Shown here piece by piece: positions 1 to 50,361 of a stretch of 50,361 nt of DNA. Under the pieces are notes generated by a model that worked only from the letters and a program-made list of their open reading frames with translations, did no database searches and was not told the origin of the DNA. Both the position numbers and the translations under genes were made by a program. Numbering within the stretch: position 1 is the first letter of the stretch; each line of letters begins with the position of its first letter. The stretch is taken from NCBI GenBank assembly GCA_012519835.1, contig JAAYPJ010000006.1, forward strand, positions 1 through 50,361, given 5' to 3'. This DNA comes from Clostridiales bacterium (GTDB taxonomy: Bacteria > Bacillota > Clostridia > Peptostreptococcales > Natronincolaceae).

Positions 1-73
1 ATACTAAATAAATTCATAGCTATTACACTTAATTTTATCATAACTACATATACGTTTGCAAGCAATAAATACA

Positions 74-95
74 AACAATCATTAAACAATTGTTT
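74..95. repeat. 11-bp tandem repeat, two units
   Basis: Two consecutive 11-bp units (AACAATCATTA, AACAATTGTTT). They belong to a family with consensus near AACMATTGTTW that recurs at 4331-4374, 37669-37756, 37879-37900 and 50229-50239. This copy lies downstream of the transporter ATPase gene, beyond its terminator. The function is unknown. Confidence 0.6.
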
Positions 96-102
96 GTGAC
101 GG

Positions 103-142
103 AAAAAGGGGTATTGCCAACCCTAAAAGGTAACAATACCCC
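103..142 (-). terminator. Rho-independent terminator of the ABC importer operon
   Basis: Read on the minus strand, GGGGTATTG pairs with CAATACCCC (9 bp) around a loop of about 17 nt. A TTTTTCC tract follows directly. It starts about 15 bp after the stop codon of the ATPase gene and would end the transporter transcript. Confidence 0.85.
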
Positions 143-156
143 ATCCCGCTATCATA

Positions 157-897
157 TTATATCTCCTTTAAAATACGTTTCAAAAATTCCTTGGTCCTCT
201 CCTCCTTAGGGTTATTAAATATTTGCTCCGGGCCCCCCTCTTCCGCGATAACCCCTTTGTCCATAAATACTACACGGTCAGCCACTTCTTTTGCAAATCC
301 CATTTCATGGGTTACCACCAGCATGGTGAGGCCACTTTCCGCAAGTTCCTTCATTACTTTGAGGACCTCTCCCACCATCTCCGGATCCAGTGATGATGTC
401 GGTTCATCAAACAACATAACGTCAGGTTCCATGGAAAGTGCTCTGGCAATAGCCACCCGTTGTTTTTGTCCCCCGGATAGTTGGCCCGGTTTTGCATTAA
501 CGTATTGTTCCATGCCGACAACCTTTAAATATTTTATAGCTGTTTTTTCCGCATCCTTGTCGGAACGCCCAAGTACCTTAACCTGTCCAACCGTACAGTT
601 ACTTAACACATTATGATTATTAAACAGATTAAACTGCTGAAATACCATACCTAATTTTGTCCTATGTTCATATATATTATGTCCGACATCCAAAATATTT
701 TCTTTATTATAAATTATTTTACCGCCATTCGGTTTTTCTAAAAGATTTATACAACGAAGGAGGGTTGATTTTCCGGAGCCGGATGAGCCGATAATACAAA
801 CCACCTCTCCCTTGTTTACCGAAAAATTGATATCCTTTAAAACCTCGTTAGTACCAAAGGACTTGCTTAAATGTTGTATATCAATTACCTTTTCCAT
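157..897 (-). CDS. Polar amino-acid ABC transporter, ATP-binding protein (GlnQ/ArtP type)
   Basis: This is the ATPase of an amino-acid ABC importer; a dimer on the cytoplasmic face would drive the permease encoded just upstream. Visible motifs are Walker [11 protein letters not shown]-loop QQFNLF, signature LSGGQKQR, Walker [10 protein letters not shown] and the switch histidine in VVTHEMG. The length of about 246 residues is usual for the family. The open frame extends to a GTG at 909, but that GTG lies inside the Shine-Dalgarno AAGGTGGGG, so the ATG at 897 is chosen. It is the last gene of a permease-linked three-gene operon controlled by a lysine riboswitch. Family homology alone would suggest glutamine or arginine; the riboswitch argues for lysine. 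Confidence 0.93.
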
Positions 898-912
898 ATA
901 TATCCCCACCTT

Positions 913-1692
913 CTAGGCCTTTTTCCTAAGGCTGCTATCTTCTTCCAGCATATTTTCAATTTTCTGTACCTGCATTTGATTCCCCAGCAGATCATAGTTT
1001 GCCGGCCCATCCAATTTCCTTTCAAAGACACGCAAAATTCTTGTTATTGTAATTGTCATTATAAGATAAACAATACTGGTAATAAAAAACGCTTCCGAAT
1101 ATCTAAAATTATTGCCCGCAATGGATTTTGTCTGGAAAAATAACTCTGTTACTGAAATTACGCTGAGTACAGATGTATCTTTTATATTTATTACGAACTC
1201 ATTACCCGTTGCGGGTAAAATATTTCGAATTACCTGGGGTAATACAACATTTATCATAGTTTGAACATGGTTCATACCTATGGCCTGGGCCGCCTCAAAC
1301 TGCCCCCTATCAATAGAAATTATGCCACCCCTCACAACCTCTGCCATGTAGGCCCCTGTATTGATTGAAACAATGAAAATTGCTGCAGCCAATCTGTCTA
1401 AGTGTATACCAAATGCAACGGCTGAACCGTAATAAATTACCATGGCCTGTACAATCATGGGTGTGCCACGAAAAAATTCTACATATGCGGTAAGAAGTGA
1501 GTTAATACATTTCGATAATACCCTTTTTCCCTTTTTTTCAGATATCGGTATGGTCCGTATGACCCCCACAATCAAACCTATAATAAAACCTATTATGGTA
1601 CCTATTACGGAAATGAAAAGTGTTATTCCTGCACCGCGAATAAACATCGGCCAATACCTGGTCCAAATTCTTACCAGCCATTTTATTTCCAT
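913..1692 (-). CDS. Polar amino-acid ABC transporter, permease (HisM/GlnP type)
   Basis: This 259-residue inner-membrane permease has several hydrophobic helices. It carries the family EAA loop that docks to the ATPase, seen around 'EAAQAIGMNHVQTMINVVLPQ'-like residues in the second half, and a C-terminal amphipathic tail. A strong ribosome site, GAAGGAGGTAACAAC, precedes the ATG. It lies between the binding-protein gene and the ATPase gene with short gaps (73 and 15 bp), so the three are probably co-transcribed. There is only one permease gene, which suggests a homodimeric channel. Specificity cannot be read from the permease itself; lysine is inferred from the leader. Confidence 0.92.
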   Translation of the reverse strand: MEIKWLVRIWTRYWPMFIRGAGITLFISVIGTIIGFIIGLIVGVIRTIPISEKKGKRVLSKCINSLLTAYVEFFRGTPMIVQAMVIYYGSAVAFGIHLDRLAAAIFIVSINTGAYMAEVVRGGIISIDRGQFEAAQAIGMNHVQTMINVVLPQVIRNILPATGNEFVINIKDTSVLSVISVTELFFQTKSIAGNNFRYSEAFFITSIVYLIMTITITRILRVFERKLDGPANYDLLGNQMQVQKIENMLEEDSSLRKKA

Positions 1693-1765
1693 GTTGTTAC
1701 CTCCTTCAAAACATCATAAAAACCGATTGCATTATATAAATACAACCGGTTTTTAGCAGCTGTTC

Positions 1766-2677
1766 TTATTCTTGTTCTGCTGGTTGATCCTTGATAGCAG
1801 TATTCATAATGCTCAAAAAGTCTTCTTCTGTAAACCCTGCTAATATTTCATTTATTTTTTCCCTCAGCTCATCATCACCTTTTCGAACCCCTACAGCAAT
1901 TGCAGTATCGTCGTCCGACGTTTCGAACCCATCTGTAAATTCTACCATCGCAAAGTTCTTATTGGCACTCACGGCACTAACAGCCTCCGGACGTTCTGAA
2001 ACATATCCGTCCAATATTCCTGATTCTATTGCAACCCTCATTACAGGGAAAGTATCCATCGGAGCTTCCTTTTTTACACCCTTAATCTGGTCGATTACTG
2101 TGTAATGGAAGGTGTTTAACTGGGCAGTTATTTTTGCCCCGTTAAAATCTTGTATAGAGGTTGCATTTTCATATTTACTACCTTTTTTGACTACCATAAC
2201 CAAATCGGATTTGTAATAGTTGTCTGAAAAATCGATTGTCTCCTTACGGTCATCCGTCGGTGACATGCCCGCTATTATTGCATCTATTTTGTTTGATATT
2301 AATGCCGGTACAAGACCATCCCAGTCAATTTTAACGATAACCAATTCCTTACCTAAACCTTCGGCTATTATTTTAGCAATTTCTACGTCATACCCTCCTG
2401 CATATTCCGGACTTCCATCGATTTTAACTGCGCCCTTTGAACTGTCCATCTGTGTCCAGTTAAACGGTGCATAATCAGCTTCGAGCCCTACTCTGAATAC
2501 CTCTTTTTCTCCTTGAGCCGAGCCGTTGGCTTCCCCAGTTTCATTTTGGCCCGCCGAAACATCACCGTTCTCCTCACCTTCTTGACCTGTCGGAGTATTG
2601 CCCTTTCCCCAACATCCCACTAATAGCATAGATAATATCAATGCTATTACTATCATTAGCGTTAGCTTTTTGTTCAT
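1766..2677 (-). CDS. Amino-acid ABC transporter substrate-binding lipoprotein (probable lysine binder)
   Basis: This 303-residue type-3 periplasmic-binding-fold protein has a lipoprotein signal: a hydrophobic stretch ending in LVGC, with Cys22 as the lipidated residue. A Gly/Asn/Glu-rich linker (about residues 24-60) follows, then the binding domain with the usual YAPFNW segment, a substrate loop GYDVEIAKIIAEGLG, and MSPTDDRKETIDFSDNYY. It would be anchored outside the membrane and deliver ligand to the permease. The ribosome site is GGGGGAGGAG. It is the first gene after the lysine riboswitch, which is the main reason to infer lysine as ligand; arginine, ornithine or histidine remain possible. 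Confidence 0.92.
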   Translation of the reverse strand: MNKKLTLMIVIALILSMLLVGCWGKGNTPTGQEGEENGDVSAGQNETGEANGSAQGEKEVFRVGLEADYAPFNWTQMDSSKGAVKIDGSPEYAGGYDVEIAKIIAEGLGKELVIVKIDWDGLVPALISNKIDAIIAGMSPTDDRKETIDFSDNYYKSDLVMVVKKGSKYENATSIQDFNGAKITAQLNTFHYTVIDQIKGVKKEAPMDTFPVMRVAIESGILDGYVSERPEAVSAVSANKNFAMVEFTDGFETSDDDTAIAVGVRKGDDELREKINEILAGFTEEDFLSIMNTAIKDQPAEQE

Positions 2678-2787
2678 TTTTAGCTCCTCCCCCTTATTAT
2701 CATTACAAATTTAACCTGTTATTTAAAAAATAAGTGCTTGTCTGATATTGTAACATATAATTTATATTTTGTTTCATATTTAGACAA

Positions 2788-2815
2788 ATAAAAAAACCTG
2801 AGCCCATCTCAGGTT
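2788..2815 (-). terminator. Riboswitch-linked intrinsic terminator
   Basis: On the minus strand AACCTGAG pairs with CTCAGGTT around a five-base loop, followed by a run of T. It lies about 40 bp downstream of the lysine aptamer and about 110 bp before the binding-protein start, which is the expected place for the expression platform of a transcriptional OFF switch. Confidence 0.88.
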
Positions 2816-2854
2816 ATATTATACACGGTTGTTTCTAATCCTCATCTTTTTATC

Positions 2855-3032
2855 ATGAGATAGCACAACTCAATAAACTGAGATGTTTATTGAGACAGCC
2901 CTATAGCTATTAACCATAAAGCCAGTAAATAGCACCGGGAATACTATCTACTTCGGCAACATCCCCTACCCTTCGGCATCAAAGCTCCCCAAACTCCACC
3001 AAAAGCCGTTGAATATCGCACCTCTACCCCAC
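2855..3032 (-). promoter_or_regulatory. Lysine riboswitch (L box) aptamer
   Basis: The minus-strand RNA follows the known L-box layout: GTAGAGGTGCGA at the 5' end, a central GCCGAAGGG, then TTGCCGAAGTAGATAG, TTTACTGGC, GGGCTGTC, a P5-like hairpin CTCAATAAAC/GTTTATTGAG, and a closing CTATCTCAT. The last segment pairs with the 5' GTGGGGTAG along all nine positions (P1, with G-U pairs). Length is about 178 nt, normal for the class. The order closely resembles the leader of Bacillus subtilis lysC as remembered; no covariance search was run. It precedes the ABC importer, with a terminator in place. Confidence 0.92.
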
Positions 3033-3070
3033 TATAAAGGTGAGGTCCTATTAAATTTGTTATTGTACAT

Positions 3071-3099
3071 AGTATACAGTAATATGTTGTATCTGTCAA
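3071..3099 (-). promoter_or_regulatory. SigA-type promoter of the lysine-riboswitch transcript
   Basis: The minus strand has TTGACA (3094-3099), a 17-bp spacer and TATACT (3071-3076): a perfect -35 and a 5/6 -10. It lies between the argD stop (3104) and the aptamer. Transcription would begin about 30 nt upstream of the P1 helix. Confidence 0.85.
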
Positions 3100-3103
3100 C
3101 TTT

Positions 3104-4309
3104 TTATGTCCATCTCCCTTTTCCGTCCGTCTCTTTGAAAATCTTATCCAATGCCTCTGTAGTTTTTTGTATGTTTTTTTCCTCTACTACAAGGGGAGGA
3201 AGAAAACGCAGGACCTTTCCGGCAGTGCAATTTATCAATATGCCCTCTTCCGCCATTTTTTTTACAAAAGGTGCCCCTTCTATCTCCAGTTCCAGTCCAA
3301 GCATCAGACCCTTGCCCTTTGTCTGCTTTACCCAAGAATATTTCCCTACAAGTTTTTGTAATTGTTCTTTAAAGTAATTCCCCTTATGTTCTACTGCTTC
3401 CCAGATTTTTTCTTTTAACATATATTCCAGGGTCGCTAGAGCGGCACTGCAGGCCAGCGGATTGCCCCCGAAGGTAGTGCCGTGATCCCCGGGATTAAAG
3501 GCTGCCGCAACCTTTTCTATAGCCAACACAGCCCCTATAGGAAAACCATTACCAAGAGCTTTGGCCAGACTCATAATATCGGGCTCCACACCAAAATGCT
3601 TATAGGCAAACAGTTTTCCCGTTCTCGCCATTCCACATTGAATTTCATCAAAAATCAACAGAATATCTTTTTCCACGCATATATCTTTTAATTGTTTTAA
3701 AAATTCTTCATTCGCGACGTTGACCCCACCTTCACCTTGCACAGGTTCTACGATGATGGCACATGTTTTTTCCGTTATTTCGGCTTTGACTGAATCTATA
3801 TCATTAAAATTTGCAAATTTAAAACCTCCCGGCATGGGCCCGAAACCCTCTTGATACTTCTTGTTAGAGGTAACACTCAGTGTCGCAAGGGTTCTTCCAT
3901 GAAAGGAGGAAGTCATGGCTATTATTTCATTTCTTCCCTCTCCATATTTTTTATACGAATATTTTCTGGCCAGTTTTATGGCTGCCTCGTTAGCCTCCCC
4001 ACCACTATTGCAGAAAAACGCCTTATCTGCAAAAGAATTTTCTACTAAAAGTTTCGCTAATTCTATTTGCTGTGGGATCCAGTACAAATTAGATACATGT
4101 ATTAATCTTTCTGCCTGCTGTTGGATTGCTTCTACAACCACAGGATGGCTGTGCCCCAAATTACATACACTTATTCCCGCTATCATATCTAAATACTGTT
4201 TACCTTCTGCATCTTTTAAATAACACCCTTTTGCTTCTTCTATAACCATGGTTCCGCGGTTATAGGTATTCATGCTGTATTTTTTTCCGTCTTCGACAAT
4301 GTTGCTCAT
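3104..4309 (-). CDS. argD: Acetylornithine aminotransferase
   Basis: This is a PLP-dependent class-III aminotransferase of 401 residues that converts N-acetylglutamate semialdehyde to N2-acetylornithine with glutamate as amino donor, in the cytoplasm. It shows NSGGEANEAAIKLAR, SFHGRTLATLSVT, the cofactor aspartate in LLIFDEIQCGMARTG, the lysine in SLAKALGNG that should form the Schiff base, and HGTTFGGNPLAC. The start ATG follows a GGGGGG ribosome site. It is the last gene of argCJBD, 63 bp after argB, and the gap carries four 11-bp repeats. A role in lysine synthesis (succinyl-DAP aminotransferase) is possible for this family, but the operon favours arginine. Confidence 0.95.
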   Translation of the reverse strand: MSNIVEDGKKYSMNTYNRGTMVIEEAKGCYLKDAEGKQYLDMIAGISVCNLGHSHPVVVEAIQQQAERLIHVSNLYWIPQQIELAKLLVENSFADKAFFCNSGGEANEAAIKLARKYSYKKYGEGRNEIIAMTSSFHGRTLATLSVTSNKKYQEGFGPMPGGFKFANFNDIDSVKAEITEKTCAIIVEPVQGEGGVNVANEEFLKQLKDICVEKDILLIFDEIQCGMARTGKLFAYKHFGVEPDIMSLAKALGNGFPIGAVLAIEKVAAAFNPGDHGTTFGGNPLACSAALATLEYMLKEKIWEAVEHKGNYFKEQLQKLVGKYSWVKQTKGKGLMLGLELEIEGAPFVKKMAEEGILINCTAGKVLRFLPPLVVEEKNIQKTTEALDKIFKETDGKGRWT

Positions 4310-4330
4310 TTATATTTACCCCCCATTTTT

Positions 4331-4374
4331 AACGATTCTTAAACTATTGTTAAACCATTGTTAAACTATTGTTC
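4331..4374. repeat. 11-bp tandem repeat, four units, overlapping the argB stop
   Basis: Four consecutive 11-bp units (AACGATTCTTA, AACTATTGTTA, AACCATTGTTA, AACTATTGTTC) fill the argB-argD gap. The last unit overlaps the first two bases of the argB stop codon (4373-4375). It belongs to the same family as the larger array at 37669-37756. Confidence 0.75.
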
Positions 4375-5227
4375 AATTGGTGATCATGGTTCCTATGCCC
4401 TCATTTGTGAATATTTCTAAAAGTATGGAATGAGGCTTTCTACCGTCTATAATATGTGCTCTTTCGACCCCGCCTTTTACTGCTTCGTAACAACATTTTA
4501 TTTTAGGAATCATTCCCCCGCTTATAATACCGTCATCTATATATTTTTTTATCTCCCCTATTTTAATTTGGGAAATGACCGTGGAACCGTCATTTTGATC
4601 TTTCATAATTCCTTTTACATCCGTAATTAAGATCAATTTTTTAGCATTCAATTCTGCTGCCAATCGTCCTGCCACTTCGTCCGCGTTGATATTGAATGTT
4701 TCCCCTTCACTCCCGTAAGCTATTGGGGAGATTACCGGGATATATCCCTTATCTATAATGGTGTTAATTAAATCCGTGTTTACTTCCTCTATCTCCCCTA
4801 CCAAACCAAGTTCGGCATTTTTCTGTTTTGCTTTAAAGGTGCCCCCATCTTTTCCGCTAATGCCAATAGCTTTTACACCATTAGCACCTATACAAGAAAC
4901 AATTTCTCTGTTGATTTTTCCGAAAAGAACCATTTCCGTGATTTCCATGGTTTCCTTGTCCGTTACCCGTAGACCATCTATAAATCTGGCCTCTTTGCCC
5001 AGTTTTTTCATAAGATTTGTAATATCCGGGCCTCCCCCATGTACAATTACCGGATTCATTCCAACAAATTTCATAAGTATTATATCTTTGATAACACTAT
5101 GTTTTAACTCCTCATTTATCATGGCATTACCGCCGTACTTTATTACAACCGTTTCATTATGAAATGACTTGATATAAGGTAAGCTTTCTATCAATACATT
5201 TGCCTTCTTACATGGTGACAAATTCAT
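4373..5227 (-). CDS. argB: Acetylglutamate kinase
   Basis: This amino-acid kinase of about 284 residues phosphorylates N-acetylglutamate with ATP. It has VIKYGGNAM near the N terminus, VHGGGPDIT, GISGKDGG, an INADEVAGRLA segment, LILITDVKGI and GGMIPKI. The frame is open back to 5296, but the first 23 codons come from a dispersed intergenic repeat (the segment reading FLCHAGRSEGSR). A clear AGGAGGG sits five bases before the ATG at 5227, so that start is used. It lies between argJ and argD in the operon. Feedback inhibition by arginine is common in this family but cannot be judged from the sequence. Confidence 0.95.
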   Translation of the reverse strand: MNLSPCKKANVLIESLPYIKSFHNETVVIKYGGNAMINEELKHSVIKDIILMKFVGMNPVIVHGGGPDITNLMKKLGKEARFIDGLRVTDKETMEITEMVLFGKINREIVSCIGANGVKAIGISGKDGGTFKAKQKNAELGLVGEIEEVNTDLINTIIDKGYIPVISPIAYGSEGETFNINADEVAGRLAAELNAKKLILITDVKGIMKDQNDGSTVISQIKIGEIKKYIDDGIISGGMIPKIKCCYEAVKGGVERAHIIDGRKPHSILLEIFTNEGIGTMITN

Positions 5228-5240
5228 GTTTTCCCTCCTA

Positions 5241-5272
5241 GATCCTTCGCTTCGCCCGGCATGGCATAAAAA
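5241..5272. repeat. Dispersed GATCCTTCGC repeat, partial copy, in the argJ-argB gap
   Basis: GATCCTTCGCTTCGC followed by CCGGCATGGCATAAAAA resembles the fuller copies at 7827-7873, 29876-29983 and 41979-42025. It fills most of the 49-bp gap between argJ and argB. It stays open in the argB frame, giving a false N-terminal extension. Confidence 0.6.
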
Positions 5273-5276
5273 TTGT

Positions 5277-6497
5277 TTACGATCTGTAAGATACATTAAT
5301 TTTCACATAGTCATATGACAAGTCACAACCCCACCCCTTGGCTCCTTCATTACCATTTTTCAGGTCTACAATTATTTTCAAATCCCTTTCTTTTAAAATT
5401 TGATCTATATATTTTTCATCAAAACCCGTCCCTCTGCCATCCTTTATAATCTTTACCATATCCCCTTCTTTGCCTAAAAAAACCTCAATCCTATCTATGT
5501 CAAAATCCGCCCCGGAATAGCCTATGCTGCATATGATTCTCCCCCAATTGGCATCCTCGCCAAAAAATGCGGTTTTTACCAGATTGGAATTTAAAATGCT
5601 CTTGGCTACCTTTTTTGCATCTGCAAAAGACTTTGCATTCATCACTTCAACCTCTATAAATTTAGTTGCTCCCTCTCCATCTCGTACTATAAGTTTAGCC
5701 AAATATTCATTTACATAATAAAAGGCTTTTGCAAATTTCTCCGCCTCGGGGTGTGCCTCATTAATAATCATATTTTCCGCCATACCATTTGCCATTACAC
5801 CGACCATGTCATTGGTACTTGTATCTCCGTCTACGGTAATCATATTATAGGTTTTATCTACCACATTGTTCAGCAGTTTTTGCAGAAATGCCCCTTCTAT
5901 ATTTGCATCCGTCGTAACAAATGCCAGCATAGTCGCCATGTTCGGCTCTATCATACCGGAACCCTTTGCAATTCCGCCTATCGTGATTTGTTTTCCGTCT
6001 ATCTCTACCGACACCGCTATATTTTTAACGCATGTATCAGTAGTGAGAATTGCCTCGGCTGCTGCTTGCCCTCCCTCATAACTTAAGCTATCGACCACTT
6101 TTTTAATACCGTTCAATATGGTTTCCATAGGCAGTGGAACACCTATCACTCCTGTAGACGCTACCAAAACATTCTCAGAAGATATACCCAGTTCCCCGGC
6201 CGTTGTTTCTGCCATTGCCAAAGCATCTTCGTAACCTTTTTGCCCGGTGCAGGCATTGGCATTACTGCTATTTATAATGATTGCCTGAATTTTAGCTCCG
6301 GTAATATTTTTTTTACATAATAATATGGGGGCAGCACATGCCTTATTTGTAGTGAAAACCCCTGCCCCTTTTGCCAATACATCGCTTACAATCAACGCCA
6401 TATCTTTTTTATCTTTTTTTAACCCTATATTTAAACCACTTGCCTTATAACCCTTAGGTGAGGTAATATCACCATCAAAAACTTCAAAATTCCCCAT
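5277..6497 (-). CDS. argJ: Bifunctional ornithine acetyltransferase / N-acetylglutamate synthase
   Basis: This 406-residue Ntn-type enzyme moves the acetyl group from N-acetylornithine to glutamate and, in bifunctional forms, also makes N-acetylglutamate from acetyl-CoA. The self-cleavage site is visible as KGSGMIEPNMATML, with cleavage expected between Ala188 and Thr189; Thr189 becomes the nucleophile of the beta chain. TGVIGVPLPM (about 115-124) is also typical. Its presence makes the pathway cyclic. It lies 24 bp after argC. Whether the enzyme is mono- or bifunctional cannot be decided from sequence, but no separate argA or argE is in the window. Confidence 0.95.
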   Translation of the reverse strand: MGNFEVFDGDITSPKGYKASGLNIGLKKDKKDMALIVSDVLAKGAGVFTTNKACAAPILLCKKNITGAKIQAIIINSSNANACTGQKGYEDALAMAETTAGELGISSENVLVASTGVIGVPLPMETILNGIKKVVDSLSYEGGQAAAEAILTTDTCVKNIAVSVEIDGKQITIGGIAKGSGMIEPNMATMLAFVTTDANIEGAFLQKLLNNVVDKTYNMITVDGDTSTNDMVGVMANGMAENMIINEAHPEAEKFAKAFYYVNEYLAKLIVRDGEGATKFIEVEVMNAKSFADAKKVAKSILNSNLVKTAFFGEDANWGRIICSIGYSGADFDIDRIEVFLGKEGDMVKIIKDGRGTGFDEKYIDQILKERDLKIIVDLKNGNEGAKGWGCDLSYDYVKINVSYRS

Positions 6498-6521
6498 ATC
6501 TTTTTCTCCCCTTTAAACCCA

Positions 6522-7562
6522 TTACGGCCATACAGGCGGTTGTTTTAGACCTTCATCAATATCAAAACCAAACATTAAATTCATGTTTTGTACGGCCTGA
6601 CCCGCAGCCCCTTTAACCAGATTATCTATGGCACTTACCACAACAATAGTATTGGTTCTTTCATCCATTTTAAAACCTATATCACAATAATTAGAACCAT
6701 AAACCGCCTTTGTTTGCGGATACTCCCCTTCCTCTAATATCCTTATAAACTGTTGATTTTTATAATAATATTCAAGTGTATCCCTTATTTCCCTCGCTTT
6801 TACCTTTTTATTGTTCGTTAAATAAATAGTACTCAAAATTCCACGTGTCATAGGAGCAAGATGGGGCGTAAATTGCGCCATGACTCTTTTCCCGGCCGCT
6901 GTTGACAGTTCCTGTTCAATTTCCGGTGTATGTCTGTGCGTGCCTATCCCATATGCCCTGAGGTTTTCATTGCACTGTGAAAACAGATTCGCATCTTTGA
7001 CAGATCTGCCTGCACCCGAAACCCCCGATTTCGCATCCACTATTATAATATCACTATCGATAAGTCTCTCTTTTAATAATGGATACAACGGCAAAATAAC
7101 GCTGGTAGGGTAGCAACCCGGATTTGCAACCAAATCTGCTTCCCTAATCCTGTCGGCATAGATTTCGCATAACCCGTATACCGCCTTGACCAACAATTCT
7201 TTTGCCTCATGTTTTACAGTATACCATTCTTCATATGTATCAACATCCCTTAATCTAAAATCAGCTGAAAGATCTATAACCTTTTTGTTTTTTTCCAATA
7301 TCTTTTTTACCAACCCCTGACTCAATCCGTGGGGCAGGGCAATAAAGAATACATCTATTTCATCTAAGTCCTTTTCTAAATTTATAGAAATACATTTATT
7401 ATCAACTATATTTTTAAAATTAGGATAAATTTTGCTATATTCCACGGAGGCATAACTCCTAGAATCCAGAAAACTTATTTCCAGCTCACTGTGGTTAGAC
7501 ACCAGCCTTACCAGCTCTCCCCCCGCATATCCTGTCGCTCCGATAATACCTACTTTAAGCAT
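6522..7562 (-). CDS. argC: N-acetyl-gamma-glutamyl-phosphate reductase
   Basis: This 346-residue NADPH-dependent reductase makes N-acetylglutamate semialdehyde from the acyl phosphate produced by ArgB. It has the Rossmann start VGIIGATGYAGGELVRL and the catalytic cysteine in NPGCYPTS (Cys150). HTPEIEQEL and a later PMTRGI segment are typical of the type-1 family. It is the first gene of argCJBD and follows a promoter that overlaps two ArgR-like operators, so it is probably repressed when arginine is plentiful. Confidence 0.96.
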   Translation of the reverse strand: MLKVGIIGATGYAGGELVRLVSNHSELEISFLDSRSYASVEYSKIYPNFKNIVDNKCISINLEKDLDEIDVFFIALPHGLSQGLVKKILEKNKKVIDLSADFRLRDVDTYEEWYTVKHEAKELLVKAVYGLCEIYADRIREADLVANPGCYPTSVILPLYPLLKERLIDSDIIIVDAKSGVSGAGRSVKDANLFSQCNENLRAYGIGTHRHTPEIEQELSTAAGKRVMAQFTPHLAPMTRGILSTIYLTNNKKVKAREIRDTLEYYYKNQQFIRILEEGEYPQTKAVYGSNYCDIGFKMDERTNTIVVVSAIDNLVKGAAGQAVQNMNLMFGFDIDEGLKQPPVWP

Positions 7563-7635
7563 ATTCGCACCTTCTTTTTTTGTTTGTTAAATGATGTTTC
7601 AATCCAACAATAGAATAAAATTATCCCTGTTTATT

Positions 7636-7669
7636 TTCATAATTATACATCATAATTAATAATTATGCA
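7636..7669 (-). promoter_or_regulatory. Two ArgR-like operators (ARG boxes) over the argC promoter
   Basis: On the minus strand two AT-rich boxes, TGCATAATTATTAA (7656-7669) and TGTATAATTATGAA (7636-7649), resemble the ArgR/AhrC consensus TGAAT-N4-ATTCA. Their starts are 20 bp apart, close to the spacing of paired ARG boxes. CATAATTA-T-TAATTATG is also a perfect palindrome. The boxes cover the -35 and -10 of the promoter. No regulator gene is in the window. Confidence 0.65.
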
Positions 7670-7670
7670 A
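7642..7670 (-). promoter_or_regulatory. argC promoter
   Basis: The minus strand has TTGCAT (7665-7670), 17 bp, then a perfect TATAAT (7642-7647). It lies about 80 bp before argC and downstream of the pyc terminator. Both hexamers fall within the ArgR-like boxes. Confidence 0.8.
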
Positions 7671-7689
7671 TACTCTTTTTATTTTTTTA

Positions 7690-7749
7690 CAAAAAACGAA
7701 CCTATGAAGGGTTCACCTCCTAGCAAAACAAGCAGAATCCTTCATAGGT
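7690..7749 (-). terminator. Rho-independent terminator after pyc
   Basis: On the minus strand an 11-bp perfect stem ACCTATGAAGG/CCTTCATAGGT encloses a loop of about 28 nt and is followed by TCGTTTTTTG. It lies between the pyc stop and the argC promoter, separating the citrate operon from argCJBD. The loop contains AGGAGGTGA, a perfect anti-Shine-Dalgarno complement, but no open frame follows it. Confidence 0.8.
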
Positions 7750-7826
7750 CAAGTCTATTCTGTTCTCCCTTGTATTTGTATGTGTTATCCACATCATAAT
7801 AAAAGAAAACATTATTTTAAAATAGG

Positions 7827-7873
7827 GATCCTTCGCGGGTCAAACCTTATACTGTAGTCTCAGGATGACGAAA
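7827..7873. repeat. Dispersed repeat, about 45 bp
   Basis: The segment begins GATCCTTCGCGGGTCAAA and ends CTCAGGATGACGAAAA. Related copies occur at 29876-29983 (two in tandem), 41979-42025 and, degenerate, 5241-5272. All are written in the same direction on the plus strand and lie between genes. Short repeats of this look, read in reverse as a TCATCCTGAG...GCGAAGGATC pattern, are common in bacterial genomes; their role is unclear. Confidence 0.7.
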
Positions 7874-7887
7874 ATGTAAGGTTTTTA

Positions 7888-10800
7888 TTATTTTTCCTTC
7901 AGTCTAATCAGTAATTCCCCTACCTTTACCTGTTGAGTTTCTCTCACCAATATACTATCTACTATACCTGCTACAGGGGCCGTAATATTAGTTTCCATTT
8001 TCATGGCTTCAAGTAAAATAATACTCTGATTTTTGTCTACTTTCTCTCCTTCTTTTACTAAAATTTTAACCACTACTCCCGGAATAGTAGCACCTATCTC
8101 AAATTTATTTTCCGGGTCCGCCATTTGAGTGAACATTTTTTCATCCGTTCCAATCACTCTGCTCGCTTTATCGAATATTTTTACTTCTCTGCGGTTTCCG
8201 TTCACTTCAAACACTACGGTTCTATTCCCCTCATTATCTAATTTACCGATCTCCTGCAATTTAACAATTAAGGCCTGGCCCTCTGCAATCTCTACTTCAC
8301 AAGTTTCACCTTCATACAAGCCGTGGAAAAATATATCGCTTCCCATTCTACTCAGGTCCCCATATTCATTGATAAAGTCCAGATACCCTTCGTATGTCTT
8401 CGGATAAAGCGCATATGATAATAGATCTTTCCGATTTGGATTCATATTATATTTTTCCTTCAGATGTTTTGCAATAGCATCGAAATCCTCGGGCTCTAAC
8501 AGCTCTCCGGGTCTCACTACTATGGGGGTTTCACCTTTCAAAACTATATCCTGTAATCTTTTAGGAAAACCACCGCTCGGCTGTCCTAACATACCTTTAA
8601 AGTAATCTACAACTGACTCCGGAAAGGTCATGTCTTTTGCTCTCTCGTATATATTTTCAGGATTTAGATCGTTCTGTACCATAAAGATAGCCAAATCTCC
8701 CACTGTTTTGGATGATGGCGTAACCTTTATAATATCGCCCAGCATTTCATTAACTGTTTTGTACATTTCTTTGACCTCATCGAACCTATGCCCCAGACCA
8801 AAACTGTCCACCTGCGGTTTTAAGTTAGAATACTGGCCACCCGGAATTTCATATTTGTAAATTTCTGCTGTTGCAGATTTCAAATCAGATTCAAATTGTT
8901 CAAAAAGCGGCCTCACAGCACTCCAATAATGGGAAAGTTTTTGTAGATCATCTGTGTTCATTTTAGTATCCCTGGAGGTATTCTCCAGTGCCGCAACAAC
9001 CGAATTTAAGCATGGTTGGCTGGTAAGCCCGGACATACTGCTGATAGCAACATCCGCAATATCCACTCCCGCGTCTACCGCCATCAACACAGTAGCAACG
9101 CCGTTACCGGTAGTATCATGGGTATGGAGATGTATAGGAATGGAAATCTCGTCTTTTAATGCTTTAATCAGTTTTTGTGAAGCATAGGGCTTCAAAAGAG
9201 CAGACATATCTTTTACGCCCAGTATATGTGCACCTGTTTTCTCGATTTCTTTGGCCAAATTCACATAGTATTGTAAGGTATATTTATCCCTTTTTGTGTC
9301 TAAAATATCGCCGGTATAACACATACATGCTTCCGCAACCTTGCCGGTTTTTAACACCTCATCAATAGCTACTTCCATGCCTTTTAACCAGTTTAAAGAA
9401 TCAAAAATCCTGAATACATCTATGCCGGTCTCTGCAGATTCACGGATAAATTCCCTTATTACATTGTCGGGATAATTTTTATAACCCACCGCATTGCTGC
9501 TTCTCAAAAGCATTTGGAACAAGATATTGGGTATCCTTTCACGCAATATTTCTATACGCTCCCAGGGAGATTCCCCTAGAAAACTATAAGATGCATCAAA
9601 GGTGGCGCCACCCCACATTTCTATGGAGAAAAAATCACCCGCCAGAACAGAAGTAGCCTTGGATATCCTTGCCATATCTATAGTCCTCAGTCTTGTCGCC
9701 ATTAGAGACTGGTGGGCGTCTCTCATAGTAGTATCGGTCAACAATAATTTGTCCTGATTTTTAATCCACCTCACCAATCCTTCGGGACCCTCATTATCCA
9801 ATATTTGTTTTGTTCCGTATTGATTTTCGGGCCTTGTTACATATGGAACCACCGGTATATCATATTCCTTTTTTATTCCTTTTGTTTCGTTGACCACCTT
9901 TTCCCCGATATATCTAAGCAATTTCAATTCCCTATCACTTTGAGGTTTAATATCAAAAAGTTCGGGATTATTTTCTATGAAGCCGGTATTGGCTTCCCCC
10001 CGTATGAAGGTTTCATGGTTTAATACATTGACCAAAAATCCGACATTGGTTTTAACCCCACTGATTTTGGACTCTGTCAGGGAACGAATCGATTTTCTGA
10101 TAGCATCTTCAAAGGTTCTTGATGAAGATGTCACTTTTACTAATAAGTTGTCATAATAGGGGCCGATTTCAGAACCTGTAAAACCACTGCCCCCGTCCAA
10201 TCTTATCCCGGGTCCGGAGCTTGTTCTATATACATCAACCCTTCCTATACTTGGTAGAAATTCGTTGCTTGCATCCTCACAGGTTATTCTGCATTCTATG
10301 GCATATCCCCTGGGGATTATATCTTTTTGGGATTTAATCCCTATCTTTGGACTGTCTAGGGAATAGCCTTGAGCTATCAGAATTTGATTCTGAACAATGT
10401 CAATACCGGTCACCACTTCCGTAATTGTATGTTCTACCTGTATTCTAGGATTCACCTCAATAAAATAATGATTTCCATAGGCGTCCAGTAAAAACTCCAC
10501 CGTTCCGGCATTTTTATAATTGACAGCCCTTGCTATTTTTAAGGCATCTTCACATATTTCCTCCCTTTTTTCATCGGACAGGCATATGGCCGGGGTAAAT
10601 TCTATCAGCTTCTGATGCCTCCTCTGTACAGAACAATCCCTTTCATAAAGATGTACTATGTTACCATACTCATCTCCAAGTACCTGCACCTCTATATGTT
10701 TGGGTGCCTTTAGGTATTTCTCAACAAAAATATCATCATTACCGAAGGCTTTTTTTGCCTCACTCTTGGCACTATTAAAGGCCTCCACCAGTTTTTCTTC

Positions 10801-11337
10801 CGATCTTACAACCCGCATGCCCCTTCCGCCACCACCGGTGGCAGCCTTTAGCATGACCGGATACCCGCAATGATCAGCAAATTCTATCAGCTCTTTTTCG
10901 GAAGTAATGGGTTTTTCTACACCGGGTATTGTCGGCACATTTGCTTCCCTCGCTATCAATTTAGACCTGATCTTGTCTCCTAACTTTTTGATCGTCTTAT
11001 AAGAGGGACCAATAAACACGAGCCCGGCTTTTTCACATTTTTGTGCAAACTCCGGATTTTCGGATAAAAATCCGTATCCGGGATGAATAGCATCTACACC
11101 CTTTTTCAATGCTAAACTGATTATTTCCTCAATATTTAAATATGCTTCTATAGGGCCCTTATTTCTTCCTATCAAGTAGGACTCATCCGCCTTTGTTCTA
11201 AAAAGAGAACGTTGATCCTCATTGGAATAAACCGCCACGGTTCTGATACCCAATTCACGACAAGCCCTGAAGACCCTGATAGCAATTTCTCCCCTATTTG
11301 CTACCAATATACGTTTAAATTTCTTTATGCCCATCAT
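7888..11337 (-). CDS. pyc: Pyruvate carboxylase
   Basis: This single-chain biotin enzyme of about 1149 residues carboxylates pyruvate to oxaloacetate with ATP and bicarbonate. From the N terminus it has a biotin carboxylase domain (RILVANRGEIAIRVFRA, GGGGRGMRVV, EVNPRIQVEHT; about 5-455), a carboxyltransferase domain (LLTDTTMRDAHQSL, HLHTHDTTGNG; about 530-800), a linking domain, and a biotinyl domain with EAMKMET whose Lys1113 should carry biotin. The frame runs on to 11403, but AAGGGGGGGTG sits just before the ATG at 11337, and that start gives the usual length. It lies 129 bp after the isocitrate dehydrogenase gene. It would supply oxaloacetate to the citrate synthase upstream. Pyruvate carboxylase of Listeria and Lactococcus is inhibited by c-di-AMP as protein; whether this one is cannot be told. 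Confidence 0.97.
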   Translation of the reverse strand: MMGIKKFKRILVANRGEIAIRVFRACRELGIRTVAVYSNEDQRSLFRTKADESYLIGRNKGPIEAYLNIEEIISLALKKGVDAIHPGYGFLSENPEFAQKCEKAGLVFIGPSYKTIKKLGDKIRSKLIAREANVPTIPGVEKPITSEKELIEFADHCGYPVMLKAATGGGGRGMRVVRSEEKLVEAFNSAKSEAKKAFGNDDIFVEKYLKAPKHIEVQVLGDEYGNIVHLYERDCSVQRRHQKLIEFTPAICLSDEKREEICEDALKIARAVNYKNAGTVEFLLDAYGNHYFIEVNPRIQVEHTITEVVTGIDIVQNQILIAQGYSLDSPKIGIKSQKDIIPRGYAIECRITCEDASNEFLPSIGRVDVYRTSSGPGIRLDGGSGFTGSEIGPYYDNLLVKVTSSSRTFEDAIRKSIRSLTESKISGVKTNVGFLVNVLNHETFIRGEANTGFIENNPELFDIKPQSDRELKLLRYIGEKVVNETKGIKKEYDIPVVPYVTRPENQYGTKQILDNEGPEGLVRWIKNQDKLLLTDTTMRDAHQSLMATRLRTIDMARISKATSVLAGDFFSIEMWGGATFDASYSFLGESPWERIEILRERIPNILFQMLLRSSNAVGYKNYPDNVIREFIRESAETGIDVFRIFDSLNWLKGMEVAIDEVLKTGKVAEACMCYTGDILDTKRDKYTLQYYVNLAKEIEKTGAHILGVKDMSALLKPYASQKLIKALKDEISIPIHLHTHDTTGNGVATVLMAVDAGVDIADVAISSMSGLTSQPCLNSVVAALENTSRDTKMNTDDLQKLSHYWSAVRPLFEQFESDLKSATAEIYKYEIPGGQYSNLKPQVDSFGLGHRFDEVKEMYKTVNEMLGDIIKVTPSSKTVGDLAIFMVQNDLNPENIYERAKDMTFPESVVDYFKGMLGQPSGGFPKRLQDIVLKGETPIVVRPGELLEPEDFDAIAKHLKEKYNMNPNRKDLLSYALYPKTYEGYLDFINEYGDLSRMGSDIFFHGLYEGETCEVEIAEGQALIVKLQEIGKLDNEGNRTVVFEVNGNRREVKIFDKASRVIGTDEKMFTQMADPENKFEIGATIPGVVVKILVKEGEKVDKNQSIILLEAMKMETNITAPVAGIVDSILVRETQQVKVGELLIRLKEK

Positions 11338-11466
11338 TTTCACCCCCCCTTTCGCAGAAACAAAAAGATGTTTCAAAACCGCTGAAAAAATCCTGTGTTG
11401 CACTATTTAAAATCCAACAAAAATTATACTTTTTCAGTAACCCTAAAACATCCCCCGCCCTTATAA

Positions 11467-12465
11467 TTACATGTTTGTTATAACTGCATCTGTAAATTCA
11501 GTAGTGGACAATTTACCACCTATATCTATTGTACGGCTTTCACTATTTTTTAGCGTATCTCCCAAGGCCTTTTCAATTTTAAGCGCTGCCTCAGCCTCAT
11601 CAATATATTTCAACATCATTGCTCCTGAAAGTATGGCCGATATGGGGTTTGCTATATTCTTACCCGCAATATCGGGGGCTGAACCATGAACAGGCTCGAA
11701 TATGGCAAAATCGTCCCCTATATTGCCACTGGGGGCGATTCCCAATCCCCCAATCAGTCCGGCACCCAGATCAGATAAAATATCCCCATATAAATTTGGT
11801 GCTACGATAACCGAAAAATTCTTCGGGTTCATAACCATTTTCATTGCCATAGCGTCCACAATTATATCCTCAAATTGAATATCTTTGTAATTATCAGCCA
11901 CCTCTTTTCCCGTCTTCAGAAAAAGTCCGTCTGAAAGTTTCATGATATTGGCCTTGTGCGTAAGAGTTACCTTTTGTCTTTTCTCCCGCCTTGCAAGTTC
12001 AAACGCAAAATTGCATATTTTAAGACTGGCAGCCCTGCTTATTATTTTAATGCTCTGTGCTATGTTATCGTTAACCATAAATTCTATACCTGTGTATAAG
12101 CCTTCTGTATTTTCTCTTACAACGACAAAATCTAAATCCTTATATAGAGAATCTATGCCATCAAATGATTTTATAGGTCTTATGTTGGCAAATAATTTAA
12201 AATGCTGCCTCAACGCGATATTTATACTTCTGAAACCGGTGCCAATCGGTGTTGTAAGCGGTCCCTTTAAAGCGATTTTATTTTTTTCTATGCTCTTTAT
12301 TGTTTCATCCGGCAATGGATTGCCATACTTTTCATATGTTGAAAATCCTGCTTCCTGTCTGTCCCATGCTATTTTAACACCTGTTGCTTCTATTATTTTA
12401 ACTGTTGCATCTATAATATCTTTTCCTATTCCATCTCCATCGATTAAGGTGATTGTCCTGTTCAT
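11467..12465 (-). CDS. Isocitrate dehydrogenase, isocitrate/isopropylmalate dehydrogenase family
   Basis: This 332-residue beta-decarboxylating dehydrogenase has LIDGDGIGKDI at the N terminus, LKGPLTTPIGTGFRSINIALRQ, the substrate-binding arginines in LFANIRPIKSF, VRENTEGLYTG, a KANIMKLSDGLFLK segment, and EPVHGSAPDIAGKNIANP near the C terminus. The length fits the short bacterial NAD-type enzyme. The family also includes 3-isopropylmalate and homoisocitrate dehydrogenases. Position directly after citrate synthase and aconitase argues for isocitrate as substrate, giving 2-oxoglutarate. The ribosome site CAGGAGGTAAAAT fixes the start. A 137-bp gap rich in repeats separates it from the aconitase gene. 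Confidence 0.9.
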   Translation of the reverse strand: MNRTITLIDGDGIGKDIIDATVKIIEATGVKIAWDRQEAGFSTYEKYGNPLPDETIKSIEKNKIALKGPLTTPIGTGFRSINIALRQHFKLFANIRPIKSFDGIDSLYKDLDFVVVRENTEGLYTGIEFMVNDNIAQSIKIISRAASLKICNFAFELARREKRQKVTLTHKANIMKLSDGLFLKTGKEVADNYKDIQFEDIIVDAMAMKMVMNPKNFSVIVAPNLYGDILSDLGAGLIGGLGIAPSGNIGDDFAIFEPVHGSAPDIAGKNIANPISAILSGAMMLKYIDEAEAALKIEKALGDTLKNSESRTIDIGGKLSTTEFTDAVITNM

Positions 12466-12554
12466 ATTTTACCTCCTGTGATTTGTAGTTAGTCAGGGGT
12501 TAGGGGTCAAAGAATCTCCTTTCCCACAAAGATAGAAATCAGTTAGCCAGGGGT

Positions 12555-12626
12555 CCAACCAACTGACTAACTGATTGACTAACTGTCCAACTATCTAACT
12601 GACTAATCGGTCAACTGTCCGACTGT
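12555..12626. repeat. Degenerate 8-bp tandem repeat reaching into the aconitase 3' end
   Basis: About eight or nine units of an octamer near CTAACTGA (variants CCAACTGA, CTAACTGA, CCAACTAT, TCAACTGT, CCGACTGT) run from the gap into the aconitase gene. The last codons of the gene (V-G-Q-L-T-D-stop) are encoded by it. A related array occurs at 27198-27266. Just upstream, 12486-12555 has two imperfect copies of a TTAGYCAGGGGT segment. Confidence 0.7.
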
Positions 12627-14534
12627 ATTTAAAAGTCCCCCGTTCCTTAGTATATCAGCATGCCTTTTTGTTATATCTAAATTCATGATATATTGTAAAT
12701 TTTTTGTTTTGTTTAAAACTATCATTTCTCCGGAATCTATACCGGAAAGAACATTCTTGATCTCCAACTCATCAAAAACATCTATTGTCAAATAATCATC
12801 ACTATTTCTGAATGTTAAAGGCATAATTCCATTGTTTATAAGATTATTCTTATGAATTCTCGCAAAGGATTTAGCCATAACAGCTTTTATGCCCAAATAT
12901 AGCGGGGCTAATGCCGCATGTTCGCGACTGGACCCTTGCCCATAATTTAAACCGCCAACTATTATGCCGCCACCATATTTTTTAGCGTTTGCTGCAAAGT
13001 CCTTATCAATTTGATTGAAACAAAATTCCGACAGATAAGGTATGTTTGACCTGTATGGAAGCAAATGCGCATTTGAAGGCATAATATGGTCGGTAGTTAT
13101 TCCATCCCCTACTTTTATTAAAGTTTTCCCCGTAATTGAATTTTCTAACGGTTTGTTTTTAGGAAACGGTTTTATGTTTGGTCCGCGTATTACTTCTACG
13201 TCTTCGCCTTCCTTGGCCGGTTCGATTATTAAATTATCGTTTATTAAAAATGTGCTCGGAATTTCTATGTTCAGATCCACATCCCTATCAAAATCCTCTG
13301 CCGATGCAATGTAACCCTTTATAGCAGACACAGCCGCTATTTCGGGACTTGCTAAGTAAACGTCCGCTGTTTCCGTACCACAACGTCCTTTGAAATTCCT
13401 ATTGAATGTTCTCAATGAAACCCCACCGGTGCTTGGCGCTTGCCCCATGCCTATACATGGCCCGCAACCGCTTTCCAATATTCTTCCACCTGCGCCTATA
13501 ATTTTGGCTAATGCCCCATTTTCGGATAACATGGTGAGTACCTGTTTAGAACCGGGGGATACTACCAAGGAGATATTTTCATTTATAGTCCTTCCGTCTA
13601 ATATATTTGCAACTTTCATTAAATCCACAAAAGATGAATTTGTACAACTTCCGATAGCCACCTGAGTAAGCTTAGTGCCTCTCACTTCCCTTGCAGGAAC
13701 CACTGCATCGGGAGAATGAGGACAGGCAATCATCGGTTCCAATTTATCTAAATCTACATCTACAATCTCATCATATACAGCATCTTCATCTGCCGATAAT
13801 GGTGTGTAATCCTTCTCCCTTCCCTGTGCTTTCAGAAACGCCAATGTGTTCTCATCGGATGGAAAAATTGAGGTTGTAGCCCCAAGCTCCGCTCCCATAT
13901 TGGTTATTGTGCCTCTCTCCGGCACAGAAAGACATTTCACACCTTCCCCGGCATATTCAAATACTTTATTTACCCCGCCTGCAACCGTGCACTTTCTGAG
14001 TACCTCCAAAATTATGTCTTTGGCGCTGGTATAGCCACTTAGTTTACCTTTTAAATTTACTCTGACAACCTTGGGGGTTTGTATATAGTATTCCCCACCT
14101 GCCATAGCTACGGCCACATCCAGTCCCCCTGCTCCTATTGCAATCATACCTAACCCACCACAAGTTGGCGTATGGCTATCGGAGCCAAGCAATGTATCGC
14201 CCGGCACTCCAAACCTCTCCAAATGTACCTGATGGCATATGCCGTTACCCGGTTTTGAAAAATATATGCCATGTTTCTTTGCAATAGTTTGGATATATAA
14301 ATGATCATCCGCATTTTCAGGACCCGACTGTAACATATTATGATCTATATAGGCTACAGACAGCTTTGTCTTTACCCTGTCTACATTCATGGCTTCAAAT
14401 TGTAAATATGCCATAGTACCTGTTGAATCCTGGGTCAACGTTTGGTCTATTTTTATCCCTATCTCCTCACCAATACCATATTCACCGCTGACTAAATGGT
14501 TTTTTAATATCTTTTCCGTCAAAGTCATTCCCAC
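12603..14534 (-). CDS. Aconitate hydratase
   Basis: This [4Fe-4S] hydro-lyase of about 643 residues interconverts citrate and isocitrate. The three cluster cysteines are visible in IGSCTNSS (Cys297) and GCGPCIGMG (Cys357, Cys360). LLGSDSHTPTCGGLG (about 115-130) and the swivel-domain motif GGLNYGQGSSREHAAL are also present. It is the short, mitochondrial-like aconitase type. The open frame begins at 14543, but GGAAGAGG lies eight bases before an in-frame GTG at 14534 that gives the N terminus MGMTLTEKIL, a family-typical start. An ATG at 14528 is a second choice. The last six residues come from an 8-bp repeat array. It lies 15 bp after the citrate synthase gene. Confidence 0.93.
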   Translation of the reverse strand: MGMTLTEKILKNHLVSGEYGIGEEIGIKIDQTLTQDSTGTMAYLQFEAMNVDRVKTKLSVAYIDHNMLQSGPENADDHLYIQTIAKKHGIYFSKPGNGICHQVHLERFGVPGDTLLGSDSHTPTCGGLGMIAIGAGGLDVAVAMAGGEYYIQTPKVVRVNLKGKLSGYTSAKDIILEVLRKCTVAGGVNKVFEYAGEGVKCLSVPERGTITNMGAELGATTSIFPSDENTLAFLKAQGREKDYTPLSADEDAVYDEIVDVDLDKLEPMIACPHSPDAVVPAREVRGTKLTQVAIGSCTNSSFVDLMKVANILDGRTINENISLVVSPGSKQVLTMLSENGALAKIIGAGGRILESGCGPCIGMGQAPSTGGVSLRTFNRNFKGRCGTETADVYLASPEIAAVSAIKGYIASAEDFDRDVDLNIEIPSTFLINDNLIIEPAKEGEDVEVIRGPNIKPFPKNKPLENSITGKTLIKVGDGITTDHIMPSNAHLLPYRSNIPYLSEFCFNQIDKDFAANAKKYGGGIIVGGLNYGQGSSREHAALAPLYLGIKAVMAKSFARIHKNNLINNGIMPLTFRNSDDYLTIDVFDELEIKNVLSGIDSGEMIVLNKTKNLQYIMNLDITKRHADILRNGGLLNTVGQLTD

Positions 14535-14549
14535 TGAAAGCACCTCTTC

Positions 14550-15896
14550 CTAAACTGAACTTTCTTCATATATCTCATGTTCGGCATTTATATATTTGTC
14601 TGAGATTTCAACCATTTCTTGTACCGTAATATTGGTTGTCCTTCCTTTTTCATATTCTTCATCTATCCATTCCTTGATGGGAACCAGCCTTTCATCATGT
14701 TTTGTGAGTTTATCATCCCCCTGCTTGTTAAAATAACTGTTTATAAAATATGCGATACCGGCAATTCCCGAATAGTTATTGATGGCCACCAGAGGTGGTC
14801 TTCCGAGTATTTTACCCGTATCAAAGCTATTATATATCTCTTCATCTTTTAGCAAACCGTCTGCGTGAATCCCGGCCTTTGTTACGTTAAAATCTGAACC
14901 CACAAAAGGCGTTTTAGGCGGAATCTTGTAATCCAACTCACTTTCAAAAAACTTGGCTAAATCACTGATTACTTCCAGGTTTACACCCTTCGTGGTTCCT
15001 TTTAGTTGTGCATATTCTATAATCATAGCCTCTAAGGGGCAGTTTCCTACTCTCTCACCTACACCGAATAGAGTAGCATTAACCGAGGACCCTCCATATA
15101 ACCAAGAAGTCGCCGAATTGGGCACCACAGCGTGATAATCATTATGCCCGTGCCATTCTATACATTCGGACGGAACCCCTGCATGATTTCTGAGACCATG
15201 TATAAGCATTGGCACCGACCTGGGCAATTCTACTCCATTGTAAGATATTCCAATACCCAGGGTATCACAGGCCCTGATCTTAACCTTCGCATTCCCCTGT
15301 TTCGCCAACTCCATTAAATTTTGTGCCAGGGGCACAACAAATCCAAAGAAGTCCGCCCTGGTAATATCTTCAAAATGACACCTTGGGGTAATACCATTTT
15401 CCAGCGCAGCTTCAGCTATATCTAAATACATTTCCATAGCTTCTTTCCGCGATTTTCCGAGTTTGTTAAATATATGATAATCAGAACAACTCGTCAATAT
15501 TCCGGTTTCTTTTACTCCCATTTCCTTGACCAGTTTAAAATCCTCTTTATGTGCTCTTATCCATGAAGTAACCTCCGGAAAATCGTATCCCCTTTCCATA
15601 CATTGGCGTACAGCGTTTCTGTCCTTCTCATCGTATAGAAAAAATTCGGTCTGTCTTATAATTCCGGAACCGTTATCAAGTTCATGAAGCATATCGAAAA
15701 TCCTTACCATTTGCTCCGTGGTCATGGATGTCATGGATTGTTGCCCGTCTCTGAAAGTGGTATCGGTTATCCATATGTCTTCAGGCAATTCCATAGGCAA
15801 CTGTATGTTGTTAAATATTGTTTTTGGTATTTCATCATAAGGAAAGATTTCCTTATACAAATTTGGCTCCTTAACATCAATAACCCTGTGTTTCAT
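14550..15896 (-). CDS. Re-type citrate synthase (HMGL/isopropylmalate synthase family)
   Basis: This 448-residue protein has the metal-dependent TIM-barrel fold of isopropylmalate and homocitrate synthases, with the active-site segment ITDTTFRDGQQS (about 43-54) and EWHGHNDYHAVVPN carrying the metal-binding histidines. The sequence resembles the Re-citrate synthase described in Clostridium kluyveri as remembered, and it is followed directly by aconitase and isocitrate dehydrogenase. It would condense acetyl-CoA with oxaloacetate in strict anaerobes. Start: ATG after GGGGGGAGATTATA. It is the first gene after the c-di-AMP riboswitch. Homocitrate synthase is the main alternative, but no lysine or nif genes accompany it. 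Confidence 0.88.
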   Translation of the reverse strand: MKHRVIDVKEPNLYKEIFPYDEIPKTIFNNIQLPMELPEDIWITDTTFRDGQQSMTSMTTEQMVRIFDMLHELDNGSGIIRQTEFFLYDEKDRNAVRQCMERGYDFPEVTSWIRAHKEDFKLVKEMGVKETGILTSCSDYHIFNKLGKSRKEAMEMYLDIAEAALENGITPRCHFEDITRADFFGFVVPLAQNLMELAKQGNAKVKIRACDTLGIGISYNGVELPRSVPMLIHGLRNHAGVPSECIEWHGHNDYHAVVPNSATSWLYGGSSVNATLFGVGERVGNCPLEAMIIEYAQLKGTTKGVNLEVISDLAKFFESELDYKIPPKTPFVGSDFNVTKAGIHADGLLKDEEIYNSFDTGKILGRPPLVAINNYSGIAGIAYFINSYFNKQGDDKLTKHDERLVPIKEWIDEEYEKGRTTNITVQEMVEISDKYINAEHEIYEESSV

Positions 15897-16021
15897 TATA
15901 ATCTCCCCCCTTTAAATATGAAAGATAATATATCATATCTTGCATTAATTAAATATAGTTTATTTTTTGAATCTAGCTCACCGCGAGTCTTTGGTTGGAA
16001 TATAGTTGTTTAATATCGAAT

Positions 16022-16050
16022 ATTTTAACACATATCTTTTCGGAATTCAA
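16022..16050 (-). promoter_or_regulatory. Candidate internal promoter downstream of the c-di-AMP riboswitch
   Basis: The minus strand has TTGAAT (16045-16050), 17 bp, then TAAAAT (16022-16027). It lies after the riboswitch terminator and about 125 bp before the citrate synthase start. If used, it would give basal expression that escapes the riboswitch. Confidence 0.45.
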
Positions 16051-16090
16051 GCATAATTTGCAAGTTTTTTTATAAGAGTTTCATAACTAG

Positions 16091-16121
16091 GATTAAAAAA
16101 GACTATGGGGTTCCATAGTCT
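16091..16121 (-). terminator. Terminator of the c-di-AMP riboswitch
   Basis: On the minus strand GACTATGG pairs with CCATAGTC around a short AACC loop, followed by TTTTTT. It lies about 25 nt after the aptamer, where the expression platform of an OFF switch is expected. Confidence 0.88.
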
Positions 16122-16145
16122 AAACATAAACATTTTCCCCTTTTA

Positions 16146-16248
16146 CGCTTACGAAGTTAGCTGCCGGGTTGGGACTAAAGGTAGCCCCTCCTAAAAATAG
16201 GATTCACCCCAAAAAAATGGTTCCCCCGCTTCTTTGCAGAATTCAGCG
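16146..16248 (-). promoter_or_regulatory. c-di-AMP riboswitch (ydaO/yuaA class)
   Basis: The minus-strand RNA contains the conserved segments of this class in order: TCGCTGAATTCTGC, GCGGGGGAACCA, TGGGGTGAATCC, AGGGGCTACCTTTAGTCC, AACCCGGCAGCTAAC and TTCGTAAGCG. The end segments CGCT and AGCG close P1. The Bacillus subtilis ydaO leader has the same blocks (GCGGGGGACCCA, CCGAACCCGTCAGCTAACCTCGTAAGCG). In described cases c-di-AMP binding promotes termination, and a terminator follows here. It leads into the Re-citrate synthase, aconitase, isocitrate dehydrogenase and probably pyc genes. Confidence 0.92.
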
Positions 16249-16309
16249 ATATTAACCGCATTATAGTATTTTTAAATTTAAGGTGAGATGCAACTGTTCT
16301 ATTAATCAT

Positions 16310-16338
16310 ATCATAATTACATGCATACTTACAAGCAA
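16310..16338 (-). promoter_or_regulatory. Candidate promoter of the riboswitch-controlled citrate operon
   Basis: The minus strand has TTGCTT (16333-16338), 17 bp, then TATGAT (16310-16315), about 60 bp before the aptamer. The -35 is weak. No terminator is visible between the PHP gene stop (16365) and this site, so read-through is possible. Confidence 0.5.
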
Positions 16339-16364
16339 AAAGCATTTTTTCGCTAAATTAAATT

Positions 16365-17132
16365 TTATTTTACATAGTAGGGCTTCCTTCCTTTATAATA
16401 TACAGGCTTCAAATCACATACATAAACAATTTCTTTCGCTATATCAAAGTTTACACCTATATCCTCCGGCCTATGAGCATCTGACCCTATAGTGACATAT
16501 TTTCCTCCGAGTTCCCTGAACCTTTTAAGAATTATAATAAAATTGTCTACCGTGTTTTTATCATGGATCCACCTGGTGTTTATTTCTATTGCTTTATCGG
16601 CGATAAGGAGTTCTTTGAGGATTTCATCTATTAAATCGGGGAAATCTTTATAATAAAGACCTTTATCTTTATATATTGAATATCTCGTTATATAATCCAT
16701 GTGTGCCAGGGAATCAAAAAAATCGTGATGTTTAACCAACAGGAGCATATTCTTCAGGTATTCTTCATAGGCTTGTTCCTTGCTTTTCCCCTCATAATAT
16801 TCCTTATAATAAATATCTATCCCGTTGACAACGTGAATGGCACCTATAATAAAATCAAAGGGGTAGTTGTCCTTGAGTTCCCTGATTTCTTTGAGGGAAT
16901 CATCTCTAAAGCCTATTTCAACACCGAGGAGGAGTTTCTCACTCCTGTATATTTCGTATTCATTGAAATATTCATCAGGATCAAATATGAATTCATTCGG
17001 TATGTGATGTTTATAATCCATATGGTCGGTTATTATAAGACCAATTCCCAATTTGTTTGAAACCCTGATCGCATCCCTTATATCCATTACAGCATCAGTA
17101 GAAAAATTTGTGTGAACATGACAATCATACAT
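16365..17132 (-). CDS. PHP-domain phosphatase (histidinol-phosphatase HisJ-like)
   Basis: This 255-residue PHP-fold metal-dependent phosphoesterase has the first metal motif CHVHTNFS (His5, His7), then ITDHMDYKHH, the metal-binding EIGF (about 72-75), GAIHVV and a late SDAHRPEDIG. These match the HisJ-type histidinol-phosphatase group, which removes phosphate from histidinol phosphate. No other his genes are nearby, so the substrate is uncertain and a general phosphoesterase is possible. The ribosome site GGGGGG precedes the ATG. The gene is read toward the c-di-AMP riboswitch. Confidence 0.82.
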   Translation of the reverse strand: MYDCHVHTNFSTDAVMDIRDAIRVSNKLGIGLIITDHMDYKHHIPNEFIFDPDEYFNEYEIYRSEKLLLGVEIGFRDDSLKEIRELKDNYPFDFIIGAIHVVNGIDIYYKEYYEGKSKEQAYEEYLKNMLLLVKHHDFFDSLAHMDYITRYSIYKDKGLYYKDFPDLIDEILKELLIADKAIEINTRWIHDKNTVDNFIIILKRFRELGGKYVTIGSDAHRPEDIGVNFDIAKEIVYVCDLKPVYYKGRKPYYVK

Positions 17133-17200
17133 TTTATGCCCCCCATATAGAAATTATATTGTTACAATAGAATTCTAACATATATATATATAATAATTAA

Positions 17201-17233
17201 GGCGTCAAAAGATAAATGTTTCGTTTTGACGCC
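17201..17233. repeat. Perfect 10-bp inverted repeat between divergent genes
   Basis: GGCGTCAAAA and TTTTGACGCC flank a 13-bp spacer in the 213-bp gap between the PHP gene and the EamA gene. No T tract follows on either strand, so it is not an ordinary terminator. The left arm, read on the minus strand, includes TTGACG, which lies 17-18 bp before a TATATA-like -10 for the PHP gene. It may be an operator. Confidence 0.55.
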
Positions 17234-17282
17234 CATATTATAGAACTGAAAACAGAAAATTTGCCCTTGGTATCCTTATCAC

Positions 17283-17312
17283 TTGATTATATTATACAAA
17301 ATATATTATACT
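17283..17312 (+). promoter_or_regulatory. Candidate promoter of the EamA transporter gene
   Basis: TTGATT (17283-17288), an 18-bp AT-rich spacer and TATACT (17307-17312) lie about 35 bp before the start codon. Confidence 0.5.
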
Positions 17313-17345
17313 GAAAATATATAATGACTAAGGGGGACAGTTTTC

Positions 17346-18326
17346 ATGGAAAACACTGATCATGATAAAAAATCGGTTTATATTGCAGCCACATTATACG
17401 CTCTTATTACAGGCCTTTCTTTTTTATTCACCAAAATAGCATTGCTTACCGCCGGGCCTCTGGATATTTTGGCCCATAGATTCACCACAGCATTTGTATC
17501 TATATTGATACTTGTATTGTTCGGGTTGGTAAAGATAGATTATGATGCGGAAAAAATTAAAAAAATGCTTCTATTGGCTCTATTGTATCCGATGGCATTT
17601 TTTGCTTTCCAAACCTTCGGACTGCAATATGCAACCTCTTTGGAGGCAGGCATACTGTCGGCATCCTCTCCAATAATCACACTGCTTTTAGCAACAGTTC
17701 TGTTGAATGAACAGACAAATCTGTTACAAAAAATTTCTATAGTCGCATCAGTATCAGGTGTAATATATATTACACTGATGAAAAGCTCATCCTTTGAAAT
17801 AAGCGGAATAAAAGGCATAACACTCCTTCTTCTATCCGCATTATCTATTTCCGGATATCATGTTATGGCAAGAATGTTGGCCAGAAACTTTTCCAAAATA
17901 GAACTCAGTTTTATTATGTCTTTAAGCGGTTTTTTGTTTTTTAATGTTATAGCAATAAGTAAACACCTGATCAACGGGGATATAGACACATTTTTGTTGC
18001 CGCTAAGAAATGTTCAATTTGTTTTAGCTATGGTTTATTTAGGTGTGCTGGCATTTTTGGTTTCATCTTTATCTATCAACTATATTTTATCTAAAATAGA
18101 GGCCGCAAAAATGAGTGTATTCTCAAATCTGGGAACCGTCATCACTATCGTTGCGGGCGTTGTATTTCTTAAGGAAAAAATATTCTACTACCATATTATC
18201 GGTTCTGTTTTTATAGTCGGCGGTGTTATAGGAACAAACTTTTTGGATAAAATAGGCCCAAGCAAATCGGATCAAAAAAATGGGGAAAAACCGCCAGTCT
18301 CAGATGACATTTGTAAGCACTGTTGA
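17346..18326 (+). CDS. EamA/DMT-family transporter (RhaT-like)
   Basis: This 326-residue integral membrane protein has about ten hydrophobic helices in two EamA repeats (roughly 12-145 and 155-300), the layout of drug/metabolite exporters. A conserved KIALLTAGPLDILAHRF segment follows helix 1, and the second repeat ends with VVFLKEKIFYYHIIGS, the usual LGE-like turn. The C-terminal tail is charged. The ribosome site is AAGGGGGA. It is transcribed away from the PHP gene and meets htpG head-on, 18 bp apart. The substrate cannot be inferred; amino acids or metabolites are typical. Confidence 0.9.
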   Translation: MENTDHDKKSVYIAATLYALITGLSFLFTKIALLTAGPLDILAHRFTTAFVSILILVLFGLVKIDYDAEKIKKMLLLALLYPMAFFAFQTFGLQYATSLEAGILSASSPIITLLLATVLLNEQTNLLQKISIVASVSGVIYITLMKSSSFEISGIKGITLLLLSALSISGYHVMARMLARNFSKIELSFIMSLSGFLFFNVIAISKHLINGDIDTFLLPLRNVQFVLAMVYLGVLAFLVSSLSINYILSKIEAAKMSVFSNLGTVITIVAGVVFLKEKIFYYHIIGSVFIVGGVIGTNFLDKIGPSKSDQKNGEKPPVSDDICKHC

Positions 18327-18344
18327 CACATCCGATACACTGCC

Positions 18345-20222
18345 CTAAATCATCAATCTGCAAATATCATTGCTAAACTCTACCGGGTTGTTTACCGACA
18401 ATCCTTCAATAAGCAGGGCCTGGTTATAGAGTAGTTTGGTAAATAATTCAAATCTATCTTCATCGTTTTTATATGCATCTTCCAACGCCTTGAATACTTC
18501 ATGGTTTTTATTTACCTCTAATACCTTTTCCGCTTTAATTTTTTGGTTATCCGGCATTACACTCAATACTTTTTCCATTTCAATTGAAATTTCACCTTCA
18601 TTTATTAAACATACGGGGTGAGATTTTAATCTTTTGGATGTCCTTACGTCTTTTACTTTGTCGGATAATATTGTTTTCATTTTTTCAAATAATTCCTTGT
18701 TGGTATCTTTTTCAGCGTTTTCATCTTTGTCTTCTTTATCTTCGATACCCAGATCACTGCCTGATACGGATCTGAATTCTTTTTCCTTATAGGAGTTCAA
18801 CATTTTCAGTGCAAATTCATCAACGTCATCGGTCAAATAAAGAATTTCAAATCCTTTTTCCGACAACAGTTCTGTTTGCGGTAAAACAGCTAACCTCTCA
18901 TTAGATTCACCTGCGGCATAGTATATATATTTTTGTTCTTCTTTCATCCTTAAAATATATTCATCCAAAGTTACTAATTTCTTTTCTTTTGAAGAGTAAA
19001 ACATCAGTAAATCCTGTAAAACGTCTTTGTTGTTTCCAAAATCTCTATATACCCCATACTTTAACTGTCTGCCAAAGGAATTATAAAATTTTTCGTATTT
19101 ATCTCTATCTGCTTTTAATAAATTTGATAATTCACTTTTAATTCTATTTTTAATGTTTCTTGCAATCAATTTAAGCTGTCTGTCGTGTTGCAGCATTTCC
19201 CTGGAGATATTCAAGGACAAGTCCTCCGAATCTACCATTCCCTTTATAAAGCTGAAATAATCCGGAATTAAATCCGCACATTTGTTCATAATAAGCACAC
19301 CACTGGAATACAGTTCCAGCCCCTTTTCATATTCTGCCGTATAATAATTGAAAGGGATTTGTTCCGGAATAAATAAAATCGCATTATATCTTACAGCACC
19401 GTCAGCACTTATATGAATATGTTTGATTGGTTTGTCAAATCCGTATCTTTTTTCAAAATAAAAATTAGTATAATCCTCTTCTGTAAGTTCGTTTTTATTC
19501 TTTCTCCAGATCGGTACCATGCTGTTGATTGTCTCTTCTTCAATATAGTCTTCGTATTCTTCTTTACTACCTTCTTTTAATCTCGATTTGGTAACATCCA
19601 TTTTTATCGGATATCTGATAAAATCGGAATATTTTTTTATGATACTTCGCAATCTGTATTCCTCTAAAAATTCATCATAGTCTTCATCTTCCGTACTTTC
19701 TTTAATTTTCAAAATGATTTCCGTACCGACCGTATCTTTGTCCCATTCTTCAATAGTGTATCCATCAACACCTTTAGATTCCCATCTGTATCCCTGTCCG
19801 CTATCTAAGGATTTGCTTATCACAGTAACCGTATCTGCTACCATAAATGCGGAATAAAAACCGACACCGAACTGACCTATTATGTCATAACCGTCTTCAA
19901 TTTCTATTTCCTCTTTAAATGCTAAGGTTCCGCTTTTTGCAATAATCCCCAGATTGTCTTCTAATTCATCCTTGGTCATGCCTATGCCGGTATCGATAAC
20001 CCTTAATGTCCTGTCATCCTTGTCCGCGATAATTTTTATATAGTAATCATCCTTGTTGAATTGTAAAGTCTCATCGGTCAGTGCCCTATAGTATATTTTA
20101 TCAATGGCATCACTGGCATTTGAAATTAACTCCCTCAAAAATATTTCTTTATGGGTATAAATTGAGTTAATCACTAAATCCAGCAGTCTTTTAGATTCCG
20201 CTTTAAATTCCTTTATTTCCAC
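18345..20222 (-). CDS. htpG: Chaperone HtpG (Hsp90)
   Basis: This bacterial Hsp90 of about 625 residues has the GHKL ATPase domain at the N terminus ([39 protein letters not shown]), a middle domain with LNISREMLQ, and a C-terminal dimer domain. An acidic run (about 490-510) precedes the C-terminal domain. The frame opens at 20276, inside the CIRCE element, but AAAGGAGAG lies six bases before an in-frame GTG at 20222, which gives the family-typical start [20 protein letters not shown] operator and promoter lie directly upstream, so HrcA control by heat or unfolded protein is likely. Confidence 0.96.
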
Positions 20223-20265
20223 ATAGATCTCTCCTTTCGTAACAAGAAACCTAAAATTAATTTTA

Positions 20266-20292
20266 TTAGCACTCAATTTGATTGAGTGCTAA
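20266..20292 (-). promoter_or_regulatory. CIRCE operator (HrcA binding site)
   Basis: TTAGCACTC, nine bases, GAGTGCTAA: an exact match to the CIRCE consensus. It lies between the htpG promoter and start codon. Confidence 0.97.
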
Positions 20293-20301
20293 CTATTTTT
20301 A

Positions 20302-20330
20302 TATATACCATATTTTAATTTATATGTCAA
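20302..20330 (-). promoter_or_regulatory. htpG promoter
   Basis: The minus strand has a perfect TTGACA (20325-20330), 17 bp, then TATATA (20302-20307). The start point would fall at or just before the CIRCE element, suiting repression by HrcA. Confidence 0.85.
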
Positions 20331-20451
20331 TTATTTTTGTGCCCTTAGATGTTAGATTATCATGAAAAAAGTAAAAAAGGGCTGTTTATCTTCCACCGGC
20401 ATCCTTCGGCAGAGGCTCGGATCTTTTGAGTTCATATTTTCACCGGTTGGA

Positions 20452-22428
20452 TTATCCAATGAACCTGTCAATTAAATTTAGTCTAAAGTCTTGTCCAAAA
20501 TATTCTTGTGCATATTTTAAGTCCAGAGATATTATCCCGTTTGCCGCCCCTTTCTGAACATAAGAAGGCAACTCCCCAACCATCCTGTTGGCTTCATGAT
20601 AGTCCCCTATGTCTATGGTTAATGTATTTGATTTTTTATCTACCTTAAACACTTTGGGATTAGACTCCCATATGTTAAAAATCCTTTGTTTTATACCCTG
20701 TTCAGCCAAGGTTTCAAAATAATAATCAAGTTTTAATTTAACCACCCAATCCGGGATTTCACCCAGATAAAATTTATGAATAATATCCCTGATTATACCA
20801 GAAGATAAAGTGAATATATCCGGTGCTTCCTTATTGTCATCAGCCAGGTCTTCTATTAAAAAACAGATCTCTTTTATCATTCTTCTCAAGTATTCCCTGT
20901 AAAAAGCGGTCCCTATATTTTTTTGGGTCGTTATTACCAGGGCCCCTTTCATTGCTTTCATCTTCGGTAGACTGGCATTTATATTGCAAATTACCATTCT
21001 TTTGGATAATTCATTTTCTATGACCTTTACATCTTCGTTCGCACTGATCGCTATTGCGGAGAAACTCTCGGCGATATGTGAATCATCTTTTATCAGTTCA
21101 ATTCCGTGGTTTCTGAATCTTGTATTGTTCAAGTCATCTATTACTATCGGAAATCCCCGCATTTCTGTCCTCAGGTTGTATATTGAAGACTTAGTAAATT
21201 CTTTAGCCGGCAGTATTGCTTTTTTCCCCACCATCATAATCATCAGGGTTTCTAATAGTTTTGTTTTACCCGCATTGCTTTTTCCATATAACAGTCCGAA
21301 TACCGGATAGGGTGTTATAGGTTTATTATATAAAGTCGCATAATTTCTGATAATGGACATAAATGGGGATACAAAAAACCAGTTGGTAAATGCATAGTAT
21401 TTGTTTATCGCATCTTCCGTGTTACCGAGAAAGGTGTTAAAACCATCGAAATAATTAATAAACAAATTTACATCGTTTGTAATTTCTCTTGATTCGGGGT
21501 TCAAATCTAAAGGTTCACCATCCAGTATTATTTCACCATTTTCTATATCTATCTCCAGTTCCGGTGTTTTTCCTTCGATAGCATCCTTTTCTATCTCTAT
21601 CTGTTTCATCTTTCTTATCATTTTTTTTATTTCACTATGATTTAAAAGTATATTACCTGACCCGGAAGGCCTCGGTACAATATCCTTATACCTTTGCCTG
21701 ATATTTTCATGATTTATTGAAATAATCCTATCGGGATCATTTGCCGTTTCTTTTTCCGTTTCTATCACAACAACTTTATCGGTCTTTTGAACATTTGATA
21801 TAATAGGGATGTTTTCAATATCCGCATCCCCGGCCAATATAATAGCTTCCTTGCTTATGGCGTCCGTGTTCTCGGATTTCATTTTATCATATTCCATAAA
21901 AAATTCGTTATATACCTTGTCCCCATTTAACACGTAAATATTCCCCGGTTGTTCCCCCGAAAACGCCATGCTTAATAGGTTTGCCGAACCGGTTATAACC
22001 CTTGGTTCTGAATCCCCTCCTTTTAACAAATACATCTTCTTATGTGAAATTTTGTTCCGCATTAAAAGTAGCCTTAAGGTCCCGTTATCCATCCTGTTTA
22101 GGAATCCTTTTTCCTTTTTACCAAAGACAGACCTTAACCTTTCCAGGGTCGACTGTTGATATGCCATTATATCATCCAAACCCTTTAAAACCTTGTCGGA
22201 TCCGAACATTATTTCAATTTCTTTAAACATTGGGATCAGTCTGCTAACAAAATCTATCGATGAAGGATGGGTAACCGCATACAACGTAGAATATCCGTCA
22301 AACAATTCTTCCCAATTTGAAATCTTTGAACTTATATACTCCATATTCATTATTTTTATTTTCTCTATATTTGATAAAGTCTCATATTCCCCGTCGAACA
22401 TGGATAATAAGCCTGCATTTTCATTCAT
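20452..22428 (-). CDS. PLD-type nuclease / P-loop ATPase fusion protein, uncharacterised
   Basis: I do not recognise a named family for this protein of about 658 residues. An N-terminal phospholipase-D-like domain (about 30-185) carries one HKD half-site: His129 and Lys131 in HKKMYLL, then Ser148 and Asn150 in GSANLL. The usual Asp is not in place, as in PLD nucleases attached to some helicases. A charged middle follows (about 190-320). A P-loop ATPase domain (about 370-490) has Walker A GKSNAGKTK (Lys388, Thr389), Walker B FPIVIDDLNN (Asp431, Asp432), a possible sensor AIAISANED, and an arginine in ELSKRMVICNI resembling SF3 or AAA+ ends. The C terminus (about 500-658) is unassigned. Start: GGAG eight bases before the ATG at 22428. 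The gene stands alone between htpG and nnr. Confidence 0.75.
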   Translation of the reverse strand: MNENAGLLSMFDGEYETLSNIEKIKIMNMEYISSKISNWEELFDGYSTLYAVTHPSSIDFVSRLIPMFKEIEIMFGSDKVLKGLDDIMAYQQSTLERLRSVFGKKEKGFLNRMDNGTLRLLLMRNKISHKKMYLLKGGDSEPRVITGSANLLSMAFSGEQPGNIYVLNGDKVYNEFFMEYDKMKSENTDAISKEAIILAGDADIENIPIISNVQKTDKVVVIETEKETANDPDRIISINHENIRQRYKDIVPRPSGSGNILLNHSEIKKMIRKMKQIEIEKDAIEGKTPELEIDIENGEIILDGEPLDLNPESREITNDVNLFINYFDGFNTFLGNTEDAINKYYAFTNWFFVSPFMSIIRNYATLYNKPITPYPVFGLLYGKSNAGKTKLLETLMIMMVGKKAILPAKEFTKSSIYNLRTEMRGFPIVIDDLNNTRFRNHGIELIKDDSHIAESFSAIAISANEDVKVIENELSKRMVICNINASLPKMKAMKGALVITTQKNIGTAFYREYLRRMIKEICFLIEDLADDNKEAPDIFTLSSGIIRDIIHKFYLGEIPDWVVKLKLDYYFETLAEQGIKQRIFNIWESNPKVFKVDKKSNTLTIDIGDYHEANRMVGELPSYVQKGAANGIISLDLKYAQEYFGQDFRLNLIDRFIG

Positions 22429-22588
22429 ATTATCAGCTCCAATTTTAAAATAAAATCTATAGATCAATAATAAAATTATAAATCTATATAATTCATATAT
22501 CCTTCGACGCTTTTAATTCCCCTTTAATATAAGGTAATTTCCTTAATAAATAGAAATATTGATTTATCCTAAGGAAGCTTCATAAAAA

Positions 22589-24091
22589 TTATAAAGTCCT
22601 CGGATATAATACATCACTGATGTTGTCTATAATATCATCAGCAATCATACTGTATGCCCCCAGTTTGGAAGCCGCGATATCCCCCGCTAATCCATGAATA
22701 TATACTCCCAAAGTAGCCGCTCCCAAACTATTCATTCCTTGTGCCAACAAACCTGCAATTATCCCCGTTAATACATCCCCTGAACCTGCCGTAGCCATTC
22801 CGTTGTTACCCGACTGATTTAAATAAACGCTGCCATTTCCGCCTGTTACCACCGTTCTCGCATCCTTTAAGACACATACTATATTTTCCTGCTTTGCATA
22901 TTTTTTTGCTTCTTTTATAAGATTTTTTTCTATTTCATGAATGTCCTTTTTAACAAGCCTCGCCATTTCACCTAAATGAGGTGTCAAGATTATGTTATTT
23001 TTATGATTTTTAAGCATATCAGGATGCTCTGCTATCATGTTGACCCCATCCGCATCGATAACCAGAGGAACGTCTGCATTTGGTATTAAAACGTTTAAAA
23101 TGGATTTTGTAGTTTCGTTTTTCCCCATTCCCGGTCCCATAATAACCACATCCGCCCAAGAAATCGCTTCTTTTAAATCCTCCGTATCAATATTGTCACT
23201 ACTGTATGTACCTAAGATTGCTTCAGGAAGCATAGTTTGAAGTATAGTTCTATTTTCATCCGGAATATATAATTTTACCAATCCCGCACCCATTCGATAG
23301 GCCGATTTTGCTGCGAGGTATGCCGCCCCGCCCATATTTACGGCACCGGCAACTACCAGAATTTTTCCGTATGTTCCCTTGTGTGAACGACCGCATCTTT
23401 CGGGAATTCTTTTTAAATCATCTTTTGTATAGGAATACACTTGGGGATATTCCCCTTCAAATCCGATATCAGTGATTCCTATATCTTTTACCTCTACAGT
23501 TCCGGCATATTCAGCTCCCGGATATAACACCAGTCCGACTTTTTTATATGCAAATGTTGCTGTCTTTTTTGCTTTTATAGCGACTCCCATGATTTGCCCC
23601 GTATCTGCCGAAATTCCCGATGGAATATCCAGGGAAAAAATATCAGCCTCCGCCTCGTTCATCCTTTCTATTATTTGTGCATATTTGCCTCTGACCGGTT
23701 TTGATATGCCAACACCGAATATGGCATCGATTATGGTTGTGTATCCGTCAAAATTAAAATTAAAATCGTTATAAATCTTTATGCCGTAATTTTGCACAAT
23801 TTGTATCTGCTGTTTGGTTTCCGGTGTACATTTTTTTTCATCCCCGACAAACAAAATGGCCACATCCATATTCTTCAAATATAGAAGCCTGGCTACTACA
23901 AAACCATCACCACCATTATTGCCGTTTCCACAGACGACAACGATTTTTTTTAAATCAAACGTCCCGTCATATAATTCCTCCTCCGCACCAAGGGCTGCCT
24001 TTTCCATAAGTACCATCGAGGGTACACCCATTTTGTTAATTATGGAGGCATCACATCTTTTCATCTCACTACTGCTCAATAGATATTCCAC
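22589..24091 (-). CDS. nnr: Bifunctional NAD(P)H-hydrate epimerase / ADP-dependent dehydratase
   Basis: This 500-residue repair enzyme restores damaged NAD(P)HX. The N-terminal YjeF_N epimerase domain (about 1-215) shows VVCGNGNNGGDGFVVAR and SLDIPSGISADTG. The C-terminal ribokinase-like dehydratase (about 225-495) shows GKILVVAGAVNMGGAAYLAA, GPGMGKNE, LTPHLGEMARL and NGMATAGSGDVLTGIIAG. The fusion is standard. The start is GTG at 24091 behind AAAGGAGAAATAAG. It lies 39 bp after the hydrolase gene and is probably co-transcribed with it. Confidence 0.95.
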   Translation of the reverse strand: MEYLLSSSEMKRCDASIINKMGVPSMVLMEKAALGAEEELYDGTFDLKKIVVVCGNGNNGGDGFVVARLLYLKNMDVAILFVGDEKKCTPETKQQIQIVQNYGIKIYNDFNFNFDGYTTIIDAIFGVGISKPVRGKYAQIIERMNEAEADIFSLDIPSGISADTGQIMGVAIKAKKTATFAYKKVGLVLYPGAEYAGTVEVKDIGITDIGFEGEYPQVYSYTKDDLKRIPERCGRSHKGTYGKILVVAGAVNMGGAAYLAAKSAYRMGAGLVKLYIPDENRTILQTMLPEAILGTYSSDNIDTEDLKEAISWADVVIMGPGMGKNETTKSILNVLIPNADVPLVIDADGVNMIAEHPDMLKNHKNNIILTPHLGEMARLVKKDIHEIEKNLIKEAKKYAKQENIVCVLKDARTVVTGGNGSVYLNQSGNNGMATAGSGDVLTGIIAGLLAQGMNSLGAATLGVYIHGLAGDIAASKLGAYSMIADDIIDNISDVLYPRTL

Positions 24092-24130
24092 CTTATTTCT
24101 CCTTTCTTTTTTATCACCCGGCCATGTGCA

Positions 24131-24913
24131 CTAGGAACCATCCCTGCTGCACCATTTTAACAGCCACTTTGCCCCGTCCTCCAACATATTTGTGGTAACA
24201 AAATGACCTAAATCCGGATATTCTATCATTTTTATTTTTGTTTTGTCTTTGTACAGGGGTTTTATCTTTTCATAAAAAACTTGTTGCGGTACTTTAGACA
24301 CCACATTATCCCCACCACCGTGTAATATGAGCAAAGGCCTGCCGGCCAACTTATGTAAATTACTTATCGGATCCGATAGCTCTACCTCTTCAATTAAATT
24401 TTTTTCTTCAACTGTATCGGGGGTCAGTTTTTTTAGAAATATCGTATTAGACATTTTCCAATTGAGAGAGCCGTTTAATATCACCGAGGTCTTTATATTT
24501 TTGTTATGAGTGAACACCCCGGCAGAAGTAAATCCCCCCATGGAATGACCCACCACAGCTATGTTATCAGGATTTGCATCGTATTTGTTTATCAATTCTT
24601 CTACTAAGGTATCAGACTCTTCTATATTGTTTAAAATAACTCTCCAAAAATGCTTGGCCGCATTATCACTATTATAATCTATGGGATTTCTTTCGCCATG
24701 GTATATCGCATCCGGGATTATTACCTGGTATCCCAGATTCGATAATATAAAACCCCTGAATCTTTGATTTTCTTTAGTTGAACTCCAGCCATGATAAAAT
24801 ATTATTGTAGAAAATGATTTGCCTTTTATTTTAGGAACAAGTCTGATACATGGTATACCCCTGATGTTTATGTTTTTTTCTTTTATGTTTTCATTATTTA
24901 ACAAATAAGGCAC
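24131..24913 (-). CDS. Alpha/beta hydrolase, prolyl-oligopeptidase/dienelactone-hydrolase-like
   Basis: This 260-residue alpha/beta-fold hydrolase has the nucleophile elbow GHSMGGF, an oxyanion-side segment IIFYHGWSSTKEN, PLLILHGGGDN bearing the likely acid, and a late PDLGHFVTTNM bearing the likely catalytic histidine. No signal peptide is seen, so it is probably cytoplasmic. It resembles the YitV/prolyl-oligopeptidase-like esterase group, whose substrates are mostly unknown. The start appears to be GTG at 24913 after GGGGGTG. Confidence 0.83.
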   Translation of the reverse strand: MPYLLNNENIKEKNINIRGIPCIRLVPKIKGKSFSTIIFYHGWSSTKENQRFRGFILSNLGYQVIIPDAIYHGERNPIDYNSDNAAKHFWRVILNNIEESDTLVEELINKYDANPDNIAVVGHSMGGFTSAGVFTHNKNIKTSVILNGSLNWKMSNTIFLKKLTPDTVEEKNLIEEVELSDPISNLHKLAGRPLLILHGGGDNVVSKVPQQVFYEKIKPLYKDKTKIKMIEYPDLGHFVTTNMLEDGAKWLLKWCSRDGS

Positions 24914-25095
24914 CCAAACACCCCCAACATTTTTGCCTTTTTTATTCTTCTTGTAACTATTTTACACTATTTTGGGTAATTTTTCATAATATTTTGTAAA
25001 TTAGGGCTAATACTAATATAGAAAACAATGGTTTAAGGAGCAAAAACCAAGCAATTTGAACTGAATAAAAAAATAAATTGGACAGGAGAATAAAA

Positions 25096-25545
25096 ATGAG
25101 TAAAAAATATTTTAAACCGGATGATAAAACTTTAAAAGAAAAACTAACATCTATACAATACAAGGTTACACAAAATGATGCTACGGAAAGGCCTTTTTCC
25201 AGTGAATATAACGATAATAATGAAGAGGGAATATATGTAGATATAGTTTCGGGCGAGCCTCTGTTCAGTTCAAAGCATAAATTTAATGCGGGTTGCGGAT
25301 GGCCCAGTTTTTCAGAACCTATAGAAGATGACAATATTATTGAAAAAAAAGACATCAGTCTCGGTATGAAAAGAACCGAAGTCCGAAGTAAACATGGGGA
25401 TTCACATTTGGGTCATGTATTTGACGACGGGCCGAGGGATATGGGCGGGCTAAGATATTGTATAAACGGCGCTTCACTCAAGTTTATCAAAAAAGAAGAT
25501 CTGGAAAAGGAAGGTTACGGGGAATATTTGAAAATGTTTGAATAA
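25096..25545 (+). CDS. msrB: Peptide-methionine (R)-S-oxide reductase
   Basis: This 149-residue enzyme reduces methionine-R-sulfoxide in proteins. It has [25 protein letters not shown] (Cys67), the [11 protein letters not shown] histidine cluster and the catalytic cysteine in [10 protein letters not shown] (Cys122). The two CxxC pairs that hold zinc in many MsrB proteins are absent; this zinc-free form is known in Firmicutes. The frame opens at 25078, but AGGAGAATAAAA precedes the ATG at 25096. It converges with selO, 28 bp apart; both fit oxidative-stress roles. Confidence 0.96.
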
Positions 25546-25573
25546 TGTACAATGAAGATAGTGGCCTGTCATA

Positions 25574-27049
25574 CTAGGTGCCACAAAAAGTTCGATAAGG
25601 ACGGGAAGTCGGTTCAGGCAGTTCGGAATATTCGGCCTGCTCGGGGGAATGGGCATATGGATTTGAAAGAGCATCGAGAAATCGTTCCATAACACTGTAA
25701 TCCTCCTGTTCCTCTGCAGCCTCCAATGCGGCTTCTACCCTATGATTACGGGGAATCAATGCAGGATTTGAGTCTTTCATAAGTTCATGGGACAAATCTT
25801 TTGATTCTTCCTGTCTGCCGAGTCTATTTTGCCACGAGTCATACCATCCTGAAAACTCTACAGACTCAAACAAGGCTGTATCTTCAAATTCATCGAAAGT
25901 TAACGCCAAAAAGGTATTGGTATAATCGGCGCTATATTTATGCATAATTCCGAGAAGTTCCTCCATAAAGGCTCTGTCTTCCGGTTCCTCATCAAATATT
26001 CCCAATTTTGCCCTCATTCCTGACAGCCAATTGTGGTTATACAGCTTGATGAATTCTTTGATAGCGTCCTGAGAAAGCTTTATGGCCTGTTCCTTGTCAT
26101 CATGCAACAAAGGCAACAAGGTCTCAGCAAATCTGGCAAGGTTCCACAACCCGATATATGGTTGATTATTATAGGCATATCTCCCATAAACATCAATAGA
26201 ACTGAACACTGTTTTCGGATCATAGGTATCCATAAAAGCACAAGGCCCGTAATCAATGGTTTCCCCACTGATTGTCATATTATCCGTATTCATCACACCA
26301 TGAATAAAACCTACCAACTGCCATTTAGCAATCAGATCGGCTTGGCGCCTAATCGTTTCTTCAAGCAGGAAAAGATAGGGATTCTCACCAATATTATTAT
26401 CCGAAAAATGTCTTTGCAGTGTATAATCAGCTAGAGCCCTAAGATCCTCAACAGTACCCAGGTTTGTGGCATATTGGAATGTACCGACACGCAGATGACT
26501 GCCGGCTACCCGTGTTAAAATTGCTCCGGGTAATTCAGTTTCCCGAACTATCAACTCACCGGTTGTTACTACCGCCAAACTGCGAGTAGTCGCAATACCC
26601 AGAGCATGCATGGCTTCACTGATTATATATTCCCTCAACATTGGCCCCAGTGCCGCCCGTCCATCTGCATGGCGGGAATAGGGAGTCCTGCCCGATCCCT
26701 TCAGTTGAATGTCAACTCTTTCACCCTCGGGAGTGATCTGTTCTCCGATCAGCATGGCCCTGCCGTCCCCCAACACGGTAAAGTATCCGAATTGGTGCCC
26801 TGCATAAGCCTGTGCAATAGGAAGGGAGCCATCCGGGATTTGATTGCCGGCAAGTATTGCAACACCTTTTTTGCTCTGTAAATCATGAACATTCAGTCCC
26901 AGGGATTCTGCCAACGAATGATTGAGAATTATCAGTTCCGGCCGGCGTACCGGGCTTAAGTCCAGGCTTGAAAAAAATAATTCGGGCAAACGGGCGTAAC
27001 TATTCTCCAGTCTCCATCCTGATTCTGCTTTTCCTTTTAATTCCGTCAT
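25574..27049 (-). CDS. selO: SelO-family protein adenylyltransferase (YdiU/UPF0061)
   Basis: This 491-residue pseudokinase-fold protein has the family landmarks [76 protein letters not shown] and DYGPCAFMD. SelO proteins move AMP to Ser/Thr/Tyr of redox proteins. The C terminus ends FCGT, with Cys489 where eukaryotic SelO has selenocysteine. The ribosome site is AAAAGGGAG. Base composition looks visibly richer in G+C than neighbouring genes, and codon choice differs, suggesting recent transfer. Confidence 0.95.
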
Positions 27050-27174
27050 TATATATCTCCCTTTTGTATTTTTTCGTACTATATTTAGTATCTATTTTTA
27101 TCATTTGTTTTATACACCGGGCAAGGAAAATAACAGGGATACAAAAATGCCCCATATTCTCCACTAAACAGCTA

Positions 27175-27196
27175 AGGGGCGATTAAAATCGCCCCT
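27175..27196. repeat. Palindromic hairpin AGGGGCGATT
   Basis: AGGGGCGATT pairs with AATCGCCCCT around two bases. No T tract follows on the minus strand, but the stem is strong and lies after the DUF5320-type gene, so it may stop transcription or protect a 3' end. It directly adjoins the octamer repeat at 27198-27266. It resembles a palindrome dispersed in many bacterial genomes. Confidence 0.6.
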
Positions 27197-27197
27197 A

Positions 27198-27266
27198 CCT
27201 GATCAACTGACCAATCGGCCAACTGTCCAACTATCAAACCCGACCACCTGACCAACCGATTAATTG
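27198..27266. repeat. Degenerate octamer tandem repeat
   Basis: Variants of CCAACTGA (TCAACTGA, CCAATCGG, CCAACTGT, CCAACTAT, CCACCTGA, CCAACCGA) run in tandem just after the stop of the DUF5320-type gene. This is the same family as 12555-12626. Confidence 0.65.
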
Positions 27267-27268
27267 TA

Positions 27269-27562
27269 TCAATCTTCTAATTGCTTATCAATGGCTTCAA
27301 GCTGCTTTTTAAGAAAATCTTTTCGCTCACGGAGCAATTCTTTTTGTGTTTCGGGGGAATCTTGACCTGCGACAAAAAACCTACCGAGACCACGCCCGAA
27401 ACCGCGTCCAAAACCGAATCCAAAGCCACGTCTGCAAGCAAATCCTAGTCTCCTTCCAAAACCGGTACCATAACCTGCTGTGCTTGTACCTGTGCAATAT
27501 CCTTGACCTCTTCCTGTCATTGATCCGGCACCCATTGGACCTGTTCCATCTCCACCCGGCAT
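27269..27562 (-). CDS. Small Gly/Arg/Phe-rich DUF5320-type protein
   Basis: This protein of about 97 residues begins MPGGDGTGPMGAGSMTGRGQGYC, the typical start of DUF5320-like proteins of anaerobes. A Gly/Phe/Arg-rich centre with repeats of the form GFGRG follows (about 35-60). The C-terminal third is charged and probably coiled-coil. The frame opens at 27592, but GGGAGGTGAAACTT precedes the ATG at 27562. Function is unknown; relatives are often found near metal- or redox-cofactor genes. The promoter carries palindromic operators, so it is probably repressed by a dedicated regulator. Confidence 0.82.
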   Translation of the reverse strand: MPGGDGTGPMGAGSMTGRGQGYCTGTSTAGYGTGFGRRLGFACRRGFGFGFGRGFGRGLGRFFVAGQDSPETQKELLRERKDFLKKQLEAIDKQLED

Positions 27563-27586
27563 AAGTTTCACCTCCCTATGGACTTG

Positions 27587-27677
27587 CAACATATATCATA
27601 TACAGTTTCTTATTATGTTTAATTTGTGACATATGTCATCTATAATTCTTATTATACTCAATTAATGACATATGTCA
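27587..27677 (-). promoter_or_regulatory. Three evenly spaced TGACATATGTCA-type operators
   Basis: Two perfect 12-bp palindromes TGACATATGTCA lie at 27627-27638 and 27666-27677. A degenerate third, CAACATATATCA, lies at 27587-27598. Starts are 39-40 bp apart. The far copy overlaps the -35, and the middle one lies just beyond the expected start point. The layout suggests a dimeric repressor controlling the DUF5320-type gene; no regulator gene is adjacent. Confidence 0.7.
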
Positions 27678-27678
27678 A
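27651..27678 (-). promoter_or_regulatory. Promoter of the DUF5320-type gene
   Basis: The minus strand has a perfect TTGACA (27673-27678), a 16-bp spacer and a perfect TATAAT (27651-27656). The -35 overlaps one operator palindrome. Confidence 0.85.
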
Positions 27679-27966
27679 TATCTATATTATTAAATCTTTT
27701 CGAAATTTTATACCGGATATAGATAAAGAATAAAACAGATAGGCTTGAATTTTTCAAACTTATCCATGTGCGGCAAGCCTGATCCCATATATTACTGATT
27801 TCTTTTAAAAACATATTCATTATTATGACATCATCTTTAACTGAGCCATAATACAGTTTCCAATTTCCTGTATTTTATATTGGCAAATTGAGTCGAATGG
27901 AATTGTTTATCCCTGGTTCTACACTAGTTTACTTTTATTCTGACAACATTTGTTGTGTGATTTGTG
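27679..27966. other. AT-rich non-coding gap
   Basis: This is the rest of the divergent gap between the DUF5320-type gene and the GerMN-type gene. No convincing gene, RNA family or strong hairpin was seen. A short TTTGAAAAATTCAAGCC-like stretch and scattered AT-rich tracts are present but not interpretable. Confidence 0.5.
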
Positions 27967-27995
27967 TTTACGGAGTTAACCATATGTCCTATAAT
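27967..27995 (+). promoter_or_regulatory. Candidate promoter of the GerMN-type gene
   Basis: TTTACG (27967-27972), 17 bp, then a perfect TATAAT (27990-27995), about 85 bp before the start codon. Confidence 0.65.
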
Positions 27996-28082
27996 GAAGG
28001 TGTGACCAAGGTTAGCCTAAAACAAAATCCGATATTATTAATTATAGGATAATTCAAGACAGGTTGGATTGGAGCTGGTTGA

Positions 28083-29438
28083 ATGTTTCGTGGAATAAAA
28101 AATATCTTTATAATTCTGTTAATAGGTATACTTGCATCCGGAATACCGATTTATGCAGGCAACATCAGTATAAATGTTTTTGCACCCGATATCGTTTCTA
28201 CCGGAGATATTATCACCGTTACAACTGAACAAAAAATAATTACTCCTAATCATGTACAAATTAAATTCGGATTTTCCCCAAAATCCAAAACAAATCATTC
28301 TGTCTTTTTCTTTGACGAATTTAATCCGTTCACCGTCGAATTGTCATCTAATAATGAAAAAATTTCAGGTCTGTCCTTAGATAAATTAATATCTTCAGGT
28401 AATTATAAAGCGATGGAATTTTATAATAATGATATTAAATATGTTACATTTGAATTTAAACAGAAGGAACTGAATTTACCCGACGGATCCTACAACTTAA
28501 AAATTGTACCTAATATTAAGGATAAAAAGACAGATATTACGAATTGTGAATTTCGTATTGATTTTAACACGAAGGCGAGCTACGTTGAAGCTGTCCCGTC
28601 TGTTAAAAATAGAGAAATGGCTCTGACCCTTTTTTTTCCGGATAACGAATTCAACCACCTAATACCTGTTACCCGAATTGTGAGGTCTAATGCATATCCC
28701 CTCACCACAACCATCAGAAATATTGAACAGGGCCCAAGTGAGGATCTGGGGCTACCGACAGTTTCCCCCATTCCGATAGGGGGCTCCGCCGGGAAAATTG
28801 GCGATACCGCTCATGTCAGGTTACCAAAAAACATCAGCGAATTCGATCACGGTTCTGCAAGGGCTACTACTGCGATAAACAGTCTTGTGAGATCCCTTCT
28901 CTCATCCGGAGGGGTTTCTAAGGTACAATTCTATCTAACAGGTCAACACCCGAACGATCCTTTTCACGGTATAGATATGGATAAACCGTTTTCCCGAACA
29001 AACAGTCCCGAAATCTATACGGCTTATATAACAGATACCGATAGATTTTTGTTGGAACCAATTCCCCTTGATATGTTCAATAATCGACATGATAACAATA
29101 TTGAAACAATGTTCGACGCGATGAAATTTAAGGCAGCGCCTGAAATTTATAATGCCAAAAGGCATCCTGTCGTGCCTGCTAATGTTAAACTGTTGGATTA
29201 TAATATTAGCAATGGAACACTCACTCTAATTTTAAATAAAGATTTTATAAAAGCCTATGAACGTAATCCGAATCGTCATAAAATGATGGTTGACGGGATT
29301 GTATTTACCTTTATGTCCCTAGAAAATGTAAATTCTGTTGATATAAAAATAAAACCCGATTCTGCGAATTCCGAAAACGGGCAATTGTTGGATTATGATT
29401 TTACCATGCCAATTTACATCAATCCGGAGAAAAAATAA
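28083..29438 (+). CDS. Secreted GerMN-domain protein
   Basis: This 451-residue protein has a signal peptide (about 1-25, hydrophobic core IFIILLIGILASGIP, likely cut near YAG). An N-terminal beta-rich region (about 26-175) is not assigned. Two regions look GerMN-like: about 185-310, with a long insertion and ATTAINSLVRSLL, and about 360-450, where LLDYNISNGTLTLILNKDF and MMVDGIVFTFMSLENVNSVDI match the usual strand-helix pattern. GerMN modules occur in sporulation and cell-envelope proteins. It would act outside the membrane. The ribosome site is GGAG, eight bases before the ATG. No lipobox cysteine is seen. Confidence 0.75.
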   Translation: MFRGIKNIFIILLIGILASGIPIYAGNISINVFAPDIVSTGDIITVTTEQKIITPNHVQIKFGFSPKSKTNHSVFFFDEFNPFTVELSSNNEKISGLSLDKLISSGNYKAMEFYNNDIKYVTFEFKQKELNLPDGSYNLKIVPNIKDKKTDITNCEFRIDFNTKASYVEAVPSVKNREMALTLFFPDNEFNHLIPVTRIVRSNAYPLTTTIRNIEQGPSEDLGLPTVSPIPIGGSAGKIGDTAHVRLPKNISEFDHGSARATTAINSLVRSLLSSGGVSKVQFYLTGQHPNDPFHGIDMDKPFSRTNSPEIYTAYITDTDRFLLEPIPLDMFNNRHDNNIETMFDAMKFKAAPEIYNAKRHPVVPANVKLLDYNISNGTLTLILNKDFIKAYERNPNRHKMMVDGIVFTFMSLENVNSVDIKIKPDSANSENGQLLDYDFTMPIYINPEKK

Positions 29439-29459
29439 CTGTTTGAACCGGATCTGCAT

Positions 29460-29855
29460 TTATTTTCTGAAATAAAACCACATATTTCCTTCAACTAATA
29501 TCCTTCTGAACCTGTTTTTTATAACGTTGATAAATGAAGTTCTGGTAATTGGTAAAACCAAAAAAAATCCGAGGGCATCGGTTATCAGTCCGGGAGCTAA
29601 CAAAAAAGCACCCCCCAGAATAACACATAATCCCCCCAAAAGCTCATCTGCCGGCATCCTTCCTTGGCTTATATCAAATTTTATCCTTGAAATAATATGC
29701 CTGCCTTCCCTCTTAGCAAGGTAGGCCCCTGCAAAACCTGTTACAATCACAATGGCCAGGGTGTATTTAAAACCTATATGGCCGCCTATTTTTAATAATA
29801 TGGCAAAATCTATGAAAGGTAGCAAGGTAAATAGTAAAATTAATCTAAGTAACAT
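29460..29855 (-). CDS. FxsA-family membrane protein
   Basis: This 131-residue integral membrane protein has three or four hydrophobic helices. It shows the family start LLFTLLPFIDFAILLKIGG, the segment GFAGAYLAKREG, and GALLLAPGLITDALGFFL-like residues (here with GGAFLLAPG). FxsA of E. coli limits phage F exclusion; the normal role is unknown. The ribosome site is AGGGGTGAA. It is the last gene of the dnaE-pfkA-pyk series, after a 136-bp gap that holds two dispersed repeats, so co-transcription is uncertain. Confidence 0.88.
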   Translation of the reverse strand: MLLRLILLFTLLPFIDFAILLKIGGHIGFKYTLAIVIVTGFAGAYLAKREGRHIISRIKFDISQGRMPADELLGGLCVILGGAFLLAPGLITDALGFFLVLPITRTSFINVIKNRFRRILVEGNMWFYFRK

Positions 29856-29875
29856 TTCTTCACCCCTAAAATATA

Positions 29876-29983
29876 GATCCCTCGCAGGTCAAAACTATGC
29901 TGCCCGTCTCGGGATGACAAAAATCCTGGAGTATGGATCTTTCGCGGGCCAAGGCTATACTATCCATCTTGGGATAACAAAAT
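29876..29983. repeat. Two tandem copies of the dispersed 45-bp repeat
   Basis: Copy 1 (from 29876) starts GATCCCTCGCAGGTCAAA and ends CTCGGGATGACAAAAA. Copy 2 (from 29936) starts GATCTTTCGCGGGCCAAG and ends CTTGGGATAACAAAA. Both lie between pyk and fxsA in the same direction as the other copies. Confidence 0.75.
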
Positions 29984-29991
29984 GGTTCATT

Positions 29992-31746
29992 CTAAAATAC
30001 TCTGGCCCTGCCTCTGTAAACCAAGCCCCCTTTGGCATCTATTGTGATTATCTCTCCGTCACTCAGTTTTTTAGTTGCCATATATGCGCCGACTAATGTT
30101 GTTTTGCGTAGATTTAAGCCTACAATAGCTCCGTGGCTTGTCAGGCCACTTTCCTCCGTAATTATAGCAGATGCTTTTTCCATAAGCGGAACCAGTTCCT
30201 TGTCGGTATGTTTTGTCACTAAGATGTCCCCGTCTTTTACCTTATTATAATCATCACTGTCTTTTATAATAACCACTTTTCCCGTAATGGATTCATTTCC
30301 TATTGCTGTTCCGAATAAGACCACTTCCCCCACAGTATGAACCTTAATTAGGTTCGTGGTACCTGATGCCCCTACAGGCACCCCGGCCGTGATTACTACA
30401 AGATCCCCGCTATTGATAAGCCCGGCTTTTAAGGCTTTATCCACAGATACTGCTATTATTTCATCAGTAGAATGAAGCTGTTTGGTCAGCACGGTATGCA
30501 CACCCCAACTTAAGGACAGTCTTCTTCTGACATGTTCACTGGTTACAACTGCAATAATTATTACTGCAGGCCTGAATTTGGATACCATCCTGGCGGTAAA
30601 CCCGGTGGCTGTAGCCGTCAGAATAGCTGATGCGCCCAGGTCTGCGGCTATCCTGCATGTTGCATAACTGATGGCATCGGTTACCAGTGTTTCCTTTTCA
30701 ACGGCTTTAACTCTTAACAAACCCTCATAATCGATAGCCATCTCTGCACGTTTGGCAATATCGCTCATAATTTTTACCGCTTCCACAGGATATTTGCCTG
30801 CAGCCGTCTCTCCGGACAACATAATAGCATCTGTGCCGTCAAATATGGCATTTGCAACGTCTGTTACCTCCGCACGGGTCGGCCTGGGATTTCTTATCAT
30901 AGAATCCAACATCTGGGTTGCAGTAATGACAGGTTTGCCGGCCTTATTGCATTTTTTAATTATTTCCTTCTGTGCCAACGGAATTTCTTCTGTAGGAATT
31001 TCTACACCCAAATCTCCCCTCGCTATCATTATTCCATCAGACATTTTGATAATTTCATCTATATTATCCAAACCTTCTTGGTTTTCGATTTTAGAAATAA
31101 TTTGAATATGATGCACATCATTATCTTCCAAAATTTCTCTGATAGCCAGAACATCGGAGGCTTTCCTGATAAAGGAAGCAGCAATAAAATCCACGTCCTT
31201 TTCTATACCGAATTTGATATCAAGTCTATCCTTTTCGGTAACGGCAGGCAGATTGAGCTTTACCCCGGGCACATTAACACCTTTATTATTTGATATGACC
31301 CCGCCATTTTCGACTATACATTCAATGTCCGTATCACTGACGATTTTTCTAATCCGAAGCCCTACCAATCCGTCATCTATTAAGATAGTGTCCCCCTCAT
31401 CCACATCTTCAGGAAGCCCATCATAGCTTATATTACATATTGTATTGTCCCCCAAAACATCTCTTGTAGTAATCGTAAAGCTCTGTCCCTCTACAAGCTC
31501 CACTTCACCATCCTTAAATTTTCCGGTCCTGATCTCCGAACCTTTGGTATCTAATAAGATGGCCACAGATTTATCCAGTCCCCACCTTACTTCTTTTATT
31601 GTATTTATTCTTTGTTCGTGTTCCTCATGATTTCCATGTGAAAAATTGAGTCTGGCAACATCCAGTCCGTTTATTACAAGCTGTTCAAATACATCTTTTG
31701 ACTCACTTGCAGGACCGATGGTACATACAATTTTTGTCTTTTTCAT
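29992..31746 (-). CDS. pyk: Pyruvate kinase with C-terminal PEP-utilizer domain
   Basis: This 584-residue glycolytic enzyme makes pyruvate and ATP from phosphoenolpyruvate. It shows TKIVCTIGPAS, ARLNFSHG, LLDTKGSEIRTG, the signature MIARGDLGVEIPTEE and ATQMLDSMIRNPRPTRAE. The extra C-terminal domain (about 475-584) carries TSHGAIVG, with His538 where PEP synthases keep the phospho-histidine; this form is typical of Bacillus and many Clostridia. It lies 31 bp after pfkA and is probably co-transcribed. The ribosome site is GGGGGGTA. Confidence 0.97.
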   Translation of the reverse strand: MKKTKIVCTIGPASESKDVFEQLVINGLDVARLNFSHGNHEEHEQRINTIKEVRWGLDKSVAILLDTKGSEIRTGKFKDGEVELVEGQSFTITTRDVLGDNTICNISYDGLPEDVDEGDTILIDDGLVGLRIRKIVSDTDIECIVENGGVISNNKGVNVPGVKLNLPAVTEKDRLDIKFGIEKDVDFIAASFIRKASDVLAIREILEDNDVHHIQIISKIENQEGLDNIDEIIKMSDGIMIARGDLGVEIPTEEIPLAQKEIIKKCNKAGKPVITATQMLDSMIRNPRPTRAEVTDVANAIFDGTDAIMLSGETAAGKYPVEAVKIMSDIAKRAEMAIDYEGLLRVKAVEKETLVTDAISYATCRIAADLGASAILTATATGFTARMVSKFRPAVIIIAVVTSEHVRRRLSLSWGVHTVLTKQLHSTDEIIAVSVDKALKAGLINSGDLVVITAGVPVGASGTTNLIKVHTVGEVVLFGTAIGNESITGKVVIIKDSDDYNKVKDGDILVTKHTDKELVPLMEKASAIITEESGLTSHGAIVGLNLRKTTLVGAYMATKKLSDGEIITIDAKGGLVYRGRARVF

Positions 31747-31777
31747 CCAAATACCCCCCGATCAGGCAATATATCAA

Positions 31778-32737
31778 TCAAATTGATAATACATTTGCCA
31801 ATTCATAACTGTCAATATCAAAGGTACATCCCACACTTAATGCCTTGTCCAAATCCATATCAATGATATCTTTACCTTTTATCCCTACTGCCTTGTTTGC
31901 AGCCCCCTGTATTAATAACTCCACAGCCCTCGCCCCCATCTTACTGGCCAGAATTCTATCAAAAGCTGTTGGGCTGCCACCCCTTTGAATATGACCTAAT
32001 ATAGTGGCTCTTGTTTCAATACCTGTTTTTTCCGTAATTTCATTGCTTATTCTGATAGGATCCGCGACACCCTCGGTTAAAATGATTATACTATGCAATT
32101 TACCTCTATTTCTTCCCCTCAGAAGTTTTCTGCATACCTCATCAATATCAAAATCCATTTCCGGTAAAATAATACTTTCCGCTCCGCTGGCAAGCCCGGC
32201 ATATAGGGCTATATTTCCACAATCACGCCCCATAACCTCGATTATGTTAGCTCTCCCATGAGATATTGAGGTCTCTCTTATATTACTGATAGCATCCACC
32301 ACTGTATTTACCGATGTATCAAAACCGATTGTATAGTCGGTATACCCTAAATCATTATCTATGGTTCCGGGAACGCCAATCGTAGGCACTCCTAAGGAAT
32401 TTAAGGTCCTTGCGGCCCGCAGAGAACCGCCTCCACCGATCACCACTATTCCATTTATACCTAAAACCTCAATTACGTTCATAGCCCTTTTTTGTCCCTT
32501 TTCAGTCTTGAATTCTTCACATCTGGTTGTTTTTAAAATGGTTCCACCTCTATGAATAATGTCCGCTACGGAAGACAGGTTCATCTCCTCAATCTGCGCG
32601 TTGATTAAACCGGTAAAACCGTCCTCTACTGATAAAACCTCGGCATGATTATAAATACCGCTCCTTACGACCGCACGTATGGCTGCGTTCATCCCGGGTG
32701 CATCCCCGCCGCTGGTTAACACGGCAATCTTTTTCAA
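31778..32737 (-). CDS. pfkA: ATP-dependent 6-phosphofructokinase
   Basis: This 319-residue enzyme phosphorylates fructose 6-phosphate. It has [19 protein letters not shown] at the N terminus, [11 protein letters not shown], the catalytic [22 protein letters not shown] and [15 protein letters not shown] Gly in GGGGS and the length fit the ATP-dependent bacterial allosteric form. The start is TTG at 32737 behind GAGGGGGTC. It lies 27 bp after the small protein gene and 31 bp before pyk. Confidence 0.97.
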
Positions 32738-32764
32738 AATCTGACCCCCTCTCCCACATTTATG

Positions 32765-32956
32765 TTAAAACCCAAGATTGAGCAGGGTCGCGTGACATTC
32801 TTCTGCTTCCTCCCTGGGTACCAGTATCTCACAAGTCCCTTCTTTATTGTTTTTACTGATCGGTTTAATTTTTACCAAGAAGCCTTCTGCTGCTAATACC
32901 TCCTTTATATCGTTCGCATGTTGACGTGTATTAGAAATGTATACGACTATCCACAT
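32765..32956 (-). CDS. Small conserved protein, DUF2007-like
   Basis: This 63-residue protein has the pattern beta-helix-beta-beta-helix: WIVVYISN, a helix HANDIKEVLAAEG, LVKIKPI, CEILVPREEAEECHATL. It resembles small 'putative signal transducing' (DUF2007-like) proteins that are often found between dnaE and pfkA in Clostridia. No catalytic motif is visible. A ribosome site GGGGAGG lies seven bases before the ATG. It is probably the first gene of a pfkA-pyk transcript. Function is unknown. Confidence 0.75.
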   Translation of the reverse strand: MWIVVYISNTRQHANDIKEVLAAEGFLVKIKPISKNNKEGTCEILVPREEAEECHATLLNLGF

Positions 32957-33060
32957 TTTTAGGCCTCCCCAACAGTTTCAATATAGTATAAAAATAGTTT
33001 TGTTTTACTTCATAATTATAACATATACTAATTCCTTTGTTATATAGTAATATCCCAAAA

Positions 33061-36000
33061 TTAAACTACCTTTATGTTTTCGGCTCCAAAAAATTTAAAC
33101 AATTTATTTATCAATTCATCATCCAGCTTGACCCATAATTCTTTATCAGCCTTGAGCTTTTCTTCGCTTTCCTCTATATATATTATTATAGGCGTATTAC
33201 CGCCATGTTGCTTAAAAATCGGTTTCGTCCTTTCAATTAAATGCCAATCCCTTTTAGTTTTAATCTTGATATATAGCTTTTTGTTTTTCTTTGCATCTGA
33301 GTCTTTTAATTCATTTCCCGGAATCTTTAATAGAGGACTTATTACATTGACTAAAATTTTGGGTTGTTCTTCCTCCTTGATATTTAATACCCCCTCCAAA
33401 ACTACAAAATTGTCCTCATGTATAAGGCTATTATAATATTTGTAGGTTTTTGGGAATATAATACACTCCATGCTTCCAAACAAATCTTCCAGGGTTATAA
33501 AAGCCATCATTTGGTTGTTTCTTGTAATTTTAATATTTACTTTTGTGATCATTCCACCCACTATTATAGATTGTCCATCCCTTAACGCGGATTCATTATC
33601 ATCTGCCTCTGAAAGTTCATTGCTATTAACAGTAACAATATGTTTCAATTCCTTCTCAAATTCCGATAGGGGATGCCCGCTGATATAAAATCCTACAGCA
33701 TCTTTTTCCATATCTAACTTTATTCTTTCATTAAATTCTTGTATATCAGGAAAATTGAAGTAATTTACCGAAACATCGATTTCATCATTTGTCTGAAAAA
33801 AATCCATCTGTCCTTCTATTTTTTTTCGCCTTTCCTGCTGTATACCGTCAATAATTATCTCGTAACTTGACAGTAATTGGGCACGGTTTGCACCTAAACA
33901 GTCCAGTGCCCCACATTTAATTAAACCTTCCACAGCTCTTTTATTTATATCCTTAGATTCCATCCTTTGACAAAAATCCAAAAAACTTGTGAATTCCCCC
34001 CTACTTTCCCTGTTCTTCACCAGATTATCTATCATGCCTATGCCTACATTTTTAACTGCACCCAGGGCAAATCTTATGCTCCCGTTTTCAACGGCAAACT
34101 TGCTAAAACTTTTGTTAACATTTGGCGGCAATATTTCTATTCCCTGTCTCTTACAATCTTGGATATATTGCACTATTTTTGACGTGCTTTCCATAACACT
34201 GGTCATAAGGGCTGCCATAAATTCTACTTTATAATAGCATTTTAAATATGCCGTCTGGTATGCCAACACCGCATATGCGGCACCGTGTGATTTGTTAAAT
34301 GCATATTTAGCAAATTCCAGCATTTCGTCATATAATTTATCCCCAATATGTTCAGGCACACCATTTCTTATACATCCGGGGATTTCTATCTCACCTTTGT
34401 CATCGATTATTCCATATATAAAGTTTTTCCTTTCCTGTTCCATTATATCCATCTGTTTTTTGCCCATCGCACGTCTTACAAGATCCGATCTGCCATAGCT
34501 GTACCCTGCCAAATCCCTCACTATCTGCATAACCTGCTCCTGATATACCAGACATCCATAGGTTACATTTAATATGGGTCTCAGACTTTCATGCATATAT
34601 TCTATGTTTTGGGGGTTGTTTTTATTTTCAATGTATCTGGGTATTGAATCCATTGGACCCGGACGATATAAAGAAATGCCTGCAATAATATCTTCGAAGC
34701 AATCGGGTTTTAGTTCTTTCAAAAATTGGGTCATCCCGGTACCTTCGAGTTGGAATACGCCCAATGTTTCACCCCTACCAACCAATTCATAAACATTTTT
34801 ATCTTCATAATTACAGTTAGAAAAATCTATTTTTACATCGTGATTCTTTTCAACAAGTTCCAGAGTATCTTCAATTACAGTTAAAGTTCTCAGCCCCAGA
34901 AAGTCCATTTTCAGTAACCCGAGTTCTTCCAGAGTACCCATAGCAAATTGGGTTGTAATATTATTATCATGCACATACAGAGGCACATGTTCCTTCAGAG
35001 ATTTTTTAGATATCACTACTCCCGCCGCATGGGTGGATGCATGTCTCGGTAATCCTTCCAGCCTTTTCGCCATGTCTATCAGATATTTTGCTTCCGTGTT
35101 TTCCTTGTATGTTTTTCCGAATTCCGGGCTCATGTTGAGTGCTTTATCTATTGTCATCCCCATAGAAAAAGGAATTTGTTTGGCTATCTTGTCCACCTCG
35201 TTGTATGGCATATCAATAACCCTGCCCACATCCCTGATAGCTGCCCTCGCCGCCATGGTTCCAAATGTAATTATTTGTGCCACCTTATCCTCGCCGTATT
35301 TTCGTTTTACATAATCTATAACTTCTTCCCGCCTTTCATAACAAAAATCTATGTCTATATCGGGAAGAGATATTCTTTCCGGGTTTAAAAAACGTTCAAA
35401 AATAAGATTGTATTTGATGGGATCTATATCCGTTATACCCAAAACATAAGCAACAATACTCCCGGCAGCACTGCCTCTGCCCGGCCCTACCGGTATTTTG
35501 TTGTCTTTTGCATATTTAATAAAATCCCAAACTATAAGAAAGTACCCTATATAGCCCATGCTTTCAATTACAGAAAGCTCCATATTCAGCCTGTCTTTTA
35601 AATTTTCCGTTACAGGATTATATCGCCTGTTTAGACCCTCAAAACAGATCCTTTTCAGATAATCCAATTTTGATGTATCATGAGGCACTTCATATTCCGG
35701 TAAATGTATTGTATCGAAATCAAAATCCACATTACACTGCTCTGCAATTTTCACCGTATTCGATATGGCCTCAGGAGCAAATGCAAAAATTTGTTCCATC
35801 TCCTCCGAAGATTTCAGATAAAATTCATCATTGGGAAATTTCATGCGATCTGTATCTTCTTTTATTTTCCCTGTCTGTATACAGAGCAAAATATCATGTA
35901 CCTCAGCATCCTCCCTGTTCATATAATGAACATCATTAGTAGCTACCAAAGGTATATCCAGTTCTTTGCCCAGTTTAATTAACTGCAGATTTACTTTCTT

Positions 36001-36552
36001 TTGCTCCTCCATGTTATGGTCCTGCAACTCCAAATAAAAACTGTCCTCTTCAAATATACCCTTGAGTTTCAATGCCAAGTCCTTGGCCATTTCATATTGA
36101 TTCTGAAGTAAAAGCCGATTTATATCTCCCGCCAGACAACCGCTTAAACCGATCAATCCCTTACTAAATTTTGAAAGTTCGTCATAGTCTATCCTCGGTT
36201 TATAGTAAAAACCTTTTAAAAATCCGTTAGACACTAATTCTATTAAATTTTGGTACCCTTCCTGATTTCTGGCCAACAATACCAGGTGCCCCTGATCCTT
36301 GTCTTTTTGTGGGTCCCTGTCTTTCATTGTCCTTGCCGCAGTATATACTTCACAGCCTATTACAGGCTTAATTCCCTTTTCCTTTGCAGCTTTATAAAAA
36401 TCCACCACACCAAACATAGCACCATGGTCCGTGATAGCTATAGCATCCATGCCCAGTTCCTTTACCTTGTCCATCATTTTGTCTATAACTGTAAATCCGT
36501 CAAGAAGACTGTATTCTGTATGAACATGCAAATGAACAAAACCGTTTCCCAT
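33061..36552 (-). CDS. dnaE: DNA polymerase III subunit alpha
   Basis: This replicative polymerase of about 1163 residues has an N-terminal PHP domain ([24 protein letters not shown]), the polymerase palm with [23 protein letters not shown] and [13 protein letters not shown] carrying the catalytic aspartates, then [21 protein letters not shown], a helix-hairpin-helix region, and a C-terminal OB fold (about 990-1070). It is the DnaE type, not PolC. The frame opens at a TTG at 36576, but GAGGGGAAC precedes the ATG at 36552. A good promoter lies upstream. Confidence 0.97.
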   Translation of the reverse strand: [1163 protein letters not shown]

Positions 36553-36626
36553 TTTTTGTTCCCCTCTTTTTCCCAAAAACTATATTTTTTATAAAACCAT
36601 GAATTCGTATATATGTCTGTATCTAC

Positions 36627-36655
36627 ATTATAGAATATTCCATAACAAGTTACAA
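36627..36655 (-). promoter_or_regulatory. dnaE promoter
   Basis: The minus strand has TTGTAA (36650-36655), 17 bp, then a perfect TATAAT (36627-36632), 75 bp before the dnaE start. Confidence 0.75.
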
Positions 36656-36658
36656 AAT

Positions 36659-36695
36659 AAAAACAGAAGTTACCGCAATAATAATTTCTGTTTTT
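36659..36695 (-). terminator. Terminator at the end of whiA
   Basis: AAAAACAGAA pairs with TTCTGTTTTT around a 17-nt loop, and TATTTTG follows on the minus strand. The upstream arm overlaps the whiA stop codon. It would end the murB-rapZ-yvcK-whiA transcript just before the dnaE promoter. Confidence 0.7.
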
Positions 36696-37650
36696 ATCTC
36701 TTATTTTTTTGTAGACGATCCGCTATTTCGTCTATCCTCCTGAGCCTGTGATTTACCCCTGATTTACCTATGGGAGGATTCAGCATCTGTCCGAGCTCCT
36801 TCAGACTGGCATCTCGACATTTCAATCTGAGCTGTGCAACTTCCTGTAAATTTGCAGGCAAATATCCTAACCCCACCGTGTCCTTAATATACATTATATT
36901 TTCAATTTGTCTGACAGCCGCATTTACAACCTTGCCAAGGTTTGCGGTTTCACAATTAACAATGCGATTAACATCGTTCCTCATCTGTTTATAAATTCTT
37001 GTATTCTCCAAACTCAATAGCGCACTGTGTGCACCTATAATATTTAATAAATCAGCTACCTGGTCCCCCTCTTTTAGATATACAACATAATGTCCTTTAC
37101 GTTCCGCTATCTTTGATTTTAATCCAAAACTGTTGACCAAATCCCTCAGAGATTCACCATGAACCAAGCTATGGCTGACAAATTCTAAATGATAGGTTTT
37201 CCCCGGATCACTGACAGAGCCTCCTCCCAAAAAAGCACCCCTCAAATATGCTCTTTTACAACATCTCTTTTCCAACAATCCGGCAGGAGTTTCATAAGAA
37301 ATATCGAAAAGGTTATCTCTCTGTTTTAATATCTCAATCTCTTTCAAGATACTGTTACTTCCCATATCATCAGTTACAATCATCAAATAATAGTTCCTTT
37401 TTCTCAATCTGGGGCCCCTTTTCACCATAACCTCGATATTTATATTGAATAATGTTTTAAACAATCTGAATAATTTTCTTGCAACCGCCGGATTTTCCGT
37501 AATCAATTTTATATTTAATTTTTGTTTCCCACCTATTAATTGCAAAGTACCGCTCATTCTGACCAGAGCCGCTAATTCTGCTAGTTGACAGCAACGATCC
37601 TCCGAATAAATTCGAGCGAGCTCCCCTTTTGTTCTAGATGAAAATGACAT
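36694..37650 (-). CDS. whiA: Sporulation/cell-division regulator WhiA
   Basis: This protein of about 318 residues combines a LAGLIDADG-like N-terminal fold (about 20-210) with a C-terminal helix-turn-helix (about 225-310: LRLKCRDASLKELGQMLNPPIGKSGVNHRLRRI). WhiA affects sporulation in actinomycetes and division and chromosome segregation in Bacillus. The frame opens at 37695, but the first 15 codons come partly from an 11-bp repeat; GGGGGTGATTCT precedes the ATG at 37650, giving MSFSSRTKGELARI. It is the last gene of the murB-rapZ-yvcK-whiA series. Confidence 0.95.
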   Translation of the reverse strand: MSFSSRTKGELARIYSEDRCCQLAELAALVRMSGTLQLIGGKQKLNIKLITENPAVARKLFRLFKTLFNINIEVMVKRGPRLRKRNYYLMIVTDDMGSNSILKEIEILKQRDNLFDISYETPAGLLEKRCCKRAYLRGAFLGGGSVSDPGKTYHLEFVSHSLVHGESLRDLVNSFGLKSKIAERKGHYVVYLKEGDQVADLLNIIGAHSALLSLENTRIYKQMRNDVNRIVNCETANLGKVVNAAVRQIENIMYIKDTVGLGYLPANLQEVAQLRLKCRDASLKELGQMLNPPIGKSGVNHRLRRIDEIADRLQKNKR

Positions 37651-37668
37651 AGAATCACCCCCTCTGCT

Positions 37669-37756
37669 AACGATAGTCGAACAATTGTCGAACAATTGTC
37701 GAACAATTGTTGAACGATTGTTTAACCATTGTTAAACCATTGTTAAACCATTGTTT
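37669..37756. repeat. 11-bp tandem repeat array, eight units
   Basis: Eight perfectly phased 11-bp units fill the yvcK-whiA gap: AACGATAGTCG, AACAATTGTCG twice, AACAATTGTTG, AACGATTGTTT, AACCATTGTTA twice, AACCATTGTTT. The unit contains the near-palindrome AACAATTGTT. It lies 19 bp upstream of the whiA start, in the transcript leader. There are no unique spacers, so it is not a CRISPR. Confidence 0.9.
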
Positions 37757-37820
37757 GCAGTCTCGAAATACAAATTTATTTGCTCCCTCTGGTCGCATAA
37801 ATTTGGTTCTCGTTGCGTTT

Positions 37821-37873
37821 GACCTACCATCGGTTTGCCGTTACCCCTGGTCACACAAACCGCGGGTTAGGTC
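37821..37873. repeat. Interrupted inverted repeat in the yvcK-whiA gap
   Basis: GACCTA...CGGTTTG pairs with CAAACCG...TAGGTC, forming a two-part stem. A further TATGACCTAACCC match (13 bp, read on the minus strand here) begins at 50342 at the window's end, so this may be a dispersed element. Confidence 0.5.
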
Positions 37874-37878
37874 ATAAA

Positions 37879-37900
37879 AACCATTGCTAAACTATCGTTT
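37879..37900. repeat. 11-bp repeat, two units, spanning the yvcK stop
   Basis: AACCATTGCTA and AACTATCGTTT. The second unit contains the yvcK stop codon (37892-37894) and its last two codons. Confidence 0.65.
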
Positions 37901-39220
37901 CATAGTTTCTCTTATATAAAAATAATCGATTATACGATTTCTATCATTTGCAACCTTCCATTGTAATACTAAATCGATGATTATCTTTGATAGTTTGACT
38001 GCATCATGTCTTACATAATCTTCTTTTATGTCTATTAAATCCTCTGCTACCAACTTTATACCCTTAGCCCTTAATTTTTCCTTATCCTCCTGGGTTAGCC
38101 TTATAACCTCCGCACCCTCTGTTCCATATTTTTTACCTATCACATCACTGATTTTACCGGTATTTGCCACAACATAATCGATTGAGGCATCCAGCCAGTG
38201 CCGTAATAAAGCATCTACATGCTCATAGACCGTATAATTATCCGTTTCGCCCGGCTGTGTCATTACGTTGGAGACATAGATCTTGAGTGCTTCTGTCCTG
38301 TTTAAACTTTCTTTTATGTTTTTTACGAGCAGATTAGGAATTATACTGGTATATAAACTGCCCGGCCCCAATAACACCAGATCCGCATTATCTATGGCAT
38401 CCACCGCCTCATTAATAGCCCTGGCATCCTTTGGTCTGATAAATATATTTTCTATAGGACTATTCAGTTCCAAACATTTTATAGGTATGTTGGATTCTCC
38501 TTTGATAACCGACCCGTTTTTAAGTTTAGCATACAAAGTTACATCCTTGAGCGTTACGGGTAAGACCTTACCCGTAACAGCCAATACATCACTTATTTTC
38601 TTTATGGCCTCTTCAAAATTATCACTTATATCGTTCATAGAAGCAATCAACAAATTTCCAAAACTCTGCCCCTTCAGATCGCCTTCTTTGAACCTATGTT
38701 GTAAAAGTTGTTCCATAGTCGGTTCCATATCCGCCAGAGCGAGTATGCAGTTTCTTATATCCCCGGGCGGCAACATTCCCAAGTCTTCCCTTAACTTTCC
38801 GGAACCGCCGCCATCATCTGTAACGGTTACGATAGCTGTAATGTTAGAGGTAAAGAGTTTTAACCCCCTGAGTAATACAGATAAACCCGTGCCTCCTCCG
38901 ATCACCACTATCTTAGGTCCACGCGATAAAAATTTCTTATCATATATTTTTTTATTTAATTTATTATTGCCATTCCTACCTGTCAATGTAGCAGGATAAT
39001 ATACAAAGTCTAAAATTGAAATGATTCCCTGTCTCAAAGAGAAAAATAATATGCCAAGTCCTGCTAATCCTACTAAAATACTAGTCCAATTACTATTAAC
39101 TATGTTAAACTTAAGCAAATGATAAGATATAGAGACAGATACTAAAAATATTCCCATTAACCCGGCTACCAGCCATCTCTTAATTTTTAGTCCGGGTCTT
39201 AACCAATAAATAAGTCTCAT
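37892..39220 (-). CDS. YvcK/GlmR-family morphogenesis and carbon-balance factor
   Basis: This 442-residue protein has two N-terminal membrane helices (about 17-35 and 43-62), then a CofD-like nucleotide-binding domain with VIGGGTGLSVLLRGLK, VTVTDDGGGSGKLREDLGMLPPGDIRNC and LGPGSLYTSIIPNLLV. YvcK (GlmR) of Bacillus binds UDP-GlcNAc and links peptidoglycan precursor supply to carbon metabolism. The N-terminal helices, absent from the Bacillus form, suggest membrane anchoring. It starts 5 bp after the rapZ stop. Two 11-bp repeats cover the 3' end. Confidence 0.94.
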   Translation of the reverse strand: MRLIYWLRPGLKIKRWLVAGLMGIFLVSVSISYHLLKFNIVNSNWTSILVGLAGLGILFFSLRQGIISILDFVYYPATLTGRNGNNKLNKKIYDKKFLSRGPKIVVIGGGTGLSVLLRGLKLFTSNITAIVTVTDDGGGSGKLREDLGMLPPGDIRNCILALADMEPTMEQLLQHRFKEGDLKGQSFGNLLIASMNDISDNFEEAIKKISDVLAVTGKVLPVTLKDVTLYAKLKNGSVIKGESNIPIKCLELNSPIENIFIRPKDARAINEAVDAIDNADLVLLGPGSLYTSIIPNLLVKNIKESLNRTEALKIYVSNVMTQPGETDNYTVYEHVDALLRHWLDASIDYVVANTGKISDVIGKKYGTEGAEVIRLTQEDKEKLRAKGIKLVAEDLIDIKEDYVRHDAVKLSKIIIDLVLQWKVANDRNRIIDYFYIRETMKR

Positions 39221-39225
39221 TGCCC

Positions 39226-40098
39226 CTATCTTTTCCCCCCTTTATACAGATTAACATCCCGATTATCTATGAGTACCCTGTACCCCTTTTTCTTAAGATA
39301 GTCATAGAGTATATGAGCAATAGTAATAGACCTATGCCTCCCTCCCGTGCAGCCGATAGCAATGACCAGTCGATTTTTTCCTTCTTTGATATAATGAGGG
39401 ATTAAAAAACTTATCATATCGTTTAACTTGTTCGAAAATTCTACACTGGCAGGGGAGTTCATAACATAATCCCTGACCCTGATATCATCACCCGTAGAAT
39501 CTCTCAACTCATCTACATAAAATGGATTCGGTAAAAATCTGACATCAAAAACTAAATCCGCATCCAACGGTATGCCATGTTTAAATCCAAAGGAAATAAT
39601 TGAAATAATAAGATTATCGGATTTGTTACCCTCTACGTAAATGTTTTTGAGCTCATCTTTGAGTTGGGAGGGTATGAGGTTAGTAGTATCTATAATATTA
39701 GTTGCCCTCTGCTTTAAATATTTAAGTTTTTCCCTTTCAAGGGCAATCCCTTCATTGATGGAACCATCCGCCAATAATGGATGTGTTCTCCTGGTTTCCT
39801 TAAAACGTTTGATCAAAGTTGCATCACTGGCATCCAGGAATAAAATTTCATATTTATAGCCCAGTTTTTCCAGACTTTCCAAACTGCTGGACAGATCATC
39901 AAAAAACATTCCTCCACGAATATCGATAACCAGTGCTACCTTATTTAATGTCCCCTGTGGTTGATGGCACAGCTCCGCAAATTTGGGAATTAGGGTAGGC
40001 GGCAGATTATCTATACAATAAAAACCGAAGTCCTCCATATATTTAACAGCCTGACTTTTTCCGGCCCCGGATAACCCCGTAATTATTATAAACCTCAC
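39226..40098 (-). CDS. rapZ: RapZ/YvcJ nucleotide-binding protein
   Basis: This P-loop protein of about 290 residues has the Walker [11 protein letters not shown] at the N terminus, [30 protein letters not shown], and the C-terminal signature [11 protein letters not shown] and [10 protein letters not shown]. In E. coli RapZ guides decay of GlmZ and controls glucosamine-6-phosphate synthase; the Bacillus protein YvcJ hydrolyses GTP. The frame opens at 40143, overlapping murB, but GGAGGGG lies five bases before an in-frame GTG at 40098, giving [15 protein letters not shown] and the usual length. It lies between murB and yvcK. Confidence 0.94.
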
Positions 40099-40132
40099 TT
40101 TTACCCCTCCCCTGTATGAATATAACATCGTT

Positions 40133-41047
40133 TTATTCTTCACCTATGATTTTAACCTCTGTCTCCAATTGTATCCCAAATTTGTATTTAACTGTCTCTT
40201 GCACCAATTTAATCAGATCAAGAACATCATTGGCGGTAGCATTGTCTATATTTACAATAAATCCGCAATGAAGTTCCGACACTTGTGCCCCACCTATTTT
40301 TTCCCCTTTTAAACCACTATCCTCTATCAATTTCCCTGCAAAATGTCCCACAGGCCTTTTAAATACACTCCCGCAACTAGGCAAATTTAAAGGCTGTTTC
40401 ATAGTTCTCTTTTCTATCAGTTCCTTTGTTGTCGCTACTATTTTATCATAATCTCCCTTTTCAAATTCCATTTCAACCTCTAATACTATATAATTCCTCG
40501 TTTGAATTGCACTTGTGCGATACCCGAATTCCAACTCTTCCGATAAAAGATTTTTTGTTTTGCCTTCCGGGCTCAGTACCTTGACACTCCTAACCACGTC
40601 CTGCATTTCACCCCCGTAAGCACCTGCATTCATAGCTACGGCTCCGCCTAAGGTTCCCGGTATTCCATTGGCGAATTCAAAGCCTGTTAAATTTTCCGCC
40701 ATTATTTTTTCGGACAGTGTAGAAAGTAAAACGCCTGCTTGTGCAACCACCGTATTTCCATCAATATCAACATTTGCAAATCTATCCCCAAGTTTGATGA
40801 CTACACATCTCATACCCTTGTCCCTTACAATAAGATTGCTTCCGTTTCCCATAATAAAATACGGTGTATTATTTTCCTTGCAAATTTTGATAGTCGATTG
40901 AATTTCCGCTATTGTCCGTGGCGTTGCCATAATATCTGCCGTTCCGCCAACCCTAATGGAAGTGTGGTTTTTCATGGGTTCATCGAGTAAAACCGCATCT
41001 TTTGAGATTATTTCAGTCAATTTATTATATATTTTTATTTTATCCAT
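40133..41047 (-). CDS. murB: UDP-N-acetylenolpyruvoylglucosamine reductase
   Basis: This FAD enzyme of about 304 residues makes UDP-MurNAc with NADPH, an early step of peptidoglycan synthesis. It has [30 protein letters not shown], the YRTSA segment with the catalytic arginine, and the proton-donor serine in SCGSVFKRP. The lack of the type-I insertion loop makes it type II. The first in-frame GTG overlaps the ribosome site TAGGGGTGA; the ATG at 41047 is chosen. It heads the murB-rapZ-yvcK-whiA cluster. Confidence 0.96.
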
Positions 41048-41168
41048 TGAATTCACCCCTACTGTCTAGTATATGTCAATTGCGGTTATTATTGTTTCCA
41101 ATTATCTAATTTAAAGCGGATATTTTCCGAATTGTTTATCAAATAAAGGCTCGGCTTTCTAGAGTGTA

Positions 41169-41222
41169 GGGTCAGACCCGAATTATTTACCTATTAATAA
41201 GTAAATAATTCAAGCCTGACCC
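41169..41222. repeat. Long imperfect palindrome (REP- or MITE-like)
   Basis: GGGTCAG...GAATTATTTAC and GTAAATAATTC...CTGACCC form a stem of about 18 paired bases with a 4-nt bulge on each side. A T run follows on the plus strand (41225-41230). Hairpins with GGGTCAG ends resemble REP elements mobilised by RAYT transposases, but no transposase is in the window. It lies between rluA-type and murB genes. Confidence 0.65.
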
Positions 41223-41228
41223 CATTTT

Positions 41229-41903
41229 TTAAAACCAATCCCACGGTTCCTTTCTAACAGGCAAACAGGTAAATGTCATTTCTTTCTTCAACGTAGGATG
41301 GATACAAACAATTTCATGGGACCGGAGCGCAATCTGATCCCCTATTTTACTTTTCTTGGGATTATATAGTTGGTCCCCGTATAGCGGATGTCCTATTGCG
41401 GAAAACTGTACGCGGATTTGGTGGGATCTACCTGTGTGCAGATCTGTTTTCACCAAACTGAAACCCCTTATGGTATCAATTATTTCATAACTCAGTATCG
41501 CTTTTTTGGCCCCTTCGGCACCCTCTTTTACGACAGATACGGTGTTTGTTTCATTATCTTTTAGTAGATAATGTACTAGGGTGGCTTTTTCCCTGCGGGG
41601 TCTACCATGTATGACCGCCATATATCGTCTTTCAAATTTTCGCCTTCTTATCTGATCGGACAACCTTGATGCGGCCTTCGATGTCTTGGCAAAAACCATG
41701 ACCCCGCCTACCGGCCTGTCCAAACGATGCACCAATCCGAGATAAACATTGCCGGGTTTGTTATATCGAAGTTTTATATCTCTCTTTAATAAGGTCAACA
41801 TATCCAAATCCCCTGTCTTATCTCCCTGTGATAAAACATTTGGGGGTTTTTCAACAACCAACAGATGATTATCCTCGAAAATAATCGGTATATCTATATT
41901 CAT
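41229..41903 (-). CDS. RluA-family pseudouridine synthase
   Basis: This 224-residue enzyme isomerises uridine to pseudouridine in RNA. It has the catalytic signature VHRLDRPVGGVMVFAKT, with the active aspartate in HRLDR, plus LLKRDI, TGRSHQIRVQFSAIGHPLYGD and IALRSHEI. There is no N-terminal S4 domain, so it is a short RluA form. The rRNA or tRNA target cannot be inferred. The ribosome site is TTGGAGGAA. It lies 155 bp downstream of the gene for the secreted glycosidase-like protein. Confidence 0.93.
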   Translation of the reverse strand: MNIDIPIIFEDNHLLVVEKPPNVLSQGDKTGDLDMLTLLKRDIKLRYNKPGNVYLGLVHRLDRPVGGVMVFAKTSKAASRLSDQIRRRKFERRYMAVIHGRPRREKATLVHYLLKDNETNTVSVVKEGAEGAKKAILSYEIIDTIRGFSLVKTDLHTGRSHQIRVQFSAIGHPLYGDQLYNPKKSKIGDQIALRSHEIVCIHPTLKKEMTFTCLPVRKEPWDWF

Positions 41904-41978
41904 TCGATTCCTCCAACCTTTTCCCGCCAGTGCTATCCCGCCACATCACAGTAAACAAAAACACTGTTCCTAAACACA

Positions 41979-42025
41979 GATCCCTCGCGGATCAGACCTG
42001 TACTGTCCGTCTCGAGATGACAAAT
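41979..42025. repeat. Dispersed 45-bp repeat
   Basis: GATCCCTCGCGGATCAGACC...ACTGTCC...CTCGAGATGACAAA; a fuller copy of the family at 7827-7873 and 29876-29983, again between genes and in the same direction. Confidence 0.7.
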
Positions 42026-42058
42026 CGCACCATTTTCAACAAGGCGAAAGACCCTAAC

Positions 42059-43519
42059 CTATGGGGTTCCGGCCCTTTCCCTGTAAATGTCATTTTTAAG
42101 CTTGTCCGTTAAACCCAGGGGATTATCAATGATGGATTTTGCCCTGAAAAATATACTTCCCTTTACCTGCGGAATACCCCTATTATATCGTATCTGATTT
42201 ATAATTTCCATGGGGTTACCCCAGGGTGTATTGCCCTCTGCCACTTTATATGCCGCATGTCCGATATACAAGTGAACCTTATGGTTTTTTACCACATTTG
42301 CCCACCAATCAACAAGTCCCCCATAATCAGCCCTGTCATAGCCAAAATACCAATATATTTGAGGTGCTATATAATCTAACCATCCGTTTTCCACCCAGTA
42401 CTTAGTATCGGCATACAGACTGTCATAACTCGTAATCCCGCCTTTGGTATCCGAGCCCCCGGGGTCATCATCCCTATTGCGCCATATACCAAACGGGCTT
42501 ACACCAAACTTAATACTTGCCTTTTCTCTCTTAACAGATTTATATAAATTTTCTATAAAATCGTTGATATTGTTCCTTCTCCACTGCCCCTTTGTTTCCC
42601 CGTTAAATCTCTTGCCTGTTTTATATAATTCGTCATCCGGAAAGTCTACACCCTTTTCCGGATACGGGTAAAAGTAGTCGTCCAAATGAACTCCGTCTAT
42701 TTTATAATTCCTCACAACCTCTAATATGCTATCTATTACAAACTGTCTGACTTCCGAAACCCCCGGGTTATAGTATAATTTATTTCCGTAACTCACTACC
42801 CAATCCGGATTTTTTCTGGCAGGATGATCTCTTGCCAGTTCTTCCATATTATCCTTTACACTTACCCTGTATGGATTAAACCATGCATGAAATTCCATAC
42901 CTCTCTTATGAGTTTCGTCTATCATGAAAGCTAGCGGATTATATCCGGGATCTTGTCCCTGTACTCCGGTTAAATATTCGGACCATGGAGCATATTCGGA
43001 AGGATAAAAGCTGTCTGCACTGGGCTTTATCTGTACTATCACCGAATTTAATCCCGCCTTTTTTAGTCCGTCTAATAGGTGTATAAATTCTTGTTTCTGC
43101 TGCGCCTGACTCAATCCCTTTTTTGACGGCCAATCCAGATTATATATGGTGGATATCCAAGCCGCTCTAAACTCTTTGGTCGGGTTTTCTGTTTTATCCT
43201 CAGTCCCTTCCTCACCTTTATCCTCACTGTGTTCATCTTTATTTTCTTCTTTTGCTCCCGAGGAATCACCGCTTTGTTCGTCAACAGTTTCATCTTCGGT
43301 ATTATCGGGTTTCAATTTATCTCCTTCGGTATCTTCCATACTGTCATCCGGATTATAACCTTTATCGGGTTCCTCGATATCCGAATCCTCATCTGCCGCC
43401 CGTACTTCGGTAGGTTTATTTATCAATAACTTCAACCGGGGATAATAAGCCTTTAAGATAAATATTAAAGCAACACATATCACACATACTATACTTATAG
43501 TTTTTCTTCTATTAACCAA
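42059..43519 (-). CDS. Secreted or membrane-anchored glycosidase-like protein (GHL10/DUF187 family)
   Basis: This protein of about 486 residues has an N-terminal membrane anchor (about 7-25), an Asp/Glu/Lys-rich low-complexity linker (about 40-120), and a TIM-barrel domain of the GHL10 type: EFRAAWISTIYNLDWPSK, VIVQIKPSADSFYPS, MEFHAWFNPYRVS, VDGVHLDDYFYP and IAPQIYWYFGY. The aspartates of HLDDYF are good catalytic candidates. Relatives act on cell-wall or extracellular polysaccharides. The start is uncertain: GTG at 43531 lies within AAAGGTGG, while a TTG at 43519 has ideal spacing. Confidence 0.87.
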   Translation of the reverse strand: MVNRRKTISIVCVICVALIFILKAYYPRLKLLINKPTEVRAADEDSDIEEPDKGYNPDDSMEDTEGDKLKPDNTEDETVDEQSGDSSGAKEENKDEHSEDKGEEGTEDKTENPTKEFRAAWISTIYNLDWPSKKGLSQAQQKQEFIHLLDGLKKAGLNSVIVQIKPSADSFYPSEYAPWSEYLTGVQGQDPGYNPLAFMIDETHKRGMEFHAWFNPYRVSVKDNMEELARDHPARKNPDWVVSYGNKLYYNPGVSEVRQFVIDSILEVVRNYKIDGVHLDDYFYPYPEKGVDFPDDELYKTGKRFNGETKGQWRRNNINDFIENLYKSVKREKASIKFGVSPFGIWRNRDDDPGGSDTKGGITSYDSLYADTKYWVENGWLDYIAPQIYWYFGYDRADYGGLVDWWANVVKNHKVHLYIGHAAYKVAEGNTPWGNPMEIINQIRYNRGIPQVKGSIFFRAKSIIDNPLGLTDKLKNDIYRERAGTP

Positions 43520-43600
43520 TTTTCTTCCCACCTTTAAATTTATCAGCCAAACATTGGTCTTGAGATTACTTCCAAACTAAAACCATAGGAAATAGCAATG

Positions 43601-44515
43601 TTAAGATAAATATTCTTCAAGTGCAATGCCTTTATTGTATATTTCTTCCGCCACCTTTTTACCTACATATCTTAAATGCCAAGGCTCATAATTATAACCC
43701 GTAATGCCTTCCTTATCTTTTGCGTACCTTATAATAAAACCGAATTTATGAGCGTTGTCTTTTACCCATTTACCTTCTTCCGTTTCACCAAATTTTGTTT
43801 TTAGGTCAAACTGAACGCTTTGGCTTGTTATATCCATGGCCAGTCCTGTCTGGTGTTCGCTCTCACCGGGTCTCGCAATAATCTTGTTAGCTTTCTCTTC
43901 CCCTATTTCACTTGCTTTATTTTCAAAGAGCCATTTTTGTGTACTATAAGATCTATACCCGGAAAGTGCAAATATATATACACCCTCTTTATAAGCTCGT
44001 TCAAAAAGTTCTTCTAATGCCTCAGCAGCTTCTTTTCTCATGTATTTTTTCTCACGTTCTTCATCAAATGAAAATTTTACATTCGGCACTACTAAATCAT
44101 TGGGTTTATAGCTCGAATCCAAATATCTTTTTTTATTTACAAGAACCAAAATATCATCAACATTTTCCGCAGGCTGCCTATCGTTGCTATTACCCTGATG
44201 CTCATTATTTTGATTGTTTTGAGGGTCATCATGATTGTTGCTGTCATTTTTATTATCTTTATTGTTGTTTATATTATTATTTATATGATCTGTATCGCTA
44301 TCTGCATTGTTTTTCTCTGTATTGTTTTTTTCAACGGAAACACCCCCATTTGTAGCATCATTTCCGTCTCCTGTTATGGTTCCCGCAATTAATTTATCAA
44401 AAAAGGGAGATATTCTGCCTTTCAATAAAAAACCTGCACACAAAACAACAAACAACAATACTACAGTAAAAAGTAATCTTCCTGCCCTACCGTTTCTTTT
44501 TCTGCTTTTTCTCAT
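43601..44515 (-). CDS. D-alanyl-D-alanine carboxypeptidase, VanY/M15B family
   Basis: This 304-residue peptidase has an N-terminal membrane anchor (about 11-30), a long Asn/Asp-rich linker (about 50-115), then a zinc peptidase domain with ALSGYRSYSTQ, SEHQTGLAMDIT (His and Asp ligands) and EPWHLRYVG (catalytic Glu and third ligand). It would trim terminal D-Ala from peptidoglycan stems outside the membrane. The ribosome site is AAGGAGGCA. Its neighbour is the GHL10 gene, with about 80 bp between them. Confidence 0.92.
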   Translation of the reverse strand: MRKSRKRNGRAGRLLFTVVLLFVVLCAGFLLKGRISPFFDKLIAGTITGDGNDATNGGVSVEKNNTEKNNADSDTDHINNNINNNKDNKNDSNNHDDPQNNQNNEHQGNSNDRQPAENVDDILVLVNKKRYLDSSYKPNDLVVPNVKFSFDEEREKKYMRKEAAEALEELFERAYKEGVYIFALSGYRSYSTQKWLFENKASEIGEEKANKIIARPGESEHQTGLAMDITSQSVQFDLKTKFGETEEGKWVKDNAHKFGFIIRYAKDKEGITGYNYEPWHLRYVGKKVAEEIYNKGIALEEYLS

Positions 44516-44558
44516 GTAAAATGCCTCCTTATATTTCTAAAAATCCGATATACACCGT

Positions 44559-45245
44559 TTATTCACCATCTTTAGCAATCATCTTTTCTTTATCCGACAC
44601 CAAATAATCAGTTAGCCTCCTTTGGCGGACTGTTTTGGGATCGAAACTTTTCCATCTAAAAATCCTGTCCAACATATAGCCGCCGCTAAAGGTTGAAATT
44701 ATTGTTCCGATTCCAACAGTTCCACCGAGTAAATATCCGATTATTAAGGTTATCGACTCCATACCGGTTTTTATATATTTAACATCCAGGCCTGTTGTTT
44801 TCACCAGGCCAACCATAAGCCCATCTCTGGGGCCCGCTCCTGACTCGAACCTCAGATAGCTGTATAACCCGTAATTTAATATAATATTACCATAAAACAA
44901 CACTATTATCTTTAAAAAGTAATGTTGTGGCACTAACACAATATTAAATTTAGAAATTATGTCCGCAAAAAATCCGATAAAAAACATATTAAGAATAGTC
45001 GCTATTCCCGGATAAATCTTAACAGCTATAGAAAAAAATATTATGACAAGTCCCACAATTTGGGTAACTTTTCCGAAATCCATGCCGGTTTTGTTACTTA
45101 TACCCAAATCAAGTGTATCCCATGGTGCCATTCCCAGATTGACTACTTTAATTTGTATCATTCCATAGCCGCAGATTGCAAAAGCTAAAATCAGACCCGG
45201 TATTTTTTTAATATCTTCAGTAAACAATTCTCTGTTTAATTTCAT
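44559..45245 (-). CDS. YczE/YitT-like integral membrane protein
   Basis: This 228-residue protein has five or six hydrophobic helices. It shows the YczE-type start FAICGYGMIQIKVVNLGMAPWDTLD and GAGPRDGLMVGL midway, plus GTVGIGTIISTFSGGYMLD near the end. The family has been linked to antibiotic export or maturation in Bacillus, but its biochemical role is unknown. It lies 43 bp after the carboxypeptidase gene on the same strand and 62 bp downstream of trkH. Confidence 0.85.
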   Translation of the reverse strand: MKLNRELFTEDIKKIPGLILAFAICGYGMIQIKVVNLGMAPWDTLDLGISNKTGMDFGKVTQIVGLVIIFFSIAVKIYPGIATILNMFFIGFFADIISKFNIVLVPQHYFLKIIVLFYGNIILNYGLYSYLRFESGAGPRDGLMVGLVKTTGLDVKYIKTGMESITLIIGYLLGGTVGIGTIISTFSGGYMLDRIFRWKSFDPKTVRQRRLTDYLVSDKEKMIAKDGE

Positions 45246-45307
45246 ATGAATACCACTCTACTTTCAAAGTAATCGGGACACAACAAAAACTATGCAAAGT
45301 GCGTCTC

Positions 45308-46756
45308 CTAAATTTCCATAGTCCAATTTTTAGGCAGTATCAATGTAATCAAGGTGAATATTTCCAATCTGCCGGATAACATCAAAAATGAAAACAACAC
45401 CTTGCTTGCGGAACTGAACCCTCCGAAATTACTTGCAGGTCCGACAACACCCAACCCGGGCCCGATGTTACCCAAGGTAGCAGCCACAGCACTGGACGTG
45501 CTCACAATATCCAGGCCTTCCAGGGATATTATTATGGTTGATATAACAAAAATCATAATATACAGGGTAAAAAACCCGCTTATGCTCACTATGGTTTCAT
45601 CTGTAACCTTTTTCCCGCTATTTTTTATCGAAATAAAAGCTCTGGGGTGAAACAATTTTGTTACATCCCTTTTAATAAGTTTCATCAGAATTAATATTCT
45701 GACAACCTTTATTCCACCTGCGGTGGAGCCTGCACAACCTCCTATGAACATAAGTGTAAACAAAATCATTTTACTAAAGGTAGGCCAGATATCAAAATTT
45801 GCGGTAGTATACCCCGTAGTAGTTATTATTGAACTCACCTGAAAAAATGAGTCCCTTAATGAACGGAAAACACCTGCATAAGACGTCACAGAAAGATTGA
45901 CCGCAATAGCTATAATAGCCATAAGGACTATGGCTAAATAAAGTCTCAATTCTTCATTTTTAAACACATCTTTCCATCCACCCTTAAATAGTGAGTAATA
46001 TAACGAAAAATTTACACCCGATAATAACATAAAAACCCCTATTATAATGTGGATATATGTGCTGTTGTAAAAAGCAACACTGTTGTTTTTTATGCCAAAT
46101 CCTCCGGTTCCTACGGTGCCGAAGGTATGCAACATCGATTCGAAAAAACTCATCCCGCCCAGCTTCAAAAGTATAATTTGTAATATAGTTATAGAGAAAT
46201 ATATTGTATATAAAATTTTGGCCGTATCTTTTATTCTGGGCATTATTTTATCTTTGGTAGGGCCCGGGCTCTCCGCCTTAAATATTTGAAAACCGCCTAT
46301 TCCCAGTGCGGGAAGCAAAGCTATGGTAAAAACCAGTATCCCCATCCCGCCTATCCAATGTGTAAACGAACGCCAAAACAAAACACCATGGGGGAGGCCT
46401 TCAACATTGCTCAATATTGACGCCCCTGTAGTTGTAAAACCAGAAACGGTTTCAAAAAGTGCATCCACATACAAAGGTATACTACCGGACAGATAAAAAG
46501 GAAGTGCACCAAACAAGGAAGCAAAGATCCAACCCAGGGCCACTATAGCCAAACCTTCTCTAACGTTGACGTTATTTTTGATTACAGTTTTCTTAGACAT
46601 TATAAACCCTATAACGCCTGTTATTATCACTGTAATAAGAAATGCCATTCTATCGTGTTCATTAGCATAAAAGGCTATAGATAGCGCGGGTAACATCAAC
46701 GTAGATTCCACCATAAGAATGTTACCTAGCACCTTTAACACGATCCCGTAATTCAC
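45308..46756 (-). CDS. trkH: Potassium uptake protein, TrkH family
   Basis: This 482-residue channel-like subunit has ten or so hydrophobic segments and four pore-loop repeats; TTTGASIL, GTVGTGGFG, TTTGYTTANFD and ATLGNIGPGLG are the visible filter motifs. It imports K+ (or Na+) under control of TrkA. The start is GTG at 46756, inside trkA; AAAGGAGGT lies seven bases before it. The 35-bp overlap suggests coupled translation. Confidence 0.95.
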   Translation of the reverse strand: MNYGIVLKVLGNILMVESTLMLPALSIAFYANEHDRMAFLITVIITGVIGFIMSKKTVIKNNVNVREGLAIVALGWIFASLFGALPFYLSGSIPLYVDALFETVSGFTTTGASILSNVEGLPHGVLFWRSFTHWIGGMGILVFTIALLPALGIGGFQIFKAESPGPTKDKIMPRIKDTAKILYTIYFSITILQIILLKLGGMSFFESMLHTFGTVGTGGFGIKNNSVAFYNSTYIHIIIGVFMLLSGVNFSLYYSLFKGGWKDVFKNEELRLYLAIVLMAIIAIAVNLSVTSYAGVFRSLRDSFFQVSSIITTTGYTTANFDIWPTFSKMILFTLMFIGGCAGSTAGGIKVVRILILMKLIKRDVTKLFHPRAFISIKNSGKKVTDETIVSISGFFTLYIMIFVISTIIISLEGLDIVSTSSAVAATLGNIGPGLGVVGPASNFGGFSSASKVLFSFLMLSGRLEIFTLITLILPKNWTMEI

Positions 46757-48119
46757 CGAAAATACCTCCTTTGCCCGGTTTCATAAACATTTTTAAAGTA
46801 GGTAAATCCTTAGTCAAACTGAATACAATTATTCTGTCTCCGGGATATATAATAGAGCTACCTTTAGGTATGATAACTTCTCCATTACGAACTATTGACC
46901 CTATTATAATACCCTTTGGCAAATTAAGTTCTGCTAAAGGTTTCCCTGTAAACGGCAAATCTTCCCCCACAATAATTTCCGTTACCTCCCCATCTCCGCC
47001 CAACAATAATGAGACCGATATCACTTTTCCTCCTCTGATATACTTTAATATATTGGAGGCTGTGATATATACGGTATTGAACGCCGCATCTATATCCAAC
47101 TTATCTATAATCTTGATATAACTTTCTTTACTGATTTTAGCTACAGCCCTCGATACGCCTGCCTGTTTTGCCATCAATGCCATCAACAGATTTTGCTCGT
47201 CATATCCGGTCAGTCCGACGAAAGCGTCCATAGACTTCAGGTTTTCCTCTTCCAACAGATGTATATCTGTGCCGTCACCATGAATTATTAATACATTATC
47301 CAATTTTTCATCCAGAACTTCACAACGTTCTTTGTCTTCTTCCAGGATGGTTACCGAAATGTTAGATTGTGCCAGCTGTTTCGCTAAATAAAAACTTACT
47401 TTTCCTCCCCCTAATATCATAACCCTTTCTATTTGTTTCCTTGTTATGCCTACCTCTTCTTGAAATTTAGCATCCAACTTTGCTATCTTGGCGCTTTTGC
47501 CGATAACATGTATGATATCATTTTTTACGAGTTGTGTTGAACCGTTAGGGATTATAATTTCCCCATCCCTGGATACGGCAGTTATTAGGAAGTCATCAAA
47601 ATCCCTAAGATGTTTAATTTTCTTTCCAACAAAATTCTCGTTATGCCCAATATTAAAATCTAACATTGTCACTCTGCCCCTGGCAAAATCACCTATATAA
47701 AAACTAAAGTTTTTCGACAAATACTTTTCTATAACTTTAGCTGTTTCCAATTCGGGATTAATAATATAATCAATGCCCAATTCAGTTTTTACAAAGTCCA
47801 ACTGCTGCATATACTCAGGATTTCTTATTCTGGCTACTGTTTTTTTACATCCGAGTTTTTTGGCTAATAGGCATATGACAGTGTTAGTTTCATCTTCCTT
47901 GGTACATGCCACCAACAAATCACAATTTTTAACACCTATTTCCTTTAATGTATCTATATTTACACCGCTGGCAGCGACAGTCAACACATCCAGATTTTCA
48001 TTTATTTTATCTATCAGACTTGTGTTATTATCTATGAGTATTACATTTATATTTTCAGTGACCAACGATTCCGCTAATTTTTGACCTAGTTTTCCCGCCC
48101 CCACTATTATAACTTTCAT
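46722..48119 (-). CDS. trkA: Trk system potassium uptake protein TrkA
   Basis: This 465-residue cytoplasmic regulator has two RCK_N domains (VIIVGAGKLGQKLAESL near 1-120, and VMILGGGKVSFYLAKQL near 235-350), each followed by an RCK_C domain (about 145-225 and 375-455). Nucleotide binding by RCK_N gates TrkH. RCK_C domains bind c-di-AMP in several Firmicutes K+ channels; whether these do is not visible. The ribosome site is CAGGAGTG. A candidate promoter lies upstream. Confidence 0.95.
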   Translation of the reverse strand: MKVIIVGAGKLGQKLAESLVTENINVILIDNNTSLIDKINENLDVLTVAASGVNIDTLKEIGVKNCDLLVACTKEDETNTVICLLAKKLGCKKTVARIRNPEYMQQLDFVKTELGIDYIINPELETAKVIEKYLSKNFSFYIGDFARGRVTMLDFNIGHNENFVGKKIKHLRDFDDFLITAVSRDGEIIIPNGSTQLVKNDIIHVIGKSAKIAKLDAKFQEEVGITRKQIERVMILGGGKVSFYLAKQLAQSNISVTILEEDKERCEVLDEKLDNVLIIHGDGTDIHLLEEENLKSMDAFVGLTGYDEQNLLMALMAKQAGVSRAVAKISKESYIKIIDKLDIDAAFNTVYITASNILKYIRGGKVISVSLLLGGDGEVTEIIVGEDLPFTGKPLAELNLPKGIIIGSIVRNGEVIIPKGSSIIYPGDRIIVFSLTKDLPTLKMFMKPGKGGIFGELRDRVKGAR

Positions 48120-48160
48120 ATACTTTCACTCCTGCATTTGCAAAATATTATAATAACTTA

Positions 48161-48189
48161 AATATATTACTAAAAGTCTTGTTTGTCTA
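48161..48189 (-). promoter_or_regulatory. Candidate trkA promoter
   Basis: The minus strand has TAGACA (48184-48189), 17 bp, then TATATT (48161-48166), about 40 bp before trkA. Confidence 0.5.
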
Positions 48190-48275
48190 TAGCTATTTTA
48201 GGCGTTATAATGCCAAACACAGGCAAGCAGGACCTATCTCCACATTGTAATAAAATAACAATAGCACGGACGACC

Positions 48276-48308
48276 TGTGGCTATCCATATCATAAACGGA
48301 TAGCCACA
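48276..48308. repeat. Perfect 11-bp inverted repeat upstream of trkA
   Basis: TGTGGCTATCC and GGATAGCCACA flank an 11-bp spacer. No T tract follows on either strand. It lies between rtcB and trkA, upstream of the trkA promoter. Flanking bases (GACGACC and GGTTTG/AACCGTTCC) are not clearly part of the stem. It could be a dispersed element, a 3'-end stabiliser or an operator. Confidence 0.6.
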
Positions 48309-48362
48309 AACCGTTCCTACTGCATTTTTTCAAAATAATAGAATAAAGAATGCGATAATCCT

Positions 48363-49565
48363 CTAGTCCGCAGCCTTAAAGTTATATATAGGTATTATCC
48401 TATCCATTATATCTACCGTGTCCCCAACATTTTCTATTATTTCATCCATAGTTTTATATGCAAAGGCACATTCATCAATTGTTTTTCTATTTACGGAAGT
48501 TGTATAAATTCCTTCCATCGTCTCCTTAAATTCGTTTAAAGTAAGCACTTTCTTGGCTTGGGTTCTACTCATAACCCTCCCTGCACCATGGGGAGCAGAA
48601 TAATTCCAATCCTCATTGCCTTTTCCAATACAGATAAGACTGCCATCACGCATATTTATCGGTATTATAAGTTTTTCGCCTTGATTAGCCGAAACCGCGC
48701 CCTTGCGCAGTATCATGTTCTCTGTATCTACATAGTTATGGATGGTTGTAAACTGCTCTACCACATCAAATTTCATGCCCCTTATTATCACCTCAGCCAT
48801 AGCCCTTCTGTTTAATTCGGCAAAATACTGAACAATTTTCATATCATGAATATAATCTTCAAACAATTGCCCCGACACATACGCTAGGTCCCTCGGTATA
48901 TTCGTAGCAACCCGGGCCCTTCTCTTTTTTAATTCTCTCTTTATATCTTTTTCCCGTCCCTGCGACCTCAACTCTGCTACAAACTCATCTATGTCTTTTT
49001 TTGTGTCCTTGTTAAGTGACTCATAGGCCTTTTTTTGATAGAGACTCGCAACCTGATGCCCTAGATGACGGCTCCCCGAATGTATAACTATATATTTGTT
49101 CCCTCGGCTATCCTTATTTGCTTCGATAAAATGGTTGCCCCCGCCTAATGTACCTATGCTCAACCTTGCCCTTTTTAAGTTAACTTCCCTTCTACATCTA
49201 AGCTCATTCAAATCGATTTCTTCGTTAAATTTATGTTCTTTATCCCTTATTTTAAATCCACCGGGTATTTTATTATAAATTAACTTATCCAATTTTTGTA
49301 GTTCAATATTTTTATCTTTAATTTTTATAACTTCCAGACCGCAGCCTATGTCGACACCAACAAGGTTGGGCACAATTTTATCCTCAATGGTCATGGTTGT
49401 TCCTATGGTACAGCCCATACCTACATGCACATCCGGCATTATTCTTATTTTGCTTCCCTTCACAAATTCCTGGTCCAATAACGTCTTGATCTGATTTATG
49501 ACCTTGTCTTCTACATTGTCGATATAAATAATTGCGCTGTTATATTTACCCTTTACCTCAATCAT
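48363..49565 (-). CDS. rtcB: RNA-splicing ligase RtcB
   Basis: This 400-residue ligase joins 2',3'-cyclic phosphate or 3'-phosphate RNA ends to 5'-hydroxyl ends with GTP and Mn2+. It shows MPDVHVGMGCTIGTTM, GVDIGCGLEV (Cys75, metal ligand), GTLGGGNHFIE, HSGSRHLGHQ and SAPHGAGRVMSR, whose His326 should accept GMP. Length and motifs match bacterial RtcB. No archease or RtcR gene is adjacent. A good promoter lies upstream. It is divergent from the HAD gene. Confidence 0.95.
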   Translation of the reverse strand: MIEVKGKYNSAIIYIDNVEDKVINQIKTLLDQEFVKGSKIRIMPDVHVGMGCTIGTTMTIEDKIVPNLVGVDIGCGLEVIKIKDKNIELQKLDKLIYNKIPGGFKIRDKEHKFNEEIDLNELRCRREVNLKRARLSIGTLGGGNHFIEANKDSRGNKYIVIHSGSRHLGHQVASLYQKKAYESLNKDTKKDIDEFVAELRSQGREKDIKRELKKRRARVATNIPRDLAYVSGQLFEDYIHDMKIVQYFAELNRRAMAEVIIRGMKFDVVEQFTTIHNYVDTENMILRKGAVSANQGEKLIIPINMRDGSLICIGKGNEDWNYSAPHGAGRVMSRTQAKKVLTLNEFKETMEGIYTTSVNRKTIDECAFAYKTMDEIIENVGDTVDIMDRIIPIYNFKAAD

Positions 49566-49595
49566 TATATCTATCCTTTCTTTCTTTTAATGCAT

Positions 49596-49624
49596 ATTAT
49601 ATGGCCTAACTCTTTTAATTGCAA
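49596..49624 (-). promoter_or_regulatory. rtcB promoter
   Basis: The minus strand has TTGCAA (49619-49624), 17 bp, then a perfect TATAAT (49596-49601), about 30 bp before the rtcB start. Confidence 0.75.
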
Positions 49625-49640
49625 GGCATATAGCTTTATG

Positions 49641-49717
49641 ATAGTATCAAATTACTATTGAGGAATAAATATTGTATTGTTTTTATATCAGATTTTGCTA
49701 TTATAATAGTATCAAAT
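49641..49717. repeat. Two direct copies of ATAGTATCAAAT
   Basis: Exact 12-bp copies at 49641-49652 and 49706-49717, 65 bp apart, lie in the divergent rtcB-HAD gap, the second just before the HAD ribosome site region. They may be regulator sites or chance in an AT-rich gap. Confidence 0.45.
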
Positions 49718-49755
49718 GCGGTTTCAGAATAAGGTGTAAAAACAGGGGGGAAATT

Positions 49756-50226
49756 ATGTTAATTTACGATATACCGGGTACAGGTGAAATCAAGATAGAA
49801 AATATTGTTTTTGATTATAATGGAACGGTGGCTATCGACGGAAAATTAATCGAGGGTGTGAAGGAATCCTTAATCAAACTTAAAAGTCATGCAAATATAT
49901 ACATATTGACTGCCGATACTTATGGAACTGTAAAGACGCAGTGTAATGACCTGGGAATCGATGTAAAAACCTTCCCAAAGGAAAATGCAGGCCTTTTTAA
50001 AAAGAAAATAGTGGAAGAGCTTGGCGCCAATAGTACTATCTGTGTCGGGAATGGAGTCAACGATGTGGAAATGTTTAAAATATGTAGAATATCTATAGCC
50101 ACTGTTGAAGGGGAAGGGTGCAGTGGCAAACTCCTGGTAAACACGGATATAGCGGTTAATTCCATACAGGATGCCGTGGATCTCATACTGAGCAATGACA
50201 GAATGAAGGCCACGCTAAGGAATTAA
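49756..50226 (+). CDS. HAD-superfamily protein with a DxN motif I
   Basis: This 156-residue protein has the HAD fold without a cap: motif I FDYNGTVA (Asp20), motif II ILTADT, a lysine region around FPKENAG, and motif IV GNGVNDVEMF. The second acidic residue of motif I, normally Asp, is Asn22, as in P-type-ATPase-like HAD proteins that lack the usual acid/base. It may be a phosphatase of unusual type or a soluble relative of P-type ATPases. The start ATG follows GGGGGGAAA; the open frame further upstream lacks a ribosome site. A copy of the 11-bp repeat follows the stop. Confidence 0.8.
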   Translation: MLIYDIPGTGEIKIENIVFDYNGTVAIDGKLIEGVKESLIKLKSHANIYILTADTYGTVKTQCNDLGIDVKTFPKENAGLFKKKIVEELGANSTICVGNGVNDVEMFKICRISIATVEGEGCSGKLLVNTDIAVNSIQDAVDLILSNDRMKATLRN

Positions 50227-50228
50227 TA

Positions 50229-50239
50229 AACAATTGTCT
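50229..50239. repeat. Single 11-bp repeat unit after the HAD stop codon
   Basis: AACAATTGTCT, two bases after the stop codon of the HAD gene; one unit of the AACMATTGTTW family. Confidence 0.4.
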
Positions 50240-50361
50240 AATTATGCGTCACATCGTATATTTAAAATATCTGTATATTACACTCTCATCGCGGTTTGAA
50301 ATTTTGATGGTTCCAACAGCTCCCTTCAAATAAAAAACCTTTATGACCTAACCCAATCCGA

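What the first reader, a model, noticed from the sequence alone, without database searches (positions are those of the whole stretch)
14550..16338. c-di-AMP riboswitch controls the first steps of 2-oxoglutarate synthesis
A clear ydaO/yuaA aptamer with a terminator leads into Re-citrate synthase, aconitase, isocitrate dehydrogenase and probably pyruvate carboxylase. Known ydaO riboswitches mostly sit before cell-wall, osmolyte and K+ genes. Separately, c-di-AMP is known to inhibit pyruvate carboxylase protein in Listeria and Lactococcus. Here the same messenger would throttle the whole pyruvate-to-2-oxoglutarate branch at the RNA level, a second route to the same end. Glutamate is the main counter-ion of K+, so the link to osmotic control makes sense.
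Basis: partly seen in the sequence, partly recalled or inferred. Interest (0 to 1): 0.8.

Follow-up and report, generated by a model that had tools for sequence, protein, structure and literature searches.

The report
c-di-AMP switch on citrate synthase operon
An RNA sensor for the osmotic-stress messenger c-di-AMP sits before the genes that feed carbon into glutamate; here it looks like an add-on booster upstream of the operon's older promoter, and the same kind of sensor stands before citrate synthase genes in other bacterial lineages too.

Summary
A full-length c-di-AMP (ydaO) aptamer (RF00379, 106.9 bits, gathering score 38) lies at 16258-16131(-), with a 9-bp terminator at 16121-16100, before Re-citrate synthase, aconitase, isocitrate dehydrogenase and pyruvate carboxylase. 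The sister genome has the same order. One correction: the operon's old promoter (16065-16022), shared with relatives lacking the riboswitch, lies downstream of the terminator (28.6 bits, 0 of 5000 resampled controls). c-di-AMP can therefore gate only transcripts from an extra upstream promoter. That promoter-aptamer-terminator cassette is a paralogue of the one before an opine-dehydrogenase/B12-enzyme operon in the same genome. I read it as an osmotic booster, not a throttle on the branch. Pyruvate carboxylase lacks the known c-di-AMP pocket residues. The association recurs: a separate Re-citrate synthase clade has it in 7 of 8 members (in 4 of the 7 behind a glutamate 2,3-aminomutase-like gene), and one genus has it directly before the unrelated Si-citrate synthase in 4 of 4 genomes opened. 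So c-di-AMP riboswitches were probably recruited to citrate synthase at least three times. My literature searches showed no such report, but Nelson 2013 was not readable here. All functional steps are inferred from sequence.

The parts
16305..16334 (-). P1: promoter-like TTGTAA-18-TATGAT (extended TG), inferred start of the riboswitch transcript
   Evidence: 9 of 12 consensus match (such matches are no commoner than in shuffles of 5000-18500, 42 found against 47.7 expected); 26 of 30 positions identical in the sister genome; similar by eye to the sequence upstream of the paralogous opine-DH cassette (printed)
16131..16258 (-). c-di-AMP (ydaO/yuaA) riboswitch aptamer, RF00379
   Evidence: 106.9 bits, gathering 38; 118 of 130 aligned columns identical in G001
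16100..16121 (-). intrinsic terminator of the riboswitch (9 bp, then T6)
   Evidence: with its T-run 27 of 28 positions identical in G001; about -12 kcal/mol
16022..16065 (-). P2: ancestral promoter of the Re-citrate synthase operon (ACTTGCA box, TTGAAT-17-TAAAAT with TG), downstream of the terminator
   Evidence: 28.6 bits with a matrix from 11 upstream stretches without a riboswitch before RCS, 0 of 5000 first-order resamples (best 13.6), only site over 8 bits in the window; 39 of 44 positions identical in G001 against 30 of 66 columns just downstream; only exact match of the pattern in the genome
15940..15944 (-). second TGCAA box, 48 nt before the start codon
   Evidence: a TGCAA-type box also lies about 20-60 nt before the start in the sister genome and the 18 near relatives looked at; CTTGCAA/TTGCAAG 34 in 20 upstream stretches against 1.6 +/- 1.4 in 300 resampled sets (motif first noticed in these same sequences)
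14550..15896 (-). Re-citrate synthase (HMGL-like, relative of homocitrate/isopropylmalate synthase), 448 aa
   Evidence: 93% identical in G001 and 79% in G006; followed by aconitase and IDH in 17 of the 18 loci L028-L045, the other (L038) ending at its contig
12603..14543 (-). aconitate hydratase, 646 aa
   Evidence: NF005558 970.5 bits, cut-off 612
11467..12465 (-). isocitrate dehydrogenase, 332 aa
   Evidence: PRK08997 439.8 bits, below its cut-off 510; PF00180 367.4 bits
7888..11403 (-). pyruvate carboxylase, 1171 aa; residues at the known c-di-AMP pocket replaced
   Evidence: PRK12999 1755.4 bits; Y740, Q743, L773, M774 where L. lactis PC has Q712, Y715, S745, G746 (first two read against the L. 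lactis chain, last two through the S. aureus chain)

Best explanation
The element is a complete 'promoter - c-di-AMP aptamer - terminator' cassette, a paralogue of the one before the opine-dehydrogenase/B12-enzyme operon of the same genome. In the ancestor of this genus it came to lie upstream of the existing promoter (P2) of the Re-citrate synthase - aconitase - isocitrate dehydrogenase - pyruvate carboxylase operon. At high c-di-AMP (no osmotic or K+ stress) the aptamer is bound, P1 transcripts stop at 16100, and the operon lives on P2 alone. When c-di-AMP falls, P1 transcripts read through and add to P2, giving more oxaloacetate, citrate and 2-oxoglutarate for glutamate and glutamate-derived osmolytes. 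It is therefore an osmotic booster of 2-oxoglutarate supply. Shown from sequence: aptamer, terminator, P2 homology, cassette paralogy, recurrence of the association elsewhere. Inferred: promoter activity, ligand binding, direction of control, effect on glutamate, direction of copying.
For: Aptamer and terminator. P2 box shared with relatives that have no riboswitch before RCS and preserved together with the cassette while the DNA after it drifted. Aptamers of the two loci in both genomes form one clade among 54 from the order (support 0.997), and the printed terminators and upstream sequences are alike. The opine-DH/B12 pair lies after a ydaO in two other genomes of the order (G119, G130), and in G435 and G183 a ydaO lies about 1.2 kb before the B12 gene, so that locus is the likelier donor. 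Two diadenylate-cyclase-domain genes in the genome. A c-di-AMP riboswitch followed by a terminator stops transcription with ligand in vitro before Dehalobacter ablA (PMC9337991 passages). Functional sense: a second Re-CS clade has ydaO in 7 of 8 members, with a glutamate 2,3-aminomutase-like gene in between in 4 of those 7; Si-citrate synthase follows ydaO in 4 of 4 opened genomes of one genus.
Against: No expression or binding data. P1 is only a 9-of-12 consensus match. A pairing of aptamer core with terminator (the antiterminator) was no better than in resampled cores: in eight leaders 33 to 170 of 500 controls were as stable, 170 for the window and 107 for G001. A 137-nt gap with a hairpin separates aconitase from IDH, and the sister genome has an extra small ORF there, so coupling of IDH and PC to the leader is less certain than that of RCS and aconitase. 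The genome also has a Si-citrate synthase on another contig, so RCS is not the only entry to citrate. In the samples searched only two genomes (G000, G001) show the present arrangement; G006, with RCS 79% identical and the same four genes, has no RF00379 match at all.
Confidence: 0.62

Rival explanations
1. One reading: the riboswitch is the master gate. P2 is a relic, nearly all transcripts start at P1, and c-di-AMP throttles the whole pyruvate-to-2-oxoglutarate branch.
For: In other lineages with ydaO-citrate synthase there is hardly room for a second promoter: start codons lie about 80-100 nt (G241, G419) or about 110-130 nt (G332, G389, G290, G454) past the aptamer, with the terminator between.
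Against: In the window P2 is conserved at 39 of 44 positions between two genomes whose following 66 alignment columns keep only 30, and it matches the promoter block of relatives without a riboswitch before RCS. The genome also has a Si-citrate synthase.
Confidence: 0.2
2. Passive copy: the cassette landed here by duplication and has little effect on the operon; its transcript ends at the terminator, perhaps insulating P2 from the upstream PHP gene.
For: The cassette is a paralogue of another locus and P2 can presumably serve the operon alone, as in relatives.
Against: P1, aptamer and terminator are kept in both genomes at 87-96% identity while neighbouring spacer DNA has 45-67%. Separate lineages show the same riboswitch on citrate synthases, which argues for a useful link.
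Confidence: 0.13
3. The 448-aa synthase is not Re-citrate synthase but homocitrate, citramalate or isopropylmalate synthase, so the operon serves another pathway.
For: Its best NCBIfam matches bear those names, all 20 matches below their cut-offs (best 147.2 bits against 517).
Against: It is followed by aconitase and isocitrate dehydrogenase in 17 of the 18 nearest named loci. Re-citrate synthases are known to be misannotated as homocitrate or isopropylmalate synthase (PMC12016533 passages), and the Acetivibrio lineage that matches at 61-62% includes C. thermocellum (this naming is recalled), for which labelling shows Re-CS activity (PMC6115520 passages).
Confidence: 0.05

Closest known systems
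c-di-AMP (ydaO/yuaA) riboswitch, RF00379
   Same: Aptamer sequence and fold at full model length, terminator directly after it.
   Different: Targets named in the passages I saw are K+, amino-acid and other transporters, cell-wall remodelling and osmotic-response genes (PMC3766115; PMC7266159). Here the target is the pyruvate-to-2-oxoglutarate operon, and the operon keeps its own promoter behind the terminator.
Tandem Na+/c-di-AMP riboswitch before ablA in Dehalobacter sp. CF (PMC9337991)
   Same: c-di-AMP riboswitch with terminator that represses an osmolyte-synthesis gene; the paper also names eam (beta-glutamate) among Na+ riboswitch targets (passages).
   Different: There the osmolyte enzyme itself is the target; here it is the supply of its precursor. 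In G190, G217, G267 and G158 a glutamate 2,3-aminomutase-like gene and Re-CS follow one c-di-AMP riboswitch.
c-di-AMP control of pyruvate carboxylase protein (Listeria, L. lactis; DarB in B. subtilis)
   Same: Same messenger, same branch of metabolism (PMC10243994 section 19; PMC8822347 passages).
   Different: That is allosteric or protein-protein; here it is RNA-level, and the PC lacks the pocket residues.

Membership tests
c-di-AMP riboswitch RF00379 | covariance score above the gathering score, full length | tested here: met
   106.9 bits against 38, model positions 1-134
c-di-AMP riboswitch RF00379 | expression platform directly downstream (terminator) | tested here: met
   9-bp hairpin plus T6, 9 nt after the aptamer, conserved in the sister genome
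c-di-AMP riboswitch RF00379 | competing antiterminator pairing between aptamer and terminator | tested here: inconclusive
   duplex -13.9 (window) and -16.6 kcal/mol (G001), but 170 and 107 of 500 resampled cores do as well
c-di-AMP riboswitch RF00379 | binds c-di-AMP | not testable with these tools
   needs in-line probing; the genome has two DAC-domain genes
Re-citrate synthase (C. kluyveri type) | HMGL-like protein outside the IPMS/homocitrate/citramalate equivalogs | tested here: met
   PF00682; all 20 NCBIfam matches below cut-off
Re-citrate synthase (C. kluyveri type) | Re-face citrate synthase activity | not testable with these tools
   enzyme assay needed; supported by linkage to aconitase and IDH
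c-di-AMP-inhibited pyruvate carboxylase | pocket residues Q712, Y715 and small S745, G746 (L. lactis numbering) | tested here: not met
   Y740, Q743, L773, M774 in the window protein (residues from PMC10243994 section 19)
glutamate 2,3-aminomutase (gene between ydaO and Re-CS in G190 and G158) | TIGR04368 score over the curated cut-off | tested here: not met
   630.9 and 620.0 bits against a cut-off of 650; still by far the best equivalog model (lysine 2,3-aminomutase 435.6 and 433.0), hence 'like' in this report; the genes of G217 and G267 were not scanned

The most novel reading that the evidence does not exclude
Bacteria of the clostridial class have repeatedly put the committed step into 2-oxoglutarate and glutamate under c-di-AMP riboswitches, using whichever citrate synthase they own (Re-type twice, Si-type once), as the precursor-supply arm of an RNA-controlled osmolyte programme. 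In the window's genus the programme is completed by a second copy of the same switch on an opine-dehydrogenase/B12-enzyme operon that would make a so far unknown, glutamate-derived osmolyte.
Probability: 0.4. Interest if true: 0.78.

Novelty: new variant of a known kind. Interest (0 to 1): 0.62.

Why it matters
c-di-AMP is known to influence oxaloacetate and glutamate supply through proteins (pyruvate carboxylase itself, or DarB). Finding the RNA receptor of the same messenger on citrate synthase genes of two unrelated families, in separate lineages and in four genomes together with a glutamate 2,3-aminomutase-like gene, suggests that coupling carbon entry into glutamate to osmotic state is a recurring demand that evolution meets with different parts. 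It makes a clear test possible: does falling c-di-AMP raise citrate synthase mRNA and glutamate or beta-glutamate pools in anaerobes? The window's version also shows a way in which a riboswitch can be recruited without disturbing old control: a copy of the whole promoter-aptamer-terminator cassette upstream of the existing promoter.

Tried and rejected
Antiterminator: a pairing of the aptamer core with the terminator looked convincing by energy (-15.8 and -17.5 kcal/mol), but resampled aptamer cores do as well in 33 to 170 of 500 controls over eight leaders, so it is not claimed. In one of the eight (G419) the script picked a hairpin that is probably not the terminator.

Idea that the ydaO-RCS link is unique to this genus: it looked so from the 80 best-matching named loci (only L028, the sister genome, has one immediately upstream; L043 and L045 have one 4-5 kb away on the other strand) and from the order survey (61 listed riboswitches in 33 of 148 genomes, RCS downstream in 2). 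The class survey overturned it.

Idea that PC is a c-di-AMP target: rejected on pocket residues. Two other ydaO loci have PC-like tblastn hits: L145, 36% identity over 464 aligned residues to the carboxyltransferase half, about 2.6 kb after the aptamer with a cell-wall-type gene next to the riboswitch; L143, 26%, about 3 kb after, probably carbamoyl-phosphate synthase (recalled from the neighbouring gene's sequence). Neither was counted; L145 was not followed up.

R1 hit in L260 (17.5 bits, E 0.09) taken as chance. Promoter consensus scans alone were not used as evidence (42 found, 47.7 expected).

Limits of the counts: the class riboswitch search scored at most 8 candidates per genome and cut its match list; the order search scored at most 20; the Si-CS list was cut too, and searches were compared by eye. 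The 84 upstream stretches were shorter than 3 kb where contigs end (for example L186 781, L224 1180, L216 1441, L245 1765, L201 1778, L218 2067, L199 2216 bases in all). All such counts are lower bounds. G158 has a second RCS (L216) without a ydaO in the 1 kb available. Downstream DNA in the order survey was 1.5 kb for some family loci and up to 5 kb for the others. The 11 training sites of the P2 matrix were picked by eye and rescored leaving each out; of 81 loci 79 had enough upstream DNA, and 63 of them, L030-L036 included, do not reach 8 bits. The RCS tree uses only the first 140 residues.

Literature: the searches listed no paper whose title or shown abstract start reports a c-di-AMP riboswitch before citrate synthase. 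The papers holding all the words were judged from the listing, except PMC8822347 (passages) and PMC12593503 (passages). Nelson 2013, the paper most likely to list such genes, is not held and its supplement was not seen.
Full report
Observation. The window carries RF00379 at 16258-16131 on the - strand (106.9 bits, gathering 38, full length) followed by a 9-bp hairpin with T6 at 16121-16100. Downstream on the same strand lie a 448-aa HMGL-like synthase, aconitase, isocitrate dehydrogenase and pyruvate carboxylase. The synthase matches 20 NCBIfam models, all under their cut-offs. It is followed by aconitase and IDH in 17 of the 18 loci L028-L045 (L038 ends at its contig). Literature passages say that Re-citrate synthase is often misnamed homocitrate or isopropylmalate synthase (PMC12016533) and that the C. 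thermocellum homologue, 61% identical to the C. kluyveri enzyme, accompanies a Re activity seen by labelling (PMC6115520). I accept Re-citrate synthase (RCS). The whole genome (G000, 1.63 Mb, 159 contigs) has two RF00379 elements: this one and one at contig C110. It has two diadenylate-cyclase-domain genes. The sister genome G001 has two RF00379 elements as well, in the same two contexts. Its 14,120-base contig appears to be JAAZJW010000291.1, 'Clostridiales bacterium isolate AS21ysBPME_83' (same length and 93% RCS identity).

A second promoter behind the terminator. Upstream of RCS in relatives that have no riboswitch there lies a gap-free 44-nt block: an ACTTGCA box, TTG at the -35 position and TAnAAT at -10. 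A matrix from 11 such sites (none from this genus) scores 28.6 bits at window 16065-16022. None of 5000 first-order resamples of the leader reached it (best 13.6), and no other place in the window scored over 8 bits. The exact pattern occurs once in the genome; with up to two mismatches there are 6 matches, against 5 for the reversed control. Of the other 68 loci tested, five also exceed 8 bits (L028, L051, L053, L067, L080) and 63 do not, L030-L036 among them. Between G000 and G001 the identity is 17/30 before P1, 26/30 for P1, 42/46 up to the aptamer, 118/130 for the aptamer, 27/28 for the terminator, 23/35 for the spacer, 39/44 for P2, then 30/66 and 42/63 for the rest of the leader. CTTGCAA/TTGCAAG boxes occur 34 times in 20 RCS upstream stretches, against 1.6 +/- 1.4 in 300 resampled sets (the motif was first noticed in these same sequences). 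So the operon's old, probably regulated promoter survives 35 nt beyond the riboswitch terminator. My reading is that both promoters work.

Where the cassette came from. In a tree of 54 aptamers from the order (61 listed, less six further copies close by and G062), the RCS and C110 copies of both genomes form one clade (support 0.997; RCS copies together 0.748); the printed terminators and upstream sequences are also alike. The C110 copy precedes an octopine-dehydrogenase-family protein (PF02317; closest solved relative N-(1-D-carboxylethyl)-L-norvaline dehydrogenase, 291 bits) and a B12-binding protein with a weak methylaspartate-mutase E match (23.0 bits, below the cut-off of 26.6). The same pair follows ydaO in G119 and G130. 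In G435 and G183 the B12 gene lies about 1.2 kb after a ydaO, as expected if the dehydrogenase is between; those two were not opened (17 of 382 genomes have the B12 gene). In the order sample RCS follows ydaO only in G000 and G001 (61 listed riboswitches in 33 of 148 genomes). The C110 operon is thus the likelier donor; the direction of copying is inference.

Recurrence. Among 391 genomes of the class, 113 have an RF00379 match (111 over the cut-off) and 83 have RCS. I fetched the upstream DNA of all 84 listed RCS places outside G000. A model of the order's aptamers (R1) finds ydaO upstream on the same strand in 7 of 84 (70-95 bits), all seven confirmed by Rfam (93.2-102.3 bits). In G241 and G419 RCS starts about 80-100 nt after the aptamer with a terminator between; in G165 about 330 nt after; in G190, G217, G267 and G158 one gene intervenes. 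For G190 and G158 that gene's best equivalog model is glutamate 2,3-aminomutase (630.9 and 620.0 bits, cut-off 650); G217 and G267 have the like by the start of the sequence. In a tree of 166 RCS N-termini these seven fall in one clade of eight (support 0.989). The eighth (G488) has RCS near a contig end and a ydaO followed by an aminomutase-like gene on another contig end. The window's pair lies elsewhere, among relatives without the riboswitch. That is two origins on RCS. By rough estimate (two ydaO per 2.5 Mb, 3 kb, one strand) chance would give about 0.1 among 84.

The unrelated enzyme. Comparing by eye shows ydaO 240 nt before the PF00285 match in G332. I opened the four genomes of that genus listed with a riboswitch (G290, G332, G389, G454). 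In 4 of 4 the first gene after an RF00379 aptamer (94.4-108.5 bits) and its terminator-like hairpin is Si-citrate synthase (NF010635 652.5 bits, cut-off 426, for G332). A second riboswitch of G454 precedes other genes (L273), and the rest of the 20 loci opened there mostly precede other kinds of gene; L279, L288 and L286 have an aminomutase-like gene. Re- and Si-citrate synthase have no significant homology (PMC6115520 passage), so this is a third recruitment to the same reaction.

Pyruvate carboxylase. Q712 and Y715 line the L. lactis pocket and the small S745, G746 give room; S. aureus PC, with Lys and Gln at 745/746, is not inhibited (PMC10243994 section 19). The window protein has Tyr740, Gln743, Leu773 and Met774 there. 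Direct inhibition is not expected.

Mechanism. A c-di-AMP riboswitch with terminator before ablA stops transcription with ligand in vitro, and high c-di-AMP is taken to signal absence of osmotic distress (PMC9337991 passages). By analogy, low c-di-AMP lets P1 transcripts run into RCS and adds to P2. In B. subtilis low K+ raises the need for glutamate (PMC8822347 passages), so more 2-oxoglutarate is the sensible output. A long hairpin with a T-run visible in the PC-argC gap suggests that the unit ends before argC (sequence printed; hairpin judged by eye). The weak points: no expression data; no antiterminator better than controls; an acn-icd gap with its own hairpin; a Si-citrate synthase elsewhere in the genome; G006 keeps the four genes without any riboswitch match.

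Verdict. Real and well observed. Novelty: a known riboswitch class in a new regulatory setting (dual promoter, paralogous cassette), within a recurrent c-di-AMP/citrate-synthase link that the searches did not show in print, with Nelson 2013 unread.

Noticed in passing
L108:321-3082 (G000:C110), L003; also G119, G130: c-di-AMP riboswitch before an opine-dehydrogenase-family gene and a B12-binding gene that matches no NCBIfam model: a possible unknown osmolyte pathway.
   Followed up: partly
L183, L188, L200, L234, L279, L286, L288: c-di-AMP riboswitch before glutamate 2,3-aminomutase-like genes (beta-glutamate would be the product), followed by Re-citrate synthase in four of the seven loci.
   Followed up: partly
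15897-16246 (-) and RCS leaders L027-L045: TTGCAA-type boxes strongly enriched before Re-citrate synthase genes (34 against 1.6 expected), one before the -35 of P2 and one about 20-60 nt before the start codon: probably the operator of an unidentified regulator.
   Followed up: partly
2853-3034 (-): Lysine riboswitch RF00168 (92.1 bits) before ORF 1766-2677, which begins like a lipoprotein solute-binding protein (sequence start printed; family not searched).
   Followed up: no
12466-12602; L110 acn-icd gap: The sister genome has an extra ORF of roughly 120 aa (looks like a four-helix-bundle protein, recalled) between aconitase and IDH, flanked by short GTCAGTTGG / CTGACTAACT repeats; the window has similar repeats without the ORF.
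   Followed up: no
4373-7562 (-): argC, argJ, argB follow the operon on the same strand after a long hairpin with a T-run in the PC-argC gap (sequence); argC, argJ and part of argB are also beside PC in G001.
   Followed up: partly
L289 (G000:C98:3-1139): The genome also has a Si-citrate synthase (PF00285, 371.9 bits) at the very end of a contig.
   Followed up: partly
L132-L134, L136, L137, L163, L170: Order-wide, ydaO often precedes a 209-211 aa protein that looks like a GNAT acetyltransferase (by eye), in five of these loci behind two aptamers in tandem; its role is unknown to me.
   Followed up: no
L145:2646-4085: A 479-aa ORF 36% identical to the carboxyltransferase half of pyruvate carboxylase lies about 2.6 kb after a ydaO in G058, behind a cell-wall-type gene.
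   Followed up: no

Follow-up and report, generated by a model that had tools for sequence, protein, structure and literature searches.

The stretch of DNA analysed here (the window, 50,361 nucleotides in length) contains a gene whose product combines a PLD-type nuclease with an SF3-type ATPase, and the question raised by this locus is whether such a fusion represents an undescribed system acting on DNA and, if so, which kind of work it is likely to perform. An earlier, sequence-only reading had described the presence of the two domains in a single gene, and both the motifs and the fold matches reported below support this description.

The gene and its surroundings in the window

The open reading frame noted earlier is real (Table 1) and it is located on the minus strand, which had been left unstated, with the plus strand over the same interval containing stops throughout. 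The sequence GGAG is present 8 nt 5' of the ATG. Upstream of it lies an NAD(P)HX epimerase/dehydratase-like gene and downstream of it htpG; both are ordinary chromosomal genes and they bear out the remark that this gene stands alone amid housekeeping genes. The GC content of the gene (~0.34-0.36) is like that of the flanking DNA, no convincing direct repeats were found around it, and neither an integrase nor iterons are present beside it.

Two other features of the window are recorded here. A perfect CIRCE-type inverted repeat (TTAGCACTC-N9-GAGTGCTAA, the HrcA operator) is found at positions 20266-20292, either immediately upstream of the longest-frame start of htpG or overlapping it, and due to this location it suggests that htpG is under HrcA control here and that the true start of htpG lies further downstream. 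Further, a SelO/YdiU-like gene at positions 25574-27049, with a GC content of up to ~0.46 versus ~0.34-0.39 around it, has possibly been acquired horizontally.

Table 1. Positions of the features of the PLD-SF3 gene in the window, and of the partner gene in the sequenced loci (L numbers) of six divergent relatives.
Feature	Position	Strand	Basis
Whole gene, PLD-SF3 fusion, 658 aa	20452..22428	minus	ATG at 22428, stop at 20452-20454
PLD-type nuclease domain, ~residues 34-190	21859..22329	minus	Model ma778807abc0f; Nuc/NgoAVII matches; conservation
HxK motif, H129-K130-K131	22036..22044	minus	HxK invariant across 42 members
GSAN, residues 147-150	21979..21990	minus	Invariant across 42 members
Gly162 codon, site of PLD catalytic Glu (BfiI E136)	21943..21945	minus	Glu in 57/59 rows
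SF3/MCM-like ATPase, ~residues 287-590	20659..21570	minus	5dgk, 8tch and MCM structural matches
Walker A GKSNAGKT, residues 382-389	21262..21285	minus	G382, G387, K388 invariant
Walker B Asp431-Asp432	21133..21138	minus	D431 in 40/42; D432 in 38/42, Glu in 4
Asn464, sensor 1 / SF3 motif C	21037..21039	minus	Invariant; putative role, by comparison with SF3 helicases
Arg477, candidate arginine finger or sensor	20998..21000	minus	Invariant; putative role
C-terminal small alpha/beta domain, ~residues 591-658	20455..20658	minus	Model m3bad27c26c56, pLDDT 89
Partner gene, L104	11538-12116
Partner gene, L105	8098-8700
Partner gene, L106	10485-11066
Partner gene, L107	11083-11703
Partner gene, L113	8113-8700
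Partner gene, L114	7140-7727

Domain architecture and conserved residues

The protein consists of one PLD half-site, followed by an SF3/MCM-like ATPase and then by a C-terminal part with helical and small alpha/beta portions, the latter of which is possibly a DNA-binding wing. The HxK...GSxN motif of the PLD superfamily is present, as are the features of SF3/MCM-like ATPases (viz. Walker A, an acidic Walker B, a sensor-1 Asn, a conserved Arg and a matching fold), and the single P-loop occurs with an SF3-type order of motifs. The residues H129 and K131, GSAN, GKSNAGKT and the VIDD Walker B were located where the sequence-only reading had placed them, and since 42 full-length relatives keep these motifs with little or no variation, they are far above chance. 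Within these 42 full-length members (inclusive of the window protein), the residues G76, H129, K131, R143 and GSAN147-150, as well as P375, G382, G387, K388, P427, N464, R477, D537 and P621, show no variation.

In the enzyme BfiI, the complete PLD site is made by two chains, and N125 and E136 are further catalytic residues (PMC4081073). In the intact members of this family, the HxK motif likewise occurs once per chain and therefore a complete PLD site would require two chains, as in BfiI, which lends support to the earlier suggestion that the half-site implies a dimer or a larger assembly.

Predicted structure and fold matches

The AlphaFold2 model of the protein has a pLDDT of 82 and a pTM of 0.59, and in fold comparisons, which had been proposed earlier as a check, both the PLD fold and the SF3/MCM fold were matched. 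Foldseek searches with the full model identified the SCCmec Cch helicase (5dgk, E 1.9e-6) followed by the NgoAVII R-protein (4rct, E 2.0e-5), with further matches to PrimPol, NrS-1, SV40 LTag and the AAV Rep40/Rep68 SF3 helicases. By VIA-align, the hexameric helicases SaPIBov1 Rep (8tch) and Cch (5dgk) both gave a Z of 13.8 over residues ~287-658 (rmsd 6.3-7.1), MCM chains gave Z ~10, and Nuc (1byr) gave a Z of 10.3 with an rmsd of 2.8 over 128 residues; by Foldseek E-value, no PLD protein of the PDB matched better than the NgoAVII R-protein (Z 9.6 in VIA-align). SauUSI (7clg) was matched with a Z of 10.1 but with a poor rmsd of 14.5.

The C-terminal 160 residues had been described as unrecognised, and this holds only in part. 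When the C-terminal 159 residues were folded alone (pLDDT 89), the best match had a Z of just 5.7 and hence there is no confident fold match for this part by itself; however, inside the whole model, and only there, it aligns end to end with the Cch/SaPI Rep helicases. No Pfam match to an SRA or B3 target-recognition domain was found in the protein, and the C-terminal domain is without a confident fold.

Database and literature searches

The window protein matched no Pfam or NCBIfam family at the curated cut-off, and in PHROGs and PADLOC it gave weak partial matches alone. In PADLOC 2.0.0 (2023), these were to AbiLi (4e-5) and mad8 (3e-3), with no full-length match to a named model, and ZacB showed weak matches in 40 of the 42 members (best E 5e-6), a score at the domain level. 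Residues 200-238, a 39-residue linker, matched Pfam Thiol_cytolysin weakly (E 0.007), below the cut-off, and this match was rejected as due to chance. A PDB sequence search with the single window protein gave no match; when a profile of relatives was used instead, the SCCmec Cch helicase (5dgk) came first, at E 0.002, and PLD-family enzymes came next. A name for this family was not found in Pfam, NCBIfam, PHROGs, PADLOC (2023), the PDB or the papers searched, nor did the literature searched contain a paper on a PLD and SF3 fusion, in agreement with the earlier view of the protein as a candidate for an undescribed system.

Distribution and mobility of the family

A search of genome contigs with the single protein returned nothing, and an alignment of relatives (the one of 40% identity mentioned below and plasmid copies) was needed; the relatives were sought in the contigs by PLD-motif patterns, a procedure by which family forms without the PLD motif would be missed. 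Relatives of the same architecture are present in 54 loci, identified in this manner, and in 19 plasmids, from the phyla Bacillota, Chloroflexota, Acidobacteriota, Actinomycetota, Pseudomonadota, Verrucomicrobiota and others, with plasmid relatives occurring in Acetobacter, Komagataeibacter and Arcobacter. The occurrence is patchy: the family is present in 2 of 98 related genomes, among which there was one relative of 40% identity, and in 13 of 398 genomes drawn from the phylum (E <= 1e-10), and a class-level search found five genomes with matches at E < 1e-80. The gene is absent from the same-genus genome G001, which is 83% complete and in which a contig end falls inside the upstream gene and htpG is also absent. 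No copy was found in 50,697 phages searched with the single protein, or in IMG/VR searched with the alignment of relatives.

In the tree of relatives, the different phyla are intermixed. When pairs of relatives that are ~76-87% identical in DNA were compared, the common block corresponded to the gene and, in some cases, to upstream DNA (83 bp in L018/L019; ~590-750 bp in L020/L025); L007/L061, L023/L042, L013/L014/L015 and L044/L040 have little in common beyond the gene. Pairs of this kind show that the gene moves as a one-gene unit, as the sequence-only reading had described it. Split or interrupted copies are seen in L032, L046, L057, L115 and L116, and a Thermus copy (L008) is broken by a transposase gene. 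Due to the pairwise sharing, the mixed-phylum tree and the broken copies, the observed pattern fits a gene that is gained horizontally, often lost and non-essential.

Near the gene in the window clade, no conserved gene partner was detected. In six divergent relatives, a partner gene of ~195 aa directly follows the PLD-SF3 gene (Table 1); its N-terminus is resolvase-like without the usual catalytic pattern, and its conserved C-terminus is HTH-like (FPxxWEELYxxWE...SSKxFLxxSGLKKATFYNxITEY). The Pfam Resolvase model matched one of the five partner genes scanned, and that weakly (0.0014). In one pair of relatives (L113/L114), the common block is the gene together with this partner gene.

The nuclease site of the window copy

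The active-site Glu and the Ser/Thr of the PLD site are kept in nearly all relatives but are lost in the window protein. The position of the catalytic Glu, which is also Glu in NucT and in mitochondrial cardiolipin hydrolase (HMMER alignment), is occupied by Glu in 57 of the 59 family rows and by Gly162 in the window protein; similarly, the position after GSxN is Ser in 49 and Thr in 7 of the 59 rows, and is Leu152 here. Based on these two residues, the nuclease of the window copy is probably impaired, with its ATPase motifs intact, although a sequencing error in the assembly may lie behind both changes. Judged from its sequence, this copy has probably been weakened or has lost its nuclease activity altogether, and it would be either decaying or working as a DNA motor or clamp only. 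As its catalytic site looks damaged, this copy is not the best one for testing, Gly162 and Leu152 having been overlooked earlier; the relatives are compact test objects in culturable bacteria.

The window copy may alternatively be a decaying relic with no present function, an explanation that applies to this copy only and which we consider possible but less likely than not. The two altered residues, the rather long branch of this copy (0.91 versus a median of 0.26) and the commonness of broken copies in the family are all consistent with it. However, the 658-aa frame is intact and, of 15 highly conserved ATPase and C-terminal positions scored, none deviates (0/15), which together suggest that selection is still acting on the motor. 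The damaged copy could offer a picture of a barrier that has been lost or has turned into a nuclease-free motor. As a separate observation, in another relative (L103 8560-10563, genome G709) the PLD conservation is also degraded, with 6 of 16 conserved positions changed, and that gene adjoins a DUF262-type restriction gene.

Possible function and alternative explanations

The reading that we prefer, and to which we assign about an even chance, is that these genes form an undescribed, mobile, single-gene PLD-SF3 family of ATP-dependent nuclease-helicases restricting incoming DNA. According to it, the ATPase would assemble into a hexamer-like ring, load on DNA and move along it; adjacent PLD half-sites would pair as active dimers in the manner of BfiI and Nuc, with metal-independent catalysis through a phosphohistidine intermediate; and the complex would cut incoming phage or plasmid DNA, so that the gene would act as a one-gene restriction-like barrier. 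If this is true, the family, which is widespread and encoded by one gene, would bring a ring motor of the replicative type to DNA restriction and represent a new design, as the ATP-dependent restriction enzymes with a PLD nuclease described to date have, to our knowledge, SF2 motors.

A defence role of the family is plausible, and different defence genes were found by PADLOC near some of the relatives, viz. Gabija GajA/GajB (L030), DISARM DrmA/DrmB (L106), BrxD with a PD-Lambda-4-like gene (L110), a BrxHI-like helicase (L044), a fused methyltransferase-nuclease (L020), DUF262-type genes (L018, L103) and, on the same strand and starting ~106 bp after the PLD-SF3 gene, a CBASS SAVED-HNH effector with a CD-NTase (L033 12095-14386). 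However, the search for defence islands around homologues, suggested earlier as a check, revealed no enrichment (10 of 46 loci versus 3 of 18 random stretches, p ~0.47), the control being a small set of shorter, 10-kb stretches of related genomes and the positives being partly picked by eye. That many relatives sit amid housekeeping genes, and that no target-recognition domain is recognised in the protein, also speak against a defence role. Near two relatives, McrBC-type gene pairs are also present (L102 5012-8586; L109 11555-15105), with Pfam McrBC confirmed in L102 only. In L102, a CoiA-like gene (11197-12846; Pfam CoiA_nuc) lies near the PLD-SF3 gene, and zinc-ribbon starts like that of this gene occur beside the relatives in L021 and L063.

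A different explanation is that the protein is a Rep-like initiator or a mobile-element transposase, in which a PLD site stands where SF3 helicases often carry a fused HUH nickase; the PLD part would nick at an end or an origin, and the DNA would be unwound by the helicase. The nearest folds are indeed those of mobile-element replication helicases (Cch, SaPI Rep), the gene moves singly, some plasmid copies are near partition or conjugation genes and other copies near serine recombinases, and six relatives have the resolvase-like partner. Nevertheless, we regard this explanation as unlikely, as the common block of several pairs finishes at the stop codon or close to it, without a conserved terminus, the gene is in single copy in the window genome and in nearly all others, and the Arcobacter and Komagataeibacter plasmids have replication initiators of their own. 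Iteron-like repeats are present in just 4 of 155 flanks, on which count iterons or an origin were rejected as a trait of the family, and the repeat match in the window (TCATCCTTG) falls within htpG.

The proposal that the protein is a chromosomal nuclease-helicase of DNA repair or recombination, an alternative which the sequence-only reading had also allowed, is in keeping with its helicase-nuclease architecture and with the housekeeping neighbours in the window and in many relatives, but it is weakened by the patchy and cross-phylum occurrence of the gene; with a few percent of the genomes carrying it, in scattered phyla, with copies that have been broken repeatedly and with no link to any repair operon, a repair function is quite improbable. 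It is highly improbable that this single gene forms a rolling-circle-like mobile element of its own, in which PLD has taken over from the HUH nickase of a Rep-like nuclease-SF3 protein and which would move by way of a phosphohistidine intermediate and have no part in defence.

Comparison with known systems

The AAV Rep and HUH-SF3 initiators resemble the restriction-like enzyme proposed here in having a nuclease and an SF3 helicase in one chain (Rep40/Rep68 matches), but their nuclease is an HUH tyrosine nickase and not PLD. In Mokosh, PLD is paired with another helicase class. A PLD-like domain is shared with Mokosh and Azaca, both of which are defence systems (PMC10952713), and the weak ZacB matches noted above are a further likeness. 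SCCmec Cch and SaPI Rep function in the replication of mobile elements, which have iteron origins (PMC7581432); they share the SF3/MCM-like ATPase, aligned over ~287-658, but they lack a PLD nuclease domain, and at the window gene there are no iterons and no excisable element with a recombinase and an iteron origin. Druantia DruE is similarly a defence helicase joined with PLD domains, of which one is inactive (PMC13192584), but its helicase is of SF2 type, its PLD part is C-terminal and there are partner genes.

The PLD nuclease domain (4rct match) is also common to NgoAVII and CglI. However, these are two-subunit R2H2 enzymes with a B3 recognition domain and a separate SF2 ATPase (PMC7913695), whereas the protein described here is a single SF3-type chain. 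The nearest working analogue appears to be SauUSI, a single-polypeptide, ATP-dependent and modification-dependent restriction enzyme, in which ATP-driven translocation leads to shredding of DNA by a dimeric PLD nuclease (PMC7913695). The likeness lies in one chain with an N-terminal dimerising PLD nuclease and an ATP-driven DNA motor that restricts foreign DNA (PMC7913695). However, the ATPase of SauUSI is SF2 helicase-like and that enzyme also contains an SRA target-recognition domain, whereas here no SRA domain is recognised and the SF2 ATPase characteristic of SauUSI, NgoAVII and CglI is absent, the fold and motifs being SF3/MCM. Membership of the SauUSI class thus fails on the ATPase, although the protein may still work in a SauUSI-like manner, and this undescribed one-gene nuclease-helicase family is best filed as a new variant among the ATP-dependent PLD nuclease-motor systems.
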